From assembly GCA_037349105.1 (NCBI GenBank), contig JAYJMM010000004.1, forward strand, positions 1,329,001 through 1,393,000: DNA of 64,000 bases, written 5' to 3'. The position numbers and the translations under genes are program-made. Positions 1 through 64,000 of this stretch are shown here, in pieces. Source of the DNA: Limnomonas spitsbergensis. Taxonomy: Eukaryota > Chlorophyta > Chlorophyceae > Chlamydomonadales. Under the pieces are notes generated by a model. It was not told the DNA's origin. It made no database searches and worked only from the letters and a program-made list of their open reading frames with translations. Numbering within the stretch: position 1 is the stretch's first letter; each line of letters begins with the position of its first letter.

Positions 1-2
1 GC

Positions 3-3000
3 AAGAACGGGTATCTGAATAGCGGGCTGACGGTGGATCAAGCCCTAGGCGTCATCGACGTCCTGGCTGGAAAAGGTAGACCCGCCTCGTCGAGTGAGGC
101 AATTATTTTCTCAAGGGGAGTTCGTCGGACATTCGAGGCAGCCACAAATGTGAGGGCGATTTTGTTTTGACCAGTTCTATCTAAACCGTTTGCATGGTAA
201 CTTTGTCAAGCTAACAAAGGCCTTGATGAGTGCTGACTGGAGCATCACTGGCTGCCATGCATGCTGCTGCATCGCTGCATGCTGTCATGCTGATTTTGCT
301 GACAATTACCAATTTGGTATCGGTAGAGCCAACCAGTATTTGTGGTGTGAGGCAAACTTGTGTCCTGGTTTTAGCATATTCTTTTAATTTCCTCAATGTG
401 CAGGAGTGTAAGAAGTCAAGTGTGACCTACATCTCTCCAGAGCACATTCTTCTTGCACTGCTCAGCATGCCAGATTCTGTTGCTGTCAAGGTGCTGGACC
501 GGTGAGAAGTCGGGGTAACTGATCAAACAGACATCCGGTATACCGTGGGGGCAAGATGCAGATCTGTCGTGTTCAAAATTCCAGGCAGTTCATGTGCTGA
601 AGGTGATCAGCTGTATTGCCCTCAGTGCTGTGCTGATGACGGTCCTTACGGTGGCTGAATTGCGTAGAATTCAGTGACTGTAATTTCAAGGCAAATTCAG
701 CTACTGTTACCAGCAAGGACCGTAATAACTTGCACGATTCCTGAATTACGGCGCAATGGCACAGCACTGATAGCCCTGCTCCCTCTCCAGCCTGAGCATC
801 GACTGCAAAGTCCTGCGGACAGAAGCAACCAAGCGTCTACGGGGCGACATTGAGGTTGAGAACCCCAAGAAACCGGTGAGAAGCGTTCAGCATTCAGCAC
901 TTAATAGGCTCGCTGAAATTTTCGTCAACTGCTGGCGGCCTCGTAACCAAATTTCATAACAAATGCCCCCTTCTAATGATGTAATTATGGTCACAGGGGG
1001 AGAAGGAAAGCTCAAAGATGCTTCAGGAATATTGCAAGGACCTTTGTGCAGAGGTCCGGGCCGGACGCGTGGATCCGGTAGGTGGCTCTATCCTCTGTAT
1101 ACCGGTACATGACCAACAACCGGCGGCCCCATGCCCCCTGCACCTGCAGAATATTGCATTTAGATTGCAGGCCAGCTTTCTTGATTTTCAGTGTCACATA
1201 CCTCTGGCCCTCCCAGCCAGCTGCAAGCGTGTGACACTTTGAACACAGGGTACGAGCAGGAGAATTCCCCTGCCTCATCATGCCTGCTGGCTCAACCTCC
1301 GCCTGTCTGTGTGTGCTGCTGCTCCAGGTGATCGGTCGCAGCCGGGAAGTCTCGCGTGTCACCCAGATCCTAGCACGCCGCACCAAGAACAACCCCATCC
1401 TCCTGGGTGAGCCAGGTGTTGGCAAGACGGCCATCGCAGAGGGCTTGGCTGTGGCCATCGTTGGGCGTGTCAACCCAGATGGCACGCCGCTGCCAGCCTT
1501 CCTGCTCGGGAAGAGGGTCATGCAGCTGGACATCAGCCGCATCATCGCAGGCAAGGCGCTATCCTGAAGGCGGGGGCTGGCCTGAACCTGCGTCCATGCC
1601 ATGATGCCCTAGTTCAGTGGTGTTTGTCGAGTTGCGCAGCTGGTCAGATTTTCTTTTCAAGGGCACAGTATTGACCCAGAATAGACTGCTGGACGCGCAT
1701 TGTTCTGCAGGTGCCAAAGAGCGAGGGGAGATGGAGAGTCGCATGACCAAGCTGATTGAGGAGACCAAGGCAGCAGGCGACGTGATTCTCATGTGAGCCT
1801 CAGGGTCCTGTGTGTGGGATGACAGAATCATGCTGCAAGTGTCATACATGTGGATCGCACCAAATCTGCTGCTGTGCTGCTGTGATGGAGGAGATCCAGG
1901 TCAGGCATTGCAGGCATAGCAGAACCATGCCGTAAGGGTCCATACCTGTGGCTGAGCTGCAGCTTCTGAGACACACAGCTGAGCTGTAGCTTCTGAGACA
2001 CATGGGGGCTGCCTGATGCCTTTGCAGGATTGACGAGGTTCACACGCTTGTCGGTGCTGGTGGAGGAGGCAGAGGGGGGGGCGGGGGCCTCGACATCGCT
2101 AACCTGGTCAAGCCAGCGCTGGCTCGCGGCGAGTTCCAGGTGAGGAGAGCGGATGGCAGGTGTCACAGCCAGTCTTGATGGCCGCCATTTCAGTGTTTTC
2201 TTCCCTTGGCTCTCCCTCTCGCTCCTGTAGTTTAGGAGGGTTTCCGGAACTTACAAGGGTCATACACATTTCCCCCTCTTGATTATGGACAGTTTATACC
2301 GTTGTGAAGACGAAGGGTTCAAGTTCTGCATGTGCATTACCAAAACTGCTAGCTGCTTTCCCTCTCCCCGGCACCTGTATTTCTGTTTTCTAGCTACCCC
2401 TACGACTTGTCAGCACGTAATGTATGAACAGTTTTGAAAATGCTGTGTCTGCCCAATGAATTTTTCTGTGCCTGGTGGCCATTTCTCCCTCCCCCATCCT
2501 TGCCCCCATCCCTCCCCCCAACCTTTCCCTCAGATCATTGGCGCAACCACTGTGGACGAGCATCGCAGGTACATTGAACGGGATGCTGCCCTGGAGCGCC
2601 GCTTCCAGCCCGTGTACGTCAATGAACCCACGGAGGTGGAGGCGGTACAGATTCTTCGGGGACTCCGTGACAGATACGAAAAGTATCACAAGGTGGGAAC
2701 TGGCCGGTAGCTGCCCTGCACTTTGTTGCATGAGTGCATGATTGTACACAGCCATGCCCTTCTTTGCAAAGCCTTGCATACAGCCATTGCTTTGGCTGAA
2801 TGCATAGCTTCCTCGCCTTGCAGCTCAGCCATTGATTTGGCTGATCGCTCTGTTTGCCCTCTCGTCTGTTGCAGTGTGTGTACACGGAGGAGGCCGTGGA
2901 GGCAGCAGTGAGGCTGAGCCACAAGCTCATCGCGGATCGCTTCCTGCCAGACAAGGTCAGTTGAGCGGCCTTGGGCAAGGCCCAATTATTTGCATCATTG

Positions 3001-6000
3001 ACGGTGTCCCATCCTGCCACCTAAACCCTGCCACCTATACCCTGCCACCTATACCCTGCCACCTAAACCCTGCCACCTAAACCCTGCCACTTTAATTCTG
3101 CCACCTTAACCCTGCCACCTTAACCCTGCCACCCAAACCCTGTCACCCAAACCCTGTCACCCAAACCCTGCCATCTAAATCTGGCCACCCAAACCCTGCC
3201 TTCTAAATCTTGCCACCCAAACCCTGCCATCTAAATCTTGCCACCCAAACCCTGCCATCTAAATCTTGCCACCCAAACCCTGCCATCTAAATCTTGCCAC
3301 CCAAACCCTGCCATCTAAATCTTGCCACCCAAACCCTGCCATCTAAATCTTGCCACCCAAACCCTGCCATCTAAATCTTGCCACCCAAACCCTGCCATCT
3401 AAATCTTGCCACCCAAACCCTGCCATCTAAATCTTGCCACCCAAACCCTGCCATCAAATCTTGCCACCCAAACCCTGCCATCTAAATCTTGCCACCCAAA
3501 CCCTGCCTTCTATATCCTACCACCAAAACCCTCTGGTTTATGTGGAGAAAAATGACCAATCACGCCTGGACCATGAAGTGATGCCTCTAATCACAATTAG
3601 GGGCAGAACAGCAGTTCAGGTCATGATTGTGCGGCATGCAGAATTGATGTCAGTGTGAAGTTTGAAGCTTTGCTTGGACCCCGTGATGTTTTTTTGACCC
3701 TTCAGGCCATCGACTTACTGGATGAGGCGGGGAGCTGCGCTCGCATTACGGCATACCAGGCGCGGCGACACCGGGCAGAGCTTGAGAACCCTAAAGTGCG
3801 CGAGTATTTCCAGGTGAGGCGAGGTGGCATGCAGCGTCACACAACATTTCAGATCAATGAAAAGCAAGGTTGATCCCTGCTGGCTGCTTCTGCGCTTATA
3901 GATCCTCAGTAGCCCAAGCTGTGCGTCCTGGAGTTGCCATGCTTGACGCCTGTTTGTGTGTGAAATTCAGGTGCTTGAAACCAAGGATGAGGCTGTGAAG
4001 GAGGGCCTGTTTGAAGAGGCCTTCATCTTGCACAGGAGACAGACGGATTACAGGTAACCGCAGGGTGAAGAGGTTAAACACCCACCAGCTCTACGTGCCC
4101 TACTTTCTTTCAGGCATCTCACACTGTGTGACTGACACCAATGATGGCAGCAGAAATTTGTTTGTGCGCCTTACCGAGTGTCCAATGCCCTTCACTGTTC
4201 AGGGTTGAGCTTGCTGGTCCTGCAGCAGGCGGCAGCTCTCTGCCCATCGTCAACGTGATCGACATTGAGAGGATCGTGGAAGCTTGGACCGGCATACCTG
4301 TGGAGAGCATGGGGCAGGACGAGATGGGACGCTTGGTCCAGCTGGTGAGATTGGGACGTAGGTGCCGCCTGCCCACCGGTACTTCATTTTGGTTCAAGGC
4401 CTTCCTCCACTCATCTGCTCATGGTTGAACTGAGTGGTCCTTGGGATGTGCAGGGCCGGTGATGCTGCTGCTCGATTCCTTGATGTTATTTCAGTCCGCA
4501 CCGTACCTCCTTTGGCAGGCTGCTACCACTGGGCCAGCCACCACTGGGCTGAGGGGAATCAAACCTTCAAACCCACGGCCGGTGGCTCAAGCAGCAGGGC
4601 ATGCTGCACCAGGCCGTCATGTGCCGGAAATGGCTTATGTGGAAATGTGGCTGAAGCACCCTAAATAAGCTGTGACAATTACACTTAGACATTGGGCCAG
4701 TCGGTCAGATCTAGTTCTGCTGTCAGCTGCTGTTGCACAGCCTTACTTTTATCTGGAAGCCAGTCCTAATGTTCTGCCAAGCAGGACAGTAGTGCTCGGA
4801 GGTTGGCATGGCCTCGTCATCACCCTGCTGCATTTCCCTCCCCTTTCCGAGCAGTATGCCCTCCTTAAGGAGCTCGTCATCATCCTGCTGCATTCCCCTT
4901 CCCTTTCCGAGCAGTCTGCCCTACTCAAGGAGCACGTCACCACCCTGCTGCATTTCCCTCCCCTTTCCGAGCAGTCTGCCCTACTCAAGGAGCGCGTCAT
5001 CGGGCAGGATGCGGCGGTGGAGGTGCTCGCCTCATCCCTGAAGCGGGCCCGCTGTGGGCTGAAGGACACCAACAAGCCCGTTGCCTCGTTGCTGTTCGTG
5101 GGACCCACTGGTGAGCTGGGGCTCAAATCAAGGGTGCAGGAGGTCGGGGAAATGGAGAAAGAAAGTGGCTGTTAGGCTCGGCATGCTGTGCTCCCATCCT
5201 CACGGGGTATTGCGCGGACAATCTCCCTTCAGGCCTCCACTCCCTTGCTTCCATCTTTGCTGCCCCCTTCTCTTTGCTGTTAGGCTCGGCATGCTGTGCT
5301 CCCATCCTCACGGGGTATTGCGCGGGCAATCTCCCTTCAGGCCTCCACTCCCTTGCTTCCATCTTTGCTGCCCCCTTCTCTTTGCTTGTAGGCTTGGCAT
5401 GCTGTGCTCCCATCCTCACGGGGTATTGCACGGGCAATCTCCCTTCAGGCCTCCACTCCCTTGCTTCCATCTTTGCTGCCCCCTTCTCTTTGCTTGTAGG
5501 CTTGGCATGCTGCGCTCCCATCCTCACGGGGTATTGCGCGGGCAATCTCCCTTCAGGCCTCCACTCCCTTGCTTCCATCTTTGCTGCCCCCTTCTCTTTG
5601 CTTGTAGGCTTGGCATGCTGTGCTCCCATCCTCACGGGGGATTGCTTGGGCCCTCTCCCTCCACTCCCTTGCTTCCATCTTTGTTTCTATCTCCTTGTAG
5701 GCGTGGGTAAGACTGAGCTCGCCAAGGTCCTGGCTGAGCAGTACTTTGGCAGCCGGGATGCCATGGTCCGGCTGGATATGAGCGAGTACATGGAGAGGCA
5801 CTCGGTCAGCAAGCTCATCGGGGCGCCACCAGGTGGGGCAGGCTGCAGGGACTGAGGTGCTGGCCAGCGGGTGGGTCGCAGGGACAAAGGCGTTGGCCTG
5901 CTGCCTGAAAACCTCCAGAGCAGCAGCACTCTTGACGGACCGGCTACACGGTCCTCCCACAGACCCACACACACCTTGGTCTGTGCTGAGCATGAAGTGC

Positions 6001-8172
6001 CGGAGCTGAATGCTTATCTGTGATTTCCATCATTTGAGCTGTACGAGTCAAGGCTCCACGTGCTAGTCTAGGTCGAGTTTTCAGAATGTGGCGATTTCTC
6101 CCTTTACATGGGTTACCATAATTCCCCCAGAACTTGAATCGTTTGGATGAAGGCCCTTTTGGAGGCTCTATTTTAAGCGTTCATTTCATGAGAATTTCCC
6201 TGCAATATCCCCCACAGGTTTTGTCGGGTACGGTGACGGCGGCAAGCTTACTGAGGCTGTGCGCCGCCGGCCTTGTTGTCTCATCCTCATGGATGAGGTA
6301 GAGAAGGCACACCCAGATGTGTTCAACATCCTCCTGCAGATCATGGAGGATGGGCGGCTTACGGACTCACAGGCAAGGGCTTTGGATGTGGGAGTCCCTC
6401 CTCTTCATTTCCCAAAGGGTGCAATAAGGGTGCAGTAATTGATGCTGCCCATCTCAAAGGAGAGATCAGGAGGAGAGGAATTTTGACAGGTGGTTGAGGC
6501 CGTGAGGACCTGAAGCACTCATGCTTGGCTGTACCATCCTGATTGCTGCCGTGTCAGCACAGGCCAGCGATTTCCCGCCATACGCAGCAGAATGCTGCCA
6601 TATGTATGTAAGTATGTTGGTTCAGTGGTACATACCGGTATGTGGCCATTATGGACGTTCTCTCGGAGTATGTGATAGCTACCTTCCTGCATGCGATGTA
6701 GCGCTGCACCCAACCAGCCCTTGGCGTCATCAACACACCTGCCATGACCCACTTACCACGCAGGGGCGTGTGGTGTCCTTCAAGAACGCGCTGCTGGTGC
6801 TCACCTCCAACATCGGCTCGCGTCTCATCTCTGCTACTGGCAGCCGCCTTGGCTTGGCGGCACGCGCCTCCGTTCCCAGAGATGAGGTCTCTGCACAGGC
6901 GTCCCAGACATGGCAGCCCGAAGCGCAGCACTCTCTGCGTCAAGCTCAGGCAGAAGAGGAGGAGGTGGCGGACTTTTCTCAAAGAAGCAGGATTCGTCAT
7001 ACCGTCCTCGAAGAGATCAAACGCTTCTTCAGGCCTGAGCTCATCAACAGGTGAGCCTTAAGCCACAAATTAGTATGGTGTGCTTTCAGACCCGTCATCC
7101 AGGCTTTGACATCTGGGCTCCATTTGTGTGCAAGTTACGTCACCCATACTCTCAGGCTCTGTTCCTGAAATTTACTAACGGCGTATTCTTTTAGTTTGCA
7201 GCTCCCTTAACTTGAAGACCATACCATAGCTCTTTGTTCGTTTGCCTGTCCCTCTGGAGGTTGGATGAACAGGTGGTCTTCCAGAGGCTGGGGCGCAAGG
7301 AGGTGCGCACTATAGCTGGCTTAATGATCCAGGAGACAGTGGCGCGTGTGAAGGAGCGGGGCTATTCATTGACTTTGTCTGATCGGCTGGTGGAGTGTAT
7401 CCTGCGCGAGGGTTACTCGGAGGAGTACGGGGCGAGGCCTTTGAGGCAGGCCATCGTCAGGTGCGGATGAGAACGGAAAAAACTGGGACGAGTCAAGCTG
7501 TGCAGTATTGCAGAGTTTTATGCTGGCATCATCACACTAGTGTGGATGCACTGACCCAATCTGCTGGCACTGCCGCAGATGTTGAGAGGTGTCTGTTGCC
7601 TTTCGGCTTTTTTTGACAGTCTCCTGGCAGCGATGTGTTGCTGGATGAAAAAAACAGAATGTAGGGTAGCTTCTAGATGACCTGTCACTTGCTGGTTCAA
7701 CCTAATCTCTGCGTGCTGCCCTGACCTGCAGGCTGGTTGAGGACAACCTTTCGGACGCTCTGCTGCAGGGCGACATTCCAGCAGGAAGCTCCCTCTTCCT
7801 AGATATCCTGCCTGAGACGGGAGCTGTCACTGTGACACACACCATGGAGACAAAAATTGTTGCAGGTGCGAGGCTCTTGATTCTAAACTTCAAAGGCGGC
7901 CTGCTCGGGGCAGTGCATGCTTTCACATTTTCAGCTAATTATTGAAGCAATTGCATTCATTCAACTTAAGAGGGCATTGAAAGTGCATTGCAATTTGCAA
8001 AGTGCATTGAAACAATGGACCCTATCCTTGCCGCCCCTCCTCCCTCGGTCCAGATCATTCGTCGGGGTTCAACGGAGAGATCGTTGTGGTGCAGGACAGC
8101 CCCGTGAAGCAAGGAATGGGCAGGAGTTCTCTCAGCAGCCTGGTGAAGGCTTTCATGCATGGTGACAGCTAA
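3..8172 (+). CDS. Chloroplast Clp chaperone ATPase, ClpC/ClpD (HSP100) type, 5' end missing
   Basis: AAA+ unfoldase that, in this family, feeds substrates to the plastid ClpP protease. Nineteen exons join in phase: 3-149, 404-501, 791-875, 997-1077, 1328-1550, 1711-1792, 2028-2139, 2534-2692, 2875-2955, 3706-3813, 3971-4053, 4203-4344, 4975-5110, 5701-5832, 6218-6372, 6764-7050, 7260-7460, 7732-7865, 8054-8172. Visible in order: the second half of the Clp N-domain ([15 protein letters not shown]), first Walker A GEPGVGKT, Walker B ILMIDEVH, a short middle region, second Walker A split by an intron ([11 protein letters not shown]), Walker [13 protein letters not shown], sensor TSNIGS and arginine-finger region RPELINR. 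The middle region lacks the long ClpB coiled coil, which points to ClpC or ClpD. An LGL tripeptide after the sensor sits where ClpC carries its ClpP-binding loop. Two introns start with GC (1551 and 6373). The start codon and transit peptide lie left of the window. ClpC versus ClpD is not settled. Confidence 0.93.
3008..3520 (+). repeat. Intronic 14/28-bp tandem repeat
   Basis: Lies in the Clp-gene intron 2956-3705. It begins as a 14-bp unit (CCCTGCCACCTAAA and variants) and becomes a 28-bp dimer (ACCCTGCCATCTAAATCTTG plus CCACCCAA) repeated about ten times with few changes. The strand shown is pyrimidine- and A-rich with almost no G, so it extends the polypyrimidine side of the intron. The unit contains AAACCCT, resembling the complement of the TTTAGGG telomere repeat, but the spacing is not telomeric. 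Confidence 0.9.
4801..4998 (+). repeat. Triplicated 60-bp unit carrying a 3' splice site
   Basis: Three successive 60-bp units (4801, 4861, 4921) plus the start of a fourth. Each unit contains a pyrimidine tract, CCGAGCAG and the first bases of a Clp-gene exon (coding SALLKE). The acceptors at 4852-4854, 4912-4914 and 4972-4974 are all usable in the same frame, and no stop intervenes. Using the upstream acceptors would insert 20 or 40 residues before RVIGQD. The last acceptor (exon from 4975) gives the length expected for the family. Confidence 0.9.
5171..5700 (+). repeat. 108-bp intronic tandem repeat ending in acceptor-like TAG
   Basis: Units start at 5171, 5279, 5388, 5496 and 5604, so the period is 108-109 bp. 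Four copies are nearly identical; the fifth is diverged and ends at the true acceptor (CTCCTTGTAG, 5691-5700). Each unit ends in a pyrimidine tract plus TTAG or TGTAG followed by GGC, copying the sequence just before the real exon. The array stays open in several frames on both strands, which creates spurious ORFs of 170-209 codons. Confidence 0.92.
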
Positions 8173-8231
8173 AGCACTCCCTGGTTAGCAAAACTGTATT
8201 TTCTTGTTGCCTACAGTGCAATCCGTACCCT

Positions 8232-8236
8232 TGTAA
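8232..8236 (+). promoter_or_regulatory. Putative TGTAA polyadenylation signal of the Clp gene
   Basis: TGTAA lies 60 bases after the stop codon. TGTAA is the usual nuclear poly(A) signal in chlorophyte algae. The short motif occurs by chance, so this rests on position and on the same pattern after two other genes here. Confidence 0.4.
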
Positions 8237-9422
8237 TTTCTGTGCAGGGTGGCCTTGAATCCTTTTGACAGAGGACGGGGATTACGAGGCTTCTAATGTA
8301 TCATGGAGCGTTGACCTGTCAAAATTGTGTATATGTTTTCAAGTACCGGTAGTTCTGCGTTTATTTCTTTGTTGATTAGTCTATGTGCGTGCAACCCTAG
8401 GCAGATCGGGCTATCTTTCTTGCTTTTCAGTAAATTTATTCAAGCCCTGCTCTCGAGCCTGCTGTATAATATTCCTTGTGTACCAGTACTGATTGATAAT
8501 TATACTTTGTCAGCTTGTGTAACGTGGCTGTAGGTTGATTTTGTGGAATGGCTCTGTTCCCTGTGCCCCTTCTTCTCTTCCAATTATGAGCGGGCAATGA
8601 GCTTTCAGGTGACCCCAAATCCAACACCAGCGCCTTTGTGTCCGTTTTGAAAGAATTGTTTAGAAAGGTGCAAGTTTTGTAAGAATTGTGTCCCATACCG
8701 AGTCTGCCAAATATAGTATTGCTCTTCAGAGATTTGAAGCTTCATTTCCCTTGCATGACCAAAAGATTGAAACCATTTAGAACGGTGCATACCCTGCACA
8801 GTATGTTTAGAACGGTGCATGCCCTGTACCATATTATTGGGTCATCCTCACAACTGCCTGCTGTCCATACTGTGCCAAGGTCACATACGTAGCGTATCTC
8901 TTCAGTTACCCAGCACTCGTGTCATATTGTAAGAAATAATATGGAAATCAAACAAAGAGCGCCTCGGCAAGAGCAACACACAATCCCCCACAAATACTGC
9001 ATCTATGAATCATTTAGTAACCTTAGGATTCCTACAGAAGCTTATTTTCTGTCCAAGACATGATGCAAGACAATGCTCGATACCCATTATAACCTAGCAA
9101 AACCAGGACGACGCTCATGCCCGGATGTGAGGAAACTTCACGACAGGACCACAACCAAACATCTGATCAATTGAAATGTCGCGCCGCCTCTATAAGCAGC
9201 ATCAAAGGTACATAAAACATGGTAGATGCAAAACTCAAGAAGAGCGGCATGCCCTGAAAAGTGACAGAATTGAGCCTAGTCATTCCCTTCCAGCCCCACG
9301 TGGCTGAGCGTGCAGCAGGGCCTAGCAGGTATGCACCGTTCTAAACTGATGAGTAAATGACAAAACCTAATCCAAGGTTTGGATCAGAGTGGGCTGGAGA
9401 TATTTGAGGGTATATTGCGCGT
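8237..9422. other. Convergent intergenic region with short inverted repeats
   Basis: Space between the 3' ends of the Clp gene and the PP2C gene. No coding signal seen. The 15-mer TTTAGAACGGTGCAT occurs at 8776-8790 and 8806-8820, and its reverse complement at 9331-9345; these could be remnants of a small mobile element. Confidence 0.6.
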
Positions 9423-10520
9423 CTATTTCTGCTCATGATTCAGCAGCACTACTATGGCCGTCATGTTGTCACATCCAATCCCACGGGCCTCCTTTGGGTC
9501 ATTAGCTAGGCAGGCATCCAGCATGGCACATGCTATCTGGGCCGGTTCCATGCCCTGATCCAGGCGCAGGTAGGTGAAATCAACCACGTCCTGGTTGGAC
9601 ATGACATCCCACACCCCGTCACATGCAAGCACAAAGAACCTATCTTCGCTGGTGAGCTGGAACGTCCTGATGTCTGGCTCTGCAGTGATGATTTGCGCTG
9701 CAGCTGGCAGCTCCATGTTGGTCTTGTATCTCAGGTCCCCGATCGCCCGGGACAGGTTAAGGTTGCCGTTCACCCGGCAAACGCCGCCGATGTCACTGAG
9801 GAACCCCCCTGCAGCTATGATGCGATTCTTCTCGATGTCGTGTGCAGGCTTGTGGTCCTCTGACAGGGCCACGGCCTTGTTGCCCCGGCACAGCACTCCC
9901 CTGGAATCACCCGCGTTAGCGACGTAGAGCGTCTGCCCACGCTTAATGCAGACGACAGCCGTGCACCCAGCTTGTACCGTGATCTCCTCGGGACTCGTCG
10001 GTTTCGAGCTCTCTGTCTTCGTAGCAGAGGCGGTGCCCTCCTCTGAGCCTGAGTTGTCTCCCATGAATTTCTTTAACTGGAACACTCGCTTGAGAAGATC
10101 CAAGGCATCCTTCTGCCCAGTACCGTCATTTTCTTCCCCGGTGTCATCGTCATCATTGGCCTCCTTCGTCTTCAGCTGTTCGATTTCTTTGAAGTACGAT
10201 TGATCACGCAGCATGTCGTCCATGCGATGAAACACACGGACTAAGCTCTCTTCGACGTTCCCATCCTTGTGCTCCTTCAGAGCTTGGATCTCCTTCACCA
10301 TGTATTTTTGGCAGAATTTGGCGACCTCGGCGCCACCATGCCCATCGAAGACGCCGAACAAGCAGGTGTTGGTGTCAGAGTCCAGCTGTGTTTCTGCCAG
10401 ATGAGCGTCCTCCATGGTCCTTCGCCACCCTTGCATGGCAGATCCGCCGAATTTGACATCAATGCCCTTGCCTTCCCAAACTTCTTTAGTTGTAACTGGC
10501 GAAGAGAGATAAGCGCCCAT
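9423..10520 (-). CDS. PP2C-family serine/threonine protein phosphatase
   Basis: A single uninterrupted ORF of 365 codons on the minus strand, from ATG at 10520. The metal-dependent PP2C motifs are present: MEDAH (residues 36-40), DGHGG (59-63), ACDGVWD (299-305, metal-binding Asp) and GCDN (349-352, metal-binding Asp). An acidic, low-complexity insert occupies about residues 110-180 between conserved blocks, a layout seen in PPM1G-like enzymes. The protein begins Met-Gly, so N-terminal myristoylation and membrane association are possible but inferred. It is the only intronless host gene with a clear identity here, which could mean an old retrocopy, although all motifs are intact. The substrate cannot be inferred. 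Confidence 0.95.
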   Translation of the reverse strand: MGAYLSSPVTTKEVWEGKGIDVKFGGSAMQGWRRTMEDAHLAETQLDSDTNTCLFGVFDGHGGAEVAKFCQKYMVKEIQALKEHKDGNVEESLVRVFHRMDDMLRDQSYFKEIEQLKTKEANDDDDTGEENDGTGQKDALDLLKRVFQLKKFMGDNSGSEEGTASATKTESSKPTSPEEITVQAGCTAVVCIKRGQTLYVANAGDSRGVLCRGNKAVALSEDHKPAHDIEKNRIIAAGGFLSDIGGVCRVNGNLNLSRAIGDLRYKTNMELPAAAQIITAEPDIRTFQLTSEDRFFVLACDGVWDVMSNQDVVDFTYLRLDQGMEPAQIACAMLDACLANDPKEARGIGCDNMTAIVVLLNHEQK

Positions 10521-11022
10521 TTTCTAGAGGAAGTCTTGTGCCAATAGGATAATTGAGTATCAGGTGAGGACAGAGAAATGCATGGCTCCTATGAAAATGA
10601 AGGCATCGGGAATGCTAATGTTCCTTATTTCCCTGTTGCATTCAGCGATAACTGAAGTTCAGTTGACTGGGCAGGGACCGTACTCCACTTAAAAGGCGTT
10701 ATCACTGGGCGTCATCGTCAATACGACGACGCAGATCGCCAGTTACAGGAAGCCCCAAACAACTCAGCTACTTATATAAAGCAGGTGTGGATTAATATCA
10801 GTAACGTATGTGATCCCACTAAGCGGTATGTCCTACTTCATGATGATTCGCCATTCTTTGACCCGGTCCCTGCAAGGTGTTGAAAAAGGACAGCATATTT
10901 GAGTAGCGATTGCGGAATATTGGCCCGACCAGCCATCATTTAGATTATAGAAGCTGCCAGTGAGCTAGGTTACATGGCCGTTCTACAAGGTGGTCAGATT
11001 TGTTCGCATGGAACTGAGTGGC
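10521..11022. other. Upstream region of the PP2C gene
   Basis: About 500 bases of probable promoter and 5' UTR of the minus-strand phosphatase gene. I see no coding potential and no recognisable motif. Confidence 0.5.
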
Positions 11023-11025
11023 TAA

Positions 11026-11660
11026 GAGGCGATTCACACCGGGGCACTTTCGCCACTTTCGTCACCTTTCGCGCGAATTTCAGTTCAGTTCAGGTCGGCC
11101 AACCCCGGGGGTTGGGCACCTTTCGCGCACGAACTGAAAGTGGGGTCTAGACCCCACTTTCAGTTTGCGTCAATCACTTTCGCAACTTTCAGTTCGTGCT
11201 GGCCATTTCCGACGGGCACCTTTAATTGCTTCTCTGTTCCTTCACCCCGTCCGCCGCCTGCTATCTCGTGCAGCCATTTGTATGGGTTCTTCGCCCCCTG
11301 AAAAACGCCTTCGGCTTAAGTTCAAAAAGGCGAACTCGAATGAGAAGAGGCAGCTTGAAGCTTGAAAGCCCATGCTACCCTGCCTGGCACATCTGTGATG
11401 TCAAGCACTTCAGAAATTACTGCCCAGGCTATGACAGCAATCACCGTTGTTCGATGTAGATTCATAAGGGTAAGAAACATCAATGGCAGCAGGCAATCAA
11501 GCGGACGAGCCATGTTGAAAGAAACACGATTCGACTTTCGTCGCCTTTGGAAATTTATCTGGTGTGAATCGGCCGTCCAAACGTCGGGGTTGGGATCGCG
11601 AAGTGGCAGGGGTTCAGTTGGTGCGAAAGTGACTTTCAGTTGGCCGGTGTGAATCGCCTC
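11026..11660. mobile_element. 635-bp MITE-like non-autonomous DNA transposon
   Basis: Terminal inverted repeats GAGGCGATTCACACCGG (left, from 11026) and its reverse complement (ending 11660) are flanked by a TAA direct repeat at 11023-11025 and 11661-11663. A 3-bp TWA target duplication is typical of the PIF/Harbinger superfamily. The inner ends are also related: both subterminal parts carry CTTTCAGTT/AACTGAAAG motifs. The interior contains a perfect 34-bp palindrome at 11132-11165. A short Lys/Arg-rich ORF near 11280-11365 may be a leftover of a transposase-linked ORF, but this is not supported. No transposase is encoded. Confidence 0.75.
11132..11165. repeat. Perfect 34-bp palindrome inside the MITE
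   Basis: Arms AACTGAAAGTGGGG and its complement flank TCTAGA, itself a palindrome. The arms repeat the subterminal motifs of the element, as expected of a folded or self-rearranged MITE end. Confidence 0.9.
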
Positions 11661-11762
11661 TAAGTGGGATAGCCACCTCTGCTCTGCTAACAAATGGTAT
11701 GGGCAAAATCGCAGCACATAACTACCGGTAGCCGGCAACTCCGGAAAAAGGGCCTCAGCTAT

Positions 11763-12492
11763 GCTGTCACGACGTATGACTGCACCGTGCGTTTGACTGC
11801 GCCAACTGCTTTTTCGGTTGGAAGTTATGTGTGAACCTGAACAAGTGTGTTTGCCGTCTTAGGGGATCCCGAACTGGGTCCTTTACTTTTTCTTTCTTAC
11901 TTGATCTCACGGCCTTCAATAGACTCTTAACGTTTCCAGCTATTGTTCCTGATTATCGATCTGCAAGTTAATCGTCAATCCAAGTCTTACTAAGGGGAAA
12001 CTGGCAGAGCAGCTAGGCCAACAGCGACCCTATAAGCATCAACAAGTCTCCTGATACGAAGCTGGCAGTGCATCTAGGCCAACAGTCGACTATCTGCAGC
12101 AATTAGAGTTATTCCTGCCTCTTAACAAGGCATATCTCCAGCCTTACAGCTGGATATTACCACCAACCCACCATCACATCTCCAACCTACAGCCTTTCCT
12201 TTGGCTCCAAGTCGACCATCTGATTCATCAGAGATATCTTCAGTCACCAGAAGTCGCCAAGCAAGCGACTCACCACAGCAGATCAACGGCCACAATCGCC
12301 CAAGGTCGTCCCAAGAAGTCTAGAAGTACCTTAGGAGTCGAGGCTTTACGAGATCTTGTCAACAATATCGAAGAAGTCCAGGTGAAGTAGCAAGAGCTAT
12401 CACCTGATATCGAGCTGATTTCACTGAGTTACAGCAGTGGATCGAGAAGCTCCTACTATAACCTCTGTAAGAGTTTATTAGTACTTGTTTAA
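11763..12492 (+). repeat. LTR1 (core copy, 5' LTR of element A)
   Basis: A 730-bp copy beginning GCTGTCACGACGTATGAC and ending GTACTTGTTTAA. It matches the cores at 21938-22667 and 27735-28470. Unlike those, it lacks the 61-bp TGTC...GACA motif at both ends. The bases between it and gag (12493-12584) show no primer-binding site that I can recognise. Confidence 0.85.
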
Positions 12493-12584
12493 GAAAGAAA
12501 AAGTCCGATTAGTCGCACCTCTAGTCGACTGTAGCGGAAATCGGTCGTTCCAAAACCGATAAAAAGGTGAAAAGGGGCGGCCAA

Positions 12585-15500
12585 ATGGACGAACCAGCAC
12601 CCCAAATCGTGAAGGAGATTCCGAAGAATACTGTTTACCCGAGAACTAGGTCTGCTACAGCAGCTGCTGCTGCTGAAGCCGCTGTAGCAGGGACATCATC
12701 TGTCCCTCCGGTTTTGCCTGTGCAAAGCAAGCCTTTGTGGCAGCAGATGTACGACATGGCTGGACCAGCCAGCAAGGCATGCATGGACAAGCTTAAGCTC
12801 AGGCAGGAAGCAGTGGATCGTGCAAATGCAGCGTTGGAAAGCATATCAGAGACATGCAGACTGAAGGAATATGATGACGCGTGTATTAAAGGACAGGTGT
12901 TGCAAGACGAACGTAACGAAGCTATCAATGATGCACTCATAGCGTCACCTGCAAAGGTGGACAGGACTTTCATTGACAAGTTGACGTTAAAGGAATGGGA
13001 AATGCCATTTGATAACCCTGTCTTTCAGTACCTAAGCAAGGAGAGGTCCAAGTACGCGAACACTGGGACTCCGTCTAAGCAAGCCACTAGGCTAGCGGAA
13101 CAGAGTTTCGGAACTGCCATTGAGGGTGGTTCTCACTCAGGGTCTGCTACGTCAGTAGATGCGCCCCTGCGAGCACCTGAAATATCTCATGTTGCAAATC
13201 TATCGGGGGGGTGGGCTCCCGTTGCAGGGGGGTGGGCTCCCGTTGCGCATGCCTCAATGCCTTTCGCGGTGCACGAGCCTATGGCTCAGCATGCACCAGT
13301 GTCCGTGCCTGTTGCTGCTGTCGCCCCTGCTCCTCCTCCCACAGCTGCACCTGTCCAGGGTGCACATGGAAGGATAGAGCCTGACGGCGCAAAACACACC
13401 GTGTCAGGGCCTCCGCCACCGCCTCCGCGTTCCCCAGCGTCGCTGACAATGGGTGTAACGCCTCCGCCACCGCCCCAAGTCCCGTCAAGGTCGGCTGGAC
13501 CCATGCACAACAACTCACATGTCTACCCACTGGCTGGACGGTACGAGGACACTGTGCTTCGCATGCAAGGCCTGGCGTCTGTATCAGAAGAACTGGAAGG
13601 TGATGGGTCTGGGGGAAGCACTGGTGAGGACATTACCGCCGGAGACCCCCAAGCACAAGGTAATCGTTCCATGGGACCTGCTGCATCACAGTCATTCCAT
13701 ACTGCAGTGGGCACAGAGCACTCGAACTGGAACGCTACCCCTGTTCAAGGTATGGAGGGTTCTGTGCAGGAGAGCTTCAGGGTGAGAGCAGCCCGTGATA
13801 GGGAGGCTCTTGCCCTTAGACTACTCCAGGAACATGATCGCCGGCAGCAAGGTGAGGAGGCAGCACGAAACGTTGCGATGATCACTGAGCCGTTGCCAAT
13901 GAGGGCAGCTACCAGAGGTGCGGCCGCTGTAGCGTTCCAGGAACGTAGGCAGCAAGAGCCGTTCCAAGAGGATCAGAGTAGGTTCAGGCCTGCTCAACAT
14001 GTACCTCAGGATCCCGGATGGAATGGGTTTCATGCTGCGTCCTCAGGAGGAGGAGTGCATACCTCGTTTCAACACACGGTGAGAGAGTCTGGCCAAGGTC
14101 AGAGGCAATCTCAGTATCAGGGTCAAGGCCAGGGTATGAACCAGAACCCGCGCTATGGACAACAGGATCGGGGTGAGTTCCACGGTGGTGGAACTGGTAC
14201 TGGCGATAGCCAGAGGCCAGGAGGAAGCAATCAACCGCCTGGTGGTGGACCACCTCCAGGTAGGGGTCAGCCTCCAGCCCACCGCTGGGTGTCAAGACAT
14301 GGTGTCCTTCACGGATCAGCAGCTATTGGCAGGGGTCCTCCTGTAGGAGGAGATCCTGGTGGGGGTCCTGATTCCGAGACTGCTACGCCGGGTCAAGTAA
14401 ATTGGCTCACAGATGTCCGGTTGGACGGGAAGACGTTGATTGACTCCTCCAAAGTTGTTGAATTCTCAGCGACTGAGAGCATCATCTCCCACCGAATTTG
14501 GGAACGGTCACTCAGGTTGTTCTGGGGGAATAACGTGCACAGGTTGCACGATGCTGTGTCTGCCCAGGTGAGCATCATCATGAGCACAATTCTGCCAGCA
14601 GGGGTCGCTTTTCTCAAGAAGCACTTTGCTGAGCTGGAATATCTGTGCCCCAGTGCAATGCCGCCCATGGTGAGAGCCATAGAGGGAAGGGACGGCAGTA
14701 CCAGAAATGACTTCCTGCAGGATGGCACTCAGACCATCATGGGGAATATGAGGAGGAACAAGATGATCCTGATGGGGGTTGAGGAAGCCGGAGTAAGGGA
14801 GTATGAGCCTTATCCATTACAGGATGAGCCTTACAGCTTCATTGAAGCTCTGTTAATGGTGGCCAAGCGCTACCTCAATGTTGCAACATCAGCCGAAATG
14901 GCCATCTGGACCCAGGGCTGCATCATGGGTAAGCAGAACCAGCTTGATAGGACAGTGCTGGTCAGTGAGAACCCAAGGCAGTTTGGCATCAGATGTCTCT
15001 CGGTTTACTCAGCGTTCCAGGGATCTAACAAGATTGCCTACAATGGGACCATTGAGAGGACGTCCATCATTGACGTGATCATGCGAGGGGTCCCGGTATA
15101 CCTCCAGGAGGTGTGTGAGAGGGAGCTTCAGGCTTTGGGTGTTGAAGATGACAACTTCAGCGTCCAGGCTAGTCTGATCATCGAGGCCATGCAGAATGCC
15201 TATGAGTACCGTGTCAGAACACAGGTCAGGAAGGGTGCCAGGTATGAGGACCTGGCCGCAGAAGGAAGCAAAGATGCTGGTAGAAGGGGTCAGAATGCGA
15301 CATCCCGGAGCCACGCCACTGAGGTGAGGGCAAGTGCAGAGGGTTACCCTAGCACAATGCACCCGCAACGCGGCCCGGCCGCAGGATCAGCCAGGCCCTA
15401 CCAGGCCGGCAGAGGAGGGGGCGAGTACAACAATGTGCAGCGACCCACAGGATCGGGTTACCCATCCAGCAAACCACTGGCAGTTAAGAATTGTCAGATC

Positions 15501-16028
15501 TGCCACGGTGATCACTACTTGGACAAGTGTGACCAGTTGACTGCCTTCCTCGCTTCGGCGGCCAGAGGTAGGGCAATGGAAGCTGCAGAGAGGAGGACCA
15601 AGACTGCAGCAGCCAAAGTTGCGGTGGACGGTGTCCCAATGCCGACTGCTGCAGTGACAAGAGCCAAGGCTGATCCAGGTGAATTGCAAAGAGCTGTGCC
15701 TTATGTGTCTCTGGGGCCTGATTACAAGCCAGAGGCAGAGGCGCAGTTCAATCTGGACAACCACTATGCTGCATGTGCAGTAGAAGAGGAGCAGAGTGGT
15801 GTCAAGTTCCAACAACAGGAACGAGGTGAGGACTACGAGCACAAAGATGATGCTGCCTACAGAGGCCCAGGTCTCTCAGCCAATGCCACAGAGTACCAAG
15901 GTGCCAGCCGTGAGGAAGTACACGGTGCACAGCTGTACATGTACCCTGATAGATGGAATGAACCGGGTGACCCTGACAAGTCTCCTGAGCATGAGGCCCA
16001 AGGATGCTTCATGTCAAATTACCACTGA
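12585..16028 (+). CDS. Retrotransposon Gag-like polyprotein
   Basis: A 1147-codon ORF; the first in-frame ATG is at 12585. The N-terminal half is low complexity: an alanine-rich start, proline runs, and glutamine/glycine-rich stretches around residues 500-600. About residues 605-890 form a more ordered, hydrophobic/charged block that fits a capsid domain. A zinc-knuckle-like motif, CQICHGDHYLDKC, lies at residues 970-982. It is CX2CX3HX4C, one residue shorter than the usual CX2CX4HX4C. The tail is acidic. Position directly after an LTR and the knuckle support Gag. No protease or polymerase motif is fused to it. A short ATG-led frame at 16061 (AKKKGFPDGF before its stop) could be the truncated start of pol. 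Confidence 0.75.
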   Translation: MDEPAPQIVKEIPKNTVYPRTRSATAAAAAEAAVAGTSSVPPVLPVQSKPLWQQMYDMAGPASKACMDKLKLRQEAVDRANAALESISETCRLKEYDDACIKGQVLQDERNEAINDALIASPAKVDRTFIDKLTLKEWEMPFDNPVFQYLSKERSKYANTGTPSKQATRLAEQSFGTAIEGGSHSGSATSVDAPLRAPEISHVANLSGGWAPVAGGWAPVAHASMPFAVHEPMAQHAPVSVPVAAVAPAPPPTAAPVQGAHGRIEPDGAKHTVSGPPPPPPRSPASLTMGVTPPPPPQVPSRSAGPMHNNSHVYPLAGRYEDTVLRMQGLASVSEELEGDGSGGSTGEDITAGDPQAQGNRSMGPAASQSFHTAVGTEHSNWNATPVQGMEGSVQESFRVRAARDREALALRLLQEHDRRQQGEEAARNVAMITEPLPMRAATRGAAAVAFQERRQQEPFQEDQSRFRPAQHVPQDPGWNGFHAASSGGGVHTSFQHTVRESGQGQRQSQYQGQGQGMNQNPRYGQQDRGEFHGGGTGTGDSQRPGGSNQPPGGGPPPGRGQPPAHRWVSRHGVLHGSAAIGRGPPVGGDPGGGPDSETATPGQVNWLTDVRLDGKTLIDSSKVVEFSATESIISHRIWERSLRLFWGNNVHRLHDAVSAQVSIIMSTILPAGVAFLKKHFAELEYLCPSAMPPMVRAIEGRDGSTRNDFLQDGTQTIMGNMRRNKMILMGVEEAGVREYEPYPLQDEPYSFIEALLMVAKRYLNVATSAEMAIWTQGCIMGKQNQLDRTVLVSENPRQFGIRCLSVYSAFQGSNKIAYNGTIERTSIIDVIMRGVPVYLQEVCERELQALGVEDDNFSVQASLIIEAMQNAYEYRVRTQVRKGARYEDLAAEGSKDAGRRGQNATSRSHATEVRASAEGYPSTMHPQRGPAAGSARPYQAGRGGGEYNNVQRPTGSGYPSSKPLAVKNCQICHGDHYLDKCDQLTAFLASAARGRAMEAAERRTKTAAAKVAVDGVPMPTAAVTRAKADPGELQRAVPYVSLGPDYKPEAEAQFNLDNHYAACAVEEEQSGVKFQQQERGEDYEHKDDAAYRGPGLSANATEYQGASREEVHGAQLYMYPDRWNEPGDPDKSPEHEAQGCFMSNYH

Positions 16029-17236
16029 CTGGGAGTCCCCGGTATCCACCAGCTGTAAGCTATGGCTGCAGTACTGGGGAATTTGTGGGATGAGTTTGCT
16101 AAAAAAAAGGGGTTCCCAGATGGGTTTTAAAGGGAATCCCGGGTCCCGGCCGCGTTAACGTAACTGCCTTGCCCATGCTGACTGACCATTGCAAGCAGCT
16201 TTCCCCATTGTGTGCCCCGACCCAAGGTGCTTGGGTCAGCGTGACGGGCATGCCAGCCTGACCAAGACAGACCAGAGTAACGTAACCTCCGGTAAAAGTT
16301 CTCTACTTGTTTTGATGGAAGCCTTGTAATCACCTCAAGGTATGTGGGTTCGGTCCTCGCTGTCCTGAGGGACGCTTCGCCTTGGACTCGGTCCAATCCT
16401 GAATGGACAAAATGGTTCATTGCAATTTAATTTTGTGATTCCGACTTGAGCTTGATGAATGCATCTATCAGATCGTGCATCAACTGATTGCTGTGTTGTA
16501 CACATCTGCCAGTACAAATCATGCGGTACACTGCTGTACATGCCTGCCAGGACTTGCATGTTGTACGTGGCCACTATTGATATTCATACCGTATGGTACA
16601 CATGTTACACATGCAGTACAACAGCTGTACCTCGTGCATGGTGTTCATGCAACACACATCTGCTGTTTAAGCTAGCCAGTACATTTCTGTAGTGCATATC
16701 TGTTGTATATGTCTGATGTACATTTCTGCAGTACACATCTGCCAGTACACACATGCAACACATAGCTGCCAGCTGGCCTTCGCCTATAAGGCACCTTCAT
16801 TGGATTTTATTTTTTTATTCCCATGGCTTTCTATACCAGAATTTTAGACAGCCCCTTCTCAATCTTCGACCCCTGGTTTTGCCTCAGGTTGGGGGGGGAA
16901 GATGGGCTGTCATGAGTTCAGCCGCATAGTGGCTTAATTTGTGTTGAACTGCTGCATATGACAGGCGGTTCCCGCTGAAGCTGGCGGAAATGCCATGGAT
17001 GGCCTCAAGGACTTCGTCACTCTGAGCCACCACCACAGCCATCATGCGGCAGCAAGAGAGCCGCCGCCAATCATCCAATCATGAGAAGACAAGCGGTTGC
17101 GGGCAGGATGCAAGATGGGCGACGTCAAGCCGCGTCTTTAATTAGGCGTAAGGCAACTGGCGGCGCCTAAGGCTCCAACGACGGCAGAGGTGAAAACCCG
17201 GCCGGCCGAAGGAGCCTGACTGAAGGGCCAGTGCAT

Positions 17237-17509
17237 ATGCCTCAGGGCAGGCATGGGGCCCGGACGTCCGGTGGTGACGAGGCACCTCCTCTAGTGAGGG
17301 CGCCCAAGCCACCGCTCAGCGAAGAGGAGCGGGAGCAGCGCAAGGCACGCAAACAGCTGAGGAATCAGCGGAAAGCCAATCGCCGGGCAGCCGGCCACGA
17401 GGACTTAAACCAGGATCTGGACACCCACGTGTGGAAAGGCCCAAGGGCCAAAGCTGCCGCTGCCGGAGCCGCGAATGCTTCAGTTGCCTACGGTGGCAAC
17501 AGCTTCTAA
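17237..17509 (+). CDS. Hypothetical small basic ORF
   Basis: A 90-codon ORF from ATG 17237 with a strongly charged helix-like stretch (SEEEREQRKARKQLRNQRK) and an alanine-rich end. Its base composition is GC-richer than the surroundings. I do not recognise it. It may be a fragment of a mobile element or a spurious frame. Confidence 0.25.
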   Translation: MPQGRHGARTSGGDEAPPLVRAPKPPLSEEEREQRKARKQLRNQRKANRRAAGHEDLNQDLDTHVWKGPRAKAAAAGAANASVAYGGNSF

Positions 17510-19223
17510 AAGCGGCCAGCGCCACCATCAGCGCTGCCGCTGGAGCTGCCGCTAGCGTCGTCACTGATGTACATGAAGACCATGACTTCAAAGAGGGTGT
17601 TTGTGCTGGCGCCGCTCGTAAGGGCGACGCTGGAGGGACATCTACTAGTCGTCATCTGCCTGGTAACATAGCCTAGAGAGCAGCATTTCTGCTTGTCTTC
17701 TCTTGCCTTGGCTGCGTGCATGTCCCTATCATCCCTTTACCTGATGGGGCTATGTACTCGAACAGTTGGCCTAACTGACTCAACCCGTCACGACGGCCAA
17801 GCCTTTGTCCGGCATCCCTTGATTTAAATATCGTGATTGCATGCCTTGCACTGCCATTGTGCACAATTCCAGATGTTGCAGCATTTCTTACAGCGCAAGT
17901 AGTGGGATTTCAGTTCCAGCTTGATATCACTTTTGCTGCATTTGTGCAATCAGCAGATCCTGAAACTGTAGATCCTAAAACACGCAGATCGACTGCTTGC
18001 AGCTCGTCACCTGCAAATGTACAACCTGTAGATCTAGGGTTACAGATCTTGAAGTAGTCAAACTGCAACTCTTAAAAATAATCTCTTCACAGCAGATGTA
18101 CCGTCTGCAGATCTAGAAATGCAGATCCTAAAACATGCAGAGCTAATGCTGCAGACTTTAAAATTGCATGTTATAAACTGCAATTTTTAAAATTGCAATC
18201 ACTTCAATGCAGATCTTGAAAATCCAGATCAACATGCTCATGTCATGAATTCCAAAACCTGACCTGCTAATTTTGGATCAGATCCTGACCTGCAGATCTG
18301 TGAATCAGATTTTAAATGGGTAACTATGTTAATGTGTACAATTTTCACTTCATGAAGAAAACCCGAGCCGCATGCATCTGCTACCTTCACAGCAGTACAT
18401 GTCACCTTTTACAAATAAAATCGAACACCGTAATCAGCATTCAGAAGTGGCCTGGCCTTTTTGAAAAGCAGGCTATGGTTGTGCTTTGCCTTGTTTGGCC
18501 ATCCCTTGCTTGCAAAGGCAAGATAACTGGTAGCGTCACAGCCACCAAACCAGCGTCTGATTTCTTAACACATTTAAAAACCAGTCGTCAAATCTACTGC
18601 TATATTTCTCGCTGCTTCTGATTGGTCGCATGAGTTCGCTGCCTGACATAACATGCTTTGTTCCCTCTGCCAGCAGGTGTCCAGTTCAATGGCTTACCAT
18701 CCCTGAGCAGCACCTGGTTGAAGCAGGTTGCATGGGTTGCACTCATGGTATGCTGTGCAGAATGTGCGTTATCTCCATGTGACTTCCGTTCACCAGCTGG
18801 AACTTGCACAGTTTGAGCATATACAGTTTGTTGACCTTGCTGAGAATCAAAGATGAGCATTTGTCATGCAAAAGCATTTTCTGACTGTTATTTAATTCTG
18901 TACAACATGGTTCAGCGCTTAACATGTACTGAATCTGTGAGATTCTTAATTCATACTTGGGTTCAGCAGCCTGATTGAGAAATTCTGTCTCTCTTGATAA
19001 TGTTGGTACCAACAGCATAGCACGCCACCTGCGGTTTATCAGGATCATTCCGTGCCCACCCGACCCCTGGTGTTTCTATCGTGCATTGTCAGGATTCCCC
19101 CCCCCCCCGGACGATTCATGCTTTGCTGTCATTTACTGGTTTGGTATAGATCTGTGCTGCCATAGCTAGCTCCTTCTCATCTTCAGCTTCGTTGCTTTGT
19201 GCTCTGAGCTGGGGGGGGGAAGG

Positions 19224-19285
19224 AAGATCATCCTAGCAATCGGCGCTGGCTTCGCGCCACTGATTGCTAAAGCCACGATGATCTT
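19224..19285. repeat. Imperfect hairpin
   Basis: AAGATCATC at 19224 pairs with GATGATCTT ending at 19285. Inside, TAGCAATC (19234-19241) pairs with GATTGCTA (19262-19269), with a GC-rich centre. It sits just after a G9 tract and may mark the end of an inserted element. Confidence 0.55.
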
Positions 19286-19447
19286 TTCTATTCAGCTCAG
19301 GCCCTCGCTGCCGAACCTAGGGCCATATGAGGTCTGTCAAGGCTAGCATACCAATTGTTGCATGAGCTACTGTCATACCGCGCAGAATGCTCAAGTATGC
19401 ATACAAGTCTCCTGATCATGAGAAGCTTATGTGACTGTGCAGAACAT

Positions 19448-21091
19448 GAGACATGTATGTGCCATGGATAGCACTCGGGTACCGAGACACAAGCATGCCA
19501 GCACCTTGATGAGTCCCTACCAGCTGCTGTTTTCCTGTGAACCAGTCATCCCTCCCGCTATCATGGAAAGGTTGAATGGGGATCAGGCAGTGGATTACTT
19601 GGATGTGGATGCTGCTGCTGAACTTGTACTGTTCCGTTCTGATTTGCTAGCCAAGAACTGCGTGATGGTCGGCCAGAATCTTCTGGTGGCTCAACAGCGA
19701 GATACCCTGCGTTACGCAAGGCTCCGTAGTGGTGGTTACCTCCCATCAATAGCTAAGTATACTGAGGGGCAGTTTGTGTATGTGCGGGATGAGAACCGGC
19801 TGCACTCCACTGCAAGACCTTACGTGCTTCGAGTGTTTGATGTACGACCAAGTGGAGTCATTGTCCTGGTTGGTCGCAATGGGGTGACTGTGGCTGAGAA
19901 CGCTATTAAATGCTCACCATGTCACCTGCCATAGAGGGACTCTTACCCCCATTAAAAAGATGGCAAAAGCCAGCACCAGATTTCCCTTGCCAGAGATGTC
20001 TGTTGCCTGATAATGCTAAGAAAATGATTCTGTGTGGTAGCTGTGGTCGAGGCACTCACAAGTACTGTTTGGTACCACGGCTTACTACTGTCCCTGCTGT
20101 TACTGGATTTGTGAGCAATGCAGGACTGCTGGAGCTGACGCTACTGGTGCTGCACGACGTGATGTTGCGGCGGAACTGGAGGAACCAGTGGCCGCCGTGA
20201 CAGGTTACCAGCTGCGGCCTGCTAAGCAAAAGAAGGCAGGAAGGGTGATGGGAGCCGCCAATGGCGGTGGCCCTGTTGAGGGTGGAAGAAGAAGGACACG
20301 CTGAAGACGGGGAAGAGGAAGCGGATTGTCTTGCTGGGACCGCCTCAGGCGGTGCCGGAAGCAATGCGGTTGAGCTTGCCGGGACCGCCTCGGGCGGTGC
20401 TGGAAGCGGTGAGGTGGTCCGGATCGCTATGCCTGGAGTTTGGCGAGAGCGCGATGAGGCTGCGGTCTACTTGGGCAACAGGATGCCGGGAGGATGGTCG
20501 TATCAACTCTACCCTCCTTCACCTCTCACCATTGAAGACAGTGACTGCAACACCCTGCTGGACTGCCTTGACCTATCCCTGTCCCCCAGCATTCTTTTGC
20601 TGTTCAAGGATAATGGGCAAGCCACCGGGCTTCTGCAGAACAGTCAGCTTTACCCTTACCCTCGATCCCTCCACGTTCTCACCAACTCTGGCATCGGTGT
20701 CAACGTCCCTGCAGACTACTGTGCTGACCCACTGCAACCCTCCACCTACGAGTTTCTGCTACGACAGCATGGGCTGCATGTCCTTATCACAAACCCTCCT
20801 TCTGAATACGCTGACATCTCCTGCGCTCTCGCGGTCAAGTACGCGCGCCACGTGGCCTGCTGCTTAGTCTCCCAAGATTTCCTTACGTGTCATCCAGCAA
20901 GGCTTGAGTGGCTGTCCCAACTACGGAGAAAAAGGCGGCTAGTCATTTTGCAGTCTGTCAGTTTCACAGCAGGTCTTGGAGCTAACCGGTCCATTCACGG
21001 CTGTTGCAGTAATAAAGTGTGGATCCTCGTGTTTGCAATAGCGGCTATCCGAGCTCGGATGATCCCACCAATGCACACGTTCATCCGTTAA
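19448..21091 (+). pseudogene. Broken copy of the integrase C-terminus, PHD finger and C-terminal domain (element A)
   Basis: Closely matches the 3' half of the intact ORF at 22834-26970, beginning within the integrase after its catalytic core. At least three single-base deletions shift the frame: near 19478 (CGAGACAC against CGAGTCACT), near 19930 (CTGCCATAG against CTGCCCATAG) and near 20098 (GCTGTTACTGG against GCTGGTTACTGG). About 190 bp of linker between the PHD finger and the C-terminal domain is missing after about 20415. The PHD cysteines (CQRC, CGSC) and the C-terminal block up to the stop at 21091 are still readable. The methyltransferase and integrase core are absent. Confidence 0.85.
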
Positions 21092-21876
21092 TACATTACC
21101 ATACTGCTTTCTAGTGACAGAATATAATTGAATTTCCTTCGTTTGCTTTGACAATTGACTGTGTATTTGAGCGGAATTTTCACTGGATCTGGGGGGGGTC
21201 TGGGAAATAGGAATTGATTTTAGGAATTGACTTTACTGGTGCTGAAAATTGTGAGCCAAAGTTGGAACTGAATGACTGTGAACATTTGTCTTACATTATA
21301 AACTATTATATATTTGCTCAAAACTGATATTTAGGATGATACTTGATTTCAAACAAAACAAAACAAATTTAGTGCAGTTTTCAATATCTGGGGGGGGGAA
21401 GGTTGTTGTGCATATTACGCACTTTTAGGGTTTAGGAGGTGTCTACCGTGAGGTGGCATTCTCATATGTCTGGCGCGAGCCTATAGGCATCCTCGATCAG
21501 GTGTTAGTTAGGTGATCGGCAAGTTTGAGATGGTGTGGATTGGGAAACCAATTGCACTAGAGCAGGGCTGATGTAGTCTTCTGGACTTGGGGTCGATTGG
21601 GCCCTGGGGGAAGGTGAACAGTACCGATGGTGACGAGAACTGGGCTCTTCAGCTTGAAGAGGGTCCCTTAAAGCGACTGTGGCGAGTTACGGTAATGCGT
21701 AAAAGTCACAGCTAACGTACGCATTATATCGGAGGTTATTTTTCCTACCGGTACTTGTGCCCCATGGACTCTGGGCAGGGCCCAGGGGTGGGAAGTCTGA
21801 TAACAATACGCAGTTCTTAAAACGCTGTCGTACTTGTTCATTACTGCCTCCAGTGTTTTTCGACCTGGGGGGGGAA
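21092..21876 (+). other. 3' non-coding region and polypurine tract of element A
   Basis: Nearly the same as 26971-27673 in element B. It contains repeated CTGGGGGGGG tracts, near 21190, 21390 and 21866. The last one (GGGGGGGGAA) directly abuts the TG that opens LTR2, as expected of the plus-strand primer tract of an LTR retrotransposon. Confidence 0.75.
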
Positions 21877-22729
21877 TGTCTTGTGTTCTTTTCGCTTGGT
21901 GCACCCATTCCTTAGGGTGCACCTCTGTGCCGCGACAGCTGTCACCACGTATGACTGCACCGTGCGTTTGACTGCGCCAACTGCTTTTTCGGTTGGAAGT
22001 TATGTGTGAACCTGAACAAGTGTGTTTGCCGTCTTAGGGGATCCCGAACTGGGTCCTTTACTTTTTCTTTCTTACTTGATCTCACGGCCTTCAATAGACT
22101 CTTAACGTTTCCAGCTATTGTTCCTGATTATCGATCTGCAAGTTAATCGTCAATCCAAGTCTTACTAAGGGGAAACTGGCAGAGCAGCTAGGCCAACAGC
22201 GACCCTATAAGCATCAACAAGTCTCCTGATACGAAGCTGGCAGTGCATCTAGGCCAACAGTCGACTATCTGCAGCAATTAGAGTTATTCCTGCCTCTTAA
22301 CAAGGCATATCTCCAGCCTTACAGCTGGATATTACCACCAACCCACCATCACATCTCCAACCTACAGCCTTTCCTTTGGCTCCAAGTCGACCATCTGATT
22401 CATCAGAGATATCTTCAGTCACCAGAAGTCGCCAAGCAAGCGACTCACCACAGCAGATCAACGGCCACAATCGCCCAAGGTCGTCCCAAGAAGTCTAGAA
22501 GTACCTCAGGAGTCGAGGCTTTACGAGATCTTGTCAACAGTATCGAAGAAGTCCAGGTGAAGTAGCAAGAGCTATCACCTGATATCGAGCTGATTTCACT
22601 GAGTTACAGCAGTGGATCGAGAAGCTCCTACTATAACCTCTGTAAGAGTTTATTAGTACGTGTTTAAATGTCTTGTGCTCTTTTCGCTTGGTGCACCCAT
22701 TCCTTAGGGTGCACCTCTGTGCCGCGACA
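21877..22729 (+). repeat. LTR2 (3' LTR of A, upstream LTR of B)
   Basis: Structure: 61-bp motif X (21877-21937, TGTCTTGTG...GCCGCGACA), then the 730-bp core (21938-22667), then X again (22669-22729). The outer ends are TG and CA. X contains a hairpin, GGTGCACCC-ATTCCTTA-GGGTGCACC. A polypurine tract precedes the first X. The last X joins directly to coding sequence of element B without a primer-binding site or gag. Confidence 0.8.
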
Positions 22730-22834
22730 CACCTACCGAGTGGCCAAGCCTACCTAGAACCCGAGCCATTTGGCCTTCTCCCACCTTCGGCTCATCTGTT
22801 ACGAACCACATTCATTCGTTGGCTACTAAACTGA
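22730..22834 (+). pseudogene. C-terminal remnant of an upstream ORF (probably pol)
   Basis: Directly after LTR2 one frame reads about 34 codons without a stop, ending with TGA at 22832-22834. The ending shares bases with the next start: TGATG at 22832-22836. This looks like the last codons of the ORF that once preceded the methyltransferase-integrase ORF, left after deletion. No domain can be recognised in so short a piece. Confidence 0.4.
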
Positions 22835-25800
22835 TGATTCCTGATGACACGGATGATATGAGTTGCTGTAATGCATTTGATACTGCAGCTGCTTTTGATT
22901 TTGAAATTAATGGCATTTCTTCATTTTCCACTCGCATTCATGTGCCGCAGATGGACACGCTGTCGGAGAAACAAAAAGCTCTAAGAGGAACAGCTTCTTC
23001 AAGAGTTGAAGATTGCCGCTTGCTTTTGCAGGATTTGCCTCCTTCCCACTATACTTCACTGCAGCTGCAAGAACTGTCGAAAGAAGGCAATCCTACTGGA
23101 AAGGGGATTCGATCAATAAATTCTACACCTGTTCCTCAAACCAGCATTCTTACTGCTGTGCAAGAAGGTGTGTCACTTATTGAGCTGTTTGGTGGTATGT
23201 GCGGAGGGTTAGAATGCATGCTGAAAAATGGCATTCGCATCAACCACTATTACTATGCTGACATTGATAATGGCGCAAGGGTTTGTGCCAAACACAGACT
23301 TAAGTTGCTCATGGACGAATATCCCAATCTGTTGGGTCATGATGCTATTGCTGGCACATTCAACCAACTGCCGCAGGATGTGTACGAAATAAATGAAAGA
23401 CATCTCATTAACATTGGATGTCTTGATGGTACCCAATGGATGCTAACAACAGGGTTTATGTGCACTGACCTGTCCTCTGCAGGGAAACGTACAGGATTAC
23501 AAGGAGAGAAAAGTTCCACATTTTTCCCTCTTATTAAAATTCTAGGATCTCTGCAGCATATGCAACAAGGGAGACGACCACCCATGTACCTAATTGAGAA
23601 TGTTGCTGTACAATTTGCTATTGCAAAATCGCAGGCTATGACAGCAGGATTCCAGGAACTTACGGAGAGGCTGGGACACACAGTATGTTTTGACGCTGTT
23701 GCTGTAGGTAGCTATGCCCACAGGCTGCGTAATTATTGGCAAAATATATGTTCCCCTGCTTCTTTGCAGTTGGTTATGATGTCCTTTGTCCGTGATGATA
23801 CATTGCGCCTGACTGACATATTGGACCATGGAAGAAATCCCCGTACCTGTTTTAAAGTCAACAGGTACCCATATCATCCAGCCAATATATTGAACGAACC
23901 TCTACGAGTTTTTCCTACAATGGTTGCTAGGATTGAATCTTATGCGTTCCGTCCCAACCCTGAATATGAACCTGGACTTGTTTTGGAAACTGATCAAGCA
24001 GGAATTGTCACTAGACACGCCCTGACTATTCATGAGCGTGAACGTGCCATGGGATATGCGACTGACTGTACTGCTGGCAAAGACCTGATCTTTTCTGTGC
24101 GTCACAGAATCGTTGGAGGCGCTTTCGATGCAAATGCTGTCAGTCATCTGCTTGCTGTGGGAATTGCAGTTCGATTTGCAGATATTCCGCCTTCGCAGGA
24201 AATTTTTTCTGCATTCAATAACTTTCTCCCTCATTCCTTTGCCACTTCAGGACTGGAGCTGGGGGGGGATAGTGATCAGATATCTCAGCAGCTTAATCAT
24301 TTATTTGCTGCTGGAGATTCCCTGATCTTACATGCAGCTCAGTCCTTAGCGGCTGAGTTCATAGAGCAACCCATGACTCGTGAGGAAGAGTCTCATTCAT
24401 TTGCAGATATCTGGCTGGATAATAATGCTATGCAATATTTGAGGCGTACCACTGACACAATGTTGCCCATGCTGACCCCTGTAGAACGCAAGCGTCTTCA
24501 ACGACGAGCTGCGCTCTATCTATGGTCTGCTGAAAAGTGTATTCTTTATCGACGAATGCCAGGCGGTACAACCAAGGTGGTACCACCCCCTGGTGACCGG
24601 TTGGCACTCGTTCACAAAATGCATGTAGAGAATGGTCATTATGGCAGGCGCCGCACGACGGGGCTTGTCATGATGACTCACTGGTGGGTTGGTTTATATA
24701 ACGACTGCAAAAGAGTGGTCCAGTGCTGCGAGGCCTGTGATTACACTAAAGTATCGTTTAATGCTATGCAGCCCGTTATGCATCCCTTACCCATCAGAGG
24801 ACTTATGTACCGCTGGCACCTGGATCTTTCTGGTCCTTATACGGCCTCTAACCGTGGCCACACCTATGTTATGGTAGCTGTAGAAAGCTACTCTAAATGG
24901 ATTGAGGTATTTCCTATGACTGCTAAATCATCTAAAGAAGTAGCTTACCATTTCCTGCACGGCATATTGGCACGATTTGGGGCTTGCGCTGAAGTTGTCA
25001 CAGACGGTGGTGGGGAGTTTCAGGGTGAAATGGACTCGCTGCTTGTCCGTGCCATGATTGATCATAGAGTAACCAGTTCTTTCCATCCCCAAGCCAATGG
25101 GCAAGCGGAAAGGCTGGTAAAGACTGTAAAAACTGCATTATCAAGGCACTTGCACGTTTCAAGAGAGCCTCGAGAATGGGACATGTATTTACCCTGGATA
25201 GCACTCGGGTACCGAGTCACTAAGCATGCTAGCACCTTGATGAGTCCCTACCAGCTGCTGTTTTCCTGTGAACCAGTCATCCCTCCCGCTATCATGGAAA
25301 GGTTGAATGGGGATCAGGCAGTGGATTACCTGGATGTGGATGCTGCTGCTGAACTTGTACTGTCCCGTTCTGAATTGCTAGCCAAGAACTGCGTGATGGT
25401 CGGTCAGAATCTTCTGGTTGCTCAACAGCGAGATACCCTGCGTTACGCAAGGCTTCGTAGCGGAGGTTACCTCCCATCAATAGCTAAGTATACTGAGGGG
25501 CAGTTTGTGTATGTGCGGGATGAGAACCGGCTGCACTCCACTGCAAGACCTTACGTGCTTCGAGTGTTTGATGACCGGCCAAGTGGAGTCATTATCCTGG
25601 TTGGTCGCAATGGGGTGACTGTGGCTGAGAACGCTATTAACTGCGCACCATGTCATCTGCCCATAGAGGGACTCTTACCCCCATCCAAAAGATGGCAAAA
25701 GCCAGCACTAGACTTCCCTTGCCAGAGATGTCTGCTGCCTGATAATGCTAAGAAAATGATTCTGTGTGGCAGTTGTGGTCGAGGCACTCACACGTATTGT

Positions 25801-26970
25801 TTGGTACCACGGCTTACTACTGTCCCTGCTGGTTACTGGATTTGTGAGCAATGTAGGACTGCTGGAGCTGATGCTACTGGTGCTGCAAGACGTGATGTTG
25901 CGGCGGAACTGGAGGAACCAGCGACCGCTGTGACAGGTTACCAGCTGCGGCCTGCTAAGCAAAAGAAGGCAGGAAGGGTGATGGGAGCCGCCAATGGCGG
26001 TGGCCTTGGTGAGGATGAAGGAGAAGGACCCGCCGAAGACAGGGAAGATGACGCAGATTGTCTTGCCGGGACCGCCGCAGGCGGTGCCGGAAGCAATGCG
26101 AATGAGCCTGTCGGGATTGGTGCAGTTGTCAGCAAAGGGGAAATCATTGAGGAGGCGCAACCTGATGATCAGCGCCCTACCCGTGCATCCGTGAGAATCC
26201 GCGTCCCCAACAAGAGGTTCGAAAGTCATGTCACTCATCCTTGGGTGCCCTCAGATTTCATCAACTGGGGTGTTCGCGGAAATGCGGTGGATGCCCTCAA
26301 GTCCTTGATGCCTGGAGTGTGGCGAGAGCGCGATGAAACTGCGGTCTACTTGGGCAACAGGGTGCCGGGAGGATGTTCGTACCAACTCCACCCTCCTTCA
26401 CCTCTCACCATTGAAGACAGCGACTGCAACACCCTGCTGGACTGCCTTGACCTATCCCTGTCCCCCAGCATTCTCTTGCTGTTCAAGGATAATGGGCAAG
26501 CCACTGAACTTCTGCAGAACAGCCAGCTTTACCCTTACCCTCGATCCCTCCATGTTCTTACCAATTCGGGCATCGGTGTCAACGTCCCTGCAGACTACTG
26601 TTCTGATCCGTTGCAACCCTCCACCTACGAGTTTCTGCTGCGACAGCATGGGCTGCACGTTCTTATCACAAACCCTCCGGCTGAATACGCTGATATCTCC
26701 TGTGCTCTTGCGGTCAAGTACGCGCGTCATGTGGCCTGCTGCCTAGTCACCCAAGATTTCCTAAAGTGCCATCCTGCAAGGTTTGAGTGGCTATCCCAGC
26801 TACGGAGAGAAAGGCGGCTTGTCATTTTGCAGTCTGTCAGCTTCACAGCAGGTCTGGGAGTTAACCGGTCCATTCATGGTTGCTGTAGCAATAAAGTATG
26901 GATCCTTGTGTTTGCATCGGCAGCTATCCGCGCTCGCATGATCCCACCAATGCACACGTTCATCCGTTGA
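22834..26970 (+). CDS. Retrotransposon polyprotein: C5-DNA methyltransferase - integrase - PHD finger - methyltransferase-like domain
   Basis: Intact, 1378 codons from ATG 22834; an in-frame TTG at 22819 is less likely as the start. Residues about 110-440 match C5-cytosine methyltransferases: motif I ELFGGMCGGL (117-126), catalytic loop GFMCTDLSSAGKR with Cys210 (PC changed to MC), IENV with Glu255, HRLR (296-299) in the QxRxR position, LTIHERERAMGY and a final ANAV. Integrase follows: HHCC finger (His594 to Cys635) and catalytic Asp664, Asp724, Glu759. A C4HC3 PHD finger occupies 963-1007 and could steer integration to chosen histone marks. The C-terminal 200 residues resemble phage-type N6-adenine methyltransferases around ITNPPA (1278-1283), but the aromatic residue of the usual NPPY/F is replaced. 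No polymerase is present. The ORF is AT-richer than gag. Cytosine methyltransferase and integrase assignments are firm; the last domain is tentative. Confidence 0.88.
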   Translation: MIPDDTDDMSCCNAFDTAAAFDFEINGISSFSTRIHVPQMDTLSEKQKALRGTASSRVEDCRLLLQDLPPSHYTSLQLQELSKEGNPTGKGIRSINSTPVPQTSILTAVQEGVSLIELFGGMCGGLECMLKNGIRINHYYYADIDNGARVCAKHRLKLLMDEYPNLLGHDAIAGTFNQLPQDVYEINERHLINIGCLDGTQWMLTTGFMCTDLSSAGKRTGLQGEKSSTFFPLIKILGSLQHMQQGRRPPMYLIENVAVQFAIAKSQAMTAGFQELTERLGHTVCFDAVAVGSYAHRLRNYWQNICSPASLQLVMMSFVRDDTLRLTDILDHGRNPRTCFKVNRYPYHPANILNEPLRVFPTMVARIESYAFRPNPEYEPGLVLETDQAGIVTRHALTIHERERAMGYATDCTAGKDLIFSVRHRIVGGAFDANAVSHLLAVGIAVRFADIPPSQEIFSAFNNFLPHSFATSGLELGGDSDQISQQLNHLFAAGDSLILHAAQSLAAEFIEQPMTREEESHSFADIWLDNNAMQYLRRTTDTMLPMLTPVERKRLQRRAALYLWSAEKCILYRRMPGGTTKVVPPPGDRLALVHKMHVENGHYGRRRTTGLVMMTHWWVGLYNDCKRVVQCCEACDYTKVSFNAMQPVMHPLPIRGLMYRWHLDLSGPYTASNRGHTYVMVAVESYSKWIEVFPMTAKSSKEVAYHFLHGILARFGACAEVVTDGGGEFQGEMDSLLVRAMIDHRVTSSFHPQANGQAERLVKTVKTALSRHLHVSREPREWDMYLPWIALGYRVTKHASTLMSPYQLLFSCEPVIPPAIMERLNGDQAVDYLDVDAAAELVLSRSELLAKNCVMVGQNLLVAQQRDTLRYARLRSGGYLPSIAKYTEGQFVYVRDENRLHSTARPYVLRVFDDRPSGVIILVGRNGVTVAENAINCAPCHLPIEGLLPPSKRWQKPALDFPCQRCLLPDNAKKMILCGSCGRGTHTYCLVPRLTTVPAGYWICEQCRTAGADATGAARRDVAAELEEPATAVTGYQLRPAKQKKAGRVMGAANGGGLGEDEGEGPAEDREDDADCLAGTAAGGAGSNANEPVGIGAVVSKGEIIEEAQPDDQRPTRASVRIRVPNKRFESHVTHPWVPSDFINWGVRGNAVDALKSLMPGVWRERDETAVYLGNRVPGGCSYQLHPPSPLTIEDSDCNTLLDCLDLSLSPSILLLFKDNGQATELLQNSQLYPYPRSLHVLTNSGIGVNVPADYCSDPLQPSTYEFLLRQHGLHVLITNPPAEYADISCALAVKYARHVACCLVTQDFLKCHPARFEWLSQLRRERRLVILQSVSFTAGLGVNRSIHGCCSNKVWILVFASAAIRARMIPPMHTFIR

Positions 26971-27673
26971 TACATTAGCGTACTGCTTTCTTGTGACAGA
27001 ATTTAACTGAGTTTCATTCGTTGACTTTTACAATTGACTGTGTACCTGAGCGGAATTTTCACTGGATCTGGGGGGGGCTTCTGGGAAATGGGATTTGACT
27101 TTACTGGTGCAGAAACTGATATTTAGGATGATACTTGATTTCAAACAAAACAAAACAAATAAAATTGTGTGCAGTTTTCAATATCTGGGGGGGGAAAGGT
27201 TGTTGTGCATAATACGCACTTTTAGGGTTTAGGAGGTGTCTATCGTGAGGTGGCATTCTCATATGTCTGGCGCGAGCCTATAGGCATCCCCGATCAGGTG
27301 TTAGTTAGGTGGTCGGGAAGTTTGAGATGGTGTGGATTGGGAAACCAATTGCACTAGAGCAGGGCTGATGTAGTCTTCTGGACTTGGGGTCGATTGGGCC
27401 CTGGGGGAAGGTGAACAGTACCGATGGTGACGAGAACTGGGCTCTTCAGCTTGAAGAGGGTTCCTTAAAGCGACTGTGGCGAGTTACGGTAATGCGTAAA
27501 AGTCACAGCTAACGTACACATTATATCGGAGGTTATTTTTCCTACCGGTACTTGTGCCCCATGGACTCTGGGCAGGGCCCAGGGGTGGGAAGTCTGATAA
27601 CAATACGCAGTTCTTAAAACGCTGTCGTACTTGTTTATTCTTGCCTCCAGTGTTTTTCGACCTGGGGGGGGAA
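26971..27673 (+). other. 3' non-coding region and polypurine tract of element B
   Basis: Parallels 21092-21876 with small insertions and deletions. G7-G8 tracts occur near 27070, 27187 and 27664. The last is immediately followed by the TG that opens LTR3. Confidence 0.75.
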
Positions 27674-28531
27674 TGTCTTGTGTTCTTTTCGCTTGGTGCA
27701 CCCATTCCTTAGGGTGCACCTCTGTGCCGCGACAGCTGTCACGACGTATGACTGCACCGTGCGTTTGACTGCGCCAACTGCTTTTTCGGTTGGAAGTTAT
27801 GTGTGAACATGTACAAGTGTGTTTGCCGTCTTAGAGGATCCCGAACTGGGTCCTTTACTTTTTCTTTCTTACTTTGATCTCACGGCCTACAATAGACTCC
27901 TAACGTTTCTAGCTATTGTTCCTGATTATCAATCTGCAAGTTAATCGTCAATCCAAGTCTTACTAAGGGGAAACTGGCAGAGCAACTAGGCCAACAGCGA
28001 CTCTATAAGCATCAACAAGTCTCCTGATACGAAGCTGGCAGTGCATCTAGGCCAACAGTCGACCATCTGCAGCAATTAGCGTTATTCCTGCCTCTTAACA
28101 AGGCATATCTCCAGTCTTACAGCTGGATATTACCACCAACCCACCATCACACCTCCAATCTACAGCCTTTCCTTTGGCTCCAAGTCGACCGTCTGATTTA
28201 TCAGAGATATCTTCACTCATCAGAAGTCGCCAAGCAAGCGACTCATCACACAGATCAACGGCCACAATCGCCCAAGATCGTCCCAAGAACCCCATAAGTA
28301 CCTCAAGTGTCGAGGCTTTACGAGATCTTGTCAACAGTATCGAAGAAGTCCAGGTGAAGTAGCAAGAGCTATCACATGTTATCGAGCTGATTTCACTGAG
28401 TTACAGCAGTGGATCGAGAAGCTCTTACTATAAGCTCTGTAAGAGTTTATTAGTACTTGTTTAAACTTAATGTCTTGTGTTCTTTTCGCTTGGTGCACCC
28501 ATTCCTTAGGGTGCACCTCTGTGCCGCGACA
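27674..28531 (+). repeat. LTR3 (3' LTR of element B)
   Basis: X (27674-27734), core (27735-28470) and X (28471-28531), with outer TG...CA ends. The core shows about 30 differences from LTR1 and LTR2, so it is an older or different lineage copy. No obvious target-site duplication can be assigned, because the left end of element B is not a clean terminus. Confidence 0.8.
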
Positions 28532-28930
28532 ATGCTTCCTAGTTCCTACTCCAGGTGACAAGGCTGCGTAGTCAATTTGCAACTTGGCTGAGCCCTGTCA
28601 CAACTTGGCTTTGCTAGTGACTACCGCTATACTGCAACAGATCATAAAGTCTGCTTTCGAAGACGAACCGTTTTCGTCTTGGGTATCTTCACCGAAAGAG
28701 GCTTAGATGCATTTCCCGCCTGAACATTAGGTTTTGTTCTGGGCCATACTAATACGCGGGCAATCCTCCTGGGTCTCGAGCCACAGCAAATAACAGTTTC
28801 CCAAAAATAAGCACCTCCATTGGTTAGGTACGTACCTGGTTTCTCTTAAGCGGCCACATAAGACTGGGCTTCAGCAATTTGAGCATCGCAATTAACCATT
28901 TAGAACAGCAACAAAAAACATGAATATATG
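28532..28930. other. Non-coding gap between LTR3 and LINE fragment
   Basis: About 400 bases with no coding signal or recognised repeat. Confidence 0.5.
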
Positions 28931-28936
28931 ATGCTT

Positions 28937-30385
28937 GTTGAAGGGGGGGCAGGAAAACAAATCAGTGACCCCATCACCCCTACTTCTCCAAAACTCATCC
29001 GTTTGACATGGGAGTTGCACCTGTTATTTGATGAGGCAGAGGGTATAAAGGGAGCAGGTAGACGTTGTGTCAACAAAGGGAGGGCAGCTTTGTATGCCAT
29101 GGTCCGGAGATGTCATGAGCTTGACATACACAATGTTCACATTAAATGTCATATTTTTGACTCTTTGGTGAAGCCTATTCTGTTTTATGGGTGTGGAATT
29201 TGGGGACCAGGTCTCCTTGCGAAAGGAGTCGGCTTGACAGATACTGGTTTCTCTAGAGATTTGGAGGTAATTCACAAGGGTTTCCTTAGGCAGTGTCTGG
29301 GTCTTCGCAAGTGTGTGGCCGAGTATGTTCATGAGTGAACTGCACCGTGAACCCCTTATCTTAAGTCTTTTTCAGCAGACCCTGAGTTTTTGGAATATAA
29401 TGAATCTGAGGCCTGACAATGACCTTGTGAAAATGGCTATGCAGGAAAGTTGTGATTTGGCGAAGGCTGGCACTTCACTTTGTTGGGCTGGTTTTCTGTC
29501 TACGACATTGATGACTCTGGGTATTGATTTATCGACTTCTTCAGCCAATACCTCTTTGGATATTGAGGTCATTGTGAATTCAGCTAGGGATCAGTGGCTT
29601 TCCAAAATTTCCAGGGACATGCCACGTACGGCCCTGTCAGTACGTGCTACTCCTGACTCAGAACGCTCGGGGTTCAAATTGTTTACGTTCTCTAAGTGGT
29701 TCCAAATTAAGTGTGATGTGAAGGAGACTTTCTGGTACAATTTGAGTAAGCCTAATATTATTTTCGCTGTAGCCCGGTATCGGATGGGGTCGCATTGGCT
29801 GAATGTTGAGACGGGGCGCTTTGAGAAATCCGGTGTGCCTCGTAGCGAGAGGATTTGTAGATGTTGCAATCTTTAATATCGGGAGGATGAGCTTAACATG
29901 ATTTACTGCCCGTTCTATACAGACCTTCGTTTTCAGTTTAACCTTACTTTCCATAATTTCCTAGAGGACGAGGATGAGGCCATGAAACGGTACGCAGATG
30001 GAGTGTGGGGCAAACTAAATGCAGCGGATCCTGCATATGTGTTCTGGAAGAAATTTGGTTGTTTTATCTTTCAGTGTATGATGAAAAGAGAGAATCATCT
30101 CGAAACTGTGCCAAAATTCCTGTCTCCCCCCTAACTCTCTAGGCGGTGCTCAATCGAACTCTTTTGCACCCACGTCCTGTTCATGGCTGGGGCTTATCTT
30201 CTGCACTATGGGGTTCATTCCCATGCCACTGTCGTGGTTGTGTGCTAGTTGCTTGCCCAGGGGGGTCACTGGTTTTCGCTTTCTGTCCTAGTGTATCAAG
30301 TGCATGTACCGGTTTACGGGCACATGTCCCATGTATCAAGTGTGATGCTCTGTTGGACTGTAAAAACTTTACAAAAACTTAACCT
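28937..30385 (+). pseudogene. 5'-truncated LINE (non-LTR retrotransposon), family A
   Basis: The first frame carries the end of the reverse-transcriptase/thumb region typical of algal LINEs (KGRAALYAMVRRC, FDSLVKPILFYGCGIWG, VIHKGFLRQCLGLRK). The frame breaks near 29330, continues in another frame to 29876, meets a stop, and resumes with the C-terminal zinc-binding segment: ICRCCNL before the stop, then MIYCPFY after it. The coding part ends at 30134. A 3' UTR follows to about 30385, with the terminal sequence GGACTGTAAAAACTT; a second copy of this tail lies at 53388-53575. The catalytic reverse-transcriptase motifs are missing, so the copy is dead. Confidence 0.8.
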
Positions 30386-31057
30386 AAGGACTTTTGGGAG
30401 GGTATCTCGGCTTCAAGAAAAAAACCAAACGTTTTTTTAGGGGCTTGGACCCCCCCCCTAGTTTGACATGCGTTGACCGGGCACTTAACGTTGACCGTTG
30501 ACCATGCATAGGGGGTCGCTGGAAAGCCCTGGACCTGCCCTGTGCAATGAGATCTTCACATTATGCAGTTTTGTCGGGGTTGAAATGGTATTCACAAAAT
30601 AAGCTTTTGTGCAATCTACGAAATACTCATTGTTTGGCTCTCTGTACCCTAGTTACCGTTGGGCCAAAAAGCTGTTTAAGACCAGATATGGAAAGCTCTC
30701 GTCAAGCTCTACAATTTAAGATGATGGGGTGTTTCCAGTTTTTCTTGCCCCCCCCTCGATGCTTGTTGGTAATCTTGCAAAAAAGATATCAGTCCCAAAT
30801 CCAGTGGCTCCCGAATCATACAACATGATACATGCATCACATTGGCATTTTCGAAATACTTGAAACACATTGTAATATTGTATTGTACTGGTATGATGAG
30901 TCTGGGTATTTACGGGGACCGTACCATATTTCTCATGAATCAAATGTACATGCTACATATTGAAACAGCCGCAGGTCCCTGGCCACGTGCATCTAAGCAT
31001 CATTGTATGATCGAATCAATCACACGAACGAGGCCCATGCCCCATTCATGTGGTTGT
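30386..31057. other. Non-coding region downstream of RFT1
   Basis: Between the LINE tail and the stop of the minus-strand flippase gene; contains that gene's 3' UTR. C-rich and T-rich runs, no recognisable gene. Confidence 0.5.
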
Positions 31058-34000
31058 TTATTGAATTTTATTGCCCTTGGCTTCCCTTGCCCCTTTCGAC
31101 AGAGATCCAAGCCCCTTCAAGCTCCTCAGCAGATCTCTCTCAAACGTCAGAAGCGAGGCCCCCACTGCACCCAAGCACACCACACCAACTGCCGTATGCC
31201 AGGAGGCTTGCTTTAGGAAAACCCCGGTGCTGACAGCAGCCCCTGCTCCCAGCGGCAAGAAGAAGTGCTGTGAGGCAAGACAGACCATACTGACCCCGGC
31301 AAATACTCCCAGAGTCACCGGTCGTGGAAGCAGCTGTGTAAGGCGGAAAGTAGGCAAGCCGAGGAAATGACAGTGAATGTACCTGAGGGCAACATAGGTG
31401 TTCATAATGAGGATGCAACGGGGGAAATTTCATAGAAACAATCAAAAGGTCAGCAGCAGGGTGGTTAGCCCAACAATAGAGCTGACATCATGAATTCATG
31501 ATTCATGGCACACTGCTATGAGAGGGCCAGCACAATGGAACTAATACTCACCAGAGGGAACATATAATCCGCAGGGTCATATTAATGCTGTCTGCCAGGA
31601 CAAGGCCGACTGCCCCAGCCGCATTGATACAGACCACGCTTGCCGCCACATGCGCCACTGAAAATGCGACGAGGAGCATGTTTGTCTGCTGTATACCGCG
31701 GCTGTCCAATACTGCATGCACAAAGGCCTCAGTGATACCTGGAAAATAAACGCAACAAGACACGTTCAAAGGCTGAAAAAATATTGCAAGCTGAGGAAGG
31801 AGCACAAGATTGAAGCAGAGTCAGCTATAGTAGTGAAGGTAAGATTTAGCCTGACTGACCCCGTTACACCTCCCACACCCACCATTGATGGACAAGAGCA
31901 GGATATAAACTGAATAGAATGCCAGCACCGTTGGGGCTTCGGTCTCGCTCCATCTCGTGGAGTACACCAGCCTGATCAGCATGTAAGCGTAGGCAGGCCC
32001 AAACGAGGCTGAAAGCAATCCCAGGAGGCAGACGGATTTGACCAGGATTGACAGCACAGCAGCCAGCTGGGACAGACCTGAGCCTGGCTCCGAGGACTTG
32101 GCTGCCTGGTCCTGCAGGTTTGCTCTCGACTCATTGGCTGTGACCTGGAACCTGACACACCAGGAAGGTGGAGTGGTGAAGCAACTTGCATGTCATGAGC
32201 TATGATTCTCAAAGTCATGAGTCGTGACGCACACTGCCATCAGCCTTAGACACATGCACAGGGTGGATGGCCCAGATACATAGCGCGGACTCATGGTGGG
32301 AGCATGAATCCAGGCTTCAGGCCCCTGAACACACGTAAGAAATGTCCCTAGGCAGCCCCCGAAGCACAAACGGGTGCTGCAGCTCAGCTCACCTGCTGAA
32401 GGTTGCGAAGGCAATCTCCTCCAAAGGTTGGAACAGTGTCCGGACGACCAAGGAACCTAGGTTCCCCACCAAGCCATACACGCCTTGGTTGAATTGGCTC
32501 TGGACCGTCACCAGAACGAGTTTTGAGCCCTCTGCAAGCACCTGCTTCTCCACCTGCACAGGGTTCAGACACCTGCCTTGTTATCATGATCATAGAATGG
32601 GCCTCCTTGGAATGCCTTCCCTCAGCCCTAGGCCCAGCACCAGTTGTGAAGCACAGGGAGCAGGATCCCTCGAGGAGTCGAGGCCCATGCATCAAGATTC
32701 CAAGCAAGGGCCAATGGGGTTTCGCCAGCATCACAGAATGCCAGCTTGGCTCACACTCTTGACAGTCAGCTCAGGTTGACAGCCTACCTGCTTTTCCACA
32801 GGTGCAAAGCAAGAGGAATCAGTCCTTCATATTCAAGAAGCGAGCCAGGCCTAATGACAGAGTGGCAAGGAACTGGAGGGGAGCAGCTACCTAAATGTGG
32901 TGCGTACTGAATCAATCCTGGAGTCTCTTGACACCGTCTGGCCAATGGATGCTACTCTGATGCTTCACTTCCTCACCGATTGGAAGCTGAACAAGCTTGA
33001 CATCCAGAGCACTTCACGCTCCTGGATCCCCCAAAGAGGCTGGCCATCCTTGCTACCTGGCTGCGCAGGGCATGGATGGGGCAAAGCTCAGAAATGATAC
33101 ATGGCAAGCACATGACACAAGCAGTATTCAAATATCCCTGGGTTCTACTATCGCAGGACTCGTAGCTGCATCAGCGCATGATTTCAATCACTTAGGAAGA
33201 GAGCCAGGCAGATGGCTTTGTTCCCTCACCCTTCTGCGCAGGCACTCTATGGCCTCAGGGCCAATGAAGGCAAGGTAGGCAAAGACCGTCAAAAGCGCGA
33301 AGGCGATCTGAGCCAGAGAAAACACCAGCGCTGGCTCCAGTTTGGTTTGGGACACGAGGAGGAGTGTTAGACCCGTCTTCAGAAGCAGGGCTGCGGTGTC
33401 CACTCCGGCCCTTCACAGTGCAAAGCATTGACATCAAAAAGAAAGGCCACATTATGCTGTTCAAACTGGCATGAAAAAATCAGGCATCCCTGAGGACAAC
33501 TGAAAAGTGTGGTCAATCTTGGTGAAGCACTCACCTGAGTTTGAACCGCAGGTTCACGAGTGCCAGCACATAGAGAGGCTCGGCAGCGAGCTCCACTAAT
33601 CCGGCAAAGCCTGAAACAAAATGAAAACTTTCAGGGAGTGCAATGAAGGTTTGACATGATGGTATAAATAAACTACTAGGAAATGTTTGAGTCACACATC
33701 ATTTGTGTGGAAAAGCTGAACGGAGCATGTTCAATGCGCCGCACGGGTCATGGGATCGTCGAGGACACTTTTCACTAACATGAGGTCAAGCCCACATGAA
33801 AAATGCTTTTTTTGTCAGCTAAACATGAGCATACACTGACCATGCAACATGACGGCGGTTCTGTATGCGCTCCCACTTGCAGGCGTTGAAAAATATAGCA
33901 CGCAGCTGACGACAGCTGAAGTAACAATCAAGCCGGCTGGGATCACCAGCCATGCCACTGAGAGCACGCGTCTGGCATCAACTGAGGAGGACACCTGATT

Positions 34001-34501
34001 CGGGAAAGTTACACGTTTCAGCGCACAGACTGGTTTGAAACAAATGCATTTTAAGCATGGCGTACATTACGATACCTGATCTGGCTTGAACCTAAGACAT
34101 CCACGTCTCAGGCCCTCACGGCTGAGTAGAAGAATGGTTGAGGTGATGAGATGGAACTGAACCGACGCAAGCTGCACAATTGACATGGGGCAATGTGGGC
34201 AGTGGGATAGTCACATATGGTTAAGTGGGCTCAGCATGCATGGCGCACAATCCTAAGCAGTGAGCCATGCACACCCTGATGTATACGCACCCCATATGCC
34301 TCGGGTGACAGATGCCTTACGATGCCCAGATTCAAGAAAAATGTTATAACTCGCGTCGATAGTTGAGACACTGCGAAAATGCTGGCTAAATAGTATGAAA
34401 AAGATCTCGGGGAAACGAAAACAGGGGGTGGCAGAAAGTGACCCACGTAGCAATTGCAGGAACCCCGAAGCCACCACGTTTAAGCCAGAATCATTTGCCA
34501 T
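31058..34501 (-). CDS. RFT1: RFT1-like ER membrane protein (lipid-linked oligosaccharide flippase family)
   Basis: Eleven exons on the minus strand: 34501-34447, 34385-34291, 34171-34076, 33994-33841, 33610-33535, 33410-33230, 33060-32977, 32553-32393, 32151-31883, 31738-31552, 31382-31058. They sum to 1683 bases, or 560 codons, the usual RFT1 length. Family landmarks appear in order: STRVITFFLNLGIVRHLSPE near the N-terminus, SVQFHL...LLSREGLRRGCLR, GFAGLVELAAEPLYVLA, QGVYGLVGNLGSLVVRTLFQP, and GITEAFVHAVL...GAVGLVLADSINMTLRI near the C-terminus. Many hydrophobic segments fit a polytopic ER protein. RFT1 is needed for N-glycosylation at the dolichol-linked Man5GlcNAc2 stage; whether it is itself the flippase is debated. 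The first exon (ATG 34501) is the least certain. Confidence 0.9.
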
Positions 34502-35420
34502 CGATCGAAGCAACTACTCTGCGCTACTCCTGCAGTTCAAAGTGGAGCGCAAAAGAGGGGGCCTCTCCTCCCTGCCACCTTTGACGCCAACTGCCACGCA
34601 AAGTACTGCCCGAGACACCCGAGCTAAACCCCACCGCCCTAAAAAAAAAGACTCGGCGAGTCAGCAGTCTTCATCACACAGCATACATTGATAGAGGTAG
34701 ACAGGCGATGCAATGGGTCAACGAATGGGAAACAATAGCCCTTGGTTTGAAAGACCCATGACCCTTCATCATGAACCTCATGGCGCGACCATGCTAATGC
34801 ACCTCTGCCGATGACGAGCTAGGCGGTGAACACAGAGTCATGTGCCACAGGTTCAATCCTTGGGCTTCCAGGATGCAACTAGGTTCTGGAGGCGCTTTGC
34901 TACTATGGCCATGCCATGATGTAAGTTCATGAGCTTTGATCACACGGTCAGCCAGTCGCATAATCGTAGTAAGACTGTGCTGAAGCAAGCGAGTCCAAAA
35001 AATTGAAGATCTGTGCCTGTGCAAGCGGCAAGCCGTTTTTAGGGGCACATGAGCCTGATGAATAAGCGGGAGACACAGGGCAGGTGCTCGATGTGCCAAA
35101 CTGAGGGGTGAGCATGCAATACCTGTTGGTCTTGCACGTGTGGAGTCAACCTGTGCATCCCAACTTGGGGGGGGCAGTGCTTCATGCTGCACATCAGCTC
35201 AGTGGACAGGGTGGCTGATGGCATGTCCCCCCTAAAGGGCTGGCAGCAGAGGGGGGGGGGATGGCTTCAACCACAGCTGCATTAGGGTACATACTCGAGT
35301 CTCCAACAGTTTGAGGTCGAGGCTTCACAGAGCTCGAACTTACAAACCATTCACATTTCATTTATGTCAAAATAACGGCTACTGTACTGTTTAGTAACCG
35401 CATGTACTAGCATTTTTACA
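34502..35420. other. Upstream region of RFT1
   Basis: Probable promoter and 5' flank of the RFT1-like gene. Contains an A9 run near 34640 and a G10 run near 35255. Open frames here look random, and no gene is supported. Confidence 0.45.
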
Positions 35421-35869
35421 CTACTTGCGGTTTGCCTGACCTTTGTATTCTTGCTCATTGATGGGTGAATTTGCTCTCCTTTCGTTCCTTGTGCCTTCTC
35501 CCTTGGCTTTCCTAGCTGGCTTTTGCTTGCCGACGTGGCCGAGCTTCATTTCTGCATGGCCCAGAGGCTCAACTTCATGAACAGGTTTTGCAGTACATGG
35601 TTTTGTCAACAGATGTCCTGGCTTGCTAGAACACAAATACCGATAATTTTACGATTTTGATAACATCTGAGAATTGTTCATGACGTGGATATCAGAGTGC
35701 ACTTTGGGTCCCTCTAAAGGTACCAGCCTACCCATGACTAACACTAGTTCATTTTCAACTGTACAAGGTGGCGTTACACTGGTGTGCTTCGCTGAGCACC
35801 AGCAAGCACAAAGCCCAAGGAAAGCGTGGTGGTACAGGTTCCCATTGACAAACAGTGTCACTGATCTTA
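35421..35869 (-). CDS. Possible exons of an unidentified minus-strand gene
   Basis: Two adjacent minus-strand open segments (35869-35649 and 35636-35421) in different frames. The upstream one contains NELVLVMGRLVPL and is preceded by an acceptor-like TTGGTAG. The downstream one is Lys/Arg/Gly-rich and ends at a stop. Joining them would need a 27-base intron, which is implausibly short, so a frameshift or chance frames are as likely. No family recognised. Confidence 0.22.
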
Positions 35870-35883
35870 TTTCTACCAAGTGA

Positions 35884-36873
35884 AGCTATGGGCCGGAGAC
35901 GGGGGAAATCCCAGACATGCCTGGTTCAATGGGACTCCAAAATTGATAGGGGGTAAGGCCCCCCGCCCTTAACTACCGAAAGGGCGGTCCAGGAGCATAG
36001 ACATAGCCTTGGTGGCAGGAACAAATAATCCCGGGGGCAGTAGCCCAGGGGTCTGGCCGTGCCATTGAAGGCCGCTTCATGCAGGGCTAAGGCAGAGCCT
36101 TTGGCAACTCAGGACTACAAGCTTGAGCCAAAGATTGGGCTTCGTTCAACCCATACCGGTACGTAGAAAACAAATTGGGCCGTACTCAGCCCCGAGGTAG
36201 ATAACAAATTGGGCTTCACTCAACCCGTAAGTAGATAACAAATTCATGCAAGTGATCATGTAAACCATGTGGCATGCAATTTATACAGCTTCTGAGCTTT
36301 GATCATCTACATCAGTCCATGGCATTAAACTACCGTATCTTTTGGTACCGGTGTACGCCGGTTGAATGAGATGATTACCATACCTGTGAAGTTTGTTTCA
36401 CTGATGTTCATTACAGAGTCTACTATCGTATCGAGTTGACACGTAATTTGTTGTAACAACGTTGGATACGAATCAACCCTTCACTTGCAATGTCCACATC
36501 CATGTGTGCAAAACACGTGCGGTAACAAATTACACGGGAGGAAGCACAAAACGATCAGCCGAATGCCAGCGTCGCTTACTGATAGGTGAGACGAAAGAAA
36601 AGGCAAGGGCCTGGTTAATATTCAGAATGAATGGCCATGGAGGACCACAACAATTATAGCACTTTTCAACTGTTCACCTTCAGAATTGCTGTATTGTCAT
36701 AGATGTGTGCCACCGGTATTCTAGAGGCATGCCGTGCCCAAAAATCAACATACCAGTTCTCATGACCTACGGAGAGAGGCTCGCATGAAAAGACGTTGAT
36801 GCACAAGAAGTGTCACAAGGAGCGCATGGTGCATCAGCAGTTTGACAGTAGCCTAACTGGGGATTGTCAAAAT
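35884..36873. other. Non-coding stretch
   Basis: Contains a degenerate direct repeat built on AACAAATTGGGC...CAACCCGTA (about 36170-36245). No gene or RNA recognised. Confidence 0.45.
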
Positions 36874-37269
36874 TCACAGCCACATCCCATCAACTTGTTC
36901 TCCTTCAACAGGCCTGGGAGATGTTTCGGCCCCCTCCATTGGGTCCTCGAAGCTGGTAGGAAGCGCAGGTCCCTGGCTTGCATGGCTATGGAGCGTCGTC
37001 GCATGCATGACCGCATGACCCTCCTCTGGGCCATCCTGGGTTGCAGGTGTTGCCTCCTGTGATCCTTCCATCCTCCTTATCTCTTCCTGTAGACATTCCG
37101 CTCGGGCTCGGCTTTTAGCAATGACCACAATATTTTCTTCAATTGCTTGCTTGAAGTCGGGATCTAGGCCATTCAGCCTCATCTCATCCTGCAGTTCTTT
37201 GTTCGATCTTAGTAAATGATGCAGAGCCTGACTGATTCTCTTCAGTTCCTCTTTCAAAGCGGACGTCAT
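36874..37269 (-). CDS. Unidentified coiled-coil protein
   Basis: A 131-codon ORF on the minus strand from ATG 37269. Residues about 1-70 are predominantly charged and leucine-rich in a heptad-like pattern (ALKEELKRISQALHHLL and EENIVVIAKSRARAECLQEE), fitting a coiled coil. The rest is low-complexity, rich in Gly, Pro, Glu and Thr. The conserved-looking first half suggests a real gene, but I do not recognise the family. A later exon in place of the low-complexity tail cannot be excluded. Confidence 0.45.
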   Translation of the reverse strand: MTSALKEELKRISQALHHLLRSNKELQDEMRLNGLDPDFKQAIEENIVVIAKSRARAECLQEEIRRMEGSQEATPATQDGPEEGHAVMHATTLHSHASQGPALPTSFEDPMEGAETSPRPVEGEQVDGMWL

Positions 37270-40200
37270 CCAATATCTGATTCACGCCAGGCAGTTAGGT
37301 CTAGTGAGTTTCCATTCGAAGTGTTTCCGTCAATTGAGTTGTTGCGTAGCTTCTAGAAGCATGAATGATCGAACTCTTCGGCAGGAAATGTTTGGATTTG
37401 CGGGTTTACGAGGGTAAAGGAGTACGTCAATGTACGTCAGCGAGCTTGACGTAATGACGTGTGACATCGGCTCCATGCTCAAAACGAAACGCTGCAAGGC
37501 CGTCAAATTAACTTTCACCAAATATTATTGCCGGTGGTATTTGGCGGTTCACGAATGCCGTTTGACATGTGTTCAACGCCGGTGACTCTGCCCAGAGTCC
37601 TACCCCAGTGCCTTGTCCGCTCGCCTTGGCTTCAGACGCGAAAAATAATAGTGGCATGCAGCCAAGCGCCATCCAGAGCATCTTGCTAGCACCTCCCTTG
37701 CACGCTGACTTACCCAGGCATTGGGTTCTGCTGTCCGGCTTGGCCTTTGGAGTTGGCTTGTCCTTTGCTCTGGCTATGTGCTTTCACCCCTCTTAATTCC
37801 TGGCCTTCCCTGTGTGTCTCGGTGGTGCACGAGCCGGCGCATGCCCTGGGCTGCTTGACGGCCCACCCATGTTGCTACAGGACGGGCACCGTCCTCCTCT
37901 CATGCACATTCTATTTGCGTGTGGGCCCACTTTTGTCTTGGCCTGCGGCTTGGCTTTGCCTTGCTCCTTGCGCCTGCCTAACCTCTGGCGCTCTTCAGGC
38001 TCCACAGCCGACTTCTTACAACTATCCTCATCTTGCCTCTTTCGTGTTCTCGCGCCAGGCCAGCATCCTCCTCCACCTCTTCTGCTCTTCTGGACCCTGC
38101 TACGTACCGCTTTATTTCATCCTACACTCGCTGCTTCCTTCTTCAGCCTCTCCAGCCCTCTCTGTTGTGGCCCTGTTGCTCCTCGTTGGCGGCTGTATGT
38201 TGTCCTCCCTAGGCATCTCGGCCCTGACCCTTGCGTCTTGTTGGTTGAAGTTGCTTCGTTGCCCTCCCTGCTTTCATAGTGCTGCAGGGGTTTTCAGCCT
38301 GGCCGTCCTACCTGGTGCTTCTGCTGCTTTGTTGCCTTCATCTACCTCCATGTCAATGCCCCCGTCCTCTGGCTCCCTTTCCATGGAAATTAGACCTTCA
38401 ACACTTCTGGGCTCTGCTTGGCGTTGTAAGCCGGTATAGAATGTGGCATGGGTTACAGACATCGGCATCGTTTAGGCATCGGAAACAGATGATATAATTT
38501 TGCCAAGAAGCCTGGTCATACACTCATATTATACATGGGCATCTCTAGGGCCAGATCTCTGTCATGCCATAATTCCTGCAGGGCAGCTGCCTTTGCTCCC
38601 GGCAATCTTTCTCATATTTGAATCACTCATAATCTGACTTATGCATCCCTAGCTGGTATACCAAGCTGTGCATGCACTCCAATACTCTTATCATATTTGC
38701 CATGCTGCTGGCAGATTAAGCGTGGCTGCCTGCTTTTATCAACCTGGTGGGGACACATGATTTATTGGGATTGAACTTGGCCTGGGGCCTCTTGCATCAA
38801 TAACAGCAGCAAACAAAATATAATGCATCGTCAAGGGAACTGATGTGCATCCTCAGGCTTCCGTGCTGAGTTTGCTACTGCAGTACTTATGTAACCAAGC
38901 TTGCTAAATCAATTGTGGCCCAGTTTTATGCCATCATGCAGATCTTGGAGCACGACGGATAAGCCCTGAACAGAACTGAAGAGTTTTAATAATGCAATGA
39001 TGGTGATCGATATGCATCAATTATTTCATATTTGAATCAATGAATAAGATGAAGCGGCCGAAGGTCGGTGCAACAGACCAACTAGTTGATCAAGTGGTCA
39101 ACTAGGGATTCCTCACAGGTGCGGATGCCATGCATCAGCATGGTGACTTGAATGCCCTAAACACGACCATCGCAATCACCTTTCGCATGTGAGAGCTGAA
39201 GTGGCTTGATTGCAATCCTGTATTACGATAACTTCTCGTGAACCAGGTTCCCCTTCACATAGGCAGCTATGAGGATGCTGAGTTGTATCTGTATCACCCT
39301 AAAACTTTGCATGTTATTGTTGTCAGATGCCAACATTTTTTTAAAGGTACGGTGCGACGTGTGAAGTGCAGCCTTAAATATGCTTTCAAACAACGTCCTT
39401 CAGTAAGATTCTCCAGCGAGACATTTCCCCTGTGTCTTGTGCAGTTTTGCTAATCGATCATGAGGCCGAGCATCTGCTGTATAAAACAGGGGAATGTTCA
39501 GCCGATAGCGCGGCTGAGGAGAGCAGAATCGCTGTTTGTACTGCTGTTGGTACGCGCCCCACCCCTATGCCGTCCACTGCTGTTGTGGCTCAGGCTGCTT
39601 GAGCTGCTGATTTGAAGGAACTCGCCTAGCAAATCAGATGGCAGACTGAGCATTTCATTTGATGCACAATTGTACAGGATTCTTTGTGTTTTTTAAATTT
39701 TGAACTGGTGCTCCTTTCATATCCAAGCTGCTACTGCAGGAGCTACTATCCAGCCATGTGCAATACGTTTCTGTACCAACATTCTAAAGTTCCCTATAGC
39801 CTGCCCATATTGTGGCATATTTCGCGTGGGCGTCTCTCAAATTGCTCCAACTAGAAAGTTTTTGGAATTTTCGTACTTGGGCTGCCACGTGAAAGTGCTG
39901 TGGGTCAGGAAATAATTGGAACCCCTGGAATTGAACCCGTGAAAAAACTGTACATCCGGCGGGCTATCCCGGCCCAGATAGCCCCAAGGAAGACCAGGGG
40001 CTTCGTAAGTTTCCCTTTGATATCTGACATGGGAAACCCTTGTCGTTGTTATTATTCTAGGGTTTCCATATCTTGTTTGGGGATTGGGGCTGGGTAATTC
40101 CCCCTCTCATTTAGAGGGCAGTCTCTACTCTCATTTCCAGCCTTCCAACCTTTGCCCATGACCAACTTCTCTAGCCCAGCTGTCATTCATCCACAACCTA

Positions 40201-40559
40201 CTTTCAGGATTGAGCAACAGGACAGGTCAGGCACAAGCATTGCGCGTCGCACCGGTCACCTAAAGTAGATCAATTAGCCTTGCTTGCTCTGGTTTTCCTA
40301 TTTTGCTACTATTGGTACTTACCGCTGTTGCAACTATGTGTCTGCTTGGGTGGCTGGTTATGCCCGTTGCAGGCTGGTTGTGTGCGTGCGTTTTGTTGAA
40401 AGCGAGCCAACCACCACCCAAGCTCAGCAGTTGATTCACCAGCTTGAGCAGAAGGCAGACAAGATCAAGGCTACAATGAAAAGCCCTTAGGCATACCGTA
40501 TGTACAGTCTACTAATTATGGAGACTTTTCTGGCCTTCGTCACAAGTTTATGACCCCTG
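37270..40559. other. Long region without a supported gene
   Basis: The 37.6-38.4 kb part is C/T-rich on the plus strand and open in several overlapping frames; composition alone can explain this. A possible last exon with a coiled-coil-like end (AQQLIHQLEQKADKIKATMK) stops at 40490, but I could not build a gene onto it. AACTAGTTGATCAAGTGGTCAACTAG at about 39079-39104 is a short inverted repeat. Confidence 0.4.
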
Positions 40560-41140
40560 CTATTGACGTTACACCTCTGTATTTCAGGCTACCTTTTCCT
40601 TTTGGGCGGGTATTTCTTTCTCCTTCGTGTCCTTCTCCTTCTTTCCCTTAAGTTTCTTTTCTTCCAACGGGACAGTTGGGCGCCCACGCAGCCGAGCCTT
40701 TTTGAGCAGGGCCCAGAGGTGTAATGTCATTGACCTCTGTGCCCTGCACAGAAAGGCCCGGTCGAGTGGTTGCGAACTGTCTACCGGTAGTTGGAAAGTT
40801 AAGGGAGGAGAATAATGGAAATAGGGAAAGACGAAGGTTGAAGGAAAGATAAAGTCAGGCGCTCCATCCCTCGACACGTGGAACCACAGCTACAAAAGCT
40901 AGGGCATCCCACCCATTCATGCCTCGGTACAAATGGTGGAAGTCTGTGGTTTCGTCCAGGAGGCCCTCCCAATCCCTCAACCGTAGTTCCTCCCATACTT
41001 TGTTGCAGGTCAATGACGTTCAACCTCTGGGTCTTGTTTAATAAAAGCCTCGGCTGCATGGGTGTCCAACTGTCAATGACGTTACACCTCTGGGCCATGT
41101 TGTTTAGGCGCCCAACTGTCTGGTCGGGAGGAAAATAAAC
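40560..41140. repeat. Cluster of LINE family-B 3' tails
   Basis: Several tail copies in both orientations. One on the plus strand (about 40590-40735) has a T/C-rich stretch, TTGGGCGCCCACGCAGCCGA, then CAGAGGTGTAATGTCATTGA. Minus-orientation copies start near 40563, 41011 and 41073 with TGACGTT(ACA)CCTCTGGG. The region between 40780 and 41010 also reads on the minus strand like the extreme C-terminus of this LINE. Confidence 0.65.
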
Positions 41141-41769
41141 TAAGAGGAGCCCGTCCAGATCCTAGCCCTAATAACAAAAAGGGAAGAAAGATTCAAACAA
41201 ACCGGGCAGAAGGTCAGGAAAACCTGGAAAGAGGAAACAAACTGTGTGGTCACAACCTTGCGACATGTATGAGATACGAAACTACGAGTGTTGGTCCCCC
41301 CATAGGTGCCGCCTCAGTTCCAACACAGTCCAGCTGGGCCAGCAGTGGCAAGCCCCATACATGCTACATGTTTATGCTTCATACGGCAACCGGTGTAATC
41401 TGACACTGAACTCGATGGTAGGTTCATCTCTCTTTGGCAATCTAAGGGAGGTCTGACCATCGCCATACTTTCTCTAGTTCATACAAGCACAGACTAAAAG
41501 AAGGAAAGTGTTTCCTTTATCCATGGCTGTACAATGAAACAGGGGCTACACCGGTAACCCCCATGTCACATTGTGAGTTTCAACTTATCTTCAGCTAGTG
41601 GATAGTACAGCTTTTACTCCAGTGCCCCCCACCCCCCAAAACAAGCATGCATGCTCCACCCGATTCCGTCAGGATTGCTCAATGCGATTCTCCTGTTCCT
41701 GTCCTTCATTGAGGGGCCAAACTAAAGAAGAAGCCTGTCTTCTCCACTCAGCAAACAGCAGCAGCACAT
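41141..41769. other. Non-coding region downstream of the SSB gene
   Basis: Holds the 3' flank of the minus-strand gene that ends at 41770. I see no further gene, RNA or repeat. Confidence 0.45.
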
Positions 41770-43147
41770 TATGAGCCCGCATACCTCTGAATCAAGTGCA
41801 TCTCATCGACATTCACCTGCGAAGGCAAGCGTCATGCAGATTCAGCTTCAAAATCCAGTATCGTTGCTAGATTATTAAAAAGCGAAACATACCTCGACAA
41901 CATCTTTCTGTGATCCATTCTGACTTTGAAATGATTTCAAGTGTATCCTTCCCCTCACAAGGACCTTGCTTCCCTTTCTAACAGCGCTTTGAGCCATCAG
42001 GGCTCCATCATTCCAGAATGACAGCCGATACCTGGATATTCAAAGGAGTTTTTTGTGAGTTGGCACAGCATGAAGAAGCGGCAAACACGACACACAGATT
42101 GACAATTTTGAACAGTGGATGTGACAAGATTTAACAGTGCACCGCACGTATTTCTGAACTATCAGTTTCTTTCTCACATCTCATACTTTTGCCTTCTACC
42201 GCCTCTCTACTGAGTTCAGCAGTCTTATAGGGTGCTTCACAATTTTCACTGCCTTATTAGGCGATGTCTGGCTCGCTCCAGGCACATTTTCTTAATATAG
42301 GGCGAAAAAGGTGAACAGGGTCGATTTGAAAAGGTGGAGTAGTGAAAAGGGGTGTCACCTTGAATATTTACCGCTTACTACTTATGCAGTGCTTCATTCA
42401 GTGCAGCCCACAGCCGCGACAAATGGGGCGCTGGAAACATGTGGCACATCAAGCACCCCTGCACACAGGGCCATTCAATGACTCACCAAGCAGTCGGGGC
42501 ATCTAGTCCAGCGTGGACAGCCAGGGATGTAGAACCAACAGTGGATCCACTCTTCACCGTTCGAAGTTCAATATCTCGGCCAAGAAATCCAATGAGCGTC
42601 ACTTCGTTGCGAGGAAGCTGCTTGAAGTTGTCCATTGGCATCTACATTTGACCAGAGTAAGATAAGCATGCAGTGAGCATGCCTCAGCAGCAGCCTTGAC
42701 TTGCATTCCCAGTTGAGAACCTCAGATAGCTTCATCAATAAGTGCCTTCGAAACAGGAAACTGAGAAGGCATGTGATGTGCATGCTGTTATTACTGTTGA
42801 ACCCACACAGGGGCATGGCGTGACATGCACCATAGATGTTGATAAATGCTGCCCAGGAACGTACTCGATTAATTTGTGCTGTACCGGTAGGTAGGAAGGC
42901 GCTGTAGCCTTGCTCACCCCCGTCTTCGTGGGTTGCCATGGTCATCTGCTCTCTAACCTGCTTCATGAACGTATCAGATCTGACGACCTGGTCATGACTC
43001 AACTTGATGACATCTCTGCAGAAGGTAGACACGAGAGCCAACCTGTCGAAAGAATTGCCGCGACCTTGCAGCCGCGAAGTTCGAGAACGGTGAAAAGGAG
43101 GGCCGCACCCCTACGGCCGTACGCGAACGTAGGGCATGCAGGAGCAT
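41770..43147 (-). CDS. Organellar single-stranded DNA-binding protein (SSB-type OB fold)
   Basis: Five exons on the minus strand: 43147-43065, 43015-42865, 42641-42487, 42031-41893, 41817-41770, giving 191 codons. The C-terminal two thirds follow the bacterial/mitochondrial SSB pattern: NEVTLIGFLGRDIELRTVKSG, WYRLSFWNDGALMAQSAVRK, KGSKVLVRGRIHLKSFQ, then VVEVNVDEMHLIQR. SSB coats single-stranded DNA in replication and repair. The N-terminus is Arg/Ser/Ala-rich without acidic residues, which fits a mitochondrial or plastid targeting peptide. The first intron (43016-43064) would be only 49 bases, with a weak donor, so the first exon is less certain than the rest. It is transcribed divergently from the SNARE gene 205 bp away. 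Confidence 0.82.
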
Positions 43148-43352
43148 TGCGTTTCACTTGACTGCCTTGTTGCGCCTGGAAGAAGAAGATCGAAGATCCG
43201 GAAATACCGTATTGGTTCTGCCTGTAACCTGCCCCTGTGCTTTAATACTTTACGTCAGCGTCCGTGTCCAAACCCCCGATGAAAATGGCTCTGGAGCAAA
43301 AGGACCCTGTGGAAGAGGACTAGATTAGAGACAGCTACGTTTAACGCTGCTC
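43148..43352. promoter_or_regulatory. Shared divergent promoter, SSB / SYP81
   Basis: Only 205 bp separates the two divergent start codons, so both 5' UTRs and promoters must fit here. No TATA-like or other specific motif was recognised. Confidence 0.5.
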
Positions 43353-44967
43353 ATGGACAGGGGAAGCGATTGGTTGAATGCTCTGGATCGCAGCTCCCAT
43401 AAACTGCAGCTGCCACAGGCAAGTAGACGACAGGCAAGGCATGGCATGAAGTCAGCTTAAATTCGACTCCTGCGACCCTCAGGGATGTTCTAGTGCGCAT
43501 GCCCGAGTTTGTTCAAGTTTGTGTATTGTGCTAGGTATTATGCACTGACATGCGCCGTCTTACACACTACCCATGAAGTATCCGTGCTTGCAGGCTCAAG
43601 TGATACAAATCAAGAGCAGCTTGATCCTACAGCCTAAACGCAAGTCTTCAATCTTTGATCAGTTTGCTGGAACCGTGGTGAGGCAACCTTCAGTTTAGCC
43701 ATGCATGGATGCTGTGCATGAACTCCATATCTTCATCCGTCTGTTCTTTGCAGGCCAAGAGCATTGCAGAGACTTCTACCCTCATTCAAAGCCAGCGAAA
43801 GGGTTACTTGTCATCTTGTGAGTGTGCACCGAACGACCAGTCTACTTGCGGTATAGGAATCTTGAATCCCTACTTGACTGTAACATAAGCAATCTGAAAC
43901 GTCAACGGATCATGAGAAATCTGAAATAACTCTACTCCTCTTGTAGCTGCATATAGCAATTCAGAAAAGGACCAGCTGGAGGTAGAGATTGGCCTCTGTG
44001 TCAAATCTTGTTCCAAGCAGATTGACCGGCTGAAGGCCAGCGTCCTCGTAGCTCAAGAGTCAAAAGGAAATGACGGACGGCCTGTGCTTAACGGCCAGGC
44101 AGCAGCACACTTGCATGGCGTGGTGAGACTTAAATTTGAGCCATGCAGATACTGGTGCAGCATTTCATTGAATCCTCGCATCGCTTATGTCAAAGTTGCA
44201 CTTGACCTGACTGCTGCAGGTCCTCGTCCTGGCCGAGAATTTGCAGCGTGTCGCATTCACTTTCGATGACGTGCGAATGCAGCGCTATCGGCAGAAGATT
44301 CAAGATGAGCATAAGCTGAAGCAGATTGCTTTCAAGGTGAAGACACGAAATCCCACTGCATTAGGCAACAGAGCCGAGGAAGAAATTGTTGATAGTATGA
44401 TCCTGCACTGGATAAAATTTTTGTGATTTCTCCATTATTGCCGTTGGCCATTCGTTGGCCTACCTTGCAGGCACCAAGGCCCTCCGTCTCTCATCTGCAT
44501 GAACGGCCGGACATCAGCAGAGGTGGTAGTGCCTCTTTCACCGGATCTGCCGCGCAGCAACAGCTTCTGGCTGACGAGAACAAAAGTTTGGCGGTGAGGG
44601 CTGAAATTTTGCCTTAAGCACAGTCCCAGGGTCTGCTGCGAAGCAGGGAATTTCTGAATCTGATTACCTTACAACCTTTACCCTGCAGGCACACTTGACT
44701 AGCACAGCGCAAAAAGTCCTGGGCATCGAGCAGGCTGTATTGGAAATCTCCACTCTCAACCAGCTGTTTTCTGCCGCGATCAGCAGCCAAGCCCAAGCAA
44801 TAGAGGCAACCTACGACAATGCAGTCATGGCCTCAGTCAACATGAGATCCGGCAATGAGCACTTGGGAAAAGCCATCAGCTTGAACCGCTCCACCCAGTA
44901 TTACATCGTTGTTCTGCTTGCTGTAGCAACATGCTGTTTACTATTTTTCGACTGGTTTCATAGTTGA
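43353..44967 (+). CDS. SYP81: ER Qa-SNARE, syntaxin-18 / SYP81 (Ufe1) group
   Basis: Seven exons: 43353-43418, 43594-43677, 43754-43817, 43947-44122, 44220-44336, 44471-44593, 44689-44967, giving 302 codons, a normal length for the group. The N-terminal helical half (SSIFDQFAGTVAKSIAETST) precedes a linker rich in Ser and Gly. The last exon carries the SNARE helix (LEISTLNQLFSAAISSQAQA, then NMRSGNEHLGKAI) and a single C-terminal membrane anchor ending FFDWFHS, as in syntaxin-18. In this family the protein is the ER receptor for Golgi-to-ER vesicles. Intron 1 begins with GC (CAG/GCAAGT at 43419). The first exon rests on phase and splice signals more than on similarity. Confidence 0.9.
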
Positions 44968-45394
44968 GTTAGACAGATGAGACGTGCAAGGGATGTCATA
45001 TATTCACGCTTTGTGAGGTAGAGATAAATGCGATGCTGCTATTTCCTATCTGGGTTCACTTCTTGAAGTAGTTTTTATTCATTCAAAAATCGCTCCTGCT
45101 GATGACCAAAGTGTGACCTCTGTGCAGTTGAGATGCTTCCCGCAGTCAAGAGGAAATAGACTCAGTCTAATCGCTTGGTTGGGGGTCAAGACATACCGTT
45201 TATCCTTGTCCTCGACAGCGGCAGTGGTGACGGTGATGTACTGATGCTTAGGCCAAACATCAAGGCCACCCCTTCTGCTGGTAGTCCTGGGTAGGATTTA
45301 AAAGACCACTGCAGCGGGCCACATGACTTGGGACATTGGGGGGTCTAGCTTCAACCATGTGCCATTTACCAAAGGCAGATGTCCACAGGTGTCA
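44968..45394. other. 3' flank of SYP81
   Basis: Non-coding; no TGTAA signal within the first 100 bases. Nothing else recognised. Confidence 0.45.
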
Positions 45395-47240
45395 ATGACA
45401 TTACATCTCTCGGCCCTGCTCTAAAAAGGCTCGGCCGCGTGGGCGCACAATTGTCCCGTTGGAAGAAAAAAAGAAGCTGAAGAGGGGAAAGAAGGAGAAG
45501 AACACACACTGAAGGAGGGAAAGAAGGAGAAATACCCCCCCCAAAAGATAAAGGCAGCCCGAAGTACCCTTGCCCCTCTCAAGTCTATTCCCCAAGAAGG
45601 CAAAGACAACAACAAAACTAGGCCCCAACAAAGCGTACGACGTCCTTAACAAAAGCCAGAACCTCCCATCCAAGCCTGCCCCGGGTAAACTGTTGAAAGT
45701 CTCCGGGGGGCCTGCCCAACCTCTCTCTTTAAGCCTCTCCTTCACGCTAGGGCACTGGAAGCAAAGATGCAGCGCATCCTCCACGTGCTCACCATCTCCC
45801 CTGGCCCAACACCGCTGGCAGCACCGTCCGTCACACTGCTGACCGCTGCGCCGTCCTCGAGTGTCAGCCGTGCTGACGGCGCCGAGCCGCAGCCTAGAGT
45901 TCGTGCGCACGCAAGCAGACTCCCTTCGGCTGGTGCAGCCCTTGGCCGCCCGCCGTAGACTGAAACCAGGTGCGGTAGGCGGCCGTAGACCTTTGTTCAG
46001 TGGCAGGATCTCTGGGGTCCCCTCTGCCAGTTGCATCCAGCTGCGCCCGCTTGTATGCAGCATCGACTAGCGCTAACACCTCTGGGACAGGTAGCGGCTG
46101 CAGGTCAGTTGCTGTCTGACGCAGTTTGGGGACGGCTGATCCCAGTTCCAGCTCCTCCAAAGCACCTAGCAATTTTCATTACACCAAATGCGCCCTTCAG
46201 TGCCCTGCCAGACAGCGAACTGCATGCGCCATGGCTGCGGCCATGAGTGCGCTGTCTTGCTGTGCTGCTGGTGCAACTGCGGCGTTGTAGAAGCGAAGTA
46301 CATGCTGCCATCACATTCGCTGTAAACGCTGGATCTGCAGCTCCCTCATGACCCCTCAAGTGGCAGCGGACGGAGGTAGCCCTGCAGCATGGCGCAGATG
46401 CTGGAGGAAGCTGGACTGCATCTTGCTCTTGAGGCAATGCCGCGGCCTGAGGTGATCGGTGGCCCACACCACATCATCGTAGTTGGCCGCAGGCGCTGCA
46501 TAGTAAGACGCCAACCGGATGCGTGTAGGCAGATGATGCCTGAGGCGCACCTTGGCGGCCATGCGGCAGACACGCTGCAACGCGGCAACCAAAGGCCTCC
46601 CTCTTCCTTGCATGGCCTTCTTATGCTGCCGCTCTGGTGCTGGATAATGCCCAAGAACTTGAATGATTGGACACGCTTCAGCTCTATCCTATTGGGGCCG
46701 TACACGCAAGTATAGGCTGATTGCCAGCGCTGCGCTGCTAAGCGGCTGCCAAACTCCAATATCTCTGTCTTGCTGACATCGACCTGGAGCTGTTTGACTG
46801 CCGCATATTCATGCAGGGCATCTAGCATGTGCTGCAGCCCTGCCGGGCTGCTGGCTAGCAGGGAGAGATCATCAGCATATGGGGCACCTGAGGCTTCGCC
46901 CCGCCCCCAGCACAATGCCCTCTGCCGGGCACTGGGCTGTGATCTTGCCCGGCAGATCGCTGATTTAGAGACTGAAGAGGAGGGGGCTGAGTGGGCAGCC
47001 CTGCTTGATACCTCAATTGCAAGGCACAGGGCCAGTGCTTTTATGGCCGTCTGTGAGCGTGTAGACTGCATCTTTGCAGAGCGCTTGCAAAGCGCGTAAC
47101 AGGCCTGAAGGTATGTGAAGCCCCTCAGACAGGTGCTGCCATAGCTGCTCTTGTGGCACACAGTCATAGGCCTTGGTGAAATCCCCAAAGGCCACATGCA
47201 GTTTGCCAGAGCCTGCAGCTGCCCGTTGCGCAAGGACTGT
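45395..47240 (-). pseudogene. 5'-truncated, frameshifted LINE, family B
   Basis: Minus strand. Near 47190-47100 is reverse-transcriptase motif A (VAFGDFTKAYDCV). After an in-frame stop another frame carries APYADDLSLLASS (the YADD box) and KRVQSFKFLGIIQ. Further frames lead to the zinc-binding end CCQRCWARGDGEH...CFQCP near 45840-45750. A T/C-rich 3' UTR follows, ending in the family tail (GGCCGAGCCTTTTTAGAGCA...TGTAATGTCATTGA) at about 45395. Several stops and shifts show it is dead. The upstream reverse-transcriptase motifs and endonuclease are missing. Confidence 0.82.
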
Positions 47241-47399
47241 AGATGTCCACATGTGCACCTGGGACCAGACCATAATGAAAACGGTTATGTTTAACTTCAT
47301 TGGGCGGGCGCACATTCTGACGAGTTAGCATGAAAGTAGGTATGTTCACTACCGCAGTGTATCCCACTATCACAAGAAAAGCGTACATTTGGGTTGCAA

Positions 47400-47860
47400 G
47401 GAATGTGTCAATGACATAACACCATTTGCGCCTTGCTGAAAAGGCCCGGCTGCATGGGCGCCCGACTGTCTGGTCGGGAGGAAAATAAACTGGAGGCGAG
47501 GGGAGAAAGGAAAGGTACAGACGAAGAAAGGAGAACAAATACCATCCCCAAAAGCAAAGAAAGCAAGCAATGTGTGAAGATGGGTCAATGACGTCACACC
47601 CCTGGGCCCTGCTAAACAAAGCTCGGCCGCGGCAGGCATCCAGCTGCATGGTTGGAAAGTAAGGAGAAGAAAGGGACGAGGTTACGATGTTGCATGCCTG
47701 CTGGGCCCTGCTGAACGCCCGGACGTGTGGGGCTGGTGGAACTACCTTGTACTGCATGGTGCAGCCATGCTACCCTCCTTTTTGTCAGTAACGTCACACC
47801 TCTGGGCCCAGCTCGGAACAGGCTCGGCTGTGTGGTTGCCCACCCTCCTCTCATGTGATG
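47400..47860 (-). repeat. Three more LINE family-B tails
   Basis: Tails start near 47405, 47586 and 47789 on the minus strand, each with TGACRTNACACC...GGGCC...GCTCGGC. The first ends with CTGTCTGGTCGGGAGGAAAA, also seen at 41107-41126, so a subfamily with a shared upstream UTR exists. Confidence 0.65.
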
Positions 47861-48907
47861 GGACAGGAACATGGAACCCAACAACTCAATCCAAGGTGCA
47901 GCCATGCCCACATCCTATGTGATGGGGCAAGAACTTGAAACATGGTGCCCCACACGGGGTAGAGAGGATCGTTGAATCATCACGAGGTGAAAAGTTGGAT
48001 GAAATGTACCAGTTTGAGGCTAGAAGAAAACATTGTAATACACTGCCGTCACTCCTTTGGTGGCTCTGCCAAATCCTCTGAACCGGCTGAACCTGCTGAG
48101 CTCACCACCCTAAACCAAACCCAGCTGAAGTGGCCTAATCCTCCACATGCTCACCATCTCTGCTTGCCCTACACAGCTGTCTGCTGGCAGCAGCGTGTCT
48201 CACCTTTAAGCTGTAAAGCCCTTAATGGGTCACTGGAATAAGAACATTTCACCTCTAGTCTGGGCCCTAAATGGATGCTTAACCTTATTAGGTGGCTGTG
48301 GCCCCCGAACCCCTGCCAAGCCTGGCTTGCTGCTCTAGTTAGAAAGATCTGCTGCCCCTTCTCGTACTTCTTAAACCCTCTCACTTATGTCTTGGATGGA
48401 TGCAGATCCAGTCCCAGCTGCGCCTCCTGTACTATCAGACAGTCCGCTGTTTCTGTTAGCTCTGCATGAGGCTGGGGGCCGTCGCATCTGTGGTGGGAAT
48501 GTCCAGGTCGATCTGCATAAAAATGGAGCCTCTGCCACCCAACTTTGTGCCCTGATTGGTGGGCTTGAGCCCATCAAGCTCTGGCTGTTAAGCTGCACAT
48601 CCTAAGCAAAAGTCCGGCCAGGTTGTCACCCTAGTTTATGAATTTGAGGGCTCTACGCTCTATGTACCCTGTTGCATGCCCCTTCCAAAAAATCAAACAT
48701 TGAAGAGTATGTCTGGGCAGTCCAAGGGTCGGATCCCCTTGGCTTGGCCTTCACCGTGCTCACTTGGCTCTCCGGTCGGCGGTACGGCAAGTGACGACTC
48801 GCGTCCAATGCACAGATTTTCATCGAGGCTTAGGAGCATACAATATTCTACGCTTTGACTCCTTGAATTGAAGTCCTAGCAAGTCGCACTACTACACCAC
48901 AACAGAA
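47861..48907. other. Region upstream of the LHCA gene
   Basis: Mostly non-coding. A frame near 48490-48600 (GNVQVDLHKNGASATQL) resembles the first strand of the endonuclease domain of LINEs and may be another fragment, but the match is short. The last 250 bp should hold the LHCA promoter; no clear motif seen. Confidence 0.4.
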
Positions 48908-50538
48908 ATGGCATTCGCTGTGAAGAGTATCGCCAGCCAGCATGTTTTCGCAGGGCGCGCCGCTGCTCGCAGGTCCACCATTCGGCCGGTGGCAGCTGTG
49001 CACGACTTCTCTGGTGCAGCGGCTAGGCCTCTCTGGTTCCCGGGTGAGCAGGTGCCCTCGCTCATCTTGATGCCTTTGATCTCCCTAGCGCATCCTAGAC
49101 GCCCAAAGTGTCGTATGCGACACTTGGTGAATTGGGTATCCTGACTACTGAAGCGCTTGTTTGCTCGTTTACAGGCAACCCCGCACCTGAGTATCTGGAT
49201 GGTTCCCTCGCTGGAGATGCCGGTTTCGATCCCTTGGGTCTATCCTCGGATGCTGACTTGAGGAAGTGGTAAGAATCGGGCTTGACTCATGTACACCGAC
49301 TGCCTCTTTACCAATTCTGGGTCCTTTCTAGGTACGTGCAGGCTGAGCTGCAAAATGGCCGCTGGGCAATGATGGGCGTTGCTGGCATCCTGTTTACGTC
49401 GGTAAGTTACGATAGTTTCCGGTGTTTCTCGTCACTTTTTATGCAGACTCCCGCCGGCTGACCCCCCCCTCTCCTCCACCCTCTCACAGATTGGCGCTCA
49501 GGCCGGCCTTGGCTACCCTCAGGTGGACATTCAGTCATTTTGCCATGCTTTGTTAGTTTGTACAGCTGTTCTTGCCTACAATACTCACATGCATGATGAT
49601 GTCTGCCTCTCATGTTGACCACACCACTGATTTAGTGATTTACCCTGACTGTGCTATTAATATACATTTTGCAGTGGTACGATGCCGGCGAGGTGGTTAT
49701 TAAGAACTCACCAATCCCTTTCAGTGAGTCTCATGACATGTGCGGACTGCATGCCCATGAGGTCACCGTCTGCATGATGCGCATGAAGGTGTTGAGCATC
49801 TCCATTGTCCTTGATTCTTGCAGTATATATTTACCAGCCCTCTTCTTAAAGTCCTGGACACTGCCTTTCCTGCACAGACACACTGATCATCACCCAGCTA
49901 GTTCTGATGCACTGGGTTGAGACCAAGAGGATGTGGGACATGAAGAATCCTGGTTCCCAGGGTGATGGCTCATTCTTTGGCATCACTGACGATTTCAAGG
50001 GCAAGGAGCCTGGCTACCCTGGTGAGAGTTCAACAACAGAATCCAAATCGCTTATTTCAGTTCACTTCGACAGAACACACCGTAAATATCAAACCTTTTA
50101 GGCCTCATTTTAAATATGTACTGACATACCGTCCTTATGCATTGTAGGTGGTCGTTACTTTGACCCTTTTGGCATGGCAGACGGCCCCCTGTACAAGAAG
50201 TACAAGCAGAATGAGATCACCAACGGACGCTTGGCAATGACAGCCTTCGTTGGCTTCTTCGCCCAACACGCTGCCACTGGCAAGGGCCCCATCGAGAACC
50301 TCGTAGATGTGAGTGCATGTCCTCGCAATATGGATGGTCACTTGTCATACCGTATGGCTTTGGTTTACTGTTATGTATTGAGTTGTCCATGTAGAAGCAT
50401 ACATATGCTAAACAAGCAGAACCATAGCCGCTATCATTTACTGCCTCCCCCCCTCCCTTTCTGATGCAGCATGTTGCCAACCCCTTCACGACAACCTTCG
50501 CGACCAACGGTGTTTCAGTGCCATTCCTGCCACAATAA
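48908..50538 (+). CDS. LHCA: Photosystem I light-harvesting chlorophyll a/b protein (LHCA)
   Basis: Eight exons: 48908-49043, 49175-49268, 49332-49401, 49490-49522, 49675-49723, 49878-50021, 50148-50308, 50470-50538, giving 251 codons. After a basic, Ala/Ser-rich transit peptide comes RPLWFPG...[10 protein letters not shown], the usual LHC entry. Helix B contains [12 protein letters not shown] and helix C contains [16 protein letters not shown], with the paired Glu-Arg/Asn ligands of the family. The loop [13 protein letters not shown] and the C-terminal [18 protein letters not shown] follow. The LHCA assignment rests on the helix-B Asn, the WYDAGE motif and KNPGS. It would bind chlorophyll a/b in the thylakoid antenna of photosystem I. 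The number within LHCA1-9 cannot be given. A TGTAA signal lies 103 bases after the stop. Confidence 0.93.
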
Positions 50539-51114
50539 GACAGCTGATGTCCTCGGCATTAGCTGGGTGATTACTGCTTGACATTTGCGAGCATTGCAAC
50601 CAAGGGATATTGGAGGAATATCGCTGGGTATTTCTGCATCTGTAACATGACGTTGTTCAGAGCCCTTTTTGTATCAGATTTCCTTCATGTATTTTTGAGT
50701 AGAGTGACTGGAATGGTTAGTGATGAGTGAACTTGAGGGATCTCCTAGAATAGTTGAGTGTAAAGAATTTGCTATCTTTCACAATCTGGACGGCATAACC
50801 TCCCGATTTCTCGTTACAAAAATCCTGAGGCGATGAAGCCGTGATAATCAATCGTCCCCGAGCAAATAACATGATGGCTGGATAGATCAGAGCAATTTAG
50901 GAACATGCGCATCACATATCTAGTGCCTAAGAAGAACTTCTGACAAATTTTAATCCACCTGCAAAACCGACCGGTTTGCAGCTGTATTCGTGTTATCGTA
51001 TGGAACATGTGCCTGACATCAAAGGGAACGGTCATAAATTACTAGCCAGCATCGCTATGAATATCACATGGCATGTGTAAGGATAAGCAGCCGAGCTACC
51101 ATCATGCATTCCCG
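50539..51114. other. Convergent intergenic region LHCA / UNC119
   Basis: Holds both 3' UTRs. TGTAA on the plus strand at 50641 serves LHCA. On the minus strand TTGTAACG (about 50811-50818) could serve the UNC119-like gene, about 300 bases after its stop. Confidence 0.45.
50641..50645 (+). promoter_or_regulatory. Putative TGTAA polyadenylation signal of LHCA
   Basis: TGTAA 103 bases after the stop codon, matching the chlorophyte poly(A) signal. Confidence 0.45.
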
Positions 51115-52132
51115 TCACGCATACTGGTACTCGGCCTTGTTGTGCATAATTAACTTCTCCTCCACGAAGTAAAAGCTATCAGACGTATGGGCAAAGGGAG
51201 ACGACACCTGGCACAACAGAAAGTTCAAAAATTATACAGAAACAATGCATGCATCTTCCAGGGATCTCAACATAGTTGCTCGAGTCCAATGGCCGAAACC
51301 AAAGCCCACCGGTGAATAAAAATATCATGGAACTCACATATTCCTCAACTTGCTGTTTCGTGTACCCAGGCACATCGTAGATAGCCTCCCAAGAATTGGT
51401 GCTGTTCGGCATGCAGAATCCGAAAGTGAAGTCGTACAAGCGGATCACATGGCCCTGTAAAAACACATGGAGAAGTCAAGGTTAGTTGCATCCACCATGG
51501 GTTAATTGCATCCACCATGTGTTAATTGCATCCACCATCCAGCTTTGTGCAAGCAACAGTTCATAGTTCCCACCTTGAAGTAGTGGATCTCGATCATTCG
51601 AAAGTTGTTCATAGGCTGTGGTCCCACTTTAAACTCCAGCCTGCATGATTCGAAAGAGTTGACATGGTGCGGTACAACATGCTCAAGGAGAGAAGAGAAG
51701 ACATAGCAAGATGGCTGCTCACGCTGTGCGAATTGTCTTGAAAGTGAGAAACTCAGCAGGAAACGTGTACCCTGCACGAAGTCCATGTCAGCCTAAAAGC
51801 TTCAGAATCCAGAATTCCGAAGGCTAGGTACTTACGAACGGATCTCATGGCATCTTCGCCAGGGTAGCTCAGCTCATCAAAAGGGGCTTCAGACGGACTC
51901 TGCGTGAGTCAGGAATGGACTGATGACAATCGAAAACCCACGGAGAGGGATCCACAATCTGAAAGAATAAACTACTGACCTGGTAAACGGCTCGTCCTGT
52001 ATCATAATCCTTGATCTCGAACTTGAGAAACTCGACGCCATACGTGTTTGCGTCGAGGGGACACAGATAATTTTGGGCCGGAGATTGCAGAGAAAGGACA
52101 GCATCAGGAGTAATCGGGCTACAGTTATTCAT
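51115..52132 (-). CDS. UNC119: UNC119/PDE6-delta-like lipid-binding chaperone
   Basis: Six exons on the minus strand: 52132-51980, 51899-51836, 51771-51723, 51640-51574, 51454-51338, 51207-51115, giving 180 codons. The family pattern runs through the protein: TPDAVLSLQSPAQNYLCP, EFLKFEIKDYDTG, VRYTFPAEFLTFKTIRTA, KVGPQPMNNFRMIEIHYF, YDFTFGFCMPNSTNSWEAIY and the C-terminal DSFYFVEEKLIMHNKAEYQY. UNC119 proteins hold myristoylated N-termini in a beta-sandwich pocket and deliver them to cilia and flagella under ARL3 control. A flagellar role is therefore plausible but inferred. Its start codon is 175 bp from that of the divergent uS9m gene. Confidence 0.9.
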
Positions 52133-52307
52133 GGTGGAGACCACTGCCTAAGGATTCAGCTTTCAGAGAGCAACCTGACAACAAATAGTGGCAAACTGGC
52201 AATGTAGTTATGTCACAACCCTAAGGTCAGAGAGAAAAGCATGCATCGCCCGCGCCCGACCACAATCACTCCCCTCTTGTGGGCTACAAGGCAAGGGATT
52301 GTAAAAT
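52133..52307. promoter_or_regulatory. Shared divergent promoter, UNC119 / uS9m
   Basis: The 175 bp between the two divergent start codons must contain both promoters. No specific motif recognised. Confidence 0.5.
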
Positions 52308-54336
52308 ATGAACACATTCATCATGCGATATGGCCCGTCTCATCACTCTTTCCTTTTCGGCCTTCTCGGGAACTTGAGTCCCATCTGCTCACCCTTGGCC
52401 TCTCGTTCCTCGTATTTACCGCTAGCAATACATCAGTGCAGTGCATCCACTTCGAGCTATGTGCCGTTGGATTGGACCGAGCACAGTGCGCAGCAGTTTT
52501 CTATTCAGCCGTCTTACACCAGTCCCTTGCATCCAGTTTGGAAGCAGCAAGTAGATAAAGATTTGAGGAGGCGACTTGCATCAAAGGTGGGGGTTTTCAG
52601 TTGGGTCTAAGCACATCCTGGTGTCATGCATGCACAGATCATGAGGGGATCACGCGCATGACCGTGTTGTCGTTCACCATACCGATATTTATCCTAGTGC
52701 TATGCATGCATTCATGAAGGGATCATGTGCATGACCGTGTTGTCCTTCACCATACCGATATTTCAGTGAAAAGTTTCAAAAAGCTGAGAAACAATACATA
52801 AGAGATATGAGGAGGCTGACTGAGGCGCACATCGCCCCAAGAGCACAATTCGGGGGATACCCTTCCCAGACGGTAGAAGCGCAAAGCGCCCCAATTGGCC
52901 GGGACCCTAATTGCGCTCGAGGGTTTGCCCAGTCACGATGGTAGATGTGCCCATTTTTCATGCCTTAAATAAGTGTTTTCCTTGGGGCACTTACGTAAGA
53001 GTCAATTTCTTGTCGTGTGAAAGTTCATGCACCGTTTTGCTGAGGAGTGGCTTAAGAATACTGTATCACTCTGTGGCATTTAACCTCACTCTGGTCTCTG
53101 CCTAATAATCTGTGTGCGTTTATCCTCTTTCTATTGCTTCATAGCTTTGTTGTCAAGCATGATACATCACACTGTGCGACCCTGCTGCTGCAGTTGCTGG
53201 TGGCACACAGCAGCTTGGCGAGAACCACAGAGGGATATGACGCTGTCCAACAGACAGCCACTGCAAACCATCGAGTTAGTGAAATGCAGAGATCTGCTGA
53301 AGACCTTCGATCTCTATCGGAGCGCTCAAATTTGTCAAAATGCAGCGATGCCAGATTTGCTCTGGTAAGTAGTTTTACCTGCACTACGGGGTACATTCCC
53401 ACGCTACTGCCCGGTGGTTGTGTGTTGGTTGCTTGCTCAGGGGGTCACTGATTTTTGCTCGCTGTTCTAGCGTATTTAGTGCCTGTACCGGTGTACGGGC
53501 TTAAGTCCCATGCATCAAATGTGATGCCCCGCTGGACTGTAAAAACTTCACAAACTTCACAACTTCACCTGAAGTTGTTTCATTCCTCTTAAATTTCTTC
53601 CATGCGATAGGCCCGATATCCATGTGGCACTTGCCCCTGTTATTTCTATTTGCAGGGCTTCTACTCCCTGCTTGAGCAAGAAACCTTCCGAGCTGGATCT
53701 GATGCAGAGGCATTCCACGCCGACGTCTATGGGCAGGGGAATGTGTGGCAGCATTGGAAAAGGCATTTTGCTGAACCGTATGCCCTTAGTCCTGGACTCG
53801 AGCCACTTTCGGTTGTGTACGCCAAGCCAGATTTTACTCAGACCTCAGCGCACCCTACAGCCCACGGCGCCGATCAGCATGGTCAACAGCTGGGCACCAC
53901 TGAGACTCGGCAACACACGCTACGTATGAAGGGTAAACCGAGGTTGAATGCCCTTGGCTCGTCTCATGCTATTGGCTATCGCAAGTCGAGCGTTGCTGAC
54001 GTGAGCCTCAGCCATGGCCAGGGTCGAATCTTCATCAATGATCAACCTCATGATCAGGTGTTGAGGGATCTGAGTGTGCGTGTCCACCTACTGCAGCCTT
54101 TCCTAGCCACCGGCACAGTGGGTCAATTTGACGTTGTGGCCCGAGTACGGGGGGGCGGGCCGTCATCCATGGCCCATGCCCTGCAGCATGGCATTGCGAA
54201 GGCCTTGACGCTGCTGGTTGCAGAGCGCAAGGTCAGCATGTTGGACGCCATGGTGCAGTGGGACCCTAGAAAGGTGGAGCGGAAGAAGCCGGGTCGGAAG
54301 AAGGCACGTAAAGGATTTGCATTTGTGCGTCGGTGA
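52308..54336 (+). CDS. Mitochondrial small-subunit ribosomal protein uS9 (S9) with long N-terminal extension
   Basis: Three exons: 52308-52586, 53194-53364, 53656-54336, giving 376 codons. The last 130 residues are a complete bacterial-type S9: SHAIGYRKSSVADVSL, GRIFINDQPHDQVL, VGQFDVVARVRGGGPSSMAH, HGIAKAL and the conserved end DPRKVERKKPGRKKARKGF. S9 lies near the P-site of the ribosomal decoding region. The roughly 240-residue extension begins with a Ser/Tyr/Arg-rich, acid-poor sequence suited to mitochondrial import, and continues with a helical part such as TFRAGSDAEAF. Such extensions are common in mitochondrial S9. A plastid location is less likely but not excluded. Intron 2 contains a LINE tail in the same orientation. 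Confidence 0.88.
52618..52763 (+). repeat. Two-copy 73-bp direct repeat in intron 1 of uS9m
   Basis: ATGACCGTGTTGTCGTTCAC at 52658 recurs at 52731 with one change, and both copies continue into CATACCGATATTT. The flanking TGCATGCA words are also repeated, giving a 73-bp period. Confidence 0.8.
53388..53575 (+). repeat. LINE family-A 3' tail in intron 2 of uS9m
   Basis: Matches the 3' UTR of the LINE at 30208-30385 along its length, including GTACCGGTGTACGGGC (GTACCGGTTTACGGGC there) and the end CTGGACTGTAAAAACTTCAC. The copy is extremely 5'-truncated, with no coding sequence. It ends in repeated ACTTCAC words, which may be a tail. Confidence 0.8.
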
Positions 54337-54412
54337 GGAGGGAGAATAGGCTGGGGCCTGGTGTGTGTGGCAGTGTGTAGGAATGGTCAGCATGCAGAAG
54401 TATGTGGATCCC

Positions 54413-54417
54413 TGTAA
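54413..54417 (+). promoter_or_regulatory. Putative TGTAA polyadenylation signal of uS9m
   Basis: TGTAA 77 bases after the stop codon, as in other chlorophyte-style 3' ends. Confidence 0.45.
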
Positions 54418-54789
54418 CAGTGACAGCTGCAAAAACAAACTAGGGATTTCAGCCATAGATGTGCAGCTTGCTTGCTGTTCTCTTTTTTCTTCTAGCTTGT
54501 TTTTGTCAGGTGAAGCACACACATTTGTGCTCACGATACTCAGTAGATGCTTGGTCCTTACAGGACGAGGACTTGGATAGATTTTTATGTACTGTTATCG
54601 TGTAACACAGCTGAGCTGGAGTTCAGTCCTGCTTGAATACTTCACAGCTAGGCTGGAGATCAGTCCTGTCTAAACGCGGCAATGAGCTCCTTAAAGCTTG
54701 CGGTTTGAATTCAGACGGTTATAATATTGCTCAACCAGCACCTGCTGAAGCATGATAAATATCGGATACCCTGCTGGGTCAAAACGGTC

Positions 54790-55560
54790 CCAATAGGAGG
54801 ACAGCAGCAGCAGTTGGCTCTTGCCCAATATTTCAATGACGTTACACCTCTCGGGCATGCGGCGGCATACAACTGTCTTGTAGGACACTGAAGGGGAGAT
54901 AACAAAAGAAGGGGTGATAAAATAGATGGAGGAAATAGAAGGAAAGGCAGCAAGTTGGACAACTCGTCCTCCACAAAAGCCAGGGCCTCCCACTGGCTCC
55001 CACTCATGCCTGTCCTAGTACAACTGGACAATGACGTTACACCTCTGGGCCCTGCTCAAACGAAATCTCGGCCGCATTGGTGCCTACCTTTTCGATTAAG
55101 AGTGAAAGGGAGGGAAAGAGTGAATAGAACGGAGAAATAGGCCGAGAAAAAGGAAAGAATGAATGAAACGAAGAGGAACCAAAGGAAAAGGCCAAGAAGG
55201 GAGGGCGTTTTGTCCCCAAGACCCACAAGAGTCTAACCCTAAATCAAATCATCCACATCTTCTGTAAAAGTTGCGGCCTCCCTCCTATGCTTGCTCCAGT
55301 ACAACTGGTGAAAGCTCGTGGATATTGCCTTGAGGCCTGCCAAACCCGGTTCTGGTAGATTCTCCTGGGCGCTAGGGCAGTGGAAGCAAGCTTGTAGCAC
55401 ATCCTCCACATGCTCACCATCTCCTCTTACCCAGCATCTTTGGTGTAACGTCATTAACCCAGCATCTTTGGCAGCAGCGTGTCTTATGCCGCTGACCGTT
55501 GCACCGTCCTCTAGTGCCATGCTGGTAGCGCTGAGTCACAGCCATAAGAAAACCTTCACA
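54790..55560 (-). pseudogene. Nested LINE family-B C-terminal fragments
   Basis: On the minus strand, 55520-55239 carries the zinc-binding end of the LINE ORF (HQRCWVRGDGEHVEDVLQAC then HCPSAQE). A second fragment of the extreme C-terminus with UTR lies at about 55000-54835, ending in the TGACGTTACACCTCTCGGGC tail. A further tail starts at about 55031. At least two truncated insertions are nested here. The reading frame of the outer copy is broken by a 13-bp insert at 55444. Confidence 0.7.
55429..55471 (-). mobile_element. 13-bp LINE micro-insertion with 15-bp target-site duplication
   Basis: ACCCAGCATCTTTGG occurs at 55429-55443 and again at 55457-55471. Between them is TGTAACGTCATTA, the very 3' end of LINE family B. 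Only 13 bases of the element were retained after target-primed insertion into an older LINE copy. Confidence 0.8.
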
Positions 55561-55589
55561 AACCTTCACTAGTTGTGCACTCGTCTACA

Positions 55590-56100
55590 CATTCTTGGGC
55601 ATCATTCAGAACGAAAGTGGTAGCGTGGGGAAAGCCATGCAAGGTAGAAAGGCACATCTGACTACTGCGCTGCAACGTGCTCACAGGCTTCAAATGTGCG
55701 TGTCAATGACATTACGCCTCTGGGCCCTGCTCGAAAGTGCGTGTAAGGCATCATCTCACAGGAATAAAATTGGCAGCTGCCTGGGCCAACTTAGGTGAGT
55801 TGGTGTGGGTCACCTCCTGCCGGGGCACTGCCTGCATCAGGAACTGCGCCAGGCTGCGGGACTATCCACCTGGCCAAGCCTTTTTTAGCAAGGCCCAGAG
55901 GTGTAAGAAGTCATTAACACGAGCACACACCCTCTAGCTCGTGCAGCTCCTGGCGTCGCCATAAAGCTCCCGCCGTCATGAATGGGCTGTCTAGCTGTGC
56001 TGCTGGTGCTGCTGCATTGTCGAAGCGGTTGTACCTGCACGATACCGTGGGTATTGCTACATGCACTGGTGCAGCTCCTCAAATGCTGGAGTGCTGCTCG
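55590..56100 (+). pseudogene. LINE family-B fragment, plus strand
   Basis: FLGIIQNESGSVGKAMQGRK near 55590-55650 matches the segment after the YADD box in the copy at 45.4-47.2 kb. The frame is interrupted at 55704-55736 by a 33-bp tail insertion, then continues VRHHLTGIKLA to about 55860. Another tail (CCAAGCCTTTTTTAGCAAGG, then CAGAGGTGTAA) follows at about 55873-55915. Confidence 0.7.
55696..55744 (-). mobile_element. 33-bp LINE-tail insertion with 8-bp target-site duplication
   Basis: GTGCGTGT at 55696-55703 is repeated at 55737-55744. The bases between (CAATGACATTACGCCTCTGG...) are the reverse complement of the LINE family-B 3' end. Confidence 0.65.
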
Positions 56101-57004
56101 TACAATGAAAGCTGACTAGGAGGCCTGATGCAGACGAGGCAGGGACGACTGAAGCATGCCTCATACGCTTATAGCAAGAAATAAAATTTCACCATCCTGC
56201 TATGAGCCTGCTGGCTACACACGACACCCTCCTGAGGCCCTGACCCAAGAAAACCAGCATGACCCGCACCGAAAACTATGACTGGAGTCAGTCATCCAGG
56301 CTGCCCATGATTTCCTTTTTCTGAATTGCAGTGCATATCAGTTTCCTTCTAGGTCCTGTAGAAAAATTGTTTGTATTGCCATATTGAATAAGAAATACGT
56401 TCACGAATGCAAGTTGCACGTCCTCTTATCCTGCTTGGCTTAATAGTCCTAGGATTTTAACATACTTCCTGACGGCCCTGCCGATACCAGCCCGAATAGA
56501 TGTTTGTTAACATATCGTAATTTGCGCAGAGCCAAAATAAGATAAATATGATAATTTATGTATGCTGGAGAGGGTCCCGGCCTTCAGTCCAAATATTTCC
56601 CGGGTCGCCTACAAGGGCATGCGGTTTTCAAGTCACACCATAGCCTGGACAATATCTCCAGCGCATGGTGTGCCATGCAAACTGCATGCCCCTAAGCAGG
56701 CAAGATACAAGATACATTGGTATAATTATTGTTGCCCTGGGATAAGTCAATATACCTGCATGCGCCTGCAAAGCTCTTAACATAGGTATTGATACAGCAC
56801 ATCATGGTACACCATGATGTGCTGTATCAATACCTATGTTGAGCTTTTGTGAGTGTGAACGGTCCGGTCGAACGGTTCCCGTTTTTTCTTGCTATTGTGT
56901 GAACGTCACCCGGAACAGGGCGGATGGATGGACAGGAAAACATATCCAATGCTTTCTACTTAACAAACATAATCCTTTCTACACGTCTGGGGAGACTCGT
57001 GCAA
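56101..57004. other. Intergenic region upstream of the starch branching enzyme gene
   Basis: No gene recognised. Contains the long palindrome at 56770-56847. The final 150 bases should include the branching-enzyme promoter. Confidence 0.45.
56770..56847. repeat. Long near-perfect palindrome
   Basis: The core at 56779-56840 has 30-base arms (AACATAGGTATTGATACAGC...) around a 2-base loop, with no mismatch that I can find. AAAGCTC/GAGCTTT extends it on both sides, with two extra bases on the left. It lies about 160 bases before the proposed start codon of the branching enzyme. Confidence 0.92.
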
Positions 57005-60000
57005 ATGTTGAACCGCACGCTGGGAGTAAATGCTCTACCTCTGAGACGGGAGGTTGTCGTGGCCAGGCCTCCGCCAGGTAGATAGGAACAGAATACGAGC
57101 ATGGTTTTTAGAAATGTGATGATGCAGGATAGTTCGGTCTCATTAACACATATAATGTTTCGACCCTTTTGTCGGTAGTTGCTGTGTCTTCATCAGCTCG
57201 CCTGCTGCTGAGGCATTCGTTCGTCGTCAAGGCCCTGGAGAGCTCCTCTGCCATTGACACACTGAGGCGCGAGAACGAGCCATTGAAGCCTGGTCTGGAC
57301 GAGGCCGGAGAAACGGATGATGTCACGCTTCCTGTCGGAGAAGTAGCGCTCAGCTCAGACATCGACCCGGAAGATTTTTGGTCGCCTGCGGTGACCGTCC
57401 CAGCGGATCACGAGTTTATCGAGGAGTATGGCGCACCATCTCCCATCCCCGCGCATGATGGCACCGAGTGCTTCAAGTGGGACAAGATGATGGGGAGCGC
57501 AGCTGAGCACTTCAAGGTAGGGTTGGGACGGACGTGATCCGCCACGAGTCGTCTCGCTATCTTTTTGATCCCAACTTTAGTAAGCCGTTCATTCCGGGCA
57601 CGGACATACGCGCGATGACCGCAGTACCGCTGGAATGTGTTCAAGAACATCAAGGACTCCATCGACACAAATGAAGGAGGAATCGAGAAGTTCTCTCAGG
57701 GTGAGCTGGTCTGCTTGATCTACCTCAACCTGAACCAGGACCTGCTTACTTGCTTGGTGTGCTGATACCGGTAGTAAGATATTTTTTGCTTCTTCTTACC
57801 ATGGCCATTGGCCTGCTTGGCTGCTCCCTCTCCCCCCTTAAGGCTACAAGTACTACGGCATCAACCGTGGTACGCTCGAAGGAAAGACAGGACTCTGGTT
57901 CAGAGAGTGGGCCCCTGGTGCTAAGGTGAGGGGGGAGGAAACTGAACTGTGCAGTAGTGTGCAGTGTGTGTCATCAAGCTTTTCAGTTCGGCCGCCATGC
58001 AAGCAGTGAAAGGCCCCCTTGAACTATTTCCGCATATGTTGAAACGGCTCCAACAGCCAACTTATCTCAAACCAAGTGAGGAATCCCCTTAAATTCCTCT
58101 CAAAGCATGCTGTTCTTGCCCCTCTCCCCAGGCCCTATGCCTGGTGGGTGAGTTCAATGACTGGGCCCCCAAAGACGACCAGTGGGCCTTCAAAAACGCC
58201 TTTGGTGTATGGGAGCTTTTCCTGGCTGACAAAGAGGACGGCACCCCTGCAATCAAGCACAGGTATTGCTAAATGGGAAGGCTCCAGGCAGGAGCTGCCA
58301 GGCAACAGATACATCTAACCTCAGCCCATAGCTGCTGCTCGCAGTGCACCTCAGCTTGCATGGAGGGTGACTAGGGTCTTAGATGAGGCGCAAAAAGCCA
58401 CACAAAACATGCCATGCACAATTCTGTCCGTCCTATCACCCCTGCCCTTTGCATGGTGTTTCATTTCCTGTTGCAGGACGAAGCTCAAATGCCGCCTTGA
58501 GGGTGCTGATGGCGCCTGGCATGAGCGCATCCCTGCCTGGATCAAGTGGGCCACCCAGGAGTGGAACGAGATCCAGTTCAATGGCGTGCACTGGGAGCCC
58601 GAGCAGAGGGGGGCGCCAGGGGAGGTGGACATGGAGACGGACAAGCGGTACACGTTCAAGTACCCGCGCCCGGCCAAGTGCGTACAGCGGTTTGCTTTGC
58701 AGTCATGTCGTAGTGAAGTCCATGACTTGGCTATGACTGAAGCCATGTGGGCTTTCATTGTTTCATAGAATCGAAGCAGGGTCCTGTGTTTCAAAAAAGT
58801 TTAACCATACCGCCCCTCTACTTCCACACGACAGGCCTCGCTCTCTTAAAATTTACGAATGTCACGTTGGCATGTCCAGCGCTGAGCCCAAGATAAATAG
58901 CTACCTGGAGTTCCGGCGGGACATGGTGAGATACAGTGTGCACCAAAACCGCCTTTAGGGGCGCAGCTGGGAGGCCAGCACCGGGCCCATTGGGACGGAA
59001 ACATTATCGGCCTACAAGTGGTAACCCATGCGACAGGGCATGCGCAATGAGGTCCCTCGGCCGCGGGATGTAGCTGAAATGTAGCTAAACATCGCATAGA
59101 ATAACACTGGTGGTGTCTCTAAATGCAGTCACTGCCGATGGCTAGCCAGCCACCCTTGCAGCAGAGGGGGTATAAGTTCCCCATTTCCAGGGACAGGTGA
59201 TGCAGGGTCTGCTGCTGGTCCCCGTCGCTTGCCAAGGTTACGCCCATGGTGTAGCTAGCTGATGCGGTTTCTCATGCAGTCCCCTGTCCTCCTTTCCCCC
59301 CATCGTTGCACAGCTGCCTCGCATCCGCAAGCTAGGCTACAACGCCATTCAAATCATGGCAGTACAGGAGCATGCGTACTATGGATCCTTCGGCTACCAT
59401 GTCACCAACTTCTTTGCGGTGAGGTAGCCGCCAGCCAGACATGGGTTATCACCTCATATTGAGACTGCTTTCCGGATATTGAACCAAGACATATTTATAT
59501 ATTGATGTTACATATCTACTGGGATAGGTGCATGTCCCCGAGCATTGGTGTCCCGAGGGAAAATGGATCCTTGACACTCAGTACAGTTATCCCTGACACG
59601 TGACACCCCTTTCAACCCCACCCTCATCTGAATCCCTCCCTTCTTTGCACCCTCTTCTCACGCCCACCCTTATCTCAGCCCCTCCCTCATCTCACCTCCT
59701 CCCTCCCTGGCACCCTTCTCACCCCCACCCTCTCATCTCATCCCCACCCTCCCTTGCACCTCATCTCAACCCCATCCTCCCTTGCACCCTTCTCAACCCT
59801 CACCCTGTCACCTGTGTGCACACCTGCTAGGCCAGCAGCCGTTGCGGCACCCCGGAGGAGCTCAAGGCGCTGATTGATGAGGCGCACCGGCTGGGCCTGG
59901 TGGTGCTCATGGACATCGTGCACAGCCACGCGTCGAAGAACACTGGCGACGGCATCAACATGTTTGACGGCACGGATGCGATGTACTTCCACAGCGGTGC

Positions 60001-63000
60001 ACGAGGCAACCACTGGATGTGGGATTCCAGGGTGTTCAACTACGGTGGGCCTAAGGGGCTTACCAGGCTGGATAGGCAGGACGCTGATGACAGGGGGGGG
60101 AGGGGAGGGGAACGGGGGGGGGGGGGGGGCTCTTTTGATGGAAGTTCAGGGAGATTGAATCTCCTCAGCACTCGGCTTTCAAGAGGCCTTGCAATGGCCT
60201 AATCCTTTGAACCCCAGGTCCTATTTGGAGGCTGTTGACGCAGGATGTTTCTGACATGCCATGCAGCTATACAGCATGCCATGCAGCCATGCAACATCTG
60301 CAGCTACACAACATGCCATGTCCTGCAGCTTTCTCATGTATTGCGTTCCTGTAATATTGCATTCCAGGCGGCCAGGCATCGCTTTCTGTCGCTGAAAGCC
60401 CGCACTGCCGCCTTCCTCCCGCCTCTCCATACTGGCAGGGAACTGGGAGACCCTGCGCTTCCTGATGTCCAACGCACGCTGGTGGATGGATGAATACAAG
60501 TTTGACGGCTACCGCTTCGATGGCGCAACAAGCATGATGTACCACCACCATGGCCTGCAGTACGTGTTCACGGGTAAGGCTGCGATGCAAAGAGGCGTCA
60601 GCCAATCAGCCATGCCTGCATAGCTGAATTATGACTTCCGCAGGATTCCTCAGGCTCAGGTCTCATGGAGCCGAGGGGAATGCGGACCTTGAGATGCATC
60701 TCCCCAGCTAGCTGATCATTGCACGCTGCTTATACACCTATTATCATAAACCGCAACCCTGCGCATCCTCCTTGTTAATGCTCCCTTGCCTCTTTTATCT
60801 GTCAGGGCGCTACAATGAGTACTTTGTAAATGCTCTCGTGCCTCTTTTGTCTGTCAGGGCGCTACGATGAGTACTTCGGCCTCAACACTGATGTTGAGGC
60901 GGTGGTGTATCTCATGCTGGTCAACTGCATGCTGCACGACACCTTCCCCACGGCCATCACCATTGGCGAGGATGTGAGCGGCATGCCCGCATTCTGCAGG
61001 CCTTGGCAGGAAGGGGGCGTCGGCTTTGATTACCGTCTGCAGGTCAGTGGGTGGGAGGGAAAGACCAGAGGGGGATGTCTGATGCACTGTGTGTGCTGCA
61101 CAATGGGATCACGCGTAGCCTGCTGTATTCCTGTCTGGTGTGTAGGTGTGTGTGTGGTGGGTGGGGTGGGGGGGGGCACCAACACTAAACAATGGGATCT
61201 TATTGCAGCAGAGGGCTTGCATGGAGGTGAAGGAAAGAAACAGCTGTGCTAAGTCGCAAAGCGAAAAATACATGCGTTGCCTGCTGTATTCCTGTCTGGT
61301 GTGAAAGTGTGTGGGGGGGGGGGGAACAACACTAATGAATGGGATCTTATGCAGCGGAGGGCTTGCATGGATGAGAAGGGGGAAAACACGTCTGATGTTT
61401 TGCAATGCGGAAAAAAAACATGCGTTGCCTGCTGTAAACCTGTCTGGTGTGAAAGTGGTGTGTGTGGGGGGGGAGCCCTCTCATGCTGGACTCCCGATGT
61501 TTATGGTGCTGGAACCTGACTCCTTAAACATGTGTTCCTTAGTTGTCTGATATGCCTTGCCGCCCTCTGTGGCCTGGCAGATGGCCATCGCTGACAAATG
61601 GATCGAGGTGCTGAAGAAGTATGGCGACCATGAGTGGAGCATGGGAGACATTGTCCACACACTAACCAACAGGAGGTGAGGCTGTGTAGCCCTCTGCTAT
61701 GACGTTGAATATGGATAAGAGTGTCGTAGTGTTAAGAGCCCCGCCTCGCTCAGTACTGTCAGTGTCTCCTCGACATAGCCTCAGGGTAGGATACACTGTG
61801 CATTATATGGATGTACAGCATGTACATATGTATAGCCTTAGACTCAGCAGCATCCAGGGACGCTACAGCCTGTGCCTATCGGGCAGGCAACGCGCAGAAA
61901 CGCCCGACCATGAAGAATTCACCGAAGCTTCACCTGCTACGAAACCTGTCGAGGTCTTTCGCATTCGTCCTTGAAGAGGCACAGCCAGTTTCACCTCCTG
62001 CTTCCTCTTTTTTCCTTCGGAGGTGTCGTACAAACTTGCTTTCACAGCTGTGCTGCTGGCCCTGGCTGCCAGGTACGCTGAACCCTGCGTAGGGTATGCG
62101 GAGAGTCACGACCAGGCCCTCGTGGGCGACAAGACCATTGCCTTCTGGCTCATGGACAAGGACATGTACGATTGCATGGTAAGGCGGGGACAGGAGTGTA
62201 GCCGGCAACCAGTGGTGCGTGAAGGTCGCCTAGTAGGTCGCCTAGTAGGTGGGCAACATCTAGGGCAGTCTAGGTAGGGTTGTCATTGTGGGCCCCTTTG
62301 TACCGTACATGACTTCACAGGTTTATAAACCTGAAACCTGAATGCATGTCTCCCACAGGTTTCAGGTTTTCAAACCCATGAAGTCATGACCCAAAATGTG
62401 GCATGTCTCTCACAAATTTGGGTCCTGTTGTCCTAGTGGCAGGATCATTGCAGCCAAAGGACATTTCCTTCTCACAAAATACTCTCTTTTTACATTCTTG
62501 TAGATTTTCCTGAAAGTTATTAATATAGGGTTTAGGGTTAGGGTTAAGGGTTTAACTTAAAGGGTTTAAGGTTAAGGATTTAAGGTTTAGGGTTTAGGGT
62601 TTCAACACCAGTGTGCGGGCGATGAGTGGGGCCCTGGTGTATTGAGGTGACATACACCGCCTGAGATGTCTGTGATGGGGATCTGTGCCGGGCTGTACCC
62701 TTTTCCCTTGGTTGACGCCCATGTGCATGCCCCATCCCGCTTGGCAGGCCCTCCCTGGCCATGGGCCGCAGAGCCCGGCAGTGGACCGAGGCATTGCCCT
62801 TCACAAGATGATCCGCCTCATCACCTTGGTGCTGGGCGGGGAATCCTACCTGAACTTCATGGGCAATGAGTTTGGTGAGCCGGTCTGTGTTTGCTAGGAC
62901 TTCAAGGCAGTACAGCCATGGGAAAGGGAGGTGGCTGTGCTTGGCCTCATGCAACAGATATGTGATGTGGTACCCTGACAGTGGTGTTTGTGTGTGTATG

Positions 63001-63169
63001 TTGGAAAGGGGGGGGGGGGGACGGTGTTCAGGCACACCGTGCGCAGCCTGCTACCCTGGTACAGCCCCCTTGCAGCACCTTAGCGCTATCCACTGACTGT
63101 GTGTGTTCAATTGTCCATGCTGGTGACCGCAGGCCACCCTGAGTGGATCGATTTCCCCCGCGTGGACAG
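57005..63169 (+). CDS. SBE: 1,4-alpha-glucan (starch) branching enzyme, plant type, 3' end missing
   Basis: Fifteen exons visible: 57005-57077, 57179-57516, 57625-57700, 57843-57925, 58132-58262, 58477-58677, 58835-58925, 59314-59418, 59831-60044, 60439-60573, 60858-61042, 61581-61675, 62073-62178, 62748-62874, 63133-63169; the gene continues past the right edge. About 665 codons are covered. CBM48-like start: [41 protein letters not shown]13 region I is VLMDIVHSH. Region [13 protein letters not shown], has the nucleophile Asp. Region III, IGEDVSG, has the acid/base Glu. Region IV is [12 protein letters not shown]. The enzyme makes alpha-1,6 branches in plastid starch, and the basic N-terminus ([17 protein letters not shown])  fits a transit peptide, though exon 1 is inferred from phase and splice sites. 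The proposed first 100 residues are poorly conserved. Confidence 0.93.
60060..60128 (+). repeat. G-rich tract in branching-enzyme intron 9
   Basis: Several G runs of 4 to about 17, separated by single bases, from about 60092 to 60128. The strand could form G-quadruplexes in DNA or in the pre-mRNA. Confidence 0.7.
60786..60882 (+). repeat. Duplicated 52-bp acceptor segment in the branching-enzyme gene
   Basis: CTGTCAGGGCGCTAC occurs at 60799 and again at 60851, with the preceding CTCTTTT and following GATGAGTACTT also copied. The second acceptor (exon from 60858) is correct. The upstream copy (exon from 60806) would shift the frame, because 52 is not a multiple of three, and would reach an in-frame TGA within about 20 codons. 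Confidence 0.85.
61105..61480 (+). repeat. Imperfect ~150-bp tandem repeat in branching-enzyme intron 11
   Basis: CCTGCTGTATTCCTGTCTGG at 61121 and again at about 61277, with a variant at about 61426. Each copy is followed by GTGTG and a G run, and the first two by AATGGGATCTTAT...CAGAGGGCTTGCATGGA-like sequence. About two and a half units. Confidence 0.75.
62308..62388. repeat. Imperfect inverted repeat in branching-enzyme intron 13
   Basis: A 33-base arm at 62308-62340 pairs with 62356-62388 at about 29 of 33 positions, around a 15-base loop. It could fold in the pre-mRNA. Confidence 0.8.
62526..62602 (+). repeat. Interstitial telomere-like tract
   Basis: About 77 bases of degenerate TTTAGGG/TTAGGG/TTTAAGG units in branching-enzyme intron 13. 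TTTAGGG is the plant and green-algal telomere unit. Confidence 0.8.
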
Positions 63170-63284
63170 GTAAGGACCTTCAAGGGTCAGGGGTCAGGAA
63201 TCATGTCCGGATGACATGCCCGCCTGCAACATGCCATGCTGCCTCCATCTGTCATTATTTGCTGTTTTCATTAGGATGCCTTAC

Positions 63285-64000
63285 CCAGCTGCAACCCCTG
63301 GTCCTTCTTCTGCTTTGCCCCTCTATGATCCCAGACCCTACTTGTGCCTTGCCCAGCTAAGATCCCCAGCACTTCCCTTACCCAGCTACAACACTAGGCC
63401 CTGATCTTACCCAGCTACAAGCCTAGGCCCTACTTGTGCCTTGCCCAGCTAAGATCCCCAGCACTTCCCCTACCCAGCTACAACAATAGGCCCTGATCTT
63501 ACCCAGCTACAAGCCTAGGCCCTACTTGTGCCTTGCCCAGCTAAGATCCCCAGCACTTCCCCTACCCAGCTACAACAATAGGCCCTGATCTTACCCAGCT
63601 ACAGGCCTAGGCCCTTATAGTGCCTTGCCCAGCTAAGATCCCCAGCACTTCCCCTACCCAGCTACAACACTAGGCCCTGATCTTACCCAGCTACAGGCCT
63701 AAGCCCTTATTGTGTCTTGCCCAGCTAAGATCCCCAGCACTTCCCCTACCCAGCTACAACACTAGGCCCTGATCTTACCCAGCTACAAGCCTAGGCCCTT
63801 ATTGTGCCTTGCCCAGCTAAGATCCCCAGCACTTCCCTTACCCAGCTACAACACTAGGCCCTGATCTTACCCAGCTACAAGCCTAGGCCCTTAATGTGCC
63901 TTGCCCAGCTAAGGTCTCCAGCACTTCCCTTACCCAGCTACAACACTAGGCCCTGATCTTAACCAGCTACAAGCCTAGGCCCTTATTGTGCCTTGCCCAG
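63285..64000 (+). repeat. 92-bp tandem repeat in branching-enzyme intron 15
   Basis: CCCTGATCTTACCCAGCTAC recurs every 92 bases (for example 63399, 63491, 63583). At least seven copies run off the right edge. Each unit holds three or four ACCCAG or GCCCAG words after pyrimidine-rich stretches, that is, acceptor-like sequences. The true acceptor of the next exon lies beyond the window. Confidence 0.92.

Follow-up and report, generated by a model that had tools for sequence, protein, structure and literature searches.

How does an intact open reading frame (ORF) come to carry a cytosine methyltransferase directly in front of a retroviral-type integrase? The question is raised by a 64,000-nucleotide stretch of the genome of the snow alga Limnomonas spitsbergensis (the window), for which a sequence-only reading had proposed a retrotransposon ORF that fuses a C5-methyltransferase to an HHCC/DDE integrase, followed by a PHD finger and a second methyltransferase-like domain. 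Retrotransposons bearing DNA methyltransferases (DNMTs) are already known. The long-read genome of this one alga has many similar copies with a selected DNMT3 domain near a chromatin-reader finger, together with repeats that seem to record each integration event.

Probably nested copies at the window locus

The explanation that we consider probable, taken as a whole and with the life cycle proposed below included, is that the ORF, intact as had been claimed, represents roughly 61% of pol, its 3' part, in an old Ty3/gypsy-like retrotransposon copy. A younger copy would have inserted into the pol of the older one, whose 5' half would then have been lost when the 5' A repeats of the two copies recombined. 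The locus is composed as follows.

11761..11764, unstranded: left 4-bp target-site duplication of the outer insertion, ATGC; repeated at 28532-28535, outside the TGTC...GACA ends
11765..12492, + strand: repeat A, 5' end, starting TGTCACG; 99.45% identical to 21938-22667 and 95.3% to 27735-28464
12567..16028, + strand: gag-like ORF of the inner copy, 1153 aa; 69% DNA identity to the pre-pol region of locus L019
17092..17363, + strand: remnant of the ORF situated between gag and pol in intact copies; 81-82% DNA identity to L016, L017, and L019
19441..21088, + strand: integrase C-terminus, PHD finger, and C-terminal domain of the inner copy, frame-broken (tblastn with the window protein)
21867..21876, + strand: polypurine tract GGGGGGGGAA, inner copy (from the sequence); the same before all 14 internal B repeats sampled
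21877..21937, + strand: first repeat B, inner copy (repeat comparison)
21940..22667, + strand: second repeat A, inner copy (repeat comparison)
22669..22729, + strand: second repeat B, the right end of the inner copy, ending GCGACA (repeat comparison)
22730..26970, + strand: 3' part of the outer copy's pol frame, starting abruptly where the inner copy ends (L016 alignment)
22834..26970, + strand: the ORF of the sequence-only reading, running from ATG to stop, 1378 aa
23146..24243, + strand: DNMT3-like C5-cytosine methyltransferase domain, aa 105-470; motif IV GFMC210TDLS, ENV 255-257, AHR 295-297
24529..25653, + strand: integrase, aa 566-940; H2C2 585-639, D664, D724, E759
25720..25854, + strand: PHD finger, aa 963-1007 (profile)
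26236..26967, + strand: predicted C-terminal class-I methyltransferase fold, nearest to N6-adenine methyltransferases, aa 1135-1378; motif-I glycines lost, NPPAEY present
27664..27673, + strand: polypurine tract GGGGGGGGAA, outer copy (from the sequence)
27674..27734, + strand: first repeat B, outer copy (repeat comparison)
27737..28464, + strand: second repeat A, outer copy; the B/A joint is GCGACA-GC-TGTCAC
28465..28470, + strand: joint linking A to the last B, outer copy; varies from insertion to insertion
28471..28531, + strand: second repeat B, the right end of the outer copy (repeat comparison)
28532..28535, unstranded: right 4-bp target-site duplication, ATGC, matching the left one

Locus L016 aligns to window positions 22730-28532 as one piece (97.6%). 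By its own ends (11765 and 22729), the inner copy is flanked by ATGC and CACC, that is, by no duplication, and only the nested reading explains this. As seen by tblastn with the window protein, the inner copy lacks the region from the reverse transcriptase (RT) through most of the integrase (IN). The gag-like ORF had no Pfam matches, and Rfam and tRNA scans of the window returned none.

Pol and its two methyltransferase folds

Intact copies with Pol ORFs of 2252-2253 aa are found at five loci of the same genome (L015, L016, L017, L019, and L020); their domain order, as scanned in L016, is RT-RNase H-DNMT3-IN-PHD-second methyltransferase fold. The assignment to a retrotransposon is borne out, but the direct methyltransferase-integrase order, which had been called unusual, is an artefact: the methyltransferase comes first in the window because this copy of Pol is truncated at 22730, and the intact copies, with RT-RNase H in front, contradict this order as the element's own design. 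A chance fusion in the window copy alone is contradicted by 39 further scored matches and by relatives in other green algae; at least 40 scored matches, the window included, span the methyltransferase region at 92-100% identity. In a second family, the order is identical up to the PHD finger, within a single 5291-aa ORF. Both the PHD finger and the integrase, with its three acidic residues, stand as proposed; PFV integrase is the best sequence match to the latter among solved structures (7.6e-19), and D724 is replaced by Ala in 2 of the 16 copies covering the site. In 18 comparisons, not independent and all against the window copy, pN/pS is 0.138 for the methyltransferase, 0.115 for IN, 0.10 for the PHD finger, and 0.141 for the C-terminal domain, and at about 0.14 the DNMT region of the family is under purifying selection.

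The C5-methyltransferase with Cys210 and ENV is real (aa 105-470), and profiles, predicted folds, and relatives all confirm a DNMT3-like identity. In fold and profile, the domain is nearer to DNMT3 than to DRM2, DNMT1, DNMT2, or bacterial C5-methyltransferases, with 16-24% identity to DNMT3 over structural alignments; a profile search returned no canonical DNMT3. It has the fold and the conserved motif residues in common with the DNMT3 de novo methyltransferases but differs from them in that Pro-Cys is replaced and that a Pfam scan of Pol found no PWWP or ADD.

What is new here is that most of the clade has Glu in place of the Pro before the catalytic Cys, with Glu-Cys counted in 33 of 59 related rows, and that the window family has Met (Met-Cys-Thr, not the usual Pro-Cys-Gln); four motif-IV rows misread by the pattern (P0026, P0035, P0049, and P0063) were excluded from use. 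Catalytic activity of the Met-Cys domain is uncertain. These substitutions would suit a methyltransferase that is a fossil passenger or non-catalytic, binding DNA or RNA like the degenerate C-terminal fold, as would the window C-terminal domain itself, which has lost motif I and yet has a pN/pS of 0.14, and SymbioLINE-Dnmt, described as giving no DNA methylation when tested in yeast (PMC5890265). However, Cys, Glu-Asn, and Arg are retained in 18 of 18 copies, under purifying selection about equal to that on the integrase, and the clade retains EC[QA]DLS, suggestive of an active site that persists with a changed sequence; we hold a fossil or non-catalytic domain to be possible but rather doubtful. 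CpG depletion as a sign of self-methylation was dropped, the value for the element (0.59) being no stronger than that for the rest of the window (0.56). Together with Met-Cys, this counts against methylation of cDNA by the element.

The claim of a second methyltransferase-like domain survives as to the fold, predicted to be that of a class-I methyltransferase with N6-adenine methyltransferases as best match; its SAM-binding glycines are lost. "N6-adenine type" denotes a best match of the model and not proof, many class-I methyltransferases lying at close Z. Instead of the SAM motif FxGxG and of [DNS]PP[YFW], the window has LLFKDNGQA and NPPAEY; in some relatives, among them P0024 (EPFNGLG with SPWF), motif I is still present. 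A conserved NPP motif was rejected, [ND]PP being missing from 24 of 25 relatives' tails, several of which are too short for the domain; the only other [ND]PP match, in P0016, sits in a linker. Pfam found nothing significant in five C-terminal domains. Searched against a viral structure library, the C-terminal model had two matches with E below 0.001, one to a virus replicase and one to an uncharacterized phage protein.

Split repeats and variable joints

The terminal repeats, overlooked in the sequence-only reading, are the more unusual feature. New here is an A-coding-B-A-B repeat layout, as in DIRS elements, but with a DDE integrase and 4-bp target-site duplications. The complete layout was read in C19, and B-A-B is present at 6 of the 10 right ends inspected (C19, C41, C90, C24, and the window twice); the remaining four have a shortened A and no second B (C3), an A followed by a rearranged A (C82 at 1.51 Mb), or a lone B on a truncated arm (C120 and C102). 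Eight paired A loci were fetched, the right end being unreadable in four (C120 at 1.84 Mb, C97, C99, and C62). Both copies read from the 5291-aa family have the same layout. Duplications of 4 bp flank 11 of 12 readable insertions, the exception being the nested inner window copy: in family 1, GTTG (C19), CGAC (C120, still matching although the right arm is truncated), ATGC (window outer copy), GTGC (C117), AGAG (C82), GCCA (C71), and CCTG (C110), with TGGG (C38) and GGAT (C76) around solo A-B copies; in family 2, TGTC and AGAA.

A plain 730-bp LTR was rejected: it left the 61-bp B repeats and TGTC/GACA ends unaccounted for, and these fell into place once A-coding-B-A-B was read. An identical flanking LTR pair is absent from the copies read, which have A at the left and B-A-B or a broken form at the right, and we therefore speak of a "gypsy-like Pol" and not of a standard LTR element. 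No primer-binding site was recognised, and Pfam found no tyrosine recombinase in Pol, a 303-aa ORF, a 641-aa gag stretch, 3300 aa of the 5291-aa ORF, or the window gag ORF.

The last A-B joint varies between insertions, even between near-identical sisters, with B mostly following the AA of the polypurine tract. Upstream of the internal B (the one before A), the 10-mer GGGGGGGGAA is found in 14 of 14 sampled sites, whereas 35 terminal B sites have 26 different upstream 14-mers, 29 of the 35 ending in AA (6.1% of window dinucleotides), a count inflated by the many A ends that read TTTAA in their own right. Between C41 and C90 there are 18 mismatches and 2 gaps in 9.17 kb, yet their A-B joints are not the same; in some copies, a B whose own end is intact adjoins internal sequence in truncated or inverted form. 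Selection of most B sites required an exact match to a 61-bp query (40 of 496 candidates listed), so that B repeats with eroded ends are under-sampled; in C110, as judged by eye, just the last bases of B remain. L056, scored as terminal, runs into the start of a family-2 repeat rather than unique DNA.

Decay after insertion, by deletions and rearrangements in once identical copies, does occur in genome-resident copies (the broken right ends of C3 and C82), solo A-B copies are present, and deletions ending at B could imitate some truncated forms. As the source of the variable joints and truncated right arms, it is nevertheless quite improbable: in 29 of 35 terminal sites (sites selected for intact B), the breakpoint is the first base of B and AA stands before it, sister copies with 18 mismatches over 9170 bases are still unlike at the joint, and the 14 internal B sites show no variation.

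A proposed life cycle and the closest known systems

Elements with a retroviral-type DDE integrase, by the textbook rule, integrate linear DNA. The private joints would fit the joining of cDNA ends into a circle or concatemer, with an internal palindrome as the site where the integrase opens it. With its plus strand primed at GGGGGGGG^AA-TGTC, a linear DNA (AA)B-A-coding-B-A would be produced by reverse transcription; its two ends, united by end joining, would give a circle or head-to-tail concatemer with a private A-B joint. The integrase would then act on the palindrome GCGACA-GC-TGTCAC where the left B meets A, cutting it as a retroviral two-LTR circle junction is cut, and would insert A-coding-B-A-B with 4-bp duplications. 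PFV integrase cleaves palindromic two-LTR circle junctions (PMC1180852). The DNMT3 domain may most plausibly act at the target or on the double-stranded DNA prior to integration, and the PHD finger might steer integration to marked chromatin.

Alternatively, this could be an ordinary LTR retrotransposon with an LTR of B-A or A-B, in which the reverse transcriptase switches template from the A end to a B to give A...B-A-B and the linear product integrates normally. The polypurine tract lies immediately before B, like a normal U3 start, and strand-transfer or priming heterogeneity could give both the repeats of the A end within some joints (GTACTTGTTTAA twice in L058) and the C71 joint, which extends 12 nt into the leader past A. 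We judge this unlikely, because B fused to inverted pol, A, or gap sequence (L042, L056, L062, L064, and L071) does not reflect simple template switches, because AA before B is the expected left end of a polypurine tract-primed strand and more natural for DNA-end joining, and because an LTR of B-A predicts B at the left end of a standard element, where B precedes A in 0 of 13 left ends read.

Returning to end joining, the broader proposition has three parts held jointly: that an element using a retroviral-type DDE integrase has to integrate from an end-joined circle or concatemer, by cutting an internal palindromic joint, and has thus converged on the DIRS life cycle; that such elements repeatedly recruit methyltransferases because unintegrated double-stranded DNA needs marking or protection; and that the clade, with its Glu-Cys active site, would add a new form of the C5-methyltransferase catalytic loop. 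We consider it evenly poised between right and wrong. Since the A-B joints are private, the circular or concatemeric intermediate is testable by sequencing alone. If such an intermediate is confirmed, there would be an exception to the linear-DNA rule, and the finding of methyltransferases together with circle-forming elements (DIRS, SymbioDIRS, KnitGypsy, and the snow alga family) would become a hypothesis about function.

The order RT, RNase H, H2C2, DDE and the polypurine tract are common to the element and to Ty3/gypsy (Metaviridae), in which target-site duplications are short (4-6 bp), like the 4 bp seen here in 11 of 12 readable insertions. Unlike Ty3/gypsy, the copies read have no flanking LTR pair, and there is an extra DNMT3 domain, PHD finger, and C-terminal methyltransferase fold; the integrase is closest, among solved structures, to the spumavirus-type integrase of PFV. 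With DIRS/PAT, the element shares an internal joint repeating the termini, methyltransferase domains in Pol, and a circular intermediate that is proposed in both cases, and SymbioDIRS-Dnmt3 is described with the same A-coding-B-A-B split repeats (PMC5890265). DIRS/PAT elements, however, have a tyrosine recombinase instead of a DDE integrase, and DIRS1, for which a circular intermediate has been proposed, is described as having no target duplication (PMC3266345), in contrast to the 4-bp duplications of the snow alga element.

The parallel already known, KnitGypsy-Dnmt3 from Klebsormidium nitens (de Mendoza et al., 2018; PMC5890265), is an element that likewise has a gypsy Pol and a Dnmt3-related domain under purifying selection and whose repeat layout its authors equate with that of DIRS; "PHD" and "target site" are absent from the main text of that paper. 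The K. nitens DNMT protein KFL_017580010, which presumably belongs to KnitGypsy-Dnmt3, matches at 28% identity (E 3.4e-18). K. nitens-like methyltransferases, with PCQ, form a separate 17-row clade (100/100) that is not that of the window family. In K. nitens-like database proteins, the part before the DNMT, where annotated, is gag/protease-like (P0036 and P0037). In the snow alga element, the DNMT lies between RNase H and IN, with the PHD finger and the second methyltransferase fold after them.

Terminal repeats, target duplications and the window locus

The retrotransposon of the window (family 1) has two terminal repeats, A (~730 bp) and B (61 bp), and is found complete, as A-coding-B-A-B, on contig C19. 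The B-A-B terminus is present at 6 of 10 right ends examined (C19, C41, C90, C24 and the two nested window copies, outer and inner); the right ends on C3 and C82 (1.51 Mb) are broken after or within the second A, and those on C120 and C102 carry a single B on a truncated arm. A second family (family 2) has an identical layout in both copies read, with A' of 634–644 bp and B' of 233 bp. The elements end in TGTC...GACA, and the B/A joint, GCGACA-GC-TGTCAC, is a palindrome centered on GC. A genome pattern search allowing at most one mismatch returned 187 family-1 joints, with a single tandem array on C111 contributing at least 22, and 497 family-2 joints; reversed control patterns returned none.

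Of 12 insertions with readable flanks, 11 carry target duplications of 4 bp just outside the element ends, nine belonging to family 1 and two to family 2; the one on C110, where B is almost lost, was read by eye, and the copies on C120 (1.84 Mb), C97, C99 and C62 have no readable right end. In the twelfth, the inner window copy when delimited by its own ends, the flanks are unmatched (ATGC vs CACC). The features of this locus are as follows.

Features of the window
11761–11764 and 28532–28535: ATGC duplication, enclosing inner and outer copies together
12567–16028, + strand: gag-like ORF of the inner copy, 1153 aa, no match in a Pfam scan
46346–47233, − strand: reverse transcriptase fragment of a different element (RVT_1, 7e-5, under the family cut-off)
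9423–10520, − strand: host gene, PP2C phosphatase
53650–54336, + strand: host gene, ribosomal protein S9/S16
3011–3532, 4813–5001, 5168–5706 and 63279–64000: minisatellite-like tandem repeats

The 5' A, at 11765, is 99.45% identical to the A of the inner copy and 95.3% identical to that of the outer copy. A young copy may have inserted into the pol of an older one, with later recombination between the 5' A repeats of the two, a history that would account both for the shared ATGC flanks and for the similarity of the 5' A to the inner copy. The inner copy has kept its gag-like ORF and lost everything from the reverse transcriptase (RT) through most of the integrase (IN). By eye, CQICHGDHYLDKC in the gag-like ORF is zinc-knuckle-like.

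Private joints before the terminal B

Sampling of B repeats, either the 61-bp sequence itself or near variants, covered 14 internal repeats (followed by A) and 35 terminal ones. Directly upstream of all 14 repeats that precede A stands GGGGGGGGAA; the terminal repeats are preceded by 26 distinct 14-mers, ending in AA in 29 of 35. In some copies, the sequence before the terminal B is the end of A plus additional bases, and on C71 A runs 12 nt into the leader. Elsewhere, the UTR is severed at position 509 (locus L044) or 379 (C120), or pol at 4172 (C102), and at five loci (L042, L064, L062, L071, L056) the terminal B is joined to inverted A, pol or gap sequence, the inverted fusions being such as cDNA self-integration would give. 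At two loci (L057, L059), the polypurine tract (PPT) immediately precedes the terminal B, as would be expected from a one-LTR circle or from an alternative opening of a two-LTR circle. Even the copies on C41 and C90, 99.78% identical across 9.17 kb, differ here, with GTTTA vs GTTTACTCTTACTCAA before B. At L056 (C38:3293857–3294137), a family-1 terminal B is followed by one base and then the start of a family-2 A', either through adjacent insertions or as an inter-family hybrid joint.

The simplest reading of the private joints is end joining followed by opening between B and A: the PPT-primed left end of the linear cDNA (AA-B-A) would become joined to whatever right end exists, and integrase would then open the product, a circle or concatemer, between B and A. 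There is precedent in PFV, the virus whose integrase is the best sequence match among solved structures, since that enzyme is described as cleaving palindromic two-LTR circle junctions (PMC1180852). By title and start of abstract, the open-licence literature yielded no circle-junction integration by a DDE-integrase retrotransposon, which is weak evidence of absence.

Element ends also occur in tandem. Within the C111 array (199763–220184), locus L096 (G000:C111:203800–206800) is a tandem repeat with a period of 1014/917 bp; the array unit consists of B, A, in some units a 3' UTR piece, and one fragment each of B and gag, all from the family-1 element, and the array is a satellite derived from retrotransposon ends. 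Family-2 B'/A' joints run at a spacing of 862 bp on C40 (595008–597594 and 607316–609040) and are paired at 864–1079 bp on C22, C81, C93 and C38; this regular spacing suggests head-to-tail A'-B' arrays. Both the 862-bp-period tandems and the C111 array are compatible with either a circle or a concatemer.

Intact copies and the methyltransferase

The genome searched (260,226,709 bases in 124 contigs; C41, 10,736,355 bases) may be set beside the published snow alga assembly of 260.248 Mb in 124 contigs, the largest of 10.736 Mb, with a Gypsy/DIRS1 share of 4.41% (PMC11228838); the term "methyltransferase" is absent from the accessible main text of that paper. A DNA search gave at least 40 matches to the methyltransferase stretch, window counted, at 92–100% identity (40 scored out of 123 candidates), 27 of the 40 spanning the full query (1–1407) and the remainder nearly all of it. 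Each of five loci (L015, L016, L017, L019, L020) holds one Pol ORF, 2252 or 2253 aa long. In L016, the one scanned for domains, this ORF carries RT, RNase H, methyltransferase, H2C2, rve and PHD. Because window 22730–28532 aligns to L016 as one unbroken block (97.6%), the window copy is a Pol severed at 22730. In both family-2 copies read, CCHC, RT, RNase H, methyltransferase, integrase and PHD lie within one 5291-aa ORF.

The methyltransferase, IN, PHD and C-terminal domains are conserved and selected. Pooled pN/pS between the window copy, used in every comparison, and 18 others (domain coverage incomplete in some, a stop in the covered part of 2) is 0.138, 0.115, 0.10 and 0.141, respectively. 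Methyltransferase Cys210, Glu255, Asn256 and Arg297 are conserved in 18/18 copies, and the integrase acidic residues in 17/17 (D664), 14/16 (D724) and 16/16 (E759) covered copies. In 59 related rows, Glu precedes the catalytic Cys 33 times, Pro 19 times, Met twice (both rows of the window family) and Ser once; the pattern misread the remaining 4. Those Klebsormidium nitens-like rows that are readable have PCQ.

The DNMT3 domain may act at the target site or on DNA that is not yet integrated, and the PHD finger may bias the choice of chromatin. Retrotransposon DNMTs are reported to methylate CG de novo, and cDNA self-methylation has been proposed (de Mendoza et al., PMC5890265), with matching retrotransposon DNMT3 members in a 2025 survey (PMC12344493). 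Across the window, a CpG observed/expected ratio of 0.57 with TpG at 1.35 suggests CG methylation in the host; CpG in the element is no lower than in the window, and these ratios show no element-specific mark.

Where RT, MTase and IN all occur in one row, the order is RT-MTase-IN in 26 of 29 (24 database proteins plus families 1 and 2) and MTase-RT-IN in three proteins (P0031, P0039, P0040). Named sources among 39 protein matches are Chlamydomonas eustigma, Haematococcus lacustris, Cymbomonas tetramitiformis and Monoraphidium neglectum. In a tree of 59 methyltransferases, the window falls within a 16-row set including C. eustigma proteins (support 100/99); a separate 17-row clade (100/100) contains the K. 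nitens protein. A gypsy element with DNMT3 and PHD was not found by title and abstract start in open-licence literature, again weak evidence of absence. One sentence in Morozov et al. (PMC6338049) mentions green algal Ty3/Gypsy and DIRS elements encoding DAM and DCM (for DIRS structure, see PMC3266345), and an Ectocarpus study (PMC12477816) describes a DNA transposon bearing an N4/N6 methyltransferase and notes similar proteins in both red and green algae.

Further C5-methyltransferase matches lie elsewhere in the genome at L001–L006 (on C30, C93, C14, C37, C22 and C119). The ORFs read there, at all loci but L003, have PCT, PCQ, PCI or PCV motifs, unlike the retrotransposon clade, and the six matches are possibly of viral or bacterial origin.
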